Below, in pieces: positions 1 through 48,373 of a DNA stretch of 48,373 bases (the stretch's first letter is position 1; each line of letters begins with the position of its first letter). A model generated the notes under the pieces. The model was not told where the DNA came from and did no database searches. It saw nothing but the letters and a program-made list of their open reading frames with translations. Both the position numbers and the translations under genes were made by a program. The DNA lies in NCBI RefSeq assembly GCF_014637725.1, contig NZ_BMFC01000022.1, positions 1 through 48,373 of the forward strand, written 5' to 3'. This DNA comes from Marivita lacus. Its GTDB lineage: Bacteria > Pseudomonadota > Alphaproteobacteria > Rhodobacterales > Rhodobacteraceae.

Positions 1-95
1 ACTACATCGAGCGCTTCTACAATCCCAGGCGACGCCATTCCAAACTGGGCTACCTAAGCCCCATGGCGTTCGAGGACCGAGCTATGCAAACCTAA
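1..95 (+). CDS. IS3-family transposase OrfB, C-terminal end (partial)
   Basis: The reading frame enters from outside the window (first full codon at base 3) and stops at 93-95. It encodes the characteristic IS3-family OrfB tail: the YIERFYNPRRRHSKLGY block followed by a short LSPMAFE-type ending. In this family the block closes the DDE integrase core. Only about 30 codons are visible, so nothing can be said about the integrity of the element upstream. The terminal inverted repeat probably lies at roughly 99-131. Beyond it the sequence reads as an interrupted IS1380 transposase on the other strand, so this IS3 copy appears to have inserted into that gene. Confidence 0.85.
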   Translation, partial: YIERFYNPRRRHSKLGYLSPMAFEDRAMQT

Positions 96-131
96 CCCTG
101 TGTCCACGAAATCGGCAGCAGGCCACAGGGA

Positions 132-332
132 ATGCAGACGGTTGTGACCGGTTCGCGTGTCTGTCAGCAACTCGCCCGCGATATCGTGCAGACCAAGCAC
201 CTCGTCCAATTCCCTGAACAGCAACAGACCACCGTCGGAACTGATCTTCGAGCCATGAAACTCCAGCCGCACGCGACAGTCAAATCCAAGCCGAACATTG
301 TCCGTTTCGCCTGCACCCTCAGGGTGATCCAT
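132..332 (-). pseudogene. IS1380-family transposase, N-terminal fragment
   Basis: Read on the minus strand from 332, the frame contains the IS1380 N-terminal signature (FHGSKISSDGGLLLFREL, then a GELLTDTRTGHNR-like block). Homology stops at about base 132, where the IS3 terminus begins; the rest of the transposase is missing. The open frame continues to base 54 only by running through IS3 sequence. A GGGT-ending motif near 424-427 may be the outer inverted repeat, but this is tentative. A second, differently truncated IS1380 transposase of a clearly diverged type lies at 24621-25136, so the two are not halves of one copy. Confidence 0.75.
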
Positions 333-719
333 GATCCGCCACCTTCAGTCCAGTTAACGTGCTGAAATATAACACATTACTGGCCACTGGTGGGATGAAA
401 TCGCCCAGTTACTTGGGAAATGCGGGTTTAAGTGTGATTGTGTCAGCTTCGTCACGCCGTGCGCGACTTGTCCGCCTTCCAGTGCCAAAGCGTTCACAAC
501 GGTCGTCCGTCAGGTAAGCAGCATCCGGTAAAATCGGCCCAGAGCCGCCGTCCGCAGGTGTGTTCGGATGCTGCGGTGCGGCCAATCATTGCGGCCTTTC
601 ACTGCCAGTGCGCCATCACAAGCATGGCGATTTCATGCTGTGCGGGACTTCGCCGATGCTTAAGATATGCTACCCAATGACAAATCGTGAATTGGCATGA
701 ACAGCACCGATCAATGGAA
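333..719. other. Non-coding stretch, no gene seen
   Basis: This stretch lies between the IS1380 fragment and the IS256 tail. The open frames here have no recognisable product and no plausible start region. The first 95 bases are probably the 5' non-coding end of the IS1380 remnant. I see no RNA gene, no long inverted repeat and no convincing promoter. Confidence 0.5.
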
Positions 720-980
720 AGAGGACCAATTGTCGAGCCTTGTGTCCAAGCGATCCTCTTGCAACGGCTTGATCTTGGATTGATGGCGTGATGCCGTCGA
801 CGAAACCGCCGCCTTGATGACGTCGACGAGATGGGCGAAGCCGCGCAGCTTGCGCCCGATTTTTTTGGCGCATTGCCCGAGCTTGAACATCATGTGCAGC
901 AAGCCGTCTCTGCTGAGACAGCCTTTTATGCATTCAGTCCGGGGCCGCAGTGGGATGCGGTATTGGGAAGAGCGGGGCAG
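720..980 (-). pseudogene. IS256-family transposase, C-terminal remnant with frameshift
   Basis: On the minus strand, one frame carries the IS256 C-terminal signature TKGCLSRD...MLHMMFKLGQ...RGFAHL in slightly altered form (ECIKGCLSRDGLLHMMFKLG, then LRGFAHLVDVIK). The expected continuation (GGGFVDGITP) is found in a different frame, which places a frameshift near 815. Upstream of about 980 the homology stops and a DUF305 fragment begins, so only the last 60-70 residues of a roughly 400-residue transposase remain. An ACACAAGGCTCGACAATT-type end at about 719-740 may be the terminal repeat. The remnant is not functional. Confidence 0.7.
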
Positions 981-982
981 CT

Positions 983-1222
983 GTCCGGCACGTCAATTTC
1001 ACGCGCTTCAAGCCAAGCGAGCATTGCGTGGATCTCCTGTGTATGTTCGAAGATGATGTGGCGCGCCCACTCCATGTTTTTGGTGTCGGAACCGGCAGCG
1101 ATCTGGGTATGGGCCATGCTGATGACACCCATTTCATGCGGGATCATCCCGAACACGCAGGCGACATACGTGTCTTCGTGCTTGACGCCGGTCACCATGT
1201 CGAGTGCATCCCCACCATTGAC
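983..1222 (-). pseudogene. DUF305 (ferritin-like) domain fragment
   Basis: The minus-strand frame shows a DUF305-like core: a DTYVACVFGMIPHEMGVISMA block followed by an EHTQEIHAMLAWLEARE helix. The domain normally contains a GMIPHHxxAxxMA motif and an ExExMxxWL helix; here the second histidine is Glu. DUF305 proteins are small helical, often periplasmic, proteins found frequently in metal-resistance loci. No signal peptide or sensible start precedes the domain, and its 3' end runs into IS256 sequence at about 980. It is therefore probably a broken gene. The frame is open from 1342, but the upstream part reads as non-native sequence. Confidence 0.55.
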
Positions 1223-1547
1223 TGCACATATGCGTCGATAACGGAAGTATCCCCAAGATCGACGGCCTTGATTTGCAGAAGATCCTCTCAGTCTCGCAGG
1301 GTCGCCGGCGCTTTTCGACCGAGCAGGAGCTTTGTCGAGCAAGAGTGCGTGGCCATTCCGCTCTGTGCTGCCCGGATCTCTGCCATGGTCTGGGTGTCAG
1401 TCCCGTAGAAGCCGGCGTGTAGCCGCCAATTCGTCCGCGATCTGGAACAAACGGGTTTTCATCGTGTTGATCGTCTGTTAACGGTTTAGTGATCCGACCG
1501 TGAACTATCACACGTAAGCCCCTGCAAAGAGGGGGCGGGGAGGCAGC

Positions 1548-1739
1548 ATGTCAGATCGACAAGCCACCGAACCCGGAATGCCACCGGAACGACCAAGCCG
1601 CCGCACGGAGTTGACCCGTTTTCTGGTACTCGCTTTTGGCGTATGGCCTTTTTTTGCAGTCTGCGTCGTCGGCGGCTACGGGTTTTTCGTCTGGATGTAT
1701 CAGATGATTGCCGGTCCGCCTGGCCCGCCGGGATATTGA
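1548..1739 (+). CDS. napE: Periplasmic nitrate reductase accessory protein NapE
   Basis: This 63-residue membrane protein has a charged N-terminus (PSRRTELTRFL) and one transmembrane helix at about 23-52 (VWPFFAVCVVGGYGFFVWMY), ending in a GPPGPPGY tail. That arrangement is typical of NapE, a small inner-membrane subunit of nap operons whose biochemical role is unresolved. It has a good ribosome-binding site (GGGGAGG just upstream of ATG) and is the first gene of the nap operon; napF follows after 9 bases. I do not see the napK gene that precedes napE in some Rhodobacter strains. No perfect FNR box was found in the 200 bases upstream. Confidence 0.9.
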   Translation: MSDRQATEPGMPPERPSRRTELTRFLVLAFGVWPFFAVCVVGGYGFFVWMYQMIAGPPGPPGY

Positions 1740-1748
1740 GGCTGGGTC

Positions 1749-2237
1749 GTGCGGTCCTCCACCATATCCCGCCGTGCGCTGCTGCGCGGCACGCCGCGCC
1801 CGGCACCGTTCAGGCCGCGCCCGCCTGGAGTATCGCTCGGCACCCTGGATGCCTGCACAAGGTGTGGCCTCTGCGTCACTGCATGCCCCGAAGACATTCT
1901 TCGCGTCGCTGACGTCGGAGTGGAACTGCTTCCCGACCACGGTGAGTGCACTTTCTGTGGAGCCTGCGCGGAAGCCTGTCCGGAGCCGGTGTTCGAGGCC
2001 TCTGCGGGTATGGCGCACGTCATGGAGATCACCACGGATTGTTTCGTGCAGGCTGGCATCGCGTGCATGTCCTGCCGCGATTCCTGCCCCAACGCAGCGA
2101 TTACCATGCAGCCTCAGATCGGCGCACCCTTTCTGCCGCGCCTTGACGCCGCCGCATGCACCGGGTGCGGAGCCTGCGCTGCTTCTTGTCCAGCGGATGC
2201 CATCCGCGCAGTCGAGAGGGAGGTCGAAAATGCCTGA
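1749..2237 (+). CDS. napF: Ferredoxin-type protein NapF
   Basis: This 162-residue cytoplasmic iron-sulfur protein starts at a GTG codon. Three [4Fe-4S] motifs are visible: C36-x2-C39-x2-C42-x3-C46, C67-x2-C70-x2-C73-x3-C77 and C137-x2-C140-x2-C143-x3-C147, plus a further Cys group at 106-113. The family is thought to interact with NapA in the cytoplasm and to help load or mature its iron-sulfur cluster before Tat export. The N-terminus carries SRRALLRG, which resembles a twin-arginine motif but is characteristic of NapF and not followed by a usual signal peptide. The 3' end overlaps the napD start by 8 bases, so translation is probably coupled. Confidence 0.92.
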   Translation: MRSSTISRRALLRGTPRPAPFRPRPPGVSLGTLDACTRCGLCVTACPEDILRVADVGVELLPDHGECTFCGACAEACPEPVFEASAGMAHVMEITTDCFVQAGIACMSCRDSCPNAAITMQPQIGAPFLPRLDAAACTGCGACAASCPADAIRAVEREVENA

Positions 2238-2481
2238 GGGACGCTGGCATGTTTCGTCGGCTGTGATGAATGTCGCAGCAGAGGAACGCGACCCTGTGCG
2301 CGCCCGGGTCGAAGCTTTGGACGGGGTGGAGGTGCACGGTTGGGACGCCACACACATCATCGTCACCATCGAGGGGAACAGCACCGGAGAACTGGGCGAC
2401 CGTCTTACCGAAATCAACCTGATGCCAGGCGTGCTGGTGGCCAACATGGTCTTCGAGCATGCGGAGGAAATGGAGGAATAG
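2230..2481 (+). CDS. napD: NapA Tat-signal-binding chaperone NapD
   Basis: This 83-residue protein has the NapD fold signature: HVSSAVMNV strand, central IVTIEG strand, and a [10 protein letters not shown] segment near the C-terminus. NapD binds the twin-arginine signal peptide of NapA and delays export until the molybdenum cofactor is inserted. The start at 2230 is chosen because it gives a normal-length NapD and overlaps the end of napF; the open frame extends upstream only as shadow sequence inside napF. The stop is 2 bases before the napA start, consistent with coupled translation. Confidence 0.93.
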
Positions 2482-2483
2482 CC

Positions 2484-4985
2484 ATGCCACTTGATGTCAC
2501 GCGTCGCCAGCTACTCAAGGCTCATGCCGCGGCGCTCGCCGCCTCTGCCGTAGGTCTGCCGCAGGAGGCTCTGGCCCAACCCGTGCCGGGCGGGGTTGAG
2601 GCACTGAAAATCAAGTGGTCCAAGGCACCCTGCCGCTTTTGCGGCACCGGTTGCGGTGTCATGGTCGGCGTGAAGGAGGGCAAGGTCGTCGCGACGCATG
2701 GCGATGTGCAGCACGAGGTCAACCGCGGTCTGAATTGCGTGAAGGGCTATTTCCTGTCCAAGATAATGTATGGTGAGGACAGGCTGACCACGCCCCTGAT
2801 GCGCAAGACAAACGGGAAGTTCGACAAGAACGGCGAATTCGAGCCGGTCAGCTGGGACGAGGCATTCGACGTCATGGCCGAGCGCGTCAAGACGGTGCTT
2901 CGCGAGAAAGGGCCGGAGAGCATCGGCATGTTTGGCTCAGGCCAGTGGACGGTGATGGAGGGCTACGCCGCCTCGAAGCTGATGCGAGCCGGCTTCCGGT
3001 CTAACAACCTCGACCCGAATGCGCGGCACTGCATGGCTTCGGCCGCGACAGCGTTCATGCGGACCTTTGGCATAGACGAGCCGATGGGCTGCTATGACGA
3101 TTTCGAACATGCCGACGCCTTCGTGCTCTGGGGGTCGAACATGGCAGAGATGCATCCGATTCTCTGGACACGGCTCGCCGACCGCCGGCTCGGCACGCCC
3201 GACGTGAAGTGCGCGGTTCTCTCGACTTTCACGCACAGGTCGATGGACTTGGCCGATATCCCAATCGTGTTCAAGCCGGGCACGGATCTCGCGATCCTCA
3301 ACTACATCGCCAACCATATCATCGAGACCGGTCGAGTGAACCAGGAGTTCGTCGACCGGCACACAGTTTTCAAGAAGGGCGCTACTGATATCGGCTACGG
3401 TCTGCGGCCTGATCACGAACTCGAGATGGCGGCCACCGGCGCCGGCAATCCCGGTCTGATGGAGGACAGCAATTTCGCGGCTTTCCGGGACCACGTGTCG
3501 ACCTACACACTCGAATACGTGAGCGCGCTTTCCGGAGTAGAGCCGGGGTTTCTCGAGGAGCTGGCGGAGCTTTACGCTGATCCGGACAAGAAGGTCATGT
3601 CGCTCTGGACCATGGGCTTCAACCAACACGTGCGCGGCGTCTGGGCGAACCAGATGGTCTACAATATCCACCTTCTGACCGGGAAGATTTCGGAACCGGG
3701 GAATTCGCCCTTCTCGCTCACAGGCCAACCGTCGGCATGCGGCACGGCGCGGGAGGTAGGCACCTTCGCGCACCGGCTGCCAGCCGATATGGTGGTGACG
3801 AATCCCGACCACGTGGCCATCGCCGAAAAGCTATGGAAGCTGCCGAAAGACCTCCTGAACACCCAGCCCGGGTTTCACGCGGTGCAGCAGGACCGGATGC
3901 TGAAGGATGGGGTGCTGAACTTCTATTGGGTGCAGGTCAACAACAACCTCCAAGCTGCGCCCAATTGCCAAAACGAAACCTACCAGGGCTACCGCAATTC
4001 CGACAACATGATCGTGGTGTCGGACGCATACCCTACAATCACGGCGATGGCGGCCGATATCATTCTGCCAGCTGCCATGTGGGTGGAGAAGGAAGGCGCC
4101 TACGGAAATGCCGAGCGCCGCACACATGTCTGGCATCAGCTGGTGGATGCACCAGGGGAGGCGCGGTCGGACTTGTGGCAGCTCGCAGAATTCTCCAAGC
4201 GCTTCACCACGGACGAGATCTGGCCGACGGAGATCCTTGACGCCAACCCGGATTTTCGCGGCAAGACGCTCTTCGACGTGTGCTTTGCGAATGGGCAGGT
4301 CGACCGCTATCCTCTCGCCGATATGAGCGAGGACTACGCCAACCACGAGGCACAGGATTTTGGCTTCTATATCCAGAAGGGCCTGTTCGAGGAATACGCG
4401 GCATTCGGGCGTGGCAAGGCGCATGACCTGGCACCCTACGACACATATCACCAGAACCGTGGGTTGCGATGGCCGGTGGTCGACGGGCAGGAAACGAAGT
4501 GGCGGTTCCGCGAGGGGTATGACCCCTATGTCAGCGAAGGCGCGGGTGTGGAATTCTATGGTAACCCGGACGGCCGCGCGGTGATCATCGCCGTGCCCTA
4601 CGAGCCGCCGGCCGAAAGCCCCGACGATGAATACGACATGTGGCTGGTCACCGGCCGGGTGCTGGAGCACTGGCATTCCGGGTCGATGACGATGCGCGTG
4701 CCGGAACTCTACAAGGCGTTTCCCGGCGCCAAGGTGTTCATGAACGCCATCGACGCGCGCAACCGCGGACTAAACCAGGGGATGGAGGTGCGGCTAATCT
4801 CGCGCCGCGGCGAGATCCGTAGTCGGGTGGAGACGCGGGGGCGGAACCGGATGCCCTCGGGCGTCATATTCGTCCCTTGGTTCGACGCAAGCCAGCTCAT
4901 CAACAAGGTGACTTTGGACGCGACCGACCCGATCTCGAAACAGACGGACTTCAAGAAATGCGCCGTGCGCGTGGAGCCGGTATGA
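2484..4985 (+). CDS. napA: Periplasmic nitrate reductase catalytic subunit NapA
   Basis: This 833-residue molybdoenzyme reduces nitrate to nitrite in the periplasm. The N-terminus is a Tat signal (R7-R8 in TRRQLLK, hydrophobic stretch to about 25, cleavage likely after ALA at 31). The [4Fe-4S] ligands are C50, C53, C57 and C85. The molybdenum-coordinating cysteine is C183 in the NARHCMASA motif. C-terminal molydopterin-binding segments ([21 protein letters not shown]) are intact, and the length is normal for NapA. The ATG at 2484 was chosen over longer frames because it places the Tat motif at the N-terminus and follows napD by 2 bases. The stop overlaps the napB start. No defect is visible, so the protein is expected to be active if molybdopterin-guanine dinucleotide synthesis exists elsewhere in the genome. 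Confidence 0.97.
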
Positions 4986-5443
4986 TGGGACAGTTCCGCC
5001 TTTCCGCAATCATCGCCTCCTGCCTCTGCGCGACGATCGTGCTGGCACAGACTGTGCCTGAACTGTCTGGACCACAGCCCGACCCGATGGAGTCGGTCCC
5101 GGCCGAGCCGCTGGAGCGCTACGTGACCGACGACGAGCGCCAGATGCGGGCCTACCCTGAGCAGCCGCCGATCATTCCGCATTCGATCGAGGGCTATCAG
5201 CTGTCAGTCAACGCCAACCGCTGCATGACCTGCCACCGGCGGGAGCATGTGCAGGGGTCCGGCGCGCCGATGATCTCGATCACGCATTACATGACGCGCG
5301 AGGGGCAGATGTTGGCCGACGTCTCGCCCCGCCGTTACTTCTGCACCCAATGCCACGTGCCGCAAGCCGACACTGCCGCCCTCATTGACAACACCTTCAC
5401 CGACATGTCCGAAATGGGTGCTTTCGGCGCGGGGAGCGAGTGA
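4982..5443 (+). CDS. napB: Diheme cytochrome c subunit NapB
   Basis: This 153-residue periplasmic cytochrome receives electrons from NapC and passes them to NapA. A Sec signal peptide spans roughly residues 1-22 (hydrophobic [14 protein letters not shown]). Two haem c motifs are present: CMTCH at 81-85 and CTQCH at 121-125. Conserved histidines between them (for example in ITHYM) can serve as distal ligands. The start overlaps the napA stop (ATGA arrangement), and napC begins 1 base after the stop. Confidence 0.96.
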
Positions 5444-5444
5444 C

Positions 5445-6137
5445 ATGCGCTGGATCACGAAGCCTTTCCGCTGGTTCTGGAACGTTCTCTGGACCCCAGC
5501 CGGCACACTCGGTCTCGGGTTTCTGACGCTCGGCGGCTTCATCGGCGGCGTCATCTTCTGGGGCGGGTTCAACACGGCGCTGGAAATTACCAACACCGAA
5601 GATTTCTGCATCTCGTGTCACGAGATGGAGGCCAACGTCTATGAGGAGATGTCGCGCACCATCCATTTTTCCAACCGGTCTGGTGTGCGCGCAAGCTGTC
5701 CGGATTGCCACGTGCCGCACGAATGGACGGACAAGATTGCCCGCAAGATGCAGGCATCCAAAGAAGTCTGGGGACACATCTTCGGCACGATCAGCACCCG
5801 CGAGAAGTTCCTGGACCATCGATTGGTCATGGCCAAGCGGGAATGGGCGCGGCTGAAAGCCAATGATAGTCTGGAATGTCGCAACTGCCATTCCGATGTG
5901 GCAATGGACCTCAGCCGACAGGCGCCTCGCGCGGCGGAAATTCACACCGAATATCTGCTGAGCGGCGAGCGCACCTGCATCGACTGTCACAAGGGCATCG
6001 CGCATGACCTGCCGGACATGACCGGAATCGATCCGGGGTGGACCGTGCCCGAGGCGCTACAGGGCGACGTGCAACCGGGCCTGACCGAGGCCGAAGAAAT
6101 CCAGAGCTACCTGTTAAAGGCTCCGTTGGAGAATTGA
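5445..6137 (+). CDS. napC: Tetraheme quinol dehydrogenase NapC
   Basis: This 230-residue NapC/NirT-family cytochrome oxidises quinol in the inner membrane and reduces NapB. It has one N-terminal membrane anchor (about 18-42) and four haem c motifs: CISCH 55-59, CPDCH 85-89, CRNCH 145-149 and CIDCH 178-182. It is the last gene of the operon. The operon lacks napG and napH, so electron entry must depend on NapC, as is usual in alphaproteobacteria. An imperfect stem (ACCTGA...TCAGGT, about 6188-6212) lies downstream but has no T-tract. Confidence 0.96.
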
Positions 6138-6559
6138 TGTTGTCGCCCTCTGACGGGTCGCAACTCTGGCAATCGGTGAACAGTGGCACCTGACCTTCAG
6201 GCTCTCTCAGGTCCTGTCTAGCCCAACGGAAGACAATTCGGTCACGTTCCCAGACCACCAGGAGGTCAAAGTGTTTTTGTCACTGGTGCCCCGCAGCAGA
6301 CACCTGCGACCTTTGCAGAATAGCCTGCTTTACTCCCCGGGGCAGCCAGCCCTCTCGAAATAGGTAAAACTACGGAAAGTCAGACCTGCTGCGACTTGCA
6401 CATTCCGTCTTCCAATATTCACTGAAGTCTCGGAATTGGGTTTCCAATTGCGGCGAAGTCAGGCTCGAGACGAGTTTCCGGCTGCGCCGGCAACGTGTCC
6501 CATCGTCTGAAGTGGAGGTCAGCTTTCAGCTTGAATACAGTTTTACGTCGCGAGGCAGC
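6138..6559. other. Intergenic stretch between napC and the IS91 element
   Basis: No gene can be supported here. Short frames after napC (an 18-codon ORF directly after the stop, and a 60-codon frame to about 6360) have no recognisable similarity. A weak inverted repeat follows the nap operon. The right part probably already belongs to the IS91 flank, but the border cannot be placed from one copy. Confidence 0.5.
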
Positions 6560-6909
6560 GTACGACCGCTTTCCTGAAGGTTTTTCGATGTGGGCCGCGG
6601 CGCGACGTGAGCGGCCTGGAGTTGGCGGCCCGCGTTGACAAACCTCGGAAGGAGGAAGCCGCGGGGGTCTTGGATCATTCTATGGGGAAAGTGCGCAGGC
6701 GGTCGGAGCGGCGGCTGCATCCGGGGTGCGGCTGATGGCGAGCCAGGTGCCCGAGACGATGGCAAATCCGGCCAGTGATCCCGACAAGGCTGTGCGTTTC
6801 GGAGTTGCTGCCGCCTTTGGCCGCGCTGGAAATGGGAGCGCACACGCTGTTCGGATCGGAACTGCGGATTGTAGCCGGTGCTGCTTCGTATCGGATGACG
6901 GGCGATATG

Positions 6910-8109
6910 TCATGCGGCCTGCTCCCTGGGTGGCGCGCGCGACATCGGTTTTTGCCCGCGCCGGAAGATTTCGATGATGCGCATGGGGCCGCCGCAACAG
7001 GGACAGGGTTCGCGCAGGGTGAGCGGGGCGATCTCGGTCTGTGGTTTCGGTGCGGCGACCAGTTCAGGCCGCTGGACGCAGAGCAAGGCGCGGATCTTGG
7101 TGATGGTGGCTTTGCGGGCGGCGCTGGCGAGCAGCCCGTAATGCCGGATGCGATGGAAGCCGTCAGGCAGGACGTGGATCAGGAACCGGCGTATGAACTC
7201 AGGCGTGGCCAACCGCATGACCTTTTGGCGATCACCGGATTTGACGCGGTAATCCTTCCAGCGGAAGGCCACGGTATTGGCATCGGCGCTGATCAGGCGG
7301 GCGTTCGAGATCGCGACCCTGTGGGTGTATCGACTCAGATAGGCGAGCACGGCCTCCGGGCCGCCGAATGGTGGCTTTGCATAGACCACCCATTCGGATT
7401 TGCGGAACGGAGCGAGCCAGGTGGCAAAGGCATCTGCATGCGCCAGCCGTTCGAGATCGCCGAAGAAGGCAAGCCGTCCGGCGCGATGCAGATCCATCAG
7501 CCCTTCCAGAAACAGGCGCCGGAACAGTCGCGATAACACCCGCACATGCAAAAAGAACCCCGGCTTGCTGGCGACCCACCTGGTGCCATCGGGCGACAGG
7601 CCGCCGCCGGGCACGATCATATGGATATGCGGATGGTGGGTCAGCGCCGAGCCCCAAGTGTGCAAAACGCTGGTCATGCCCACCCGCGCGCCCATACGCC
7701 TGGGATCGGCCGCGATGGTTATTACCGTTTGTGCCGAGGCCCTGAACAGCAGACCATAGACCACCTTCTTGTTCCAGTAGGCGATCTTCGCGATCTCGGC
7801 CGGCATCGTGAAGACGACGTGGAAGTATTCGACGGGCAGCAGATCCGCGGCACGCGCCTCCATCCAGTCGCGCGCCGCTGGCCCCTGACACTTCGGGCAG
7901 TGCCGGTTCTTGCAAGAATTGTAGGCGATGTGATGGTGGCCGCATTTGGCGCAACCAGCCACATGCCCACCGAGCGCTTCGGTCCGGCAGGCTTCAATCG
8001 CTGACATCACCTTCAACTGGGACAGGCTGACATGCCCCGCATTGGCCTGCCGCCACGCAGGTCCGTATCGTCGAAAGATGTCAGCGACCTCCAGCTTTGG
8101 CCGGGCCAC
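6910..8109 (-). CDS. IS91-family HUH (Y2) transposase
   Basis: This 399-residue rolling-circle transposase starts as MARPKLEVADIFRRYG. It has the N-terminal zinc-binding cluster (C53, C56, C66, H70-C71, C74), the metal-binding HUH motif HPHIH at 159-163, and the double-tyrosine motif YLSRY (Y257, Y261) followed by THRVAISN. All catalytic residues are intact and the length is normal. The protein nicks one strand at the element's origin end and drives one-ended transposition next to short tetranucleotide targets. It is probably functional. It is downstream of, and probably co-transcribed with, the recombinase gene. Confidence 0.93.
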   Translation of the reverse strand: MARPKLEVADIFRRYGPAWRQANAGHVSLSQLKVMSAIEACRTEALGGHVAGCAKCGHHHIAYNSCKNRHCPKCQGPAARDWMEARAADLLPVEYFHVVFTMPAEIAKIAYWNKKVVYGLLFRASAQTVITIAADPRRMGARVGMTSVLHTWGSALTHHPHIHMIVPGGGLSPDGTRWVASKPGFFLHVRVLSRLFRRLFLEGLMDLHRAGRLAFFGDLERLAHADAFATWLAPFRKSEWVVYAKPPFGGPEAVLAYLSRYTHRVAISNARLISADANTVAFRWKDYRVKSGDRQKVMRLATPEFIRRFLIHVLPDGFHRIRHYGLLASAARKATITKIRALLCVQRPELVAAPKPQTEIAPLTLREPCPCCGGPMRIIEIFRRGQKPMSRAPPREQAA

Positions 8110-8121
8110 TGGTCCCGGGCG

Positions 8122-9009
8122 CTATTGCATCCCTCGTCGCAGGGTCTCGTCTTGCAGCAGCTTGATTTGCTCATAGGGACTGACGGTGCTGCGGATCGTC
8201 TTGGTGGCCACATGGGCATAACGCGCAGTGGTCGTCAGCTTGGCGTGGCCGAGAAGCACCTGAATGACCCGCACGTCCGTGTTCGCCTCCAGCAGATGGG
8301 TCGCGAAGCTGTGGCGGAGCGTGTGCAGCGTTGCCGCTTTCTTTATGCCCGCCATGTGCTTGGCCGAGGTGAACGCCCGGTTCAACTGGCGTGGCGACAG
8401 CGGATTGATCTTGGGTTTGCCCGGGAACAGCCATCCCTCCGGACGGGATTCGCACCAGTAGTCGCGCAACAAGGCCAGCAGATTGGGCGACAGCATCGCT
8501 TTGCGATCCCGACCGCCCTTGCCATCATCGACATGGATCAGCATCCGGTCGCTGTCGATATCATTGACCTTGAGATTACACACTTCGGAGGCGCGCAGTC
8601 CCGCACCGTAGCTTATGCTGAGCGCGGCCCGATACTTGAGCCCCGGCCCGGGAACCGCGGCCAGCAGATCGGCCACCTCCTCCACGCTGAGCACCACCGA
8701 CAATTTGCGGGGTTTGCGGTGGAACTGCATGAAGCGCTTCATCTCGTCCCTCCCGCAGGTCACACCGAAAAAGAACCGCAGCGAAATGATCCGGACGTTG
8801 AAGGTGCTTGCGGAGACCCCGTCCTCGGTCATCTTCAACTGGTATGACCGCAGCTCTTCTGGCGTTGCTGTATCCGGCGAGCGTCCGAGGAAGGCGGCGA
8901 AATGCTTCACGTTCCGGATGTGAGCCTTCTGGGTCTTCTCGCCCATTCCTCGGATGCGCATATCTTCGATCATCCGCTGACGCAGCGGGCTCAACTTCTC
9001 CTCTGTCAT
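8122..9009 (-). CDS. Tyrosine recombinase of the IS91-type element
   Basis: This 295-residue XerC/D-like integrase has an N-terminal SAM-like DNA-binding domain (about 5-95) and a catalytic domain with the full residue set: R139 (GLRASE), K164 (DDGKGGRD), H229-x2-R232 (HTLRH), H255 (LLGH) and the nucleophile Y264 (TARYAHV). It lies 12 bases upstream of the IS91 transposase gene on the same strand. In IS91-like elements with this arrangement the recombinase is thought to be an accessory, perhaps resolving intermediates; its exact role here is inferred. An alternative is an independent integron-like integrase, but no attI or cassette array is seen. Confidence 0.88.
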   Translation of the reverse strand: MTEEKLSPLRQRMIEDMRIRGMGEKTQKAHIRNVKHFAAFLGRSPDTATPEELRSYQLKMTEDGVSASTFNVRIISLRFFFGVTCGRDEMKRFMQFHRKPRKLSVVLSVEEVADLLAAVPGPGLKYRAALSISYGAGLRASEVCNLKVNDIDSDRMLIHVDDGKGGRDRKAMLSPNLLALLRDYWCESRPEGWLFPGKPKINPLSPRQLNRAFTSAKHMAGIKKAATLHTLRHSFATHLLEANTDVRVIQVLLGHAKLTTTARYAHVATKTIRSTVSPYEQIKLLQDETLRRGMQ

Positions 9010-9084
9010 GGGAACCTCCTGTCTGATGATTGAGAAGGCCCCAATCGTCAGGCAGGTCGGTCAGATCGCAAAATGCGCGCCGCT

Positions 9085-9102
9085 ATGGGGGTCTCACCCC
9101 AT
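9085..9102. repeat. Perfect hairpin at the likely IS91 end
   Basis: ATGGGG at 9085-9090 and CCCCAT at 9097-9102 form a perfect 6-bp stem around the loop GTCTCA. It lies 76 bases upstream of the recombinase start. Subterminal hairpins are a usual feature of rolling-circle transposon ends, so I treat it as a candidate terminus. It could also be a terminator for the neighbouring rhomboid gene, but there is no T-tract. Confidence 0.45.
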
Positions 9103-9188
9103 CAGCCAAATGCGCCAATGCCGCGAAGCGGCTTCGTCCTCCCATGCCGCACTGCCATCAGTCCGCTTTCCGCCCAGAAAGTCTTTCC

Positions 9189-9788
9189 CTATGGCCGGTC
9201 AACGCCGCGCAGACGTGGTGCATGGACCGGGCTTCTGAGCAGGAGAGCTGCTGCAACGCCCGCGAGGGCGCCGAACAGGTGGGCTTCCCAAGACACGCCG
9301 GGTTGCCCCGGCAGCACGCCCCACAGGAGGGAGCCATAAAGCCCCCCGATGACGACTGCGGCGCCCAGTGTCACGGGTGAGCGATCTATTAGGCCCCGTG
9401 CAATCAGGAAGCCGAACCAGCCGAAGATCAACCCCGATGCGCCGACGTGAATTGCCGGACTACCGAGTATCCAGACGAGGCCGCCGCCGAGCGCGACTAT
9501 CATCATGTTCACAGCCAACAAGGCCCGTGTTGCGGTCGCCATAAGCAGTCCCCCCATGACAAGCAAGGGCGGCGTGTTTGCGATGAGGTGGGCGAAACTG
9601 CCGTGTAGCAGGGGCATCGCGACAATCCCGTCCATTCCGCTGACGTGACGCGGGACCAGGCCGAAGGCTGGGTTCAAGCCATAGCCACTGATCCAATTGA
9701 CGATCTGAATCGCCCACAGCAGGGCGACGAAGGCGGCAAGCGCCGCTGCTCTGCGCAAGAAGGCGTGCATCTGGTTCTGAGTTCTCAT
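9189..9788 (-). CDS. Rhomboid-family intramembrane serine protease
   Basis: This 199-residue polytopic membrane protein has about six hydrophobic segments. The rhomboid catalytic dyad is visible: Ser118 in GASG followed by IFGWFGFL, and His170 in SWEAHLFGALAG. The HGSFAHLIANT segment (62-72) matches the conserved HxxxxHxxxN element of the second helix. Rhomboids cut membrane-spanning substrates within the bilayer; the substrate here is unknown. The gene lies between the IS91 element and the DUF2322-like gene and shows no defect. Confidence 0.9.
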   Translation of the reverse strand: MRTQNQMHAFLRRAAALAAFVALLWAIQIVNWISGYGLNPAFGLVPRHVSGMDGIVAMPLLHGSFAHLIANTPPLLVMGGLLMATATRALLAVNMMIVALGGGLVWILGSPAIHVGASGLIFGWFGFLIARGLIDRSPVTLGAAVVIGGLYGSLLWGVLPGQPGVSWEAHLFGALAGVAAALLLRSPVHAPRLRGVDRP

Positions 9789-9989
9789 GAAGTCGATGGT
9801 ACTCTCCGGCCCAGCGGGTTCAACGGTTATCCAAGACGCTGGGAAGGACGGGCCCGCGCCCGGTCGCCCGGACGAGAGCCCGGATCACGCTGCGAGGGCT
9901 GTTGGACGAACGGGGCAGGCACGCCTTCCACCTCCCCTACATCACAGTCTTAAACCATGTCAGTGCTTTACCAGCGGCAGCAGAGGCGC

Positions 9990-10319
9990 TTACTGCTCTA
10001 CGAGCCGCATGGTCAAAGGCGCACCACCGCCTTGTATCTCAAGCAGGCGCTCTATGTTCGGATGCGCGCCGGGTCGGTTTCGCGCGTCCTGGGTATGTTC
10101 CGCAAAGACTGCCAGCCCGTGTGTCGCGGCTTCGGCATTCAGAACCCCATACGTCGCGAACAGGTATTGGTAGACCGCCAGGGACCCTTGCTTGCCCGGT
10201 TGGTTCTCGATGGACGCGACCACATCGCCGGCGGCATCCATCATCTCCAGTCTTTCGATCCCGTCAATGGATGGCAGGTTCTGAAGGTTCTCCTTGAACG
10301 AAGATACGGGCTGTTTCAT
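9990..10319 (-). CDS. DUF2322-like small protein
   Basis: This 109-residue soluble protein has no signal peptide or membrane segment. The sequence (NLPSIDGIERLEMMDAAG, PGKQGSLAVYQYL, AEHTQDAR, PGAHPNIERLLEI) fits my memory of the DUF2322 family, whose function is unknown. The start is the ATG at 10319, giving MKQPVSSFKENL. It lies between the rhomboid gene and the 2OG oxygenase gene, on the same strand as both, with gaps of 201 and 68 bases, so an operon is possible but not proven. Confidence 0.6.
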   Translation of the reverse strand: MKQPVSSFKENLQNLPSIDGIERLEMMDAAGDVVASIENQPGKQGSLAVYQYLFATYGVLNAEAATHGLAVFAEHTQDARNRPGAHPNIERLLEIQGGGAPLTMRLVEQ

Positions 10320-10387
10320 CCGGCTGTCCTTTCAAATGTCATTCGGAACCGCCCATACCAAAGGCCCCATTCTAACCGTACCCTCCG

Positions 10388-11185
10388 TCAGAGTACCTTC
10401 CGCTTCAGCACGACATTGAACGAGATCGAAACGCGTGGCTCATCCACGAGATTAGGGTGGACAAGGTGGTGCAGAAAACTTGGCCAGAGGAATAACTCGC
10501 CAGGCATCGGCAGTCGCCTGTACTCGGGGTTGAATTGGCCATCGTCCCTGACCGCATTCATGTTGGCTTGCGGACGCGGATCGAAGAAGCTGATCTCGCC
10601 CGGATTCAGGTCGCTCCGATTGCGAGACGCCGGGGATTGATTGGGGACCTGCACGTAGTAGGTGCCGGAGAGCCAGGAATGCGGGTGGTTGTGAAGGTTG
10701 TGATAGTCCCCGCGCCGGTTGACGTTCGCCCAGCCCTGAATGTCGAACTCTGGGCGATAGCTCATGTTAAGCTCGGCGGCATAGTCAAGAACCGCTTTGT
10801 GGCAGCATTGGCGCAGCCAGACGATGGCGGGATGCGATTGGCCGAAGATGTCCTGATCGAGATACCGAACAGTCATGTCCTCGGCCCCGGTATCCTCTGC
10901 AAGTAGCATCGGGGCCAGCACGGCATTCGCCTGATCCGCGCCGGGAAGAGTCAGTGTCATCAGGAGAGTCGGCCAGAGACGTTCGAACTGGGGGCGTGCC
11001 AAGTCAGTCATGTGAAGTGTCCGCAATACCTCGGACATGAAAACGTCATCCCCGGGTTGCCGGGGGAATGACATATTAACGGGGCGGGTGCCAAGGACTG
11101 AGTTCGAGTTGCAGGCCACGATCTTGGATTCGTGCTCTTCGCGATCTTCGGAGGAGTGGTCGGAAGTCATGTCGAGGGCAGCCAT
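10388..11185 (-). CDS. Putative 2-oxoglutarate/Fe(II)-dependent oxygenase
   Basis: This 265-residue protein matches the TIGR02466-type family of putative 2OG-Fe(II) oxygenases. The jelly-roll core is visible from about residue 150: YHNLHNHPHSWLSGTYYVQ contains candidate iron ligands (His in HNHP). The second half, GELFLWPSFLHHLVHPN followed by RVSISFN, supplies the distal His and the Arg that usually contacts 2-oxoglutarate. The N-terminal 40 residues are low in conserved features, and an internal Met could be the true start. The substrate is unknown; relatives occur in marine bacteria and phages. The gene is intact. Confidence 0.78.
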   Translation of the reverse strand: MAALDMTSDHSSEDREEHESKIVACNSNSVLGTRPVNMSFPRQPGDDVFMSEVLRTLHMTDLARPQFERLWPTLLMTLTLPGADQANAVLAPMLLAEDTGAEDMTVRYLDQDIFGQSHPAIVWLRQCCHKAVLDYAAELNMSYRPEFDIQGWANVNRRGDYHNLHNHPHSWLSGTYYVQVPNQSPASRNRSDLNPGEISFFDPRPQANMNAVRDDGQFNPEYRRLPMPGELFLWPSFLHHLVHPNLVDEPRVSISFNVVLKRKVL

Positions 11186-11319
11186 CCCGGCCTGCGCGGA
11201 AGTTCCGCGATAGCTCGTGGTGGTTTTTCAGTAGCAATCCTTGTTGTCCAGACACAAGCAGGGAAGTCTAGCGGAGGCTAATTCTTGTCAACATTTCCGG
11301 TCGAGCGACTGGATTGAAC

Positions 11320-12754
11320 TCAAGCAGCACGCCCGGCACCACGCACTGCCCGTTGAAACATGAGCCCCATAAGCATATCTCGCGCCTCCTTATCCTGCAT
11401 GAAGGCGTTCCGCATGGCGTTATCCCGCTGGAAGGCTTGAATGGTCCGACGCATGAATTCCGCATCGAAGCGTGGACGGACATCGCGCGGATCATTGTTC
11501 CGAAGCATCTCAGCCCAGACATCGTCATCCAGAATGTCGTTGTTGACCGCCTCGAACCGGATGTAGTCGTCTTCCGAAAATTCCGTGCCATGACGGGCGT
11601 TGAAGGACTCGATGATCTCGGTGAGGGTCTTTGATTCCTCTTCAGTGTAGGGGTTGGCACCAAAACGGTCGATCGGGCTCAGGGCCTGATTATCTTCCGC
11701 AGTCAGGCTCGCATCCTGAGGATCGCCCTGCTTCTCAAGACGGTAGGCGGCCATGTCGAGCATGTCATCGGTCACATCCTCACCCTGCGGGGCTTGGCGG
11801 GATGGCAGCATGCGTTTGAGCCACGAGCCGTAAATATGCATCTTCTCTAGGTCGGTGTCCCCAAGACTGATGACCTGAGCAATGAAGGAGTAAAATCGAA
11901 GGAAAGAGGCCAGTGTCTGGCGGAATTCTTCCTGCTCGGTATCGTTCAGTGTTTCCGTGAAGCGGGTTACAGCTTGACGGACAATTCCTTCCAGGATTGG
12001 GCGGTCATCTGTCCGCTTTCGGGTCTCCACAAACCGGGTGACAAACCTGTCGATCTCGGCCGCATCCAGAATGCCAAAAGCCTTGAGGCGGGCGTCCAAA
12101 TTGTAAATTTGGTTCGGGTCCGAGACATCCTCAAGCTGTGTGACGTTGTAGTAGGGCTTGAACGCTTCCTGGATTTCATCGACCGTATTGCGGAAATCCA
12201 AGATAAATGTGCGCTCTTTCGATGGATAAATCCGATTCAGGCGCGCCAGCGTCTGGACAGCCTGAAGGCCACTTAGTCGGCGATCGATATACATCGCGAC
12301 AAGCTTGGGCTGATCAAAACCGGTCTGGTTCTTCTCGGCCACCACAAGGACATTATAGGCATCACCATCGAACTGCCGCGGTAGTTCCGTCTCGGAAAAT
12401 CCATTGATCCCGGGCTCTGTGTAAGGTTGCCCATCCACATTGATCTCGCCGGAGAAGGCAACCAGTGATCTGACATCCGTGTATTCGTTGTCCAGGATGT
12501 ATTTCGAGATCGCCTGATGCGTGCGGATCGCATGTTCCCGGCTGGAGGTCACCACCATCGCCTTGGCATTGCCTGAGAGCTCGGGCAATGCATGGCGTCG
12601 GAAATGCTCCACGATCACTTCCGCTTTCTGGAACATGGCTGTTTCGTGGAAATCGATGAACCTCGCAACCTTGCGTGAAGATTTCCGCTCCAAAAGCTCA
12701 GGGTCATCTTCGATTGCCTTTTCGAGCTTCGCATAGGATTTGGGCTCAGCTGGT
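11320..12754 (-). pseudogene. hsdR: Type I restriction enzyme subunit HsdR, 5'-truncated
   Basis: The minus-strand frame keeps about 475 codons of the C-terminal half of a type I restriction motor subunit: the second helicase lobe with DGDAYNVLVVAEKNQTGFDQP, the motif VI region QAVQTLARLNRIYP, ILDFRN, and the C-terminal helical domain. Intact HsdR proteins are near 1000 residues. The nuclease domain, the Walker A and the DEAD-box motifs are absent. Homology-like sequence continues upstream of the first possible start (a TTG at 12693) to an in-frame stop near 12755, so the 5' part was cut away. No hsdM or hsdS is present. It is non-functional for restriction. Confidence 0.85.
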
Positions 12755-12941
12755 CATGACAGTCCATGACCTGACCGTTCGGGTGCCCCCGAAAGCTCTG
12801 ATGTAGGCTTTCGCGCCTGCTGGAGCGTGACCCGTTCGACAGAGTGGCCGGGCAGGCCGTTCAGACACCTGCGCATGGATCCAGAATTAGGGCCTTTTTT
12901 CAGGAGCTTAAAAAGTTTCTATCCACCTGAAATCATACGCG

Positions 12942-12970
12942 TTGACACGGAGGTGCATCAAGCCTATCCA
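12942..12970 (+). promoter_or_regulatory. Candidate sigma-70-type promoter of the ROK/malonate operon
   Basis: A perfect TTGACA (12942-12947) is followed after 17 bases by TATCCA (12965-12970), a weak -10. The predicted start of transcription would be near 12977, inside the palindrome at 12974-12986 and just upstream of the ATG at 12989. This is the only promoter-like pair I found between the hsdR remnant and the ROK gene. Confidence 0.4.
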
Positions 12971-12973
12971 GAA

Positions 12974-12986
12974 TTACACAGTGTAA
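12974..12986. promoter_or_regulatory. Palindromic operator candidate (ROK autoregulation)
   Basis: TTACAC-A-GTGTAA is a perfect 13-base palindrome ending 2 bases before the chosen ROK start codon. It overlaps the predicted transcription start, a classic repressor position. The likely binder is the ROK regulator itself, which is inference. Confidence 0.5.
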
Positions 12987-12988
12987 GA

Positions 12989-14206
12989 ATGAAAATTGAA
13001 GGAGTCGATGATTTGGGGCAGCCGCGCAACAGGCGAGAGACGCGCGCGTCGATCCTTAGCGTGATCTGGCGCCAGAACGGGGCCTATCGCACTGATATTT
13101 CTAAATTCATCGACATATCCGAGGCCAGCGTCTCGCGGATCGTCGCGGACCTGAAGGCCGAAGCCATCGTGCAGGAGGTGCATCGCAGCGCACCGTACCG
13201 GGGTGGGCCCAGTACAATCCTTACACTCAGCAATCAAAAACATGTGGCGGCGATCGAAGTGTCGAACAACCGCATGCATGTCGGCATCGCCAGCCTGCAG
13301 GGCAAACTGCTGTATTCGGAACGCGTACCCCTTAAGGACGGCGCCGACCAGATCCGCATTGATGAGGCGATCAAGACAGCCATCCAGATGCTGGCCGACG
13401 GGACGCAGCGCGGCAACTGGCTGATCGAGCAGATCGCCGTGACCATTCCGGGGTTCAATTTGGACCGCCCGCGGAACCCGATCATCGACCTGGACCCGAA
13501 CCTGCTGCGCACGCAGCTTGCCGCCCGCTTTCCGGGCATCCCCGTGCAGATCGAGAATTCCATCCTTGCGCGGGCCATCGCGCACCGCCTGCGTTCGGCC
13601 GAAGATGCGGCGCGCGACCGGTATCTGTATGTCTTTGCGGGGCATGGTGTCGCGGGGGCGATGATCGACGGATCGTCCGATGCGGGCGATGTGACGGCCT
13701 GCGAGCTTGGCCATATGGTGGTGGATCGCAAGGGTCCGCTGTGCCGCTGCGGCCATCACGGCTGCGCCGAGGCCTATGCCTCGACCGTCGCCATCGCGCC
13801 TTTGATGAAGGTCGAGGAGCAGACCCTGCTGGAGATGGGCGACAGCTGGGCGCAAGAGCTTGGCCTGCCAGCGCGGGTCAGTGGGGCCCTTCACGACCGA
13901 CTGACCCTTCTGGGCATCGCGATCGGCAACACGCTGAACGTGACCCGTGCGCGCCGGATCAGGGTAGGGGGCTGGCCCGCAGCCATGGGCGCCGCAGGCG
14001 AGGACGCCATCCGGAACGGGTTGGACATGAGCCTTCTGGGCGGTGCCAGCGCGATAGACCTGAAGTTTGTGCAATCAGAACTGGGGCGAGAGCCGGAGTC
14101 CGCGCTTGCTTTGGCAACATTCGACTTTTTGCGTCAAGGCGGCAAGTCAGTTCACCAGCAAGACCAAACCGATGCCTGGGCAGAAGAAGCCATCGGCACG
14201 GAATAG
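12989..14206 (+). CDS. ROK-family transcriptional regulator
   Basis: This 405-residue regulator has an N-terminal winged helix-turn-helix (NRRETRASILSVIWRQNGA..., recognition region SEASVSRIVADL, about residues 14-70) and a C-terminal ROK sugar-kinase-like domain. The ROK zinc motif is intact: ELGH plus CRCGHHGCAE. The usual ENDAN catalytic motif is replaced by ENSILARAI, so sugar kinase activity is not expected. ROK repressors usually respond to sugars or sugar phosphates. The ATG at 12989 is preferred to the open-frame start at 12827: it puts the HTH near the N-terminus, and a promoter and palindrome lie just upstream. The ABC importer gene begins 23 bases after the stop, so the regulator probably leads and controls the operon. 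Confidence 0.9.
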   Translation: MKIEGVDDLGQPRNRRETRASILSVIWRQNGAYRTDISKFIDISEASVSRIVADLKAEAIVQEVHRSAPYRGGPSTILTLSNQKHVAAIEVSNNRMHVGIASLQGKLLYSERVPLKDGADQIRIDEAIKTAIQMLADGTQRGNWLIEQIAVTIPGFNLDRPRNPIIDLDPNLLRTQLAARFPGIPVQIENSILARAIAHRLRSAEDAARDRYLYVFAGHGVAGAMIDGSSDAGDVTACELGHMVVDRKGPLCRCGHHGCAEAYASTVAIAPLMKVEEQTLLEMGDSWAQELGLPARVSGALHDRLTLLGIAIGNTLNVTRARRIRVGGWPAAMGAAGEDAIRNGLDMSLLGGASAIDLKFVQSELGREPESALALATFDFLRQGGKSVHQQDQTDAWAEEAIGTE

Positions 14207-14229
14207 ATGAAACACTAAGGGAGGATACG

Positions 14230-15798
14230 ATGAGGAAATCCGCATTCTTGACCACATGTCTGCTGTTGGCAGGCATAGGTCTGGGCGCAACGGGCGAATC
14301 TGCCGAAGAGGTGCTGCGCATCAAGCCTTCGGGCGACGTCAAGGTTCTGGACCCGATGCTTGGGTCGGATTCGATGGCGCGCAACTACGGCTACATGGTT
14401 TATGACACCCTGTTCGCCGTGGACGCCGATCTGAAGATTCAGCCGCAGATGGTCGATGCCTGGTCCAAGTCGGACGACGGGATGACCTATACCTTCACGC
14501 TGCGCGACGGGTTGAAGTTCAGCGATGGCGCGACTGTCACCTCGGCTGACGTCATTGCTTCTCTCAAGCGCTGGAGCGTGAATGACAGCCTTGGCCAGCA
14601 GCTGAACACCAATGGCGCCACCTATGCCGAAGTCGATGCAAAGACCTTCACCCTGACCCTGTCCAAGCCCTGGGGCCTGGTGATCGACGCCCTGGGCAAG
14701 CCTGGCGCCCCGGTACCGTTCATCATGCCCGCGCGGATCGCCGATGCGACCGCGCCGACCGATCCCGTCAAGGACTATACCGGATCGGGCCCGTTCATGT
14801 TCGTGGCCGAAGAATGGGTTCCCGGTGCGAAACTGGTGTTCACGAAGAACCCGCACTACACGCCGCGCGCCGAAGCGGCCAGCGGCTTTGCCGGTGGCAA
14901 GGTCGCCCATATGGACCGCGTCGAATGGCTGATCATACCTGACCAGCAGACCGCAATCGACGCACTGAAAAAGGGTGAGATCGACATCAACGAGGATCTG
15001 GCGGCCGACCTGATCCCGCTGGCCAAGCAGGATCCGAATGTCGTTGTGACCAAGCAGGACGAAATCGGCGTGGCCCAGCAGATCCGTCTGAACACGCTGC
15101 AGCCGCCGTTCAACAACCCGAAGGTCCGCCAGGCGGTGCTTCACGCGGTGGATGGCAATGACTTCCTTGCCGCCGTTCTGGATGACCCGAGCCTTGGCAA
15201 GGTGTGCCCGTCCTTCTTCATCTGCTCTTCGCCCTATTTCACGGATGCCGGTTTCCCTGCGCCGGACCTTGAAAAGGCCAAACAGATGCTGGCGGAAAGC
15301 GGCTATGACGGCACGCCGGTCGTGCTGCTGGATGCGACGGAAAACACCAACATCCATGCCTTTGTCACGGTTGCGGACCAGTTGCTGCAAGAGATTGGCA
15401 TGAACACCAGGGTCGAGGCCATGGATTGGGCGACGATTACCACGCGCCGCAAGAGCAAGGACCCGGTCGATGCGGGCGGCTGGTCGATCTTCATCTCGGG
15501 TCCAGGCGGGTTGGACTATCTTGAACCGGTCAGCCATCTGGGCCTGCGGTCCAACTGCGAAAACGCATGGTTCGGCTGGCCCTGTGACGACCAGATCGAG
15601 ACGATGCGCGCCGACTTTGCGGGCCTTTCGGATCTGGAAGAGCGCAAGGCCCTTGCCGCCAAGATCCAGGCACGGGCGCTTGAAACCGTGCCCTATGTGC
15701 CGATCGCGGTGCAGTACCAGATCCGCGCCCATGCCGCAAACCTGACCGGCATCCTGACGCCGCCGGCGCCCGTGTACTGGGGCATCGAACGCAAGTGA
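14230..15798 (+). CDS. ABC transporter substrate-binding protein, family 5 (Dpp/Opp type)
   Basis: This 522-residue periplasmic binding protein has a Sec signal peptide (MRKSAFLTTCLLLAGIGLG, cleavage near residue 25) and the SBP_bac_5 fold (ARNYGYMVYDTLF, GMTYTFTLRDGLKFSDG). Family members bind peptides, nickel chelates, opines, glutathione or oligosaccharides and plant glycosides, so the fold does not define the ligand. A GAGG ribosome-binding site precedes the ATG at 14230. A very stable hairpin follows the gene before the permeases, a common device for expressing the binding protein in excess. Its placement with malonate enzymes suggests a malonylated ligand (inference). Confidence 0.92.
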   Translation: MRKSAFLTTCLLLAGIGLGATGESAEEVLRIKPSGDVKVLDPMLGSDSMARNYGYMVYDTLFAVDADLKIQPQMVDAWSKSDDGMTYTFTLRDGLKFSDGATVTSADVIASLKRWSVNDSLGQQLNTNGATYAEVDAKTFTLTLSKPWGLVIDALGKPGAPVPFIMPARIADATAPTDPVKDYTGSGPFMFVAEEWVPGAKLVFTKNPHYTPRAEAASGFAGGKVAHMDRVEWLIIPDQQTAIDALKKGEIDINEDLAADLIPLAKQDPNVVVTKQDEIGVAQQIRLNTLQPPFNNPKVRQAVLHAVDGNDFLAAVLDDPSLGKVCPSFFICSSPYFTDAGFPAPDLEKAKQMLAESGYDGTPVVLLDATENTNIHAFVTVADQLLQEIGMNTRVEAMDWATITTRRKSKDPVDAGGWSIFISGPGGLDYLEPVSHLGLRSNCENAWFGWPCDDQIETMRADFAGLSDLEERKALAAKIQARALETVPYVPIAVQYQIRAHAANLTGILTPPAPVYWGIERK

Positions 15799-15803
15799 AT
15801 CTT

Positions 15804-15842
15804 GTCTCTGGCGGCGGGCACCAATTGCCCGCCGCCAGAGAC
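15804..15842 (+). promoter_or_regulatory. Strong intercistronic hairpin after the binding-protein gene
   Basis: A perfect 17-bp stem is formed by GTCTCTGGCGGCGGGCA (15804-15820) and TGCCCGCCGCCAGAGAC (15826-15842), with loop CCAAT. There is no downstream T-tract, and the permease gene starts 24 bases later with an AGGAGG site. I read it as an mRNA-stabilising or partial-termination element that raises binding-protein levels relative to the membrane subunits. Confidence 0.85.
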
Positions 15843-15866
15843 TGATCGAATGGCAGGAGGCCCGCA

Positions 15867-16808
15867 GTGCTCAACTTTGTTGTCAGACGACTGGTTTCGA
15901 CCATTCCGGTCATGGTGTTCGTAGCGCTGTTCGTGTTCAGCCTGATCTACTTTGCACCCGGCGACCCTGCGGCCCTGATCGCGGGAGATCAGGCCTCGGC
16001 TGCGGAAATCGAACGGATCCGATTGTCGCTTGGTCTGGATCGCCCCTTCTTTCTGCGGTTCTTCGGGTGGCTGGGTGACGTCCTGCAGGGCGACCTTGGC
16101 GTTTCGGTGTTTTCTCAGCTGCCGGTGACAACCCTGATCGGCCAGCGGCTTGAACCCACTCTCTCGCTCATGGTGATGACGGTGGTCCTGTCGGTCACGA
16201 TCGCCGTGCCGCTGGGCGTTGTTGCCGCGGCCAGGCAGGGCACCTGGATCGACCGGTTCGTGATGACCTTTGCGGTCATCGGATTTTCCGTGCCGGTCTT
16301 CGTGATCGGCTACATCCTGAGCTATGTCTTTGCGATCCGGCTGAACCTTCTGCCTGTGCAGGGGTATTCGCCGCTTGCAGAAGGTTTCTGGCCCTTCTTA
16401 AAAAGCCTTCTGTTGCCCTCCGTTGCGCTGAGCGGTGTCTATGTCGCGCTGATCGCCCGGATCACCCGCACCTCGATGATCGAGGTACTATCGCAGGATT
16501 ACATCCGCACTGCACGCGCCAAGGGGCTGGGCCAAGGTCCGATCCTGTTCGTGCATGCGCTGAAGAATGCCTCGGTTCCGATCATCACGGTCATCGGCAT
16601 CGGCATCTCCTTGCTGATCGGAGGGGCGGTGGTCACGGAAACCGTGTTTGCCATTCCGGGGATCGGGCGGCTTGTCGTCGATGCGATCCTGCGTCGCGAT
16701 TACCCCGTCATCCAGGGCGTCGTGCTGTTGTTCAGCCTTGGCTACGTGCTGATCAACCTGTGCATCGACCTGATCTACACCCTTCTGGATCCGAGAGTAC
16801 GCTACTGA
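15867..16808 (+). CDS. ABC permease, DppB type
   Basis: This 313-residue inner-membrane permease has six predicted helices. The N-terminal signature MLNFVVRRLVSTIPVMVFVALFV and the EAA-type loop (DYIRTARAKGLGQGPILFVHALKNA) are typical of DppB/OppB. It starts at a GTG codon 6 bases after AGGAGG. The stop overlaps the start of the next permease gene (TGATG). It forms the membrane channel together with the DppC-type subunit. Confidence 0.93.
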   Translation: MLNFVVRRLVSTIPVMVFVALFVFSLIYFAPGDPAALIAGDQASAAEIERIRLSLGLDRPFFLRFFGWLGDVLQGDLGVSVFSQLPVTTLIGQRLEPTLSLMVMTVVLSVTIAVPLGVVAAARQGTWIDRFVMTFAVIGFSVPVFVIGYILSYVFAIRLNLLPVQGYSPLAEGFWPFLKSLLLPSVALSGVYVALIARITRTSMIEVLSQDYIRTARAKGLGQGPILFVHALKNASVPIITVIGIGISLLIGGAVVTETVFAIPGIGRLVVDAILRRDYPVIQGVVLLFSLGYVLINLCIDLIYTLLDPRVRY

Positions 16809-17701
16809 TGGACACCCCCACCCAAGCGCTGCCGCCGCTTCCAGATCTGTTTCCGCCGCAACCCCGGCGCGGAAAGGTCCGGCGATTGATCGTCCAGCAT
16901 CCGTCCATCGTGATCGGCGGCAGCCTGCTGGTTCTGATCATACTGCTGGCCATCTTTGCGAACTGGCTTGGCACGGTTGACCCCTACAAGATCGCCCCTG
17001 CCAAGCGAAACCGGCTGCCGTCGATGGACTTCTGGTTCGGCACGGATACCCTGGGCCGCGACATCTATTCCCGGGTGCTTTACGGAGGACGGGTCTCGCT
17101 GTTCGTGGGCGTCTCGGTGGCGTTTCTGGCCACGGTGCTTGGGCTGGTCACGGGTCTGATTGCCGGGGCCTATCGACGGCTTGACGCCATCATCATGCGG
17201 CTGATGGACGGGTTGATGTCGATCCCGCCGATCCTTCTGGCCATCGCCTTGGTGGCCGCCATTGGCGGGTCGGTGCTGAACGTCATTCTGGCCATCACGA
17301 TGGCCGAATTCCCGCGCATGAGCCGCATTGTGCGAGGTGTTGTCCTGTCGGTGCGCGAACAGCCCTTCATCGACGGCGCCATCGCGGCCGGATCGACGAT
17401 GCCGAAGATCATCATCCGCCACATCCTGCCCAACATCATGGGCCCGATCATCGTGCAGGCGACCTATATCTGTTCGGCCGCGATGATCACCGAGGCAGCG
17501 CTCAGCTTCATCGGGGCGGGTACGCCGCCTTCGATCCCCAGTTGGGGCGGCATCATGAACGAAGGCCGGATGCTGTGGCAGATCAAGCCCTACATCATCC
17601 TGTTTCCGGCGGTCTTTCTGTCGGTGACGGTTCTGGCGGTCAATCTGCTGGGTGACGGCCTGCGCGATGCGCTGGACCCGCGCTCTGCAACCCGGCTATA
17701 G
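16808..17701 (+). CDS. ABC permease, DppC type
   Basis: This 297-residue permease is the partner of the DppB-type protein. It has the DppC N-terminal cytoplasmic segment and first helix (VIGGSLLVLIILLAIFANWLG), the conserved FGTDTLGRDIYSRVLYGGR block, and an EAA loop (PFIDGAIAAGSTMPKIIIRHILPN). The ATG at 16808 overlaps the preceding stop. The ATPase gene follows after 13 bases. Confidence 0.93.
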   Translation: MDTPTQALPPLPDLFPPQPRRGKVRRLIVQHPSIVIGGSLLVLIILLAIFANWLGTVDPYKIAPAKRNRLPSMDFWFGTDTLGRDIYSRVLYGGRVSLFVGVSVAFLATVLGLVTGLIAGAYRRLDAIIMRLMDGLMSIPPILLAIALVAAIGGSVLNVILAITMAEFPRMSRIVRGVVLSVREQPFIDGAIAAGSTMPKIIIRHILPNIMGPIIVQATYICSAAMITEAALSFIGAGTPPSIPSWGGIMNEGRMLWQIKPYIILFPAVFLSVTVLAVNLLGDGLRDALDPRSATRL

Positions 17702-17714
17702 GAAGGGCAGCCTG

Positions 17715-18704
17715 ATGGAACTCTTGAACGTTCAGCATCTGCGCACGCATTTCCGGTCGGCCGAGGGGGCGGTGCGGGCGGTCGAGGACGTGTCATTCCG
17801 CCTTGAGACTGGCAAGACGCTGGCCATTGTCGGAGAGTCCGGGTCCGGCAAGTCGGTGACGTCGCTGTCGATCATGGGGCTTCTGGACAAGAAGACGGCG
17901 CGCAACAGCGGCTCGATCACCTTTGGCGGCCGCAACCTGCTGACCCTGTCGGAACGCGAGATGCGCAAAATCCGCGGCAACGAGATCGGGATGGTATTTC
18001 AGGAACCGATGACTAGCTTGAACCCCGTCCTGAGCGTCGGGCGCCAGATCGGCGAGACATTGCGCCTGCATCAGGGCTTGTCCAGACAGGCCGCGCGGAC
18101 GCGGGCGATCGACCTGCTGCGGCTGGTGGACATTCCCGCGCCCGAACGCCGGATCGACGAATACCCGCACCAGTTGTCGGGCGGGATGCGCCAGAGGGTG
18201 ATGATCGCCATCGCGCTGGCCTGCGAGCCGAAGCTGCTGATCGCGGATGAACCGACAACCGCGCTGGATGTGACGGTGCAAGCGCAGGTGCTTGACCTGA
18301 TGCGCGATCTGCAGAAGCGTACCGGAACCGCCATCATACTGATCACCCATGACCTGGGCGTCGTGGCCGACATCGCCGACCGTGTGATCGTGATGTATGC
18401 CGGGCGCACTGTGGAAGAGGCCGCAACGGCCGATCTCTATGCCCGCCCGATGCACCCCTATACCAAGGGGCTGCTGGCCACGATCCCGCGGCTGGGCTCA
18501 TCCCTCTTGCCCGGCGAACCGGCGCGGCTGGAGGAAATTCCCGGGCAGGTTCCCAGTCTGCGCAAGCCGATTCACGGCTGCGCCTTTGCCGGGCGCTGCA
18601 AGTTTTCCGTCGATCTGTGCCGCAGCAAGGCCCCGGTGCTGGAGCGCAAGTCAGAAGGCCACAGCGTCGCCTGCCACCTTGCGGACAACGGAGTTTCGGC
18701 ATGA
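17715..18704 (+). CDS. ABC ATP-binding protein, DppD type
   Basis: This 329-residue ATPase has Walker A GESGSGKS at about 40-47, Q-loop [10 protein letters not shown], signature LSGGMRQRV, Walker [13 protein letters not shown] and the switch His in LITHDLG. The C-terminal oligopeptide-transporter domain with the cysteine cluster ([15 protein letters not shown]) is present; in this subfamily it may hold an iron-sulfur cluster. It overlaps the next ATPase gene by 4 bases. Confidence 0.94.
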
Positions 18705-19696
18705 CAACGTGCGCCCCGCTTCTTGAGCTCAGAAACCTGCAGAAGCACTATTTTCTGCGGCCCAATCTTCTGGGTAAGCCCACAGCGACGGTCCATGCCC
18801 TGGACGACGTGAACCTGACCCTGTCGGCGGGCGAGACGCTGTCCATCGTCGGGGAAAGTGGCTGCGGCAAATCCACCCTGGGCAAAACGGTTGTCCGCCT
18901 GCACCAGCCGACCGACGGCCAGATCCTGCTGGATGGACGTCGGGTCGACCAGATCGGCGGGGCCGAGCTCAAGGCCTTTCGCGCGCGGGTTCAGGTGGTG
19001 TTTCAGGACCCCTATTCCAGCCTTAATCCCCGCATCCGGGTGCGCGACACCCTGAGCGAGCCGCTGCACAACTTCGGGCTGGCCAAGGATGCCGCCGCTG
19101 TGACGCAAAGGGTCGAGGAACTGCTGGATATGGTGGGATTGCCGCGCGACGCGGCCGGCCGGTATCCGCATGAATTTTCCGGGGGCCAGCGGCAGCGCAT
19201 CGCCATTGCCCGGGCGCTTTCCCCGCGCCCCGATCTGATTGTCTGTGACGAGGCCGTGTCGGCGCTGGATGTCTCGGTCAAGGCGCAGATCGTGAACCTT
19301 CTGGGCGATATCCAGAAAAAGACCGGCCTGGCCATGCTGTTCATCAGCCATGATCTGGCCATCGTGGAACACCTGACGCATCGCGTTGCGGTGATGTATC
19401 TGGGCCGGGTGGTCGAGGTCGGCAACCGCCGCGAGATTTTCGGCAATGCCCTGCACCCCTATACGCGGGCGCTGATATCCGCCGTGCCGCAACCGGACCC
19501 GATGAACAAGACCAGGCGCAAGCTGCTGACGGGTGACGTCCCCAGCCCGATTGCGCCGCCACCGGGTTGCCGGTTCAACACGCGCTGCCCCTTTGCCACC
19601 GACCTTTGTCGCGCCGAGGTGCCCGTGCTGCGCGCTGTCGGCGGCACTCATCAGATCGCCTGCCATTATGACAACCTTGTCGAGGCGGCGGCATGA
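18701..19696 (+). CDS. ABC ATP-binding protein, DppF type
   Basis: This 331-residue second ATPase has Walker A GESGCGKST, Q-loop FQDPYSSLNP, signature FSGGQRQRIAIARAL, Walker B LIVCDEAVSALD and the H-loop FISHDL. The C-terminal GCRFNTRCPFATDLC cluster is typical of DppF/OppF. In Walker B, EAVSALD is the usual DppF variant. The start overlaps dppD-like and the stop overlaps the esterase gene (ATGA), so all genes from the ATPases to the decarboxylase are translationally coupled. Confidence 0.94.
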   Translation: MTTCAPLLELRNLQKHYFLRPNLLGKPTATVHALDDVNLTLSAGETLSIVGESGCGKSTLGKTVVRLHQPTDGQILLDGRRVDQIGGAELKAFRARVQVVFQDPYSSLNPRIRVRDTLSEPLHNFGLAKDAAAVTQRVEELLDMVGLPRDAAGRYPHEFSGGQRQRIAIARALSPRPDLIVCDEAVSALDVSVKAQIVNLLGDIQKKTGLAMLFISHDLAIVEHLTHRVAVMYLGRVVEVGNRREIFGNALHPYTRALISAVPQPDPMNKTRRKLLTGDVPSPIAPPPGCRFNTRCPFATDLCRAEVPVLRAVGGTHQIACHYDNLVEAAA

Positions 19697-21174
19697 ACCT
19701 GCAGCCGGCCGTCAAGCCAGAAGACACGGCCGAATGTTGCATAGAGGTGGCACAGGGCGCGTTGCGCGGCAGCGAACAGGGCGGATACCGCCGGTTTTTG
19801 GCCGTCCCCTATGCCGAGCCCCCTGTCGGGCGGCGTCGGTTTCTTCCAGCACTGCCGCCGCGTTCGTGGGATGGCTTGCGCGATGCGCAGACACAGGCGC
19901 CCGTCGCCCCGCAACGACCCGATCCTGGGTTCTTTCCCGGCGACCCCGATGCCATGCCCGCATCGGAAATGGACGAGGATTGTCTTTACATGAACATCTG
20001 GGCCCCGGCTGCGGGCAGCGCGCCCTGTCCGGTGCTGGTCTGGCTGCATGGCGGATCGCAACTGATCGGCGGCACCGCCCGGCCCGTCTATGACGGCGCG
20101 GCCTTTGCCCGGGCCGGTATCGTCTGCGTCACCGTCGGGCACCGGCTGGGGCTGCTGGGGTTCATGGAGCTGGAACATCATCTGGGGGCGGACTATCGCG
20201 AAAGCGGCAATGCAGCGCTGGGGGATATGATCCGGGCCCTTGAATGGGTGCGCGACAATATCGGCGTTTTTGGTGGTGATGCGCAGCGTGTCACCCTTGG
20301 GGGTGAATCGGCGGGCGGCAAGAATGTTGCGACGCTGCTAGCCGCCCCGCGCGCGCGCGGGCTGTTTCAGGCCGCGGTCATTGTGTCCGGTGGCGGCGAG
20401 ACGATCCTGACCTTCGACGAGGCCAAGGCGCTGGCCAATCGGGTCATCACCCTGACCGGCCACGGGGCACAGGCTCTGTGCCATCTGCCTTGGCCCGACA
20501 TGCTTGACGCGCAGCGGCGCCTTTTGTCCGGCGGGGGCCGCAAGCTGCCGACACGGCCCTTTGTTGGCGGCGCCATTCTGCCTCTGCCGCCGCTGGCCGC
20601 CATCGAAAGCGGAACGGTTCCCCCGGTTCCGTTGCTGCTGGGCACCTCGCGCGATGAGATGATTGCGTCTGTGCTTGGGGCGCAAGGCGACTGGGCATGG
20701 ATGCCCGAGATCCTGAGCCACGCCCTGCCGGATGACATGACCCGGATCGAGGGTGCGGCCAGACAGGCCTGGCCCAAACTGGACGCTGTGGCCCGCCGCT
20801 GCGCCCTGCTGACGGCCGAGGAATACTGGCTGCCGGCCCGACGCCTTGCCGATGCGCAGGCACGGGCGGGCGCGCCCGTGTGGATGTACCGCAATGATAT
20901 CTCTTGTACGACTGGCCCACTTGCCGGATATGCCTCGCATGTCTCGGATCTGAATGCTCTGTGGGGCCATCTGCCGGCCCTTCCCTCTGCGCGGCTGCAC
21001 CGCATGCTTTGCGATTTCGTCCGCAATCACGCCGCCCACTGGGATCGTTATGACCCCACGACGCGCCGGACCGCGGTTCTTTGCAACGATCTGAGTGTTC
21101 AGACCAACCCGGGCGCAGATGTCGCCGCCCTGTTCGGGGCATACGGGTTCGGTCGCGGGGGAATGGGAAGATGA
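19693..21174 (+). CDS. Type B carboxylesterase
   Basis: This 493-residue alpha/beta-hydrolase belongs to the carboxylesterase type B family. It shows the oxyanion HGG at 119-121, the family motif EDCLYMN at 95-101, and the nucleophile elbow GESAGG with Ser206. A candidate catalytic His lies in ASHVSDLNALWG. There is no signal peptide, so it acts in the cytoplasm on a compound brought in by the ABC importer. It is locked between importer and malonate genes by ATGA overlaps on both sides, which argues that its substrate is the transported compound and its product is malonate or a precursor (inference). Type B esterases accept many carboxylic esters, so specificity cannot be read from sequence. 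Confidence 0.9.
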   Translation: MNLQPAVKPEDTAECCIEVAQGALRGSEQGGYRRFLAVPYAEPPVGRRRFLPALPPRSWDGLRDAQTQAPVAPQRPDPGFFPGDPDAMPASEMDEDCLYMNIWAPAAGSAPCPVLVWLHGGSQLIGGTARPVYDGAAFARAGIVCVTVGHRLGLLGFMELEHHLGADYRESGNAALGDMIRALEWVRDNIGVFGGDAQRVTLGGESAGGKNVATLLAAPRARGLFQAAVIVSGGGETILTFDEAKALANRVITLTGHGAQALCHLPWPDMLDAQRRLLSGGGRKLPTRPFVGGAILPLPPLAAIESGTVPPVPLLLGTSRDEMIASVLGAQGDWAWMPEILSHALPDDMTRIEGAARQAWPKLDAVARRCALLTAEEYWLPARRLADAQARAGAPVWMYRNDISCTTGPLAGYASHVSDLNALWGHLPALPSARLHRMLCDFVRNHAAHWDRYDPTTRRTAVLCNDLSVQTNPGADVAALFGAYGFGRGGMGR

Positions 21175-22457
21175 AGAATTCCGCAAGACTCCTGAGTGAT
21201 CTGCTGGAACGCGTCGCAGAGGTTGGACGCACCCTGCGATCGTACCCCCCCGGCCAGACCGGCATTCTGGATCAATGCCATGTCTTACTGTCCAGCAAGG
21301 GCGAAGCGACCAGCCTTGCCACGGCCAGGGAAATTCTCGACCGTTTCCCAAATCTGGCTCCGGGCGAAAAACACGACTTCTTTTGCAGGTTGCTGTCGGA
21401 ATTCGGACCCGACATGACCGCCACCGCCGCAAGCATCGCGGCGTGGCAGGCCACCCCGGACAGCGCCACCCTGCGCCGCCTGCATTTTGCCAGCGAACCG
21501 CGTAGTCAGGAACTTGTCCGCCGCCTGAACCGGGCCCCGGGTGGGACGGGCGGCGTGGTTGCCATGCGCAAGGACCTTTTGGCCTGCCTGAAGGCCGAAC
21601 CGGGCCTGAAGGCATTGGACGATGATTTCCGCCACCTGCTGTCGTCGTGGTTCAATCGCGGCTTTCTGGAATTGCGGCAGATCACCTGGTCCACACCGGC
21701 AGAAATCCTTGAGCGGATCATCACCTATGAGGCTGTGCATGAAATCGGCGACTGGTCCGATCTGCGCCGCCGGGTCGCCGAGCCGGATCGTCGTCTTTAT
21801 GCCTTTTTCCACCCCGCCCTGCATGCCGATCCTCTGATCTTTGTCGAGGTGGCGTTGACGCGCGAGGTCCCCGAGAAGATCGGAACAATTCTGGCGGCGC
21901 AGCGAGAGATCACCCATCCCAATCAGGCCAGAACGGCTGTTTTCTATTCGATCTCGAATTGTCAGGAAGGTTTGCGGGGAATCTCCTTCGGCAATTTCCT
22001 GATAAAACAGGTGGTCGAGGAACTGCGCAAGGAACTGCCGAACCTGACCACATTCGTCACGCTGTCCCCCGTTCCGGGATTGCGCAGATGGGCCGAGGCC
22101 GAAACCCTGCCCTCCGCCCTGCGTGCGACCGTGGCCCAGATTGCCCGATCCGGCGCGGTCCCGGATCAGGCAATGGCCGAACTGGCGGCCTTCTATCTGG
22201 CCGGAACGGACGGGTCGGGCAGCGGTGCGCGCGATCCTGTTGCGCGTTTCCATCTGGGCAACGGGGCGCGGCTTGAACGCATCCATGCCAACGCCGATCC
22301 CAGCCCAAAGGGAATGAGAGAGTCCTGGGGAGTCATGGTCAACTACCTCTACGACCTTAAGGATATCGAGGCGAACCACGAAGCCTACAATGGCGGTGGC
22401 GCCATTGTCTGCGGGCCAGTGGTCGAGAAGACCCTGAACAAGATACAGAAAGTCTAG
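21171..22457 (+). CDS. matA: Malonyl-CoA decarboxylase (MatA type)
   Basis: This 428-residue enzyme converts malonyl-CoA to acetyl-CoA and CO2. The N-terminal helical domain spans about 1-120; the C-terminal GNAT-like catalytic domain carries the two expected catalytic residues, Ser299 in TLSPVPG and His361 in FHLGNGARL, equivalent to S329 and H423 of the human enzyme. YSISNCQEGLRGISFGNFLIK is the conserved CoA-site block. No targeting signal is seen, so it is cytoplasmic. It starts within the esterase stop (ATGA) and is followed by the synthetase gene after 6 bases. Its length is slightly shorter than rhizobial MatA. Confidence 0.94.
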   Translation: MKNSARLLSDLLERVAEVGRTLRSYPPGQTGILDQCHVLLSSKGEATSLATAREILDRFPNLAPGEKHDFFCRLLSEFGPDMTATAASIAAWQATPDSATLRRLHFASEPRSQELVRRLNRAPGGTGGVVAMRKDLLACLKAEPGLKALDDDFRHLLSSWFNRGFLELRQITWSTPAEILERIITYEAVHEIGDWSDLRRRVAEPDRRLYAFFHPALHADPLIFVEVALTREVPEKIGTILAAQREITHPNQARTAVFYSISNCQEGLRGISFGNFLIKQVVEELRKELPNLTTFVTLSPVPGLRRWAEAETLPSALRATVAQIARSGAVPDQAMAELAAFYLAGTDGSGSGARDPVARFHLGNGARLERIHANADPSPKGMRESWGVMVNYLYDLKDIEANHEAYNGGGAIVCGPVVEKTLNKIQKV

Positions 22458-22463
22458 GGATCC

Positions 22464-23984
22464 ATGATGGTGAACTACCTGATTGACGCATTGCGCGCCG
22501 GGTCTTCCGGCGCGGACGAGCGCGTCTTTGCGACCCTGCCGGACCGGACAACCATGAGTTTTGACCAGCTTTTCGGCGGTGCCGAACAGATGGCGGCCGC
22601 GCTGTTCGCAGCAGGCGTCACCCCCGGCGACCGCGTCGCGGTGCAGGTTGAAAAGTCGCCGTCGGCCGTGCAGCTTTACCTTGGCACCGTGATGGCGGGC
22701 GCAATCTTTCTGCCCCTCAATACGGCCTATACCCCGGCAGAGCTTGACTATTTCCTGACCGACGCCGCACCGCGGGTCTTTGTCTGCGACCCCGCGCGGA
22801 TAGATGCGCTTGCGCCGATTGCAACAAAGGCAGGCACCGCCCGTATTCTAACGCTGGGTTCGGATGGCAGCGGAACGCTGGCTGAGGCTGCACAAACCCG
22901 CGCTGCGAGATTTGCGGCCGTAGCGCGGTCGGCCTCGGATATCGCCGCGATCCTGTATACCTCGGGAACGACCGGGCGCTCAAAGGGGGCGATGCTGACC
23001 CATGACAATCTTGCCTCGAACGCCAGGGTATTGGCCTCGTTATGGAAATTCACACCGCAAGACGTGCTGATCCACGCCCTGCCCATCTTTCACACCCACG
23101 GCCTTTTTGTGGCGACGAACGTTGCCCTGGTGGCTGGGGCATCCCTGCGCTTTCATGCCAGTTTTGACGCGGCTGCAATTCTGGCCGATATGGCCGATGC
23201 CACGGTGCTGATGGGGGTGCCCACCTTCTACACCCGGCTGCTGGCGCACCCGGACCTGAACCGCCAAACCACGGCGGGTATGCGGGTTTTCGTGTCCGGT
23301 TCGGCCCCGCTGCTTGCGCAGACCCATATGGAATGGTCCGAACGCACCGGCCACGCCATTCTGGAACGCTACGGCATGACCGAAACGAACATGAACAGTT
23401 CCAACCCCTATGATGGGGAACGTCGCCCCGGAACCGTCGGCTTTGCGCTGCCGGGAACCGAGATCATCATCACCGATCCGGCAACCGGCGCGCCCTTGCC
23501 GCAGGGCGATGTTGGCGCGATTGAGGTACGCGGCCCGAATGTCTTCAAGGGGTATTGGCAGATGCCCGAAAAGACCGCCGCCGAGTTGCGCGAGAACGGC
23601 TTTTTCATCACTGGAGATCTGGGTCGTTTCAGCAGCGATGGCTATCTGGAGATTGTGGGGCGTTCCAAGGACCTGATCATCACAGGCGGCTATAACGTCT
23701 ATCCCAAGGAATTGGAGGATCTGATCGATGCTTTGCCCGGCGTTGCGGAATCCGCTGTCTTTGGCCTTCCGCATCCCGATTTCGGCGAAAGTGTCGCTGT
23801 CGCCGTGGTTCTGCGGCCGGATTCAACCATGACCGCCACAGAGATCCAGCAGGCGATTTCCCCAAATCTCGCACGGTTCAAACAGCCCAAACAGGTGTTC
23901 ATTCTTGCCGAATTGCCCCGAAATGCGATGGGTAAGGTCAGCAAGGCTGTGCTCAGGCAAAACCACATTCCAGTGCCAGAATGA
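22464..23984 (+). CDS. matB: Malonyl-CoA synthetase (MatB type)
   Basis: This 506-residue acyl-adenylate-forming enzyme activates malonate to malonyl-CoA with ATP. It has the AMP-binding P-loop YTSGTTGRSKG at 165-175, an ERYGMTETNMN A5-type motif, ITGDLGRFSSDGYLEIVGRSKD hinge region, and the catalytic C-terminal Lys491 in NAMGKVSK. Overall sequence matches malonyl-CoA synthetase (MMVNYLIDAL, PLNTAYTPAELDYFLTDA) rather than generic acyl-CoA ligases. It feeds the decarboxylase encoded just upstream. It is the last gene of the operon; the mini-ISL3 begins 20 bases after the stop, so any native terminator may have been lost. Confidence 0.93.
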   Translation: MMVNYLIDALRAGSSGADERVFATLPDRTTMSFDQLFGGAEQMAAALFAAGVTPGDRVAVQVEKSPSAVQLYLGTVMAGAIFLPLNTAYTPAELDYFLTDAAPRVFVCDPARIDALAPIATKAGTARILTLGSDGSGTLAEAAQTRAARFAAVARSASDIAAILYTSGTTGRSKGAMLTHDNLASNARVLASLWKFTPQDVLIHALPIFHTHGLFVATNVALVAGASLRFHASFDAAAILADMADATVLMGVPTFYTRLLAHPDLNRQTTAGMRVFVSGSAPLLAQTHMEWSERTGHAILERYGMTETNMNSSNPYDGERRPGTVGFALPGTEIIITDPATGAPLPQGDVGAIEVRGPNVFKGYWQMPEKTAAELRENGFFITGDLGRFSSDGYLEIVGRSKDLIITGGYNVYPKELEDLIDALPGVAESAVFGLPHPDFGESVAVAVVLRPDSTMTATEIQQAISPNLARFKQPKQVFILAELPRNAMGKVSKAVLRQNHIPVPE

Positions 23985-24004
23985 CTGTCGCGTAGCCCTT
24001 AAAT

Positions 24005-24620
24005 GGGCTCTGCCTCAATCTGTGTGGCGGAACGGTAGCATTCTCGCCCGCAACAATTCTGGACCGGCTCGGCCGTACATGGCGCGCTTGAGGGTCTTCA
24101 GGCGATTGATCTGACCTTCTGCTTGGCCGTTGCTCCAGGGCATCTCGATGGCGTTTTTGACGGCATCGTAGTCTCGGTTCAATGTTCGGGCGAAGCGCAC
24201 GAGTGGTGCCAGGTCGGTTTCAATCGCGTCACAGGTCCATGCTGGGAGCGGGTCTCCTTCGCGGCCGCGCAGGATACCGCTGAACCGCATGGCGAGACAG
24301 CGCATCGTTGCGAAGGCCAGAGAGCCGGTCTTGAGAGCGTCGACTTTACGCGCCTGATCCGGGGTAAACTTGCCACGCGGTTTGATGCACAGCGCTGCCG
24401 CGATGACTGCGGAAATCGCGTGCCCAGTTTCCGGGTCCCGGACTGGCTTAAGGATTGCGTGCTCAACCTTGGGATCGCTCGCTTGCTGTTCGGTTCTGCG
24501 CCAACCCGCCAGCAGCCGCTGCAAATGCGACAGATTCCCCTCGTAGCCACGCTCTTGGATCATTGCAGACCCACCTTGGCATATCGATGCCGTCGGGGGG
24601 CGGTTACATCATCAGAGCCC
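24005..24620 (-). mobile_element. Internally deleted ISL3-family element (616 bp)
   Basis: Perfect 8-base terminal inverted repeats, GGGCTCTG (24005-24012) and CAGAGCCC (24613-24620), enclose only the last part of an ISL3-family transposase on the minus strand. The 5' two-thirds of the usual 1.3-1.5 kb element are missing while both ends remain, so it is structurally a non-autonomous derivative. The flanks (CTTAAAT on the left, ATCAAAGG on the right) do not form a target duplication, and the right flank is IS1380 sequence. Confidence 0.65.
24015..24563 (-). pseudogene. ISL3-family transposase, C-terminal part
   Basis: The frame of 182 codons ends with the ISL3 hallmark IEMPWSNGQAEGQINRLKTL followed by KRAMYGRAG, the final catalytic Glu block of the DDE transposase. 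It begins inside the protein at an IQERGYEGNLSHLQRLL segment that normally follows the N-terminal zinc and HTH domains. The first catalytic residues are therefore missing and the protein cannot transpose the element alone. Confidence 0.82.
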
Positions 24621-25136
24621 ATCAAAGGTATCATCTATATCGACCACGATCCGGCCTGGGGGCGCAATGGACTGACAGTAGAACCGGACGATCTCGCGGC
24701 CCATGCGGATCAGCGCGCGCGCATCGGGCAGGTTTTCCATGCGCGAAATCGTCGGTTGCGAACATGACGCCGCCCCGGTTTCCGGGCCGCGCTCCAGCGC
24801 AATCCTGAAGCTGGGATCGTGCCGCAGGGCGTTTGCGTCATTGCCGTCTTCATACCCTGCTGCGATCATCATGATCCGGAAACGGATAATGTCGCACGGG
24901 CCATGCTGAACTTTCACCGGATCACGCCGGCAATTAGCGAGCCGCTGCGCCAGAACCGCCTTACGCTCGATCTCGCGCAGCAGGGTCAGCCCGGCGTCGG
25001 AGCTCATGTCGGCGCCGTCAAAGCCAAACAGGATCGGTTTGCCATTGAGGGGTGACAGGCATGAAGTGAAGCACGTAGATTGGGCCATGGCTGAGGTCGT
25101 CCTCCTGAAAGCTTCATGTTTGGGGTCGACAACCAA
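24621..25136 (-). pseudogene. IS1380-family transposase, N-terminal fragment
   Basis: From 25136 leftwards the frame encodes the N-terminal 170 residues of an IS1380 transposase (FDGADMSSDAGLTLLREIE, YEDGNDANALRHDP, QPTISRMENLP, VVDIDDTFD). The first catalytic Asp region (DIDDTFD) is the last thing preserved: the frame enters the ISL3 terminal repeat at 24620 and stops after two codons. A probable outer end (GTGAATTATCTGGGT) lies at 25182-25196. The rest of the element is gone, so an ISL3-associated deletion removed it. Confidence 0.82.
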
Positions 25137-25206
25137 AATATACGGCGTTTCAGATGGTTATGCTACCTCCGCAACCTTCTCGTGAATTATCTGGGTTAGT
25201 AGTTTC

Positions 25207-26133
25207 ATGCAAACATACCTACGTTCCCTTCGCCCTGTTCAACTGCACCTGATCGCTGCTGTCTCGCGACTGGGCAAGCTGAGCCTTGCAGCCGACGCCT
25301 GCTCGATGACCACGCCGGCCGCATCGCGCATGCTGGCGGACATCGAAACCCAGCTTGGCACGGTGTTGTTCGAGCGGAAGCCGAAAGGCATGCTCGCCAC
25401 GCCCGCTGGCGACGTGCTTGCAAATCACGCCAAGAAGCTGATCAGCGACATTGACCAAATGACCAAGGATTTCGCGGCCCATCTCGATGGCACGGGAGGT
25501 AGCGTTCGTGTCGGTGCAGTGACCGGAGGGGCACTGGCCGTCTTGATTCCGGCTATATTGGAACTGCAACGACAGGCTCCACTGATAGACGTTTCTTTGG
25601 ACGTCGCATCCTCAGCGCAGCTTATGCGGGGGCTTGAAAGCGGCGAGTATGATTTCACCCTCAGTCGCGTGGGCCCACAAGACTTTTCGCATCATTTTGA
25701 CATTCATCCTGCGGGGAGCGAATCCGTCCGCTTGATGGTGCGCTGCGGTCACCCTGTCGACGGTGCTGGACCAGTGACCCTCCGTGACCTTAGAAACTAC
25801 ATTTGGACCATGCAGGATCGCGGGGCTCCGATCCGTCATGCAATCGAGATCGCCTTCCACGAGGAAGGCCTCGACCTCCCTGCCAGTCTGATCAAGACGC
25901 CGTCTGTTGTGGCGATCATGGCGCTGATGCGTGATTCCGACGTCATCGCGGTTGTGACCGAAGAAGTGGCCGATCTTCTTCTCTTGCCGCCATACAATGC
26001 GGCTCTTGTCCTACTGGAACTGCCCAGACCCATTTTGATTGAACCGTATCACATTCTGCGTCCGCGCGACCGTCTGCTGTCTGCGGCCGCACAGCGCCTT
26101 CTTGACAATGTCCGGGATCAGGTTGGCAGCTGA
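25207..26133 (+). CDS. LysR-family regulator, GbpR type
   Basis: This 308-residue LysR regulator has an N-terminal HTH (LHLIAAVSRLGKLSLAADACSMTTPAASRMLADIE, about 12-48) and a C-terminal substrate-binding domain. The N-terminal wording resembles GbpR, the regulator of sugar-binding protein and galactose/arabinose uptake genes in Agrobacterium. It is encoded upstream of, and on the same strand as, the arabinose gene block, separated by 107 bases that hold operator-like repeats. A role in arabinose-dependent control is inferred. Its start is only 11 bases from the IS1380 end, so its own promoter may lie in IS sequence. Confidence 0.88.
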   Translation: MQTYLRSLRPVQLHLIAAVSRLGKLSLAADACSMTTPAASRMLADIETQLGTVLFERKPKGMLATPAGDVLANHAKKLISDIDQMTKDFAAHLDGTGGSVRVGAVTGGALAVLIPAILELQRQAPLIDVSLDVASSAQLMRGLESGEYDFTLSRVGPQDFSHHFDIHPAGSESVRLMVRCGHPVDGAGPVTLRDLRNYIWTMQDRGAPIRHAIEIAFHEEGLDLPASLIKTPSVVAIMALMRDSDVIAVVTEEVADLLLLPPYNAALVLLELPRPILIEPYHILRPRDRLLSAAAQRLLDNVRDQVGS

Positions 26134-26147
26134 AGTGTTATCAATTC

Positions 26148-26189
26148 TGTCAACGCGATAGTGCGAAATGTAAATTGTTTGTCAACAAA
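26148..26189. promoter_or_regulatory. Operator-like repeats upstream of the arabinose genes
   Basis: TGTCAAC occurs twice, at 26148-26154 and 26180-26186, 32 bases apart (about three helical turns). The second copy lies in a perfect palindrome, TTTGT-CA-ACAAA (26178-26189). The position between the LysR gene and the arabinofuranosidase gene suggests regulator binding; LysR proteins typically contact two sites on one DNA face. Confidence 0.45.
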
Positions 26190-26240
26190 ATATAACCTTA
26201 CGGTGATCCCAACGAGAGAAGTTTGCCATTGGGAGGGGAC

Positions 26241-27758
26241 ATGAAGGCTCGTGCCACGATTCACCGGGATTTTGCGCTCGCGCAGATAGACGACCGGCTC
26301 TACTCGGCTTTCATCGAACATATGGGGCGTGCGATCTACAGTGGGATCTACGAACCCGGACACCCGACGGCAAACCCGCAGGGCTTCCGGCAAGATGTTC
26401 TGGAACTCGTTCGAAACCTGAATATTCCGGTGATCCGCTACCCTGGTGGCAATTTTGTATCGGCCTATAAGTGGGAAGACGGCATTGGTCCCAAGGAGGA
26501 CCGGCCGGTGCGGCTTGACCTGGCGTGGCGGTCCAAGGAAACCAACCAGGTCGGGATCAACGAATTCGCCCAGTGGGCCAAGGATGCCGACATTGAAATG
26601 ATGCTGGCCGTCAATCTCGGCACGCGAGGCATTGAAGAGGCGCGCAATTTCGTCGAATACTGCAACCACACGTCAGGAACCTATTGGAGTGACCTGCGCC
26701 GCAGTCACGGTGTTGATGAACCATATGGCGTGAAAATGTGGTGTCTTGGCAATGAAATGGACGGTCCTTGGCAGATCGGCCATATGGAGGCCAAGGAATA
26801 CGGACGGCTTGCGGATGAAACCTCGAAGGCGGTCAAGGCTTTCGGCGGCGGGATCGAGACCGTTGTCTGCGGGTCGTCCAACGACGGGATGCCGACCTAT
26901 CCCGACTGGGAACGCCAAGTTCTGGAAGAGTGTTACGAGAATGTCGATTACATCTCGCTGCACAAGTATTTTGGGAACAGCAGCCACGACTCGCTGAACT
27001 ACTTCGCCAAGATCGATGAAACTGGCCGCTACATCCAGGCCATCGGTGGTGTCATCGACTTCGTGAAGGCCAAGAAGCGCGCCAAGAATGATGTGTTCAT
27101 TTGCTTCGACGAGTGGAATGTCTGGTATCACAAACGCGAGCAGGACGCCAAGAACTGGCGCTCCTGGGATTGGCCGGAAGCGCCAGAGCTTCTGGAAGAG
27201 GACTACAACCTTGAAGATGCACTTCTTGTCGGGGGCCTGCTGAACGAATTCATTCGCCGGTCTGACCGGGTCAAGATCGCCTGCATCGCACAGTTGGTGA
27301 ACGTCATCGCTCCGATCCGTGCCGAAAAGGGCGGTGCTGCCTGGGCCACGTCGATCTACTATCCGTACCAGTTCGCCAGTCTTTACGGGCGTGGTACCGC
27401 GCTGAATGTCGCGGTCAACGGCCCGCGATATGACGCGGACGCTGCGCATGACGTGAACTACCTGGACGTGGCCGCGGTCCTGTCGCCTGATGGCACGTCG
27501 ATCACGATCTTTGCCATCAATCGCAGCCTGGATGAAACGATGGAACTGGACATTGCGCTGCAAGGGTTCGAAGGGCTTAAGCTGGTCGAACACAAGGTTA
27601 TGGGCGGCACCAGTGCCGAGGCACGCGTTGCCAATACCAGCGCTGCGCCCGACAGGATCAAACCACGCAAGGGCGAAAAGCTGGCCGTGGGAGATGACGG
27701 CATAAAGGGCGAACTGCCCGCTTTCTCCTACAATATGATCCGGCTTTCGGTCAGGTAA
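26241..27758 (+). CDS. Alpha-L-arabinofuranosidase, GH51
   Basis: This 505-residue glycoside hydrolase removes terminal alpha-L-arabinofuranose from arabino-oligosaccharides. The GH51 acid/base is Glu172 in CLGNEMDG and the nucleophile is Glu291 in ICFDEWNVWY; the substrate-binding RYPGGNFVS block is at 66-74. No signal peptide is present, so it hydrolyses imported short oligosaccharides in the cytoplasm. The ATG at 26241 is chosen because GGGAGGGG precedes it; a TTG codon at 26223 is in frame but lacks a site. It heads the arabinose operon. Confidence 0.94.
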   Translation: MKARATIHRDFALAQIDDRLYSAFIEHMGRAIYSGIYEPGHPTANPQGFRQDVLELVRNLNIPVIRYPGGNFVSAYKWEDGIGPKEDRPVRLDLAWRSKETNQVGINEFAQWAKDADIEMMLAVNLGTRGIEEARNFVEYCNHTSGTYWSDLRRSHGVDEPYGVKMWCLGNEMDGPWQIGHMEAKEYGRLADETSKAVKAFGGGIETVVCGSSNDGMPTYPDWERQVLEECYENVDYISLHKYFGNSSHDSLNYFAKIDETGRYIQAIGGVIDFVKAKKRAKNDVFICFDEWNVWYHKREQDAKNWRSWDWPEAPELLEEDYNLEDALLVGGLLNEFIRRSDRVKIACIAQLVNVIAPIRAEKGGAAWATSIYYPYQFASLYGRGTALNVAVNGPRYDADAAHDVNYLDVAAVLSPDGTSITIFAINRSLDETMELDIALQGFEGLKLVEHKVMGGTSAEARVANTSAAPDRIKPRKGEKLAVGDDGIKGELPAFSYNMIRLSVR

Positions 27759-27789
27759 GCTCAGAGGGGGTGACAAGGGAGAAGAGGTT

Positions 27790-28875
27790 ATGAAAGCCAC
27801 CGGCGTTCATTTGAAGGCGGTAAAGAAGAGTTTCGGCGCCGTGGACGTCATTCGCGGCGTCGACATGGACGTCGAACGGGGGCACTTCGCCGTATTCGTA
27901 GGCCCTTCGGGCTGTGGAAAATCCACACTTCTGCGTATGATCGCGGGCTTGGAAGAGACGAGCGACGGTGAGATCTTCATCGGGGATCGCGACGTGACAC
28001 ACGAAGATCCGGCGGATCGTGGTGTTGCCATGGTATTCCAATCCTATGCGCTCTATCCCCATTTGTCGGTCTACGAGAACATGGCCTTTAGCCTGCGGCT
28101 GGCAAAACGTCCCAAGGCCGAGATCGACGACAAAGTCCGCGAGGCTGCTGGCATCCTGCAATTGGCAGATCATCTGGAAAAGAAGCCAGCGCAATTGTCG
28201 GGAGGGCAGCGCCAACGTGTTGCTATTGGTCGCGCCATCGTTCGTGCGCCGGATGTCTTTCTATTTGATGAACCGTTGTCGAACCTTGATGCGGAACTGC
28301 GGGTTCAGATGCGCCTGGAACTCGCGCGACTGCATCAGAAGCTTGGCGCCACCATGATCTATGTCACCCACGATCAAGTCGAAGCCATGACCCTGGCTGA
28401 CACGATCTTTGTGCTTCAAGGCGGGCATGTCCAGCAATCGGGGGCGCCACTGGATCTTTATGACGATCCATCGAACCGCTTTGTCGCCGGGTTCATCGGA
28501 TCGCCGTCAATGAACTTCTTCAGTGCATCAGTCGACGACCACACCGGAGACGGTATCGACGTTCGATTGAGTGGGCAGCCTGACATGACCTTGAACCTGC
28601 CTGTTTCAAAGCCCCCCACCAAAGGGGCATCTATCGTGCTTGGCATGCGGCCCGAGCATCTGGTCGTAACCAAGGGAGAGGGCTTGCGCGTCACCGTCGA
28701 TGTTGCCGAGGAACTGGGAGGTGTCTCGTATCAGCACGGCACGTTGGAAAGCGGCGATCCCGTGATTTTTCAGCAGGCCGGCGTGCGGCACGGCATGCAT
28801 GGCACAGTACAGACCGTCATGCCCGAACCGGGACGGGTCTTCGTCTTCGACATCGATGGCGAACGTATCCGGTGA
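27790..28875 (+). CDS. Sugar ABC ATP-binding protein (UgpC/MsmK type)
   Basis: This 361-residue ATPase energises a carbohydrate importer. It has Walker [11 protein letters not shown]-loop FQSYALYPH, signature LSGGQRQRVAIGRA, Walker B VFLFDEPLSNLD, the H-loop VTHDQ and a C-terminal regulatory OB/TOBE region from about residue 240 (VLGMRPEHL). It is preceded by the arabinofuranosidase gene and followed by a cognate binding protein and two permeases, forming a complete CUT1-type importer. Confidence 0.93.
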   Translation: MKATGVHLKAVKKSFGAVDVIRGVDMDVERGHFAVFVGPSGCGKSTLLRMIAGLEETSDGEIFIGDRDVTHEDPADRGVAMVFQSYALYPHLSVYENMAFSLRLAKRPKAEIDDKVREAAGILQLADHLEKKPAQLSGGQRQRVAIGRAIVRAPDVFLFDEPLSNLDAELRVQMRLELARLHQKLGATMIYVTHDQVEAMTLADTIFVLQGGHVQQSGAPLDLYDDPSNRFVAGFIGSPSMNFFSASVDDHTGDGIDVRLSGQPDMTLNLPVSKPPTKGASIVLGMRPEHLVVTKGEGLRVTVDVAEELGGVSYQHGTLESGDPVIFQQAGVRHGMHGTVQTVMPEPGRVFVFDIDGERIR

Positions 28876-28903
28876 CTGACTGACAACAAGGAGGAGAACT
28901 GAA

Positions 28904-30181
28904 ATGAAAAATGTTATTTCGAAACTCGCAGCGACCACGGCGCTTGTCGTGGGCTTGTCGAGCTCGGCCTGGGCTCAGGTTGAAGTCGAATGGTGGGATT
29001 TTCTTGCCGGCGGCGACGGCGTGCGCATGAAGGCGCTGATCGACGAGTTCAATGCAGAACATCCCGACATCGAGATCAGCGGAACAACGCTGGAATGGGG
29101 ATTGCCGTTCTACACCAAGGTGCGGACTGCGGTGGCGGTCGGTCAGGGTCCGGACATCATGACCTATCACTTGTCCCGCCTGCCGCTGGCGTTGGAGGAA
29201 GACGTCCTGTCACCGATCTCGGAGGAAGATCTGGAAACGGCAGGTATTTCCAAGGGTGATTTCTTCGAAGCGTCAATCAGAGCGGCTTCCACCGATGATG
29301 GCCAGCTGATGGCGATCCCCTTCGATATCCACTCGATTGTCGCGCACTACAACCGCACCGCTTTGGAAGGAACGAAATGGCTGGACGGTGACGGTAACCT
29401 GACCAACCTGAATTCCATTGAAGCCATGACAGAAATGCTGACTTGGGCGAAGGAAAACGGATTCTCGGACCCACTAAGCTATCAGACCTCGGGCGGTGGC
29501 GGCACCTGGCGCATGTTCTACACCCTGCTCAGTCAGCAGGGCGGCGAGATCCTGACCGATGGCGAAGTGATGGCCGGCGACAACTTTGACAAGGCGGTGA
29601 CCGCCATTCAGACACTCGCTGACTGGCGCTCGCAAGGGCTGATCCCGGAACAGGCCTCATACGAGGCAGGGGTTGCTCTCTTTTCGGGGAAAAAGGCTGT
29701 TCTGCATTTCAATGGCGTTTGGGAAGTCCCCACCTTCAAGGATCAAACCGAGGCGGGAACGCTGGGCTTTGAATGGTTCGCCAATGAGGTTCCTCAGATG
29801 ATGGACCAGCCTGCAACCTGGGCGGATTCCCACGCCTTCGCCATCCCGAACGATCCCGAGATGAGCGACGAGATGCGGAACGCGGTCCTGACTGTCATTG
29901 GCTGGATGCAGGAGCATTCGCTGGCCTGGGCGGGTGCAGGCCACATCCCGGCCTACAAACCAACGGTGCAGAGCGCAGAATACGCCGCACTTGAGCCAAA
30001 CGCGACCTATGCATCATTGGCCGACAATGCAGCCTTCGACCCCCGGTCGAAAATCGCGGGTGTCGCCTCGCCGATCTATGACGCGGTCGACAACCTGATT
30101 GCGCCTGCCGTGCATGGGTTCCTGAGTGCCGAGGACGCTGCCGCGCAAATGAAAGCTCAGTTGCAGGGCCTGTTGAACTGA
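28904..30181 (+). CDS. Sugar ABC substrate-binding protein (family 1)
   Basis: This 425-residue periplasmic protein has a Sec signal peptide ending near SSAWA-Q (about residue 25), followed by VEVEWWDFLAGGDGVRMKALIDEFN, typical of family 1 carbohydrate-binding proteins. An AGGAG site precedes the start. In context its ligand is probably an arabino-oligosaccharide or arabinose (inference from the adjacent GH51 gene). A G+C-rich hairpin follows the gene. Confidence 0.9.
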   Translation: MKNVISKLAATTALVVGLSSSAWAQVEVEWWDFLAGGDGVRMKALIDEFNAEHPDIEISGTTLEWGLPFYTKVRTAVAVGQGPDIMTYHLSRLPLALEEDVLSPISEEDLETAGISKGDFFEASIRAASTDDGQLMAIPFDIHSIVAHYNRTALEGTKWLDGDGNLTNLNSIEAMTEMLTWAKENGFSDPLSYQTSGGGGTWRMFYTLLSQQGGEILTDGEVMAGDNFDKAVTAIQTLADWRSQGLIPEQASYEAGVALFSGKKAVLHFNGVWEVPTFKDQTEAGTLGFEWFANEVPQMMDQPATWADSHAFAIPNDPEMSDEMRNAVLTVIGWMQEHSLAWAGAGHIPAYKPTVQSAEYAALEPNATYASLADNAAFDPRSKIAGVASPIYDAVDNLIAPAVHGFLSAEDAAAQMKAQLQGLLN

Positions 30182-30191
30182 TGCTTTGAAT

Positions 30192-30216
30192 TCGGGGGCG
30201 TCATGTGCGCCCCCGA
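30192..30216 (+). promoter_or_regulatory. Intercistronic hairpin after sugar-binding protein gene 1
   Basis: TCGGGGGCG (30192-30200) pairs perfectly with CGCCCCCGA (30208-30216) around the loop TCATGTG. No T-run follows. The arrangement repeats that seen after the binding protein at 15798, between a highly expressed binding protein and its permeases. Confidence 0.8.
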
Positions 30217-30242
30217 TCAAAATCTTCAAGAGGGGGGGTGCA

Positions 30243-31127
30243 ATGTCAAAATTGAAAAGACGTCGGCGCGAACTTCGGGCCGCCGGTCTGCTGACCGCGC
30301 CTTTCCTCTTTGTCTTCACGGTTTTCTTCCTCTACCCGACCTACAAGGTCATTGCGCTCAGTTTCACGGATGCGCCGCTGATCGGTGAGGGTCAATGGAT
30401 CGGGTTTGCCAACTATGCCAAGCTCCTCAACGACAGGCTGTTCTTCACGTCGCTGTGGAACAACCTCTATTTCGTGCTGCTGACTGTCGTGCCGACGACG
30501 GTGATCGCACTGCTCATTGCGCTGGCCGTTAGCAAACTCAAGGGTCGCATGCAGGCGCTGGTGCTCACGCTGTTCTTTCTTCCCTATGTCCTGCCAGTCT
30601 CGGTGGTTACGCTGATCTGGGCGTGGATGTTGGATTTTCAGTTCGGCATCCTTCAGCCCCTCATTGCTGCGGTGACCGGAAAGCCGGTACCGGTCTTCAG
30701 AAACCCGTACTGGGTGATGCCCATGATTGCGGTTGTCACGATCTGGTGGACTAACGGTTTCAACGTGCTTTTGTTGATTGCCGGTCTGCGCAACATTCCG
30801 CAGGATCTCTACGAGGCCGCGTCGCTCGACGGTGCAACACCCTGGCAACGTTTCTGGCGCGTCACCTGGCCGCTGCTCTGGCCTGTGACTGCGCTCGTGT
30901 TGACCTTGCAGCTCATCCTTCAACTCAAGCTATTCGATCAGGTCTATTTGCTGTCCAACGGGGGGCCGTTCAATTCGTCCTATGTCGTGCTCATGCAAAT
31001 GTACCGCGAAGCGTTTCAGTTGAACAACGGCGGCTATGCCTCTGCCATCGCAATGGTGTTGTTTCTGGTCATCGTCATCGTATCGGTCCTGCAATTTCAA
31101 ATTTTGCGCATCGGAGGACGCAAATGA
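30243..31127 (+). CDS. Sugar ABC permease 1 (MalF/UgpA type)
   Basis: This 294-residue permease has six helices with the first at about 16-40 and an EAA loop DLYEAASLDGATPWQRFWRV. The start at 30243 is chosen for the GGGGGGG-containing site upstream and because the basic MSKLKRRRREL N-terminus is typical of this family. It overlaps the next permease gene by 4 bases (ATGA). Confidence 0.92.
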   Translation: MSKLKRRRRELRAAGLLTAPFLFVFTVFFLYPTYKVIALSFTDAPLIGEGQWIGFANYAKLLNDRLFFTSLWNNLYFVLLTVVPTTVIALLIALAVSKLKGRMQALVLTLFFLPYVLPVSVVTLIWAWMLDFQFGILQPLIAAVTGKPVPVFRNPYWVMPMIAVVTIWWTNGFNVLLLIAGLRNIPQDLYEAASLDGATPWQRFWRVTWPLLWPVTALVLTLQLILQLKLFDQVYLLSNGGPFNSSYVVLMQMYREAFQLNNGGYASAIAMVLFLVIVIVSVLQFQILRIGGRK

Positions 31128-31948
31128 CCGCTCGGCGCGCACGCAACTTCGCTTTCTCCGGTATCGTTCTTATCGCAGCGATGATCTGGATCTTCCCGCT
31201 TTACTGGTCTCTGACTACATCTTTGCGAAGTGAAAACCGCATCGTTTCGAATGCTGGCGTTCTCATCGACGAGCTGAATTTCGCATCCTATATCGAGGTT
31301 CTGTCGACCTCCAAGCTGCCGATCTGGTATCTTAATTCGGTTGCCACGTCGTCAATTACCACCGCGATCGTGCTCGTGACCGGCATGATGTGCGCCTATG
31401 CACTGTCGCAGTTGCAGTTCCCTGGGCGCAAGGCGCTCTATCTGCTGGTGGTGGCCAGCTTCATGGTCCCCGTACCCGCGCTCTACGTCGCGCAATTCAT
31501 TCTGATGAGCGATCTGGGCCTGGTCAACACTTGGTGGGGCATCATCCTGCCTCAGCTGATCGTGCCGGTCGTGGTCATTGTCTACAAACAGTTCTTCGAC
31601 GCCATACCCAAGGAAATGCGCGAGGCCGTTCTGCTTGATGGCGGCGGAGAATTCACACTGCTTTTCAAGCTCTACCTCCCCCTCAACTGGGGAATCACGG
31701 CGGCGCTGGCGATCATTACCTTCATCAGCACATGGAACAATTTCTTCTGGCCGTTCCTGATCGTTACAAGCGAGAGCATGATGACAATTCCGGTTGGCAT
31801 TACGCAGGTTAACGACGCCTTCGGCGTGGCCTATGCCCGAATGATGGCGTTGGCGCTGCTTGCCGCCGCCCCCGTGATCATCGGCTACCTCATCTTCCAG
31901 AAACGCGTGACCGAGGCCGTGATGATATCGGCCGGAGTGAAAGGCTAA
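31124..31948 (+). CDS. Sugar ABC permease 2 (MalG/UgpE type)
   Basis: This 274-residue inner-membrane protein is the second channel subunit. It has the MalG-type N-terminus (WIFPLYWSLTTSLRSE) and EAA loop (PKEMREAVLLDGGGEFTLLFKL). Its start overlaps the first permease gene, and the arabonate dehydratase gene follows after 4 bases, so transport and catabolism are on one transcript. Confidence 0.92.
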   Translation: MTARRARNFAFSGIVLIAAMIWIFPLYWSLTTSLRSENRIVSNAGVLIDELNFASYIEVLSTSKLPIWYLNSVATSSITTAIVLVTGMMCAYALSQLQFPGRKALYLLVVASFMVPVPALYVAQFILMSDLGLVNTWWGIILPQLIVPVVVIVYKQFFDAIPKEMREAVLLDGGGEFTLLFKLYLPLNWGITAALAIITFISTWNNFFWPFLIVTSESMMTIPVGITQVNDAFGVAYARMMALALLAAAPVIIGYLIFQKRVTEAVMISAGVKG

Positions 31949-31952
31949 AGCA

Positions 31953-33695
31953 ATGACATTCAAACCTGCAAAATGGCCCCGCAAGCTGAGATCTGCCGAG
32001 TGGTATACCGGCAGCACCAAGGACGTGATCTATCATCGTGGCTGGATGAAAAACCAGGGTTATCCGGATGACCTGTTCGACGGGCGGCCCATCATCGGCA
32101 TTCTGAACACCTGGTCGGACATGACGCCGTGCAATGGGCATTTGCGAGAGCTGGCTGAAAAGGTGAAGGCCGGCATCTGGGAGGCCGGTGGCTTTCCGAT
32201 GGAGGTGCCGGTCTTCTCGGCCTCGGAAAATACGTTCCGGCCCACCGCGATGATGTTCCGCAACCTTGCGGCGCTGAGCATCGAGGAACAGATCCGGGGT
32301 CAGCCGATGGATGGCTGCGTGCTCATGGTCGGGTGTGACAAGACCACGCCAAGCCTGCTCATGGCGGCGGCCTCGTGCGATCTGCCGTCGATCATCGTGA
32401 CGGGCGGGCCGATGCTGAACGGCTGGTTCCAGGGTGAACGCGTTGGCGCGGGCACGCATCTGTGGCGCTTTTCCGAGGCGGTGAAGGCCGGCGAGATGAC
32501 GCAGGAACAATTCCTTGATGCGGAATCCGCGGTGACCCGCTCGTCGGGCACGTGCAACACGATGGGCACGGCGTCGTCGATGGCCAGCATGTCCGAGGCG
32601 CTTGGCATGGCGCTGTCGGGCAACGCGGCGATCCCGGCCGTCGACAGCCGTCGCCGCGTCATGGCGCAACTTTCGGGTCGGCGGATCGTGCAGATGGTCA
32701 AGGACGATCTCAAACCCTCGGACATCCTGACGCGCGATGCGTTCGAAAACGCGATCCGCTGCAATGGCGCGGTTGGGGGATCGACCAACACGGTGGTACA
32801 TATGCTGGCCATCGCGGGCCGCGTCGGCGTGGACATCACACTTGATGACTGGGACCGCTGTGGGCGCGATATCTCGACGATCCTGAACCTTCAGCCATCG
32901 GGCGAATACCTGATGGAGGAGTTCTTCTATGCGGGCGGATTGCCCGTTGTCCTGAAACGTCTGGCCGAAGCCGGGAAGCTGCACAAGGACGCTCTTACCG
33001 TGTCGGGCCTGACCCTTTGGGACGAAGTCAAGGATGCCGTGAACTGGAACGAGGACGTGATCCGCCCCGTCGACAGGCCCCTGACGGACAAGGGTGGCAT
33101 CGCTGTGCTCAAGGGCAATCTCGCACCCAAGGGCGCGATCCTCAAACCCTCTGCCGCCACGCCCGCGCTGATGCAGCATCGAGGTCGCGCCGTCGTGTTC
33201 GAGGATATCGACGACTACAAGGCCAGGATCAACGACGATGCGCTCGAGATCGACGAGACCTGCATCATGGTGCTCAAGAACTGCGGGCCAAAGGGGTATC
33301 CCGGCATGGCCGAGGTCGGCAATATGGGTCTCCCTCCCAAGGTGCTGAAGAAGGGTATCAAGGACATGATCCGCATTTCCGATGCGCGCATGTCGGGCAC
33401 AGCTTACGGCACCGTGATCCTGCACACATCGCCTGAGGCGGCGGCCGGCGGGCCGCTGGCGGTTGTTCGGACGGGCGACATGATCGAGGTCGATGTCGAG
33501 AATCGCCGGTTGCATCTGGACATTTCGGACGCCGAGCTGACCGAGCGCCTGTCCCGCTGGACACCGATCCACGAGCGCGCCGAGAGCGGCTACGCGTGGC
33601 TCCACCAGCAGCATGTGGAAGGCGCTGACACCGGCGCGGATCTGGATTTCCTCAAGGGTTGCCGCGGCGCGCCGGTCGGAAAGGACAGTCACTGA
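31953..33695 (+). CDS. L-arabonate dehydratase (IlvD/Edd family)
   Basis: This 580-residue dehydratase converts L-arabonate to 2-keto-3-deoxy-L-arabonate. The predicted [2Fe-2S] ligands are C60 (TPCNGH), C128 (GCDKTTPS) and C201 (SSGTCNT), in the same spacing as the characterised rhizobial L-arabinonate dehydratase. The catalytic Ser lies in RMSGTAYGTV. The family also includes dihydroxyacid dehydratase and xylonate dehydratase; the arabonate assignment rests on closest resemblance and on the neighbouring genes. The stop overlaps the dehydrogenase start. Confidence 0.88.
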   Translation: MTFKPAKWPRKLRSAEWYTGSTKDVIYHRGWMKNQGYPDDLFDGRPIIGILNTWSDMTPCNGHLRELAEKVKAGIWEAGGFPMEVPVFSASENTFRPTAMMFRNLAALSIEEQIRGQPMDGCVLMVGCDKTTPSLLMAAASCDLPSIIVTGGPMLNGWFQGERVGAGTHLWRFSEAVKAGEMTQEQFLDAESAVTRSSGTCNTMGTASSMASMSEALGMALSGNAAIPAVDSRRRVMAQLSGRRIVQMVKDDLKPSDILTRDAFENAIRCNGAVGGSTNTVVHMLAIAGRVGVDITLDDWDRCGRDISTILNLQPSGEYLMEEFFYAGGLPVVLKRLAEAGKLHKDALTVSGLTLWDEVKDAVNWNEDVIRPVDRPLTDKGGIAVLKGNLAPKGAILKPSAATPALMQHRGRAVVFEDIDDYKARINDDALEIDETCIMVLKNCGPKGYPGMAEVGNMGLPPKVLKKGIKDMIRISDARMSGTAYGTVILHTSPEAAAGGPLAVVRTGDMIEVDVENRRLHLDISDAELTERLSRWTPIHERAESGYAWLHQQHVEGADTGADLDFLKGCRGAPVGKDSH

Positions 33696-34627
33696 TGAAG
33701 ATCGCACTTGTCGGCATCGGGAAAATCGCGGTGGACCAGCACGTGCCGGTCATCGCCGGTAGCTCTGACTGGGACCTCGCAGCAACGGTCAGCCGTCATG
33801 GGGCGGTTGAGGGCGTCGAGGCGTTCACCGACATGGGCGCGATGCTCGAGGCGCGGTCCGACATTCGCGTTGTGTCGCTGTGCTTGCCGCCGGTGCCGCG
33901 GTTCGACTACGCGATGCAGACGCTCAAGGCAGGGCGGCATGTGATGCTGGAAAAACCACCCGGTGCCACGATTGCCGAATGTCACGCGCTCGAGGCCGCC
34001 GCGCGCGAGGCGGGGCTTTCGATCTATGCGACCTGGCATTCGCGCCATGCCGACATGGTGGCCGCTGCCAAGGTCTGGCTGGCCGAGAAAGTGCTCCGGT
34101 CGCTGACCGTGACCTGGAAAGAAGACGTGCGCCGCTGGCATCCCGGACAGGCCTGGATCTGGGAGCCGGGTGGTTTGGGAGTGTTTGATCCCGGCATCAA
34201 CGCGCTGTCCATCGTGACCGAGATTTTGCCGGACGACATTCACGTGACCCACGCTGAACTGGATGTCCCCGAGAACTGCCAGACGCCAATTGGCGCGCGG
34301 ATCGCGTTCCACCACCCCAAGGGTGCCCAGGTCAGTGCCGTGTTCGACTGGCGACAGGAGGGCGACCAGACTTGGGAGATTGAGGCCGTGACAGAGGCAG
34401 GAACGCTGAAGCTGAGCGACGGGGGCGCCGTGATGGAGGTTGACGGCACCCGAACCGGCGATGCTGCCCCGCTGGGTGGCGAATACCCACGGCTTTATGA
34501 CCGCATGGCACAGCTTGTCAGTAAGGGCGGGATCGACATGGACCTGCGCCCGATGACGCTTGTCACTGATGCGCTGGCCATCGGACGGCGGCACGCGGTT
34601 GCCGCCTTTTTCGAGGGTCCGCAATGA
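33695..34627 (+). CDS. Aldose 1-dehydrogenase (L-arabinose/D-galactose type, Gfo/Idh/MocA)
   Basis: This 310-residue NAD(P)-dependent oxidoreductase has an N-terminal Rossmann fold (MKIALVGIGKIAVDQHVPVI) and the EKPPGAT motif of the Gfo/Idh/MocA family. It resembles the arabinose 1-dehydrogenase of Azospirillum (AraA) and D-galactose 1-dehydrogenases; it would oxidise arabinose to arabinono-lactone. The ATG at 33695 overlaps the preceding stop; the longer open frame is shadow sequence. Confidence 0.87.
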   Translation: MKIALVGIGKIAVDQHVPVIAGSSDWDLAATVSRHGAVEGVEAFTDMGAMLEARSDIRVVSLCLPPVPRFDYAMQTLKAGRHVMLEKPPGATIAECHALEAAAREAGLSIYATWHSRHADMVAAAKVWLAEKVLRSLTVTWKEDVRRWHPGQAWIWEPGGLGVFDPGINALSIVTEILPDDIHVTHAELDVPENCQTPIGARIAFHHPKGAQVSAVFDWRQEGDQTWEIEAVTEAGTLKLSDGGAVMEVDGTRTGDAAPLGGEYPRLYDRMAQLVSKGGIDMDLRPMTLVTDALAIGRRHAVAAFFEGPQ

Positions 34628-35604
34628 TCCTTGGCCTGGCCCCTGACGGCACCAAGATCGAGGGTATCGAGATTGCCAACGGCCCCGCGCGGGCGGTGCT
34701 GATGACCTATGGTGCAACGCTATGCCGGTTTCATGTTGACGGGATCGACACGTCTCTGGCCCTTGGTAGCCCGGAGGTCGAAAGCTACTTTGCGCAGATG
34801 CGCTATTTCGGTGCGATTGTAGGGCCTGTCGCAAACCGGATCGCCGGTGGGGTCGCACCGCTGGACGATGACGTGTTGCGGCTTGCCGTGAATGAAAACG
34901 GCAACGCCTTGCACGGTGGTCCCAACGGGCTTTCGCAGCAAGTCTGGACCATTGCCTCGAGCGATGCCCAAAGCGTGACCTTCCACCATGTGGTTTCCGA
35001 TGGCGCGGACGGGCTTCCGGGGCCGATCGACATGTCGGTGACATATGCGCTTGTCTCTGAGGGCGCGCTCGAGATCGCCATCACGGCCAAGAGTGACCGC
35101 GCGACGCTCTTCAATCCGGCGTTTCACGGGTATTGGTCGCTGACCGGCAGCGGGCTGGACGGGCACCGCCTGACCATCGATGCCGATCATTACCTACCTG
35201 TCGATGACGCGCTTATTCCGACCGGTGACATCAGACCCGTCGAGGGCACGCCTTTCGACCTGCGGCGGCCAACGTCGTTGCCGGCGACCACCGATCTGGA
35301 CACGAACTTCTGCCTCAACGGCGACGGTTTCCGCCCTGTGGCAACGCTCGAGACGGACGCAATGGCAATGATCGTCGAAACCGATGCGCCCGGCCTGCAA
35401 GTCTACGACGCCGCGCGCCTGAACACGGCTCCGGCCAAAGGCCATCACGGTCTGCCCTACGGGCGGCATGCAGGCCTCGCGATGGAGCCTCAGTATTGGC
35501 CGGATGCGCCCAACCACGATGGCTTTCCGTCGATCACGTTGCGACCCGGCACGCCGTTCAGGCAATTCTCCCGATTTCGTTTCATCCGAAAGGATCTCTC
35601 ATGA
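34624..35604 (+). CDS. Aldose 1-epimerase family protein
   Basis: This 326-residue GalM-like protein interconverts sugar anomers, or possibly acts on related ring forms. The conserved histidines are in NALHGGP and NPAFHGYWSL, and the catalytic Glu is in AMEPQYWPDAPN. It lies within the arabinose pathway genes with 4-base overlaps on both sides. It would supply the anomer used by the 1-dehydrogenase; because no lactonase gene is present, a lactone-related role is a less likely alternative. Confidence 0.88.
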   Translation: MILGLAPDGTKIEGIEIANGPARAVLMTYGATLCRFHVDGIDTSLALGSPEVESYFAQMRYFGAIVGPVANRIAGGVAPLDDDVLRLAVNENGNALHGGPNGLSQQVWTIASSDAQSVTFHHVVSDGADGLPGPIDMSVTYALVSEGALEIAITAKSDRATLFNPAFHGYWSLTGSGLDGHRLTIDADHYLPVDDALIPTGDIRPVEGTPFDLRRPTSLPATTDLDTNFCLNGDGFRPVATLETDAMAMIVETDAPGLQVYDAARLNTAPAKGHHGLPYGRHAGLAMEPQYWPDAPNHDGFPSITLRPGTPFRQFSRFRFIRKDLS

Positions 35605-36518
35605 AACACCCGCTGACCGGCATTCTGCCCGTGGCCCCGACTCCGTTCCACGACGATGGATCTGTTGACACTGAAGGCATGACACGTGTGCTGGAATGCA
35701 TGATCGACCAGGGCGTTGACGCGATCTGCATCCTTGCCAATTATTCCGAACAATTCGTACTGTCGGATGCAGAACGCGCCACGCTGACAAAAGTGTCGCT
35801 GGAGCATGTCGCAGGCCGCGTGCCGGTCATCGTCACCGTCAGCCATTTCAGCACGCAGATCGTTGTTGATCGCGCGCGCGAAGCCGAAGCGATGGGCGCT
35901 GAAATGCTGATGATGATGCCGCCCTATCACGGCGTCGGCCTCGTTCCAGCCGAAGCGGGCATCTTCGAGCATTTCGCGGCGGTCTCCGACGCCATCTCGA
36001 TCCCGATCATGGTGCAGGATGCGCCGCTCTCTGGTGTTTCCATGCCTGTGCCACTGCTTGTCCGGATGGCGAAAGAGATCGAGAACGTGAGCTATTTCAA
36101 GATGGAAACACCCTTTGCTGCCGACAAGCTGGCGGCGCTGATCGAGGCGGGTGGCGACCATATTGTCGGGCCGTTCGATGGCGAAGAGGCGGTGACCTTG
36201 CTGGCGGATCTCGACGCGGGCTGTACCGGCACAATGACCTCGGCCCTCCAGCCCGAATTGATCAAGCCGATTGTCACGAATTACCTCGCGGGCGACATCG
36301 ACGCGGCGTTGACGCAGTGGCGCGAGTGTCTGCCGTTGATCAATCACGAGAACCGCCAATGCGGTCTGCGGGCCACCAAGGTGGTGATGAAGGAAGGCGG
36401 GGTGATCGGCTCGGATCATGTGCGTCACCCGCTCAAACCGATGTCAGACCGCACCCGCACACGATTGCTGCAACTGGCAGCCGAGCGCGACGTGATCGCG
36501 CTGCGTTGGGGCAAATAA
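35601..36518 (+). CDS. L-2-keto-3-deoxyarabonate dehydratase (DHDPS family)
   Basis: This 305-residue DapA/NanA-superfamily enzyme dehydrates 2-keto-3-deoxy-L-arabonate to 2-oxoglutarate semialdehyde. The Schiff-base lysine is K167 in SYFKMETP, and the family-typical IMVQDAPLSGV strand is at 136-146. Its place between an aldose dehydrogenase and a 2-oxoglutarate semialdehyde dehydrogenase favours the dehydratase over aldolase activity. The start at 35601 overlaps the epimerase stop. Confidence 0.88.
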   Translation: MKHPLTGILPVAPTPFHDDGSVDTEGMTRVLECMIDQGVDAICILANYSEQFVLSDAERATLTKVSLEHVAGRVPVIVTVSHFSTQIVVDRAREAEAMGAEMLMMMPPYHGVGLVPAEAGIFEHFAAVSDAISIPIMVQDAPLSGVSMPVPLLVRMAKEIENVSYFKMETPFAADKLAALIEAGGDHIVGPFDGEEAVTLLADLDAGCTGTMTSALQPELIKPIVTNYLAGDIDAALTQWRECLPLINHENRQCGLRATKVVMKEGGVIGSDHVRHPLKPMSDRTRTRLLQLAAERDVIALRWGK

Positions 36519-36530
36519 GGGAGAATTTTG

Positions 36531-38051
36531 ATGGGCTATGAACCGCACGGCAAACATCTGATCGCAGGCGATTGGGTGTCGAGCCAGAACACCTTCACGT
36601 CGCAACCCGTGACCGGCGAGGGCCAGTCCTTTTCCGAAGGCGGTGCCGACGAGGTCGATCGCGCCGTCCGTGCTGCCGAAGAGGCGTTCGCGACCTACGG
36701 CTGGACCAGCCGTGAAGAGCGCGCGGCGTTTCTGGAGGCCATCTCCGAAGAGATCGACGCCCGCGGGGACGACATCACGCGGCTGGGCTGTGCCGAAACC
36801 GGTCTTCCCGAGGCGCGGCTTCAGGGTGAACGAGGCCGCACCACCGGTCAGCTGCGCCTCTTCGCTTCGCATATCCGCGACGGTGCGTATCTTGACCGTC
36901 GCCACGACGCGGCCTTGCCGGACCGGCAACCGCTGCCGCGCTCCGACCTGAAGATGGTGCAGCGGCCTATCGGTCCGGTTGCCGTGTTCGGCGCGTCGAA
37001 CTTTCCCTTGGCGTTTTCAACGGCCGGTGGGGATACCGCGTCGGCGCTTGCCGCCGGTTGTCCGGTTGTGGTCAAGGGTCACCCGGCCCATCCCGCCACC
37101 GGCGAGATCGTGGCCGATGCCATCGCGGCGGCGATTGCGCGTTGCGGCATGCCTGCGGGCATTTTTTCCCTGATTCAGGGCAGTAGCCATGACCTTGGCG
37201 GTTCGCTTGTTCGTCATCCCCTGATCAACGCGGTCGGGTTTACTGGGTCTTTGGGGGCCGGGCGCGCGCTGTTCGACCTTTGCGCTGCACGGCCCGTTCC
37301 GATCCCGTTCTTCGGAGAGCTTGGATCGGTAAATCCGGTCTTCGTCATGCCCCGCGCATTGGCCCAACGCGGCGCAGAGCTGGGCGCGGCTTGGGCCGGG
37401 TCGCTCACGATGGGGGTCGGGCAGTTCTGCACCAACCCGGGAATTGTCGTGGCAACCGAAGGTGCGGGTCTTGATGCCTTTATCAAGGCTGCAACCGATG
37501 CATTGGAGGCAGCTGGTGAGTCGGTGATGCTGACCGACGGAATTGCCGACGCGTTCCGGCGTGGCGTGGCCGAGGTCGGATCGGCAAGTGGTGTGCAGGA
37601 ATTGCTGAAATCCACTTGTGACCACCGCAACGCTGCACCTGCGGTGTACAAGGTGGATGCGGAAAGCTGGCTTGCCAACGCGGTGTTGGCCGAAGAGGTC
37701 TTTGGTCCATTGGGTATCCTCGTGACCGCCAGCGGGCCAGGGCAGATGCTGGACGTGGCGCGCAGTCTGCAAGGCCAGCTGACGGCGACCTTGCAGATGG
37801 ACGATGCCGATACCGACATCGCACGCCCCTTTGTGCCGGTGCTGGAACGCAAGGCCGGGCGCGTTCTGGTCAACGGCTTCCCCACAGGCGTCGAGGTCGC
37901 CGATGCCATGGTGCATGGCGGGCCGTACCCCGCCTCGACCAACTTTGGCGCAACCTCGGTCGGGACACTGGCGATCCGCCGGTTCCTGCGCCCGGTCTGT
38001 TACCAGAACATGCCCGACGCGCTTCTGCCAGGTGATCTTAATTCCAATTGA
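36531..38051 (+). CDS. 2-oxoglutarate semialdehyde dehydrogenase
   Basis: This 506-residue aldehyde dehydrogenase oxidises 2-oxoglutarate semialdehyde to 2-oxoglutarate, delivering arabinose carbon to the TCA cycle. The general base is Glu263 (FGELGSVNP) and the nucleophile Cys300 (GQFCTNPG); the cofactor motif GFTGSLGAGRAL is at 236-247. The ATG at 36531 is chosen with AAGGGAG upstream; a TTG 3 bases earlier is also in frame. It closes the catabolic part of the operon. Confidence 0.92.
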   Translation: MGYEPHGKHLIAGDWVSSQNTFTSQPVTGEGQSFSEGGADEVDRAVRAAEEAFATYGWTSREERAAFLEAISEEIDARGDDITRLGCAETGLPEARLQGERGRTTGQLRLFASHIRDGAYLDRRHDAALPDRQPLPRSDLKMVQRPIGPVAVFGASNFPLAFSTAGGDTASALAAGCPVVVKGHPAHPATGEIVADAIAAAIARCGMPAGIFSLIQGSSHDLGGSLVRHPLINAVGFTGSLGAGRALFDLCAARPVPIPFFGELGSVNPVFVMPRALAQRGAELGAAWAGSLTMGVGQFCTNPGIVVATEGAGLDAFIKAATDALEAAGESVMLTDGIADAFRRGVAEVGSASGVQELLKSTCDHRNAAPAVYKVDAESWLANAVLAEEVFGPLGILVTASGPGQMLDVARSLQGQLTATLQMDDADTDIARPFVPVLERKAGRVLVNGFPTGVEVADAMVHGGPYPASTNFGATSVGTLAIRRFLRPVCYQNMPDALLPGDLNSN

Positions 38052-38134
38052 GGGGAGAATTTTTGCAAAGGGCGCTCCATGAACGAACCAAAGGTACATG
38101 GAGAAGGATGACTTGACGAGCAGACCGGAAACCG

Positions 38135-38155
38135 CCGGGCAGGAGGAAGGCCCGG
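38135..38155 (+). promoter_or_regulatory. Hairpin displaying an AGGAGGAAG loop
   Basis: CCGGGC (38135-38140) pairs with GCCCGG (38150-38155); the loop is AGGAGGAAG, a ribosome-binding-like sequence. The next gene starts at 38181 with its own GGGAGAG site. A second inverted repeat, CTCCATG...CATGGAG, lies at 38075-38103. The region is probably the start of a separate expression unit for the second importer; function is uncertain. Confidence 0.35.
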
Positions 38156-38180
38156 TAGACACATTCAAAGGGAGAGAAGA

Positions 38181-39428
38181 ATGACTATTCGATTCAATGT
38201 TAAGAAGAAGATGAAGGTTGCAACCGCAACCTTGCTTCTTTGCTCTGTCGCGACTGGCGCACTGGCGCAGGACGCCATCCGCGTCATCAGTCATCGTCAG
38301 CCAGCGCTGGAATTTTACACGCAGCAGATGGTCGAAGCTTTGCCTGAAGGGCGGGTTACCGTTGAGCTTATGCCGATCGACAAGCAGCTTGAACTGGCTT
38401 CGATTACCATGTCGTCGGAATCTGACGCGATTGACGTGCTTTACCTCAACGACTCGTCGTTTCGGCGCTTTGCTGCAAACGGTTGGTTGGAACCGATAGA
38501 TGACTTATGGGAGAAGTACCGGGGCGAATACGATCTTGATGACTTCCCGAAATCTGTGATCGACGCCGTCAGCTATGACGGCAAAATCTACGCGATGCCT
38601 ATCCTAACCAATACCCAGCTGTTCTTTTATCGCAAGGATCTGCTGGAAGAAGCTGGGATAGAGCCACCGCAGACGATGGAAGACTATATGGCTGCCGCTT
38701 CTCAGCTGGATTCGGCGCGCATGGCGGGTACGATCATGTCCCTGAAACCGGTGGACGCAGCCCTGAACGAATCGCACTGGTACATGAATGCGATCGGCGA
38801 CGGATGGTTTGATGAGAACTGGAAGCCGATCTTCAACAACGCTGCTGGCGTCGAGGCGATCACGAAGCTCAAGGAGATGACGGAAAACGCACCGCGCGGC
38901 TTCACCGCGCATGCCAACGACGAATCCACCATTAACCTCCAACAGGGGCTGGCCGCGATGGGCCTGCAATGGTTCACCCGCGCTGCAGCGATGGACAACG
39001 CCGAACAGTCCCGCGTCGTTGGTCAGATCGAATGGGTTGCACCTCCGGGCGGCGGCGCTCGGACCGCGAATGACGGTTTTGCAATCTCTGCCTTTTCATC
39101 TGCTGACCGGGAAGAAATGTTCAAGATGCTAGCTCAAGCAGCCAGCAAAGAGAGTATGCGGGAGGGCGCCCAATTCGCCATGCCGCCACGTTTGTCCGTG
39201 CTCGAGAACACCGAGTTGGCCGCGCAATACCGTTGGTATCCGGCCGCACGGGCTGCGCTGGAAAGTGGCAAGGCGTTTCCGGCCATGCCCGATTTCAACG
39301 ATGTGGGCGAGATCGTCACGCGCCACATCCTGCGCGCTGTGACTGGCGAGGCCGAAGTTCAGGAGGCGCTCGACCAAGCCGCAGCCGAGACCGAAGAACT
39401 GCTGGCCAGCCGCGGCTACTATAACTGA
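38181..39428 (+). CDS. Sugar ABC substrate-binding protein 2
   Basis: This 415-residue binding protein has a Sec signal peptide (KKMKVATATLLLCSVATGALA-Q, cleavage near 30) and a family 1 carbohydrate-binding core (IDVLYLNDSSFRRFAANGWLEPID, GKIYAMPILTNTQLFFYRKDLLEEAG). It is not closely similar to the first binding protein, so it is not a recent duplicate. Position directly after the arabinose pathway suggests a related pentose or oligosaccharide ligand. A hairpin separates it from the permeases. Confidence 0.88.
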   Translation: MTIRFNVKKKMKVATATLLLCSVATGALAQDAIRVISHRQPALEFYTQQMVEALPEGRVTVELMPIDKQLELASITMSSESDAIDVLYLNDSSFRRFAANGWLEPIDDLWEKYRGEYDLDDFPKSVIDAVSYDGKIYAMPILTNTQLFFYRKDLLEEAGIEPPQTMEDYMAAASQLDSARMAGTIMSLKPVDAALNESHWYMNAIGDGWFDENWKPIFNNAAGVEAITKLKEMTENAPRGFTAHANDESTINLQQGLAAMGLQWFTRAAAMDNAEQSRVVGQIEWVAPPGGGARTANDGFAISAFSSADREEMFKMLAQAASKESMREGAQFAMPPRLSVLENTELAAQYRWYPAARAALESGKAFPAMPDFNDVGEIVTRHILRAVTGEAEVQEALDQAAAETEELLASRGYYN

Positions 39429-39448
39429 ATCCGCGGATGACACTGCGC

Positions 39449-39472
39449 CGCGCGCCGCGACTGTGGTGCGCG
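39449..39472 (+). promoter_or_regulatory. Intercistronic hairpin after sugar-binding protein gene 2
   Basis: CGCGCGCC (39449-39456) pairs with GGTGCGCG (39465-39472), with one G-T pair and the loop GCGACTGT. It sits between the binding-protein gene and its first permease, like the two stronger hairpins at 15804-15842 and 30192-30216. Confidence 0.6.
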
Positions 39473-39501
39473 TCGACCTCACCTGAAAAGGACGTACCAA
39501 C

Positions 39502-40377
39502 ATGGTTCGCTGGCAACACGGCCTCTGGCTGTTCTTCCTGCCTAGTTTCGGCTTGCTTGCCGTCGTGCTGCTCTGGCCATTGGGCTACGCCGTTTATCTG
39601 AGCTTTTTCGACTACTACCTGGGATCGGGTGAGCGGACCTTTGTCGGCTTAGCCAACTATATCGACCTGCTGACCGAAGCGCGCCTTTGGAACTCCATGT
39701 GGACGACGATCATCATTGCCTTCGGGTCAGTTGCCTTGGAATTTCTCGTCGGGTTTGCACTGGCGCTCGCGCTTTACCGGTTAAACGGCAGCGCCAAGGT
39801 CTTTTCCGTCCTGCTTTTCCTGCCGCATATCGTGACACCGGTCGTGGCGGCGCTGTTCCTGAAATGGATGCTCGCTTCGAACTGGGGCTTCATCGATGCG
39901 ACACTTCTGACCTTCAACATCGAGCCGGCAGATTGGTTAGGCAGCCCGGTCTGGGCCAAAGTCAGCGTTATCCTCGCGGACGCCTGGGTCTTTACGCCAT
40001 TGGTCATGATGGTGCTCTATGCTGCGCTACAGGGTCTGGATACCTCGTTGCTCGAGGCGGCGCAGATCGATGGTGCAAGCAGTTGGAACACCCTGCGTCA
40101 TGTCATCATCCCTGCGCTGATCCCGGCGATCATCTTTGTCATCTCTATCCGCCTTATGGATGTCTTCCGCTTCTTCGACCTAATCTATGTGCTGACCGGC
40201 GGCGGGCCGGGTACCGCGACCGAAACAATTACGATGTACACCTACCAACTGGGTTTCCGCATGCTTGAAGTCGGCAAGGCCTCGGCCTTGGGGGTCATCA
40301 CGCTGATCGTCGTTGCAATATTGCTTCTTACAATCAATCGCGGTCTCAACAAGGCCTACCGGGGAGGCGACCGATGA
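39502..40377 (+). CDS. Sugar ABC permease 1 of importer 2
   Basis: This 291-residue MalF/UgpA-type permease has six helices beginning with LWLFFLPSFGLLAVVLLWPLG and an EAA loop (LLEAAQIDGASSWNTLRHVIIP). It pairs with the next gene, whose start overlaps its stop by 4 bases. Confidence 0.92.
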   Translation: MVRWQHGLWLFFLPSFGLLAVVLLWPLGYAVYLSFFDYYLGSGERTFVGLANYIDLLTEARLWNSMWTTIIIAFGSVALEFLVGFALALALYRLNGSAKVFSVLLFLPHIVTPVVAALFLKWMLASNWGFIDATLLTFNIEPADWLGSPVWAKVSVILADAWVFTPLVMMVLYAALQGLDTSLLEAAQIDGASSWNTLRHVIIPALIPAIIFVISIRLMDVFRFFDLIYVLTGGGPGTATETITMYTYQLGFRMLEVGKASALGVITLIVVAILLLTINRGLNKAYRGGDR

Positions 40378-41213
40378 GCGCCCAGATGAGAGTCGGCCAG
40401 CAAAGAACAACGTGGCTGATCTTCATCGGCCTGTGCTTGTTCACCTTCATCAACTTGACGCCGTTGATTTGGGCGGTGCTGACCTCGCTCAAAGATCCCC
40501 GCGACGCCTTTACCATCCCGCCGACGATCATTTTCGAGCCGACGCTGAAGTATCACATTCAAGTCTGGACCGAGAATGACTTCGTCTTCTACCTGATGAA
40601 CAGCCTGATCATTTCCGCTGGCACTGTTTTCATTTCGGTTCCGGCTGGCAGCCTTGCAGCCTATGCACTGTCACGCATTCCAAGGCGGAGCGCGGGGCCG
40701 ATCCTCAGCGCGCTGTTCACAATCCGGATGTTTCCCCACATGCTGCTCGCGATCCCGTTTTTCGTGATGGGTACGTTCCTCAACATGATCGACACCTACC
40801 CGCTCTTGATCCTGGCTTTGGTGGCGATCAACCAGCCTTTCACGATCTGGCTGATGCATGGCTTCTTTCTCGAGATCCCGCGTGACCTCGACGAAGCCGC
40901 CGCCATCGACGGTTGTTCCAACTGGCAGGCCTTCCGCATCGTTATCCTGCCCTTGGCGAGGCCCGGGATGACAGTGGCCGCGCTATTCAGCCTGCTGCTG
41001 TCCTACAACGAATTTCTCTTCGCGCTCGTCTTGACCGGCACGGATACCAAGACCCTGCCAGTTGCAATCGCGTCTTTCGGCGGCGAGGACATCTCGTCAT
41101 GGTCGCTGTCCGCCGCGGGAGCGGTCGGGATCATGTTGCCGATCGTTTTGGTCATGCTGATTTTACAGCGTCACCTTGTGCGCGGCCTGACGGCGGGGGC
41201 GGTGAAGGGATGA
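40374..41213 (+). CDS. Sugar ABC permease 2 of importer 2
   Basis: This 279-residue MalG/UgpE-type permease has the family N-terminus (LTPLIWAVLTSLKDPRDAF) and EAA loop (PRDLDEAAAIDGCSNWQAFRIV). The ATPase gene follows 52 bases later. The gene is intact and part of a full CUT1-type importer. Confidence 0.92.
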   Translation: MSAQMRVGQQRTTWLIFIGLCLFTFINLTPLIWAVLTSLKDPRDAFTIPPTIIFEPTLKYHIQVWTENDFVFYLMNSLIISAGTVFISVPAGSLAAYALSRIPRRSAGPILSALFTIRMFPHMLLAIPFFVMGTFLNMIDTYPLLILALVAINQPFTIWLMHGFFLEIPRDLDEAAAIDGCSNWQAFRIVILPLARPGMTVAALFSLLLSYNEFLFALVLTGTDTKTLPVAIASFGGEDISSWSLSAAGAVGIMLPIVLVMLILQRHLVRGLTAGAVKG

Positions 41214-41265
41214 GACACAACACGCATAACTTCCGGCCGATGTACCCGGACATGGAGATGAAGAC

Positions 41266-42333
41266 ATGGCACCCCTGACCATCCAGCAGGCCACCAAATC
41301 CTTTGGCGAGGTTCAGGTTCTGCACGGAATAGACATTAGTATCGACGACGGCGAATTCGTCGTTCTCGTTGGGCCTTCGGGCTGTGGCAAGTCCACACTG
41401 CTCCGGCTGATCGCGGGGCTCGAAGACATCTCAACTGGCAGCATCCTGATCGACGGAAGGGACATCAGCCGATCGCACCCCAAGGATCGCGACATTGCGA
41501 TGGTGTTCCAATCTTACGCGCTTTATCCGCACATGACCGTGGCCGAGAACATGGGCTTTTCGCTGCGCATGCGCGGCGCGACGATGGATGAACAGCACCG
41601 AAAGGTCCACGAGGCGGCGGGCATCCTTGATCTCGAACCACTGCTCGACCGATATCCCCGGCAGCTTTCGGGTGGTCAGCGCCAGCGCGTCGCGATGGGT
41701 CGCGCCATCGTGCGCGATCCGAAGGTTTTCCTTTTCGACGAACCGTTGTCAAACCTCGACGCCAAATTGCGTGTGCAGATGCGCGCCGAGATACGTTCGC
41801 TGCACAAATCGCTGGAAACCACGATCGTCTACGTGACCCACGACCAGATTGAGGCAATGACTATGGCCGACAAAATCGTCGTCATGCGCGGTGGGTATGT
41901 CGAACAGATCGGCAGCCCCATGGCCGTCTATGACGCGCCGGCCAATGTCTTTGTCGCTGGATTCATAGGCTCTCCCGCGATGAATTTGCTGAAAGGTCGG
42001 ATTGGCTCCGATAGGCAGTCTTTCGATCTCGATGCAGGTGGGGTGCTGCAATTTGACTCGGTGCTCAACGCCCGACCGCACCAACCGGTTATCTTGGGAG
42101 TCCGACCAGAATACGTGAAGATTTCGGATGGCGGTAGCGCGGCGGTGGTCAAATTGATCGAGCCGACCGGAGCCGATCTGCACGTAATGCTGGATATTGC
42201 CGGAACCAAGCTTACCGCAGTATACCACGAGCGTTTGACCTTGGAAGAGGGGCAGGAGGTGAGACTGGCCATTCCGACAGATCACGTGCATCTGTTCGAC
42301 CCCGAGAACGAGACGCGCATTGTGGGAAATTAG
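41266..42333 (+). CDS. Sugar ABC ATP-binding protein of importer 2
   Basis: This 355-residue UgpC-type ATPase has Walker [11 protein letters not shown]-loop FQSYALYPHM, signature LSGGQRQRVAMGRA, Walker B VFLFDEPLSNLD, H-loop VTHDQ and a TOBE domain (VILGVRPEYVKI). It completes the second importer. It closely resembles the ATPase at 27790, as is usual for the family, and each system has its own copy. It is the last intact gene before the fragment zone. Confidence 0.92.
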   Translation: MAPLTIQQATKSFGEVQVLHGIDISIDDGEFVVLVGPSGCGKSTLLRLIAGLEDISTGSILIDGRDISRSHPKDRDIAMVFQSYALYPHMTVAENMGFSLRMRGATMDEQHRKVHEAAGILDLEPLLDRYPRQLSGGQRQRVAMGRAIVRDPKVFLFDEPLSNLDAKLRVQMRAEIRSLHKSLETTIVYVTHDQIEAMTMADKIVVMRGGYVEQIGSPMAVYDAPANVFVAGFIGSPAMNLLKGRIGSDRQSFDLDAGGVLQFDSVLNARPHQPVILGVRPEYVKISDGGSAAVVKLIEPTGADLHVMLDIAGTKLTAVYHERLTLEEGQEVRLAIPTDHVHLFDPENETRIVGN

Positions 42334-42352
42334 TATCATGAGGGACGCATAA

Positions 42353-42625
42353 ATCTCTTTTCTCGTCCCATTCGGTTATTTTGAACCGGCTGAACGGGCC
42401 TACTTGGACAGCAAGGTGGATATCGATGCCTATTTCGCAGTCCACAGAGGCATGTCAGATGTCGGTAACGCTTCGGCCGCTATGGCTCTGTTCGATGGTT
42501 TTCAGGCCAGCATCAATCAGGCTGTGGCGGCTATTGATGGTTACTATCAGGATGCCCTTGATCCCAACAATGGGGAGTTCCTGATGCAGGTTGTCGGTGT
42601 GCTGGACAATCCATTCATAGCTTGA
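42353..42625 (+). pseudogene. Gene fragment, unknown (C-terminal end)
   Basis: An open frame of about 90 codons follows a stop at 42350-42352 and ends at 42625. It reads FGYFEPAERAYLDSKVDI...GFQASINQAVAAIDGYYQDAL...VVGVLDNPF. It has no good start or ribosome-binding site, and the composition looks like the tail of a larger helical protein. I do not recognise the family. It borders IS110-like sequence on its right. Confidence 0.35.
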
Positions 42626-42670
42626 GCTGAGAAGGTCTGAATGAGTACGGGTTTAGACCTCCTATTGGAC

Positions 42671-42877
42671 CTAGCAGTGTGGGCGAAACCACCGTCGGTC
42701 GCCACTATGGTCAGCAGCGCATCGGTGATGTGACCGGTCAGGGTGATGTGGCTCTGCACCTCGTGGAACCGCTGGCCCTGGATTGTCGGCAGCGGGTTTT
42801 CCTGCGCGTCGAAGGCAGAACCCGTCCAGCCTGTCGCGCGACACATCTATCCCAAGGATGGTAGTCTCAGATATCAT
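42671..42877 (-). pseudogene. IS110-family transposase, N-terminal remnant
   Basis: Read from 42877 leftwards the frame starts MISETTILGIDVSRDRL followed by DGFC, the N-terminal DEDD-motif block of IS110-family transposases (first catalytic Asp in GIDVS). Coherence is lost about 20 residues later; a parallel frame (GQRFHEVQ...GHITDALLTIVATDGGF) appears to continue the similarity, indicating a frameshift. The rest of the roughly 300-350-residue protein is absent. Confidence 0.6.
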
Positions 42878-42889
42878 GTCATTCTTTCT

Positions 42890-43193
42890 TCCCTATGCTT
42901 CGCGGTCCCACAAAACGGGCCGCCGTCAACTGTTCGAGGACCTTGATCGACAGACAGACTTGTATGGCCGCATCGAAAAACACCGGATGCATGAACGCGC
43001 GGTCGGCTTCCAAATCCCCATCGGTCTGTCGGCGGAACAGGATACTGGCATGGTGTTCCGGCCAATCTCGGATCGGAACTTGCCGCCGGGCAACCTGCTT
43101 CTGGGGCAGATGCGCGGGCGTGTGCTGTCCGTGGCCACATCGCGCTTTGCAGACCAGGTCGCGCTTGCGCTTACGGAGATGTCCAGTGCCTGA
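42890..43193 (+). pseudogene. C-terminal fragment resembling a LysR effector domain
   Basis: A plus-strand frame with coding-like third positions ends at 43193. Its last 70 residues (VGFQIPIGLSAEQDTGMVFR, PISDRNLPPGNLLLGQ, RFADQVALALTEM) look like the distal end of a LysR-type effector-binding domain. There is no DNA-binding half and no credible start; the left side runs into IS110-like sequence. It probably represents the remains of a regulator removed by an IS-mediated deletion. Confidence 0.4.
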
Positions 43194-43214
43194 GGTGCGC
43201 AACCGAAAATCTAG

Positions 43215-44063
43215 TCACTCGAAGAGATCCAGTTCTTCGTCGATCCCGGTCAGGGTCGAGATACGCTGACTGACCGTTTCGGGGTTTCGACCCAGATAGG
43301 CAACTGCGAGCAAGCGGATGATCGACAACATGGTGGCATGCGTAGGCAACAAGCCATAGCTGGCGACGTGGCAGGGCAGAACGATTTGCGAATAACGGGC
43401 GGCTTGCGGGGCGTAGACATGGTCCGTGATGGTCACAACGCGCATACGGGCTGTCCGCGCATGTGCAAGCAATGACTTCAGAACTTTGGGGCGCGGCTCG
43501 AATGTGAGAAGCACCATGACATCCCGCGGGCCGGTCATGGACAATTCTCTGGCCCAACTTTGACCTTGCCCTTGAAGCTGATGGACATCGTGGCGCAGGC
43601 GGGAGAACAGAGTGCATCCCAAGGTCGCAAGGCCTTGCTCGTCGCCGAAACCCACGAACCAGACCCGGGGAGCGGACTCGAGGATTTCTGCGGTTTCAGG
43701 GAGCAAATCAGAGCGCAATTCCTCGAAAGTGCGGGTCATGTTCCGCAGCTCCAGATCGAGGTGATCAGAGATGGTGCGCCCGAGGCTGGCCGGTTCGGGC
43801 TGCGATTCGAGTGCGGTATAGGGCTCTCTGCGATTGCGTTCCTCACGTGCCTGAAGACGGACTTCCTCGAAGTCGGCATATCCCAAACTGCGGAAAAAAC
43901 GGGCAGTTGTCGCTTTGGACACACCGGCCTGTGCGGCAAGTTCTGTCGCCGTGTGGGTTTCCACAAGGCTCTGATTTTGCAGCAGGACTTGCGCAATTTT
44001 TCTTTCGCTCGAAGTCAATCGCGCGGATCGTTCCTGGATTCTTAAGATCAGTCTTGATGCCAT
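43215..44063 (-). CDS. RpiR/MurR-family transcriptional regulator
   Basis: This 282-residue regulator has an N-terminal RpiR HTH (LTSSERKIAQVLLQN, ATELAAQAGVSKATTARFFRSLGY) and a C-terminal SIS domain (about 125-250: VWFVGFGDEQGLATLG, VMVLLTFEPRPKVLKSLLAHARTA). SIS domains usually bind phosphosugars, but in many RpiR proteins the ligand is unknown. It is divergent from the transporter operon at 44130, and the 66-base gap contains clear repeats, so it is the likely regulator of that operon. Confidence 0.92.
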   Translation of the reverse strand: MASRLILRIQERSARLTSSERKIAQVLLQNQSLVETHTATELAAQAGVSKATTARFFRSLGYADFEEVRLQAREERNRREPYTALESQPEPASLGRTISDHLDLELRNMTRTFEELRSDLLPETAEILESAPRVWFVGFGDEQGLATLGCTLFSRLRHDVHQLQGQGQSWARELSMTGPRDVMVLLTFEPRPKVLKSLLAHARTARMRVVTITDHVYAPQAARYSQIVLPCHVASYGLLPTHATMLSIIRLLAVAYLGRNPETVSQRISTLTGIDEELDLFE

Positions 44064-44086
44064 GAAGCTCGAAATCTCTTGACGCG

Positions 44087-44124
44087 TGAAACCGACGTTT
44101 CATTATCTTGAAACAATGAAACAA
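44087..44124. promoter_or_regulatory. RpiR operator candidates between divergent genes
   Basis: A perfect inverted repeat TGAAAC-CGAC-GTTTCA lies at 44087-44102. It is followed by a perfect tandem TGAAACAA-TGAAACAA at 44109-44124. All four half-sites share TGAAAC, and the spacing places them over the start region of the divergent promoters. RpiR proteins often bind such repeats; binding here is inferred. Confidence 0.7.
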
Positions 44125-44129
44125 CCGAA

Positions 44130-44876
44130 ATGAACACGATGTCGACCTCCAAAACAATTCGCGAAAAAATATGGACGAAACTGCGGGACGTAGCGAGGCC
44201 GGATACACGGTTCCATCTGAATTTTGCAGAAGTGATCCCGGATTTCGACGGATCCGAGACAGCGACGGACAGGATCGTCGAGGACCGCGCATATAAGGCA
44301 ACGCGCTTTGCCTTCATCACGCCAGACAATTGTCTGGCCGACCTGCGCCGCCGCATGATCGAAGACGGAAAGCCCTTCGTGATGTCCACCTACGGGATCT
44401 ACAGGGGCTTCCTATATCTGGATCCTGCGACCGTGCCGGAGGGTGCAGCACTCTACGCGTCCTGGCTCGATGGAATGGAACATTTTGGAGTGCCCATAAC
44501 GCTGGAGGAAATCGCCAGCATTGGCCGCTTTGATTATCTCGTAACCGGTGCCTCGGCAGTGTCGGTCAACGGTGTTCGTTTTGGCAAGGGGCACGGGTTC
44601 TTCGACCTTGAATGGGGAATGTTCACCGATCTCGGCCTCGTCGATGACGATACGCCGGTGCATGCGCTGGTGCATGATGTGCAGCTTGTCGAAGAGCAGT
44701 TGCAGCCGTCGGAAACCGACATTCTTGTAGATCGCATCTTTACGCCATCCCGAACCCATATTGTCGAGCGACGTGCCAAGCGCCCACGTGGCGTGAAATG
44801 GCCGTTGCTCGAACCCAAGCAGATCTCAGATACGCCGCCCTTACAGGAGCTTCAGCGCCTGCAAGGCCTCGCTTGA
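44130..44876 (+). CDS. 5-formyltetrahydrofolate cyclo-ligase-like protein
   Basis: This 248-residue cytoplasmic protein belongs to the 5-FCL/MTHFS superfamily. The family signature is visible as VRFGKGHGFFDLEWGMF followed by VHDVQLVEEQL; the N-terminal KIWTKLRDVARPDTRFH and TPDNCLADLRRRM segments also fit. True 5-FCL proteins are about 190 residues and recycle 5-formyl-THF; this longer type resembles the paralogue group that comparative genomics has tied to thiamin metabolism (from memory). It starts just after the RpiR operators; neither in-frame ATG (44130 or 44139) has a strong ribosome-binding site. The ABC importer genes follow after 51 bases. Confidence 0.75.
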   Translation: MNTMSTSKTIREKIWTKLRDVARPDTRFHLNFAEVIPDFDGSETATDRIVEDRAYKATRFAFITPDNCLADLRRRMIEDGKPFVMSTYGIYRGFLYLDPATVPEGAALYASWLDGMEHFGVPITLEEIASIGRFDYLVTGASAVSVNGVRFGKGHGFFDLEWGMFTDLGLVDDDTPVHALVHDVQLVEEQLQPSETDILVDRIFTPSRTHIVERRAKRPRGVKWPLLEPKQISDTPPLQELQRLQGLA

Positions 44877-44927
44877 CCAACCACCTGAACGCAACCTTTC
44901 ATTGAAATCCAAGACCGGAGTCCTCTG

Positions 44928-45899
44928 ATGAGTCTCAAACTTGATCGCCGACACTTCCTCGGCACTGCTGCTGCAAGTGCCGCTGTCGCCTCTCTGCCCT
45001 TGCGCGCCCGTGCTTCTACTCCCTTCACGATGCAGGCCGCCTGGATCAACGATGCAGAATTTGCTGGATACTTTATCGCCATAGACGAAGGGTATTACGC
45101 TGACGAGAGCCTTGATGTGACCTATCTTTCCGGCGGACCGGATGTCATCCCGGAAAGCACGATCATCGCAGGCCGGGCCGACGTTGCACTGACAACGCCA
45201 GACACCACCATCAAGGCCATTGTCGACCAGGGTGCTCCGTTCAAGATCATCGGTGCGCAATACCAGAAAAACCCCATCGGCATCGTCTCCCTCGTGTCGA
45301 ACCCGATCAACGAGCCCAAGGATCTGATCGGCAAGACCTTGGCCGTTCCCCCCGTGAACGTCATCTCGGTGAATGCGATGCTCGCGCTCAACGGGATCGA
45401 TCCGGCAGACGTGAACATTGTGCCCTATGCCTATGATCCGACCCCGCTCATCCGTGGCGAGATCGACGCAAGCCTCGATTTCACGACCAACGTGCCTTAC
45501 ACGATAAGCCAGCAAGGCGTGGAGGCGACATCCTTCCTGCTCTACGATTTCGGTTTCACGATCTACAATGACACCGTGGTGGTGACCGAAGAGACGTTGG
45601 CTGCGAAACGCCAAGACTTGGTGGGGTGGCTGCGCGCCTCACGCCGTGGCTGGGAAGAGAACTTCAAGGACCCCAACCTGTGGCCGCCGAAGTGGAAAGA
45701 CAGCTGGTTTGCCGGCACCGGCCGCACCATCGAAAACGAGATCTTCTTCAACAATGCCCAGCAGCCGCTGATGGAAAGCCCGGCGGGCTTCATGGCCATG
45801 ACAGAGGAGGGGATCGAGGCGAATCTCCGTGCCTTGAGTGCGGTTGGTATCAACGGCACCCGTGACATGTTCGACACCACGCTGCTTGACGAAATCTGA
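44928..45899 (+). CDS. NMT1/ThiY-like ABC substrate-binding protein
   Basis: This 323-residue periplasmic protein has a Tat-type signal ([24 protein letters not shown]) and the NMT1/THI5-like fold ([44 protein letters not shown]). This fold binds thiamin pyrimidine precursors, sulfonates, riboflavin precursors or nitrate in different systems. The AEFAGYFIA... DEGYY wording is closer to ThiY/pyrimidine-type than to SsuA or TauA. An AGGAGT-like site lies upstream, and the stop overlaps the ATPase start. Confidence 0.88.
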
Positions 45900-46669
45900 T
45901 GGCTGCCCCGGACGGGATTGCCCTTTCCGGGGTCTGCAAGACCTTTGCGGGGCGGGGCAAGGTTGTCGAAGCCTTGCGCGATGTCACCCTGTCGTGCCCC
46001 GAGGGGTCCTTTACCGCGATCATCGGTCCGTCGGGTTGTGGCAAGTCCACTGTCATGCGGATCGCGCTCGGTCTGGAAAGTGCAGATGCAGGCACGGTCC
46101 GGATCGCGGGACGGGCGTCGCTGGAGGCCGCGCGCGCCGGGGTGACCGGTGTCGCCTTCCAGGACGCTGCATTGCTGCCTTGGCGAAGCGTCAAGAGCAA
46201 TGTGGAAGTGCCCTTGGAGGTCCTGCGGCAGTCGCGTGCAGAGGCGGCCACCCATGTGCGTGCAATGATCGAGCTGGTGGGTCTCAAAGGTTATGAAAAT
46301 GCGCTGCCCGGCGAACTGTCCGGCGGCATGCGCCAACGGGTGGCCATTGCCCGTGCATTGGTAACGCATCCCCAGGTTCTGTTCATGGACGAGCCCTTTG
46401 GCGCACTCGACCAGATCCTGCGTCGTCAGATGAATGTGGAGTTGCAAAGGATATGGACCGAAAGCGGTTCAACTGCGCTGCTGGTCACGCATGGGATTGA
46501 CGAGGCTGTGTTCCTGGCGGATCGAGTTGCGGTGATGCACGCGGATCCGGGCAGGATTGTCGATGTGATTGACGTGCCATTCGACAGGCCTCGCAAGACC
46601 ACGTTGTTTTCCGACCCGGAGTTTCACCGCGTCTGCGATCACATCGCCGAGGTGCTGCATGGCGGTTGA
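45899..46669 (+). CDS. ABC ATP-binding protein (SsuB/TauB/ThiZ type)
   Basis: This 256-residue ATPase has Walker [11 protein letters not shown]-loop [12 protein letters not shown], signature [15 protein letters not shown], Walker [13 protein letters not shown] and H-loop VTHGID. The FQDAALLPW wording is typical of nitrate/sulfonate/thiamin-precursor importers. It overlaps the binding protein gene by 1 base and the permease gene by 11 bases. Confidence 0.92.
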
Positions 46670-48230
46670 GGCAACAGGTCCGTGGCGGGGTCTGCGCAAC
46701 GCCACCATCCTGCTCGTGATCTGGGAGATCGTTGGCCGGCTTGATCTTGTGGCGGGTGGTGCATTGCCGGGCATCTCGGAGATCTTGTTCCGGCTTTGGC
46801 AGGACTGGGCGGACTATCCAAGGCACATCTGGGCCACTGTCTATGCCTCGACACTTGGCTTCATCATAGGAAACACGATCGGTATCGGGGCAGGCGTCCT
46901 GTTTGCCCTGTCTCCGACGGCGCTGAGGCTCTTCCGAGGCGTCAACATCGCTGTCTTCGCTCTTCCACCCATCGCGATTGCGCCGATCCTCGTTCTGACG
47001 TTGTCTGGCATGGCCCCGCGGATCGTGCTGGCGGCCTTGGGCGTCTATTTCGTCACCATGACGGCCACCGTGATCGGCTTGTCACAAGCGGACAGCCGCG
47101 CCACCGATGTGATCCGTGCCTATGGTGGCGGACGGTGGGACATCTTGCGCCAGGTCCAGTTTCGCGGGGCGATGCCGTCCATTCTTGCTGGTCTCCGCGT
47201 GGCTGCACCCAATGCCGTTTTGGGTGCGATCCTCGCGGAATTCGGTGGCGGCGGTCGCTGGGGTCTGGGCGCCTACCTGCTGGGCTCACTGGGGCGTGGA
47301 GAGCCGGACAGGCTCTGGGGCATCGGCCTCGTGGCGACAGTGATTGCCGGGCTCAGCTACGCGGTGTTCGCCGTTCTGGCGACCCGGACAATCGGTGCGA
47401 CCCGGGCCGTGACGTTGAACACTGCCGTGCCGGACGCGGCTGCACCGGCAGGATCCCGGCTTGGCCGCGGTGCCTTGACCCTGGGCACGATTGCTTTGCC
47501 CTTCATCGTCTGGTGGGGCTTTATCAAGCTGACAGGCGTGCCCGACCTGATCTCCAAGACACCCTTCGGTGTGGTCGACTACCTGTTTCTCGGACCCACG
47601 GCAGAAACCGCCCAAGCGCGTCTGCTTGCCGCCTTGGCTGAAACATTGCCGATCACCTTCATCGGAATGGCCGCGGGCTTGGGCTTTGCGTTCCTGCTGG
47701 CGATTTCATCGCGTCTTTTCCCGCGTGCAATCGAGGCGTTCATGCCGATTGCCTTAGTGACGCAGACAATGCCCTTGGTTGCGTTGACACCGTTGCTTGT
47801 TCTCATCCTGGGTAGGGGCACGTCCTTGACTTTGTGGGTCACGATATCGGTGACGTTTTTCCCGGCTTTCGTGACGCTGGCACAAGGGTTGGCGCTTGTG
47901 CCAAGAAGTGCCGAAGACCTGCCACGCGCGTATGGGGCCAGCCGTTGGACCGAGATGCGGATGGTCACGCTGCCTGCATCGTTGCCTTACCTTTTCGCGG
48001 CCACGAGACTGACGGTTCCACGTGCGCTTTTGGGTGTAATGATCGCGGAATGGCTGGCGACCGGAAAGGGGCTTGGCAATCTCCTGAACCAATCCAGAGG
48101 TTTTCTCGACTACGGAATGATCTGGACGGTCGCCGCTGTGTCTGTGCTTCTGTCTGTCGTGTTCTATCAAGGCGTCGTGATCATCGAGCGGCGGTTGTTG
48201 AGACGCCTCGGGATGGCAACCGCTGAGTGA
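46659..48230 (+). CDS. Double-length ABC permease (two fused BPD domains)
   Basis: This 523-residue membrane protein contains two complete permease domains. The first EAA-type loop is [21 protein letters not shown] (about residue 150) and the second is [19 protein letters not shown] (about residue 425). Each half has five to six helices, and a less conserved linker joins them near 250-290. One chain therefore supplies both channel halves, replacing the usual homodimer. The start at 46659 lies within the ATPase gene and gives [12 protein letters not shown]. It is the last gene of the operon; no terminator was seen before the IS110 element. Confidence 0.9.
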
Positions 48231-48327
48231 GGTTACGGAAACTGGATGAACTGATGCGGTGGATGCCCCCACCCGCCGGCATCGGATACCATGACGGTTC
48301 TATACTCGCTTAGTGGAGGGCACATCG

Positions 48328-48373
48328 ATGACATCAAAGATCAGTGTTTTGGCAATCGACTTGGCAAAAGGCA
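48328..48373 (+). CDS. IS110-family transposase, N-terminal start (partial)
   Basis: The frame starts MTSKISVLAIDLAKG and runs off the window. The sequence is the usual IS110/IS1111-type N-terminus, with the first DEDD Asp in AIDLAK. A GTGGAGGG site precedes the ATG. Only 15 codons are visible, and the element's left end lies between 48231 and 48327. It differs from the IS110 remnant at 42671-42877. Confidence 0.8.
   Translation, partial: MTSKISVLAIDLAKG

Follow-up and report, generated by a model that had tools for sequence, protein, structure and literature searches.

What is a peptide-type importer doing in one run of genes with a carboxylesterase and two enzymes of malonate catabolism? 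The window analysed here, a stretch of 48,373 nucleotides, is one whole contig of the 4.77-Mb, 65-contig genome of Marivita lacus, and between about 13.0 and 24.0 kb it carries nine co-directional, densely packed genes on the + strand. The first-pass annotation had named them, in order, as a ROK regulator, a substrate-binding protein (SBP), two permeases, two ATPases, an esterase, malonyl-CoA decarboxylase (MCD or MatA) and malonyl-CoA synthetase (MatB), and all nine were confirmed in that order and on that strand. We consider it fairly probable that the operon takes up a malonyl ester and hydrolyses it inside the cell, feeding MatAB. Comparison across genomes indicates that such an import-cleave-burn operon is real, conserved and repeatedly assembled. 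Its ester chemistry, substrate, direction of regulation, sugar identity and cell compartment are what we infer.

In the proposed route, the SBP and the Dpp-type ABC transporter would bring in the intact malonyl ester, and the type B esterase would split it in the cytoplasm into malonate and an alcohol. MatB would then convert malonate to malonyl-CoA, which MCD would decarboxylate to acetyl-CoA. The ROK protein, probably a repressor, would govern the operon from a single palindrome 5' of its own gene and would respond to the substrate or to the alcohol moiety, which may be a sugar.

The junctions had been described as mostly ATGA overlaps, which is overstated: only three of the eight have one (ATPase 1/ATPase 2, ATPase 2/esterase and esterase/MCD). 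The two permease genes meet at TGATG, and the remaining four junctions are gaps of 23, 68, 13 and 6 nt. A perfect inverted repeat with 17-nt arms and a 5-nt loop was read between the SBP and permease 1 genes (15804..15842, + strand). No T-run follows it, so this repeat may stabilise the mRNA as a hairpin and is less likely to be a terminator. Searches of the window for Rfam families and tRNAs returned no match.

According to Pfam, the importer is a complete Dpp/Opp-type set, with an SBP_bac_5 protein, two BPD permeases and two ATPases carrying the oligo_HPY region. The periplasmic SBP (14230..15798; Pfam 1.6e-70; Dpp/Nik/Gsi class) is 64-80% identical to the ten orthologs examined and at most 56% identical to the other rows compared. 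Permease 1 (DppB/GsiC type, 15867..16808) was assigned from profile matches and is 79-83% identical to its orthologs. Permease 2 (DppC/GsiD type, 16808..17701), ATPase 1 (DppD/OppD type, 17715..18704) and ATPase 2 (DppF/OppF type, 18701..19696) were assigned from profile matches and ortholog comparison. As to peptide, nickel or glutathione specificity, none of the five components reached a curated NCBIfam cut-off among the matches listed, which comprise all rows for the SBP and permeases and the best 25 of 190 and best 25 of 189 for the ATPases; on this ground a nickel or peptide operon was considered and set aside. The importer shares its class with the Dpp/Nik/Opp systems that include the opine binders AgaA and AccA, whose solved structures are among the SBP matches, although their ligands differ from those proposed here. 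For 8vdx, the closest solved relative of the SBP, no ligand was found in the structure matches or the literature.

The esterase (19693..21174; Pfam COesterase 4e-75) is 48-51% identical to its orthologs in other loci of this kind. Its predicted triad, Ser206/Glu322/His416, comes from alignment to para-nitrobenzyl esterase, with the residues that we take to be catalytic in that enzyme as the basis. No signal peptide was seen by eye, and for this reason the cleavage is probably cytoplasmic. Several residues, including R130, K210, R288, R320 and R384, distinguish four of these orthologous rows from 25 others and are invariant also in a second alignment; no firm conclusion is based on these. With a limit of E 1e-60, the esterase was confined to the window's own genome, being found in 1 of 17 genomes of the genus, 1 of 295 in the family draw and 1 of 385 in the class draw, so the locus is rare and was probably acquired.

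The last two genes are assigned clearly. MCD (21171..22457) has both Pfam MCD domains and matches solved MCDs, and MatB (22464..23984) scores 785 bits against a cut-off of 558 for the NCBIfam model PRK07514 (“malonyl-CoA synthase”) and 643 bits against the solved malonyl-CoA synthetase 4fuq. No dedicated malonate carrier (MatC, SLC13 or TRAP) was found among the nine genes with NCBIfam and Pfam. As background, the Rhizobiaceae draw has MCD in 60 of its 151 genomes and the draw from the window's own family in 113 of 295, so an MCD somewhere in a genome is not strong evidence alone.

For the ROK regulator (13013..14206; Pfam ROK 1.1e-19), a start at the ATG at 12989 is less likely than one at the TTG at 13013, which lies behind a GGAG, because a palindrome that lies upstream of the gene in relatives covers the ATG and because the ortholog alignment agrees. 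The protein aligns with the solved repressor Mlc from residue 14 onwards, through the N-terminal DNA-binding region; Pfam listed no HTH model in it. The palindrome, a candidate operator of 21 bp (12970..12990, + strand), reads AGAATTACACAGTGTAAGAAT (ANNNTTAC-N5-GTAARAAT). It stands directly 5' of the ROK gene in all nine related loci that were read, and placing the other two by coordinates gives 11 of 11. The exact pattern occurs once in the Marivita lacus genome. Across eleven genomes or records, the exact search returned it at each such locus and at one extra site in Neorhizobium (L242 3700-4430), where it precedes a ROK gene cut to 216 aa; a backwards control pattern gave one match in the same set. 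With up to two mismatches, the window has a single match, and at least one match also appeared in 20 of 100 shuffles. Since the palindrome precedes the ROK gene of every such locus and elsewhere only a truncated ROK copy, the protein is probably a dedicated local regulator.

All eight ROK orthologs have Ser183 where Mlc and 1z05 have an Asp, presumably the catalytic Asp of ROK kinases, which Mlc retains despite being a repressor. Asn182, Glu231, His234 and Glu253, at positions that we take to be sugar contacts in ROK kinases, are kept in all eight rows. This fits a sugar-like inducer, and does not prove it.

At least 11 loci, including the window, carry the first part of the arrangement. ROK, SBP and esterase genes occur together in all 11, and in ten the permeases and ATPases are also present, with the seven genes in the same order. 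These comparisons mark out ROK–SBP–two permeases–two ATPases–esterase as a cassette that is rare but conserved. The other carriers are Pseudorhodobacter sp. MZDSW-24AT, Rhizobium sp. CB3171, CB3060, NXC24 and BT04, R. sullae WSM1592, R. leguminosarum Gr 12/7, Neorhizobium alkalisoli, the genome G704 and Bosea lupini. The Bosea locus (L040 7080-11443) is the exception, with ROK, SBP and esterase only and no permeases or related ATPases alongside; upstream of it are TRAP genes and a gene for a hydantoinase.

A plasmid search with the SBP at E 1e-100 returned 99 records. Six, all from Rhizobium, have 76-80% identity and also encode the esterase at 48-50%; a legume is given as the source of all six, which is common for Rhizobium plasmids generally. 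The other 93 are below 60% identity, the best among the matches listed at 48.0%. A scan of genome contigs with the esterase alignment kept at least 80 loci, namely 3 cassette orthologs and 77 distant esterases. Among these 77, some of them short, none had an MCD or SBP match above 120 bits, and two had a MatB-like match. The genome searches were strict, with limits of E 1e-60 or 1e-150, and in each genome only the leading few candidates were scored, so absences in them are not absolute; Pseudorhodobacter lay outside those draws. In the Rhizobiaceae draw, 4 of 394 genomes passed E 1e-150 in total. Two genomes of that draw, G757 and G778, have an SBP of 55-56% identity with ABC genes and no esterase match, and the more distant Terrarubrum (SBP 44%) is annotated with ROK-SBP-permease-permease-alpha/beta hydrolase.

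The sister SBP locus of G778 adjoins a mandelate-racemase-family enzyme, dehydrogenases, a CUT1-type importer and a gluconolactonase-like gene. These sugar-catabolism surroundings are a weak hint of sugar-linked ligands. Together with the ROK family of the regulator and its retained residues, they make a circumstantial case that the non-malonyl moiety may be a sugar.

The esterase and ABC genes were expected to be conserved next to matAB, and this holds for part of the loci. MCD-MatB lies directly 3' of the esterase in five of the 11 (the window, Pseudorhodobacter and three Rhizobium plasmids), and the full nine-gene order of the window recurs in the other four of these. The three Rhizobium loci are near copies and are counted as one lineage, giving three lineages. 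matAB is not adjacent in another five (R. sullae, R. leguminosarum, BT04, Neorhizobium and Bosea), and the G704 contig stops about 280 bp past the esterase. MCD-MatB is found elsewhere in four of the six loci without adjacent matAB: beside MatC in Neorhizobium and in BT04 (there on the same plasmid), beside a divergent Dpp-type operon in Bosea, and beside a TRAP permease in G704. For R. sullae and R. leguminosarum, no MCD was found on the cassette plasmid, which was the replicon searched. The esterase/MCD overlap of the window has a counterpart in Pseudorhodobacter, where the longest reading frames also overlap by 4 nt, with the true MCD start maybe further down. Chance adjacency of the nine genes was rejected, as the arrangement recurs in three lineages.

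The five adjacent matAB pairs do not share one origin. We built quick trees, with SH-aLRT support only, of 67 rows for MCD (at least 350 aligned residues) and 58 rows for MatB (at least 330 residues and 50% identity), after dropping seven rows that were second locus copies or partial and leaving out three copies of the window. In the MCD tree, the window groups with four rows of its family (starred support of 100), Pseudorhodobacter with a Gemmobacter SLC13-type locus (100, starred), and the three Rhizobium loci with ten rows of Rhizobiaceae (96, starred). A single clade of the five cassette matAB was rejected for MCD (AU p 9.7e-7) and for MatB (p 1e-57). A pairing of the window with Pseudorhodobacter was rejected for MCD (p 1.6e-4) and not rejected in the MatB tree (p 0.114). 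The closest company of the window's matAB in the trees is mat genes from its own family. In the transporter and esterase trees, the window goes with Rhizobiaceae rather than Pseudorhodobacter (93/95 and 83/90, both below the star threshold).

Since both trees reject a common origin of the five pairs, matAB would have joined, or been replaced, behind the esterase repeatedly: either there were three separate recruitments, or a newer matAB took over the site of an older one. Either course suggests that selection keeps matAB behind the cassette esterase. That genes of different origin came to this position repeatedly argues that the esterase product feeds MatB. The proposal of malonyl-ester import and cleavage therefore gains from the importer and esterase forming one conserved unit and from matAB of different origin following the esterase in three lineages, and is weakened by the five cassettes in which matAB is not adjacent.

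Those five cassettes also favour a different reading, which we consider unlikely: that the cassette takes up and splits a different ester, for example an acetylated or aromatic one, and that matAB came to lie beside it through mobile elements or in some other way. Type B esterases have broad specificity, and transposase remnants flank the window locus. Against it, the matAB of different origin stand directly behind the esterase in the same order and strand in all three lineages, and the sole MCD found in the Marivita lacus genome, as in that of Pseudorhodobacter, is the copy at the cassette.

As for the mobile elements, an IS91-type transposase and an integrase lie upstream of the locus (6910-9009) and two transposase fragments lie downstream (24015-25136), which suggests that it sits within a mobile region. 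Further downstream (25207-38051) are genes for a LysR regulator, an arabinofuranosidase, a CUT1-type ABC importer, an ILVD/EDD dehydratase, an oxidoreductase, an epimerase, a DHDPS-family protein and an aldehyde dehydrogenase. This adjoining set looks like an oxidative arabinose pathway.

A set of 60 MCD neighbourhoods from 59 genomes was compared within 7 kb with a small reference panel at E 1e-12. The sample consists mainly of the best MCD scores and some loci are at contig ends, so the following rates are not unbiased. TRAP permeases are the commonest transporter class (37 of 60), followed by Dpp-type importers (7, of which 3 also have TRAP) and MatC/SLC13 (4); an amidase is present in 3, no panel transporter in 15, and a window-type esterase in none. 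The statement that known matAB loci do not occur with a peptide-family importer was too strong, given these seven Dpp-type cases.

Two of the seven have a hydrolase inside the operon. One (L174 4842-14406) reads Dpp importer-MCD-amidase-MatB, an amide-cleaving parallel of the esterase locus, and the other (L220 6556-15443) reads Dpp importer-M20 hydrolase-MCD-MatB, with the M20 gene in the slot of the esterase. Another locus (L210) has LysR and M20 genes on the opposite strand, between MatB and the Dpp importer. Loci with a hydrolase support import followed by hydrolysis. In L216 and L223, the Dpp-type importer stands directly with MCD-MatB and no hydrolase was seen, so such importers may carry malonate itself.

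These last two loci support the view that the window's importer takes up free malonate or a metal-malonate complex, with the esterase as an accessory, and SBP_bac_5 proteins do include chelate binders such as NikA. We regard this as quite unlikely, since the esterase is present in every cassette locus, even in Bosea where membrane components do not adjoin it, and most sampled MCD loci use TRAP or MatC. Very unlikely is a related reading with the same architecture and a different substrate class, in which the enzyme cuts an amide bond, or the acyl part is methylmalonyl or a different small diacid: MatB accepts methylmalonate and comparable operons have an amidase or M20 hydrolase, but the ester preference of type B carboxylesterases and the malonyl-CoA indicated by the downstream MCD speak against it. 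Malonamic acids, which are formed from maize benzoxazinoids (PMC12483121), also count in its favour.

Two further loci were observed beside these. In L227 (1053-10315), MCD-MatB is flanked by an AllG (oxamate carbamoyltransferase) gene and an amidase gene; ABC genes are close by, and the locus perhaps serves another nitrogenous malonyl compound. On a Tistrella plasmid (L134 3681-13980), a Dpp-type operon (48% SBP) is near an annotated arylmalonate decarboxylase, an amidase and a gamma-glutamyltransferase.

How does the malonyl-ester operon compare with known malonate systems? The Rhizobium matABC locus (GntR-MCD-MatB-MatC) has MCD and MatB in the order and with the chemistry of the window, but with a dedicated free-malonate carrier and a GntR regulator, and with no ABC importer, esterase or ROK protein; loci of the MatC type were seen here in Neorhizobium and BT04. 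GntR-TRAP-MCD-MatB loci, presumably the matPQM type, also share MCD-MatB, whereas their importer is a TRAP system, thought to carry free malonate, and they have no hydrolase. In Bradyrhizobium, malonamate metabolism uses a malonamidase, a hydrolase that frees malonate for MatB as proposed for the window, but it is an amidase acting on an amide, whereas the window has an esterase, an ABC importer and a ROK regulator. Among the open-licence papers listed, none describes the window's gene combination, and none points to a bacterial catabolic route for malonyl esters, judged by title and abstract start. Relative to the known loci, the operon is a new variant of malonate catabolism with an ABC importer and an esterase.

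Plant glycosides are commonly malonylated. A wider reading, which we offer tentatively and hold to be doubtful, is that legume-associated and other alphaproteobacteria feed on malonylated plant conjugates through a dedicated, horizontally mobile pathway. It would belong to a larger class of operons with a Dpp importer, an interchangeable hydrolase and MatAB, assembled repeatedly for different malonyl esters and amides. An example substrate could be 6-O-malonyl-glucose, which would remain once a plant beta-glucosidase has split a signalling isoflavone off its malonylglucoside. In soybean roots, apoplastic beta-glucosidases release isoflavones from conjugates, as noted in a review (PMC10796613), and the MatABC genes of R. 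leguminosarum are mentioned as induced in the alfalfa rhizosphere (PMC3333776). As the architecture appears to have been assembled repeatedly, a small number of purified proteins would suffice to test the substrate prediction. In rhizobia, the operon could link plant conjugates to the carbon supply of the rhizosphere.
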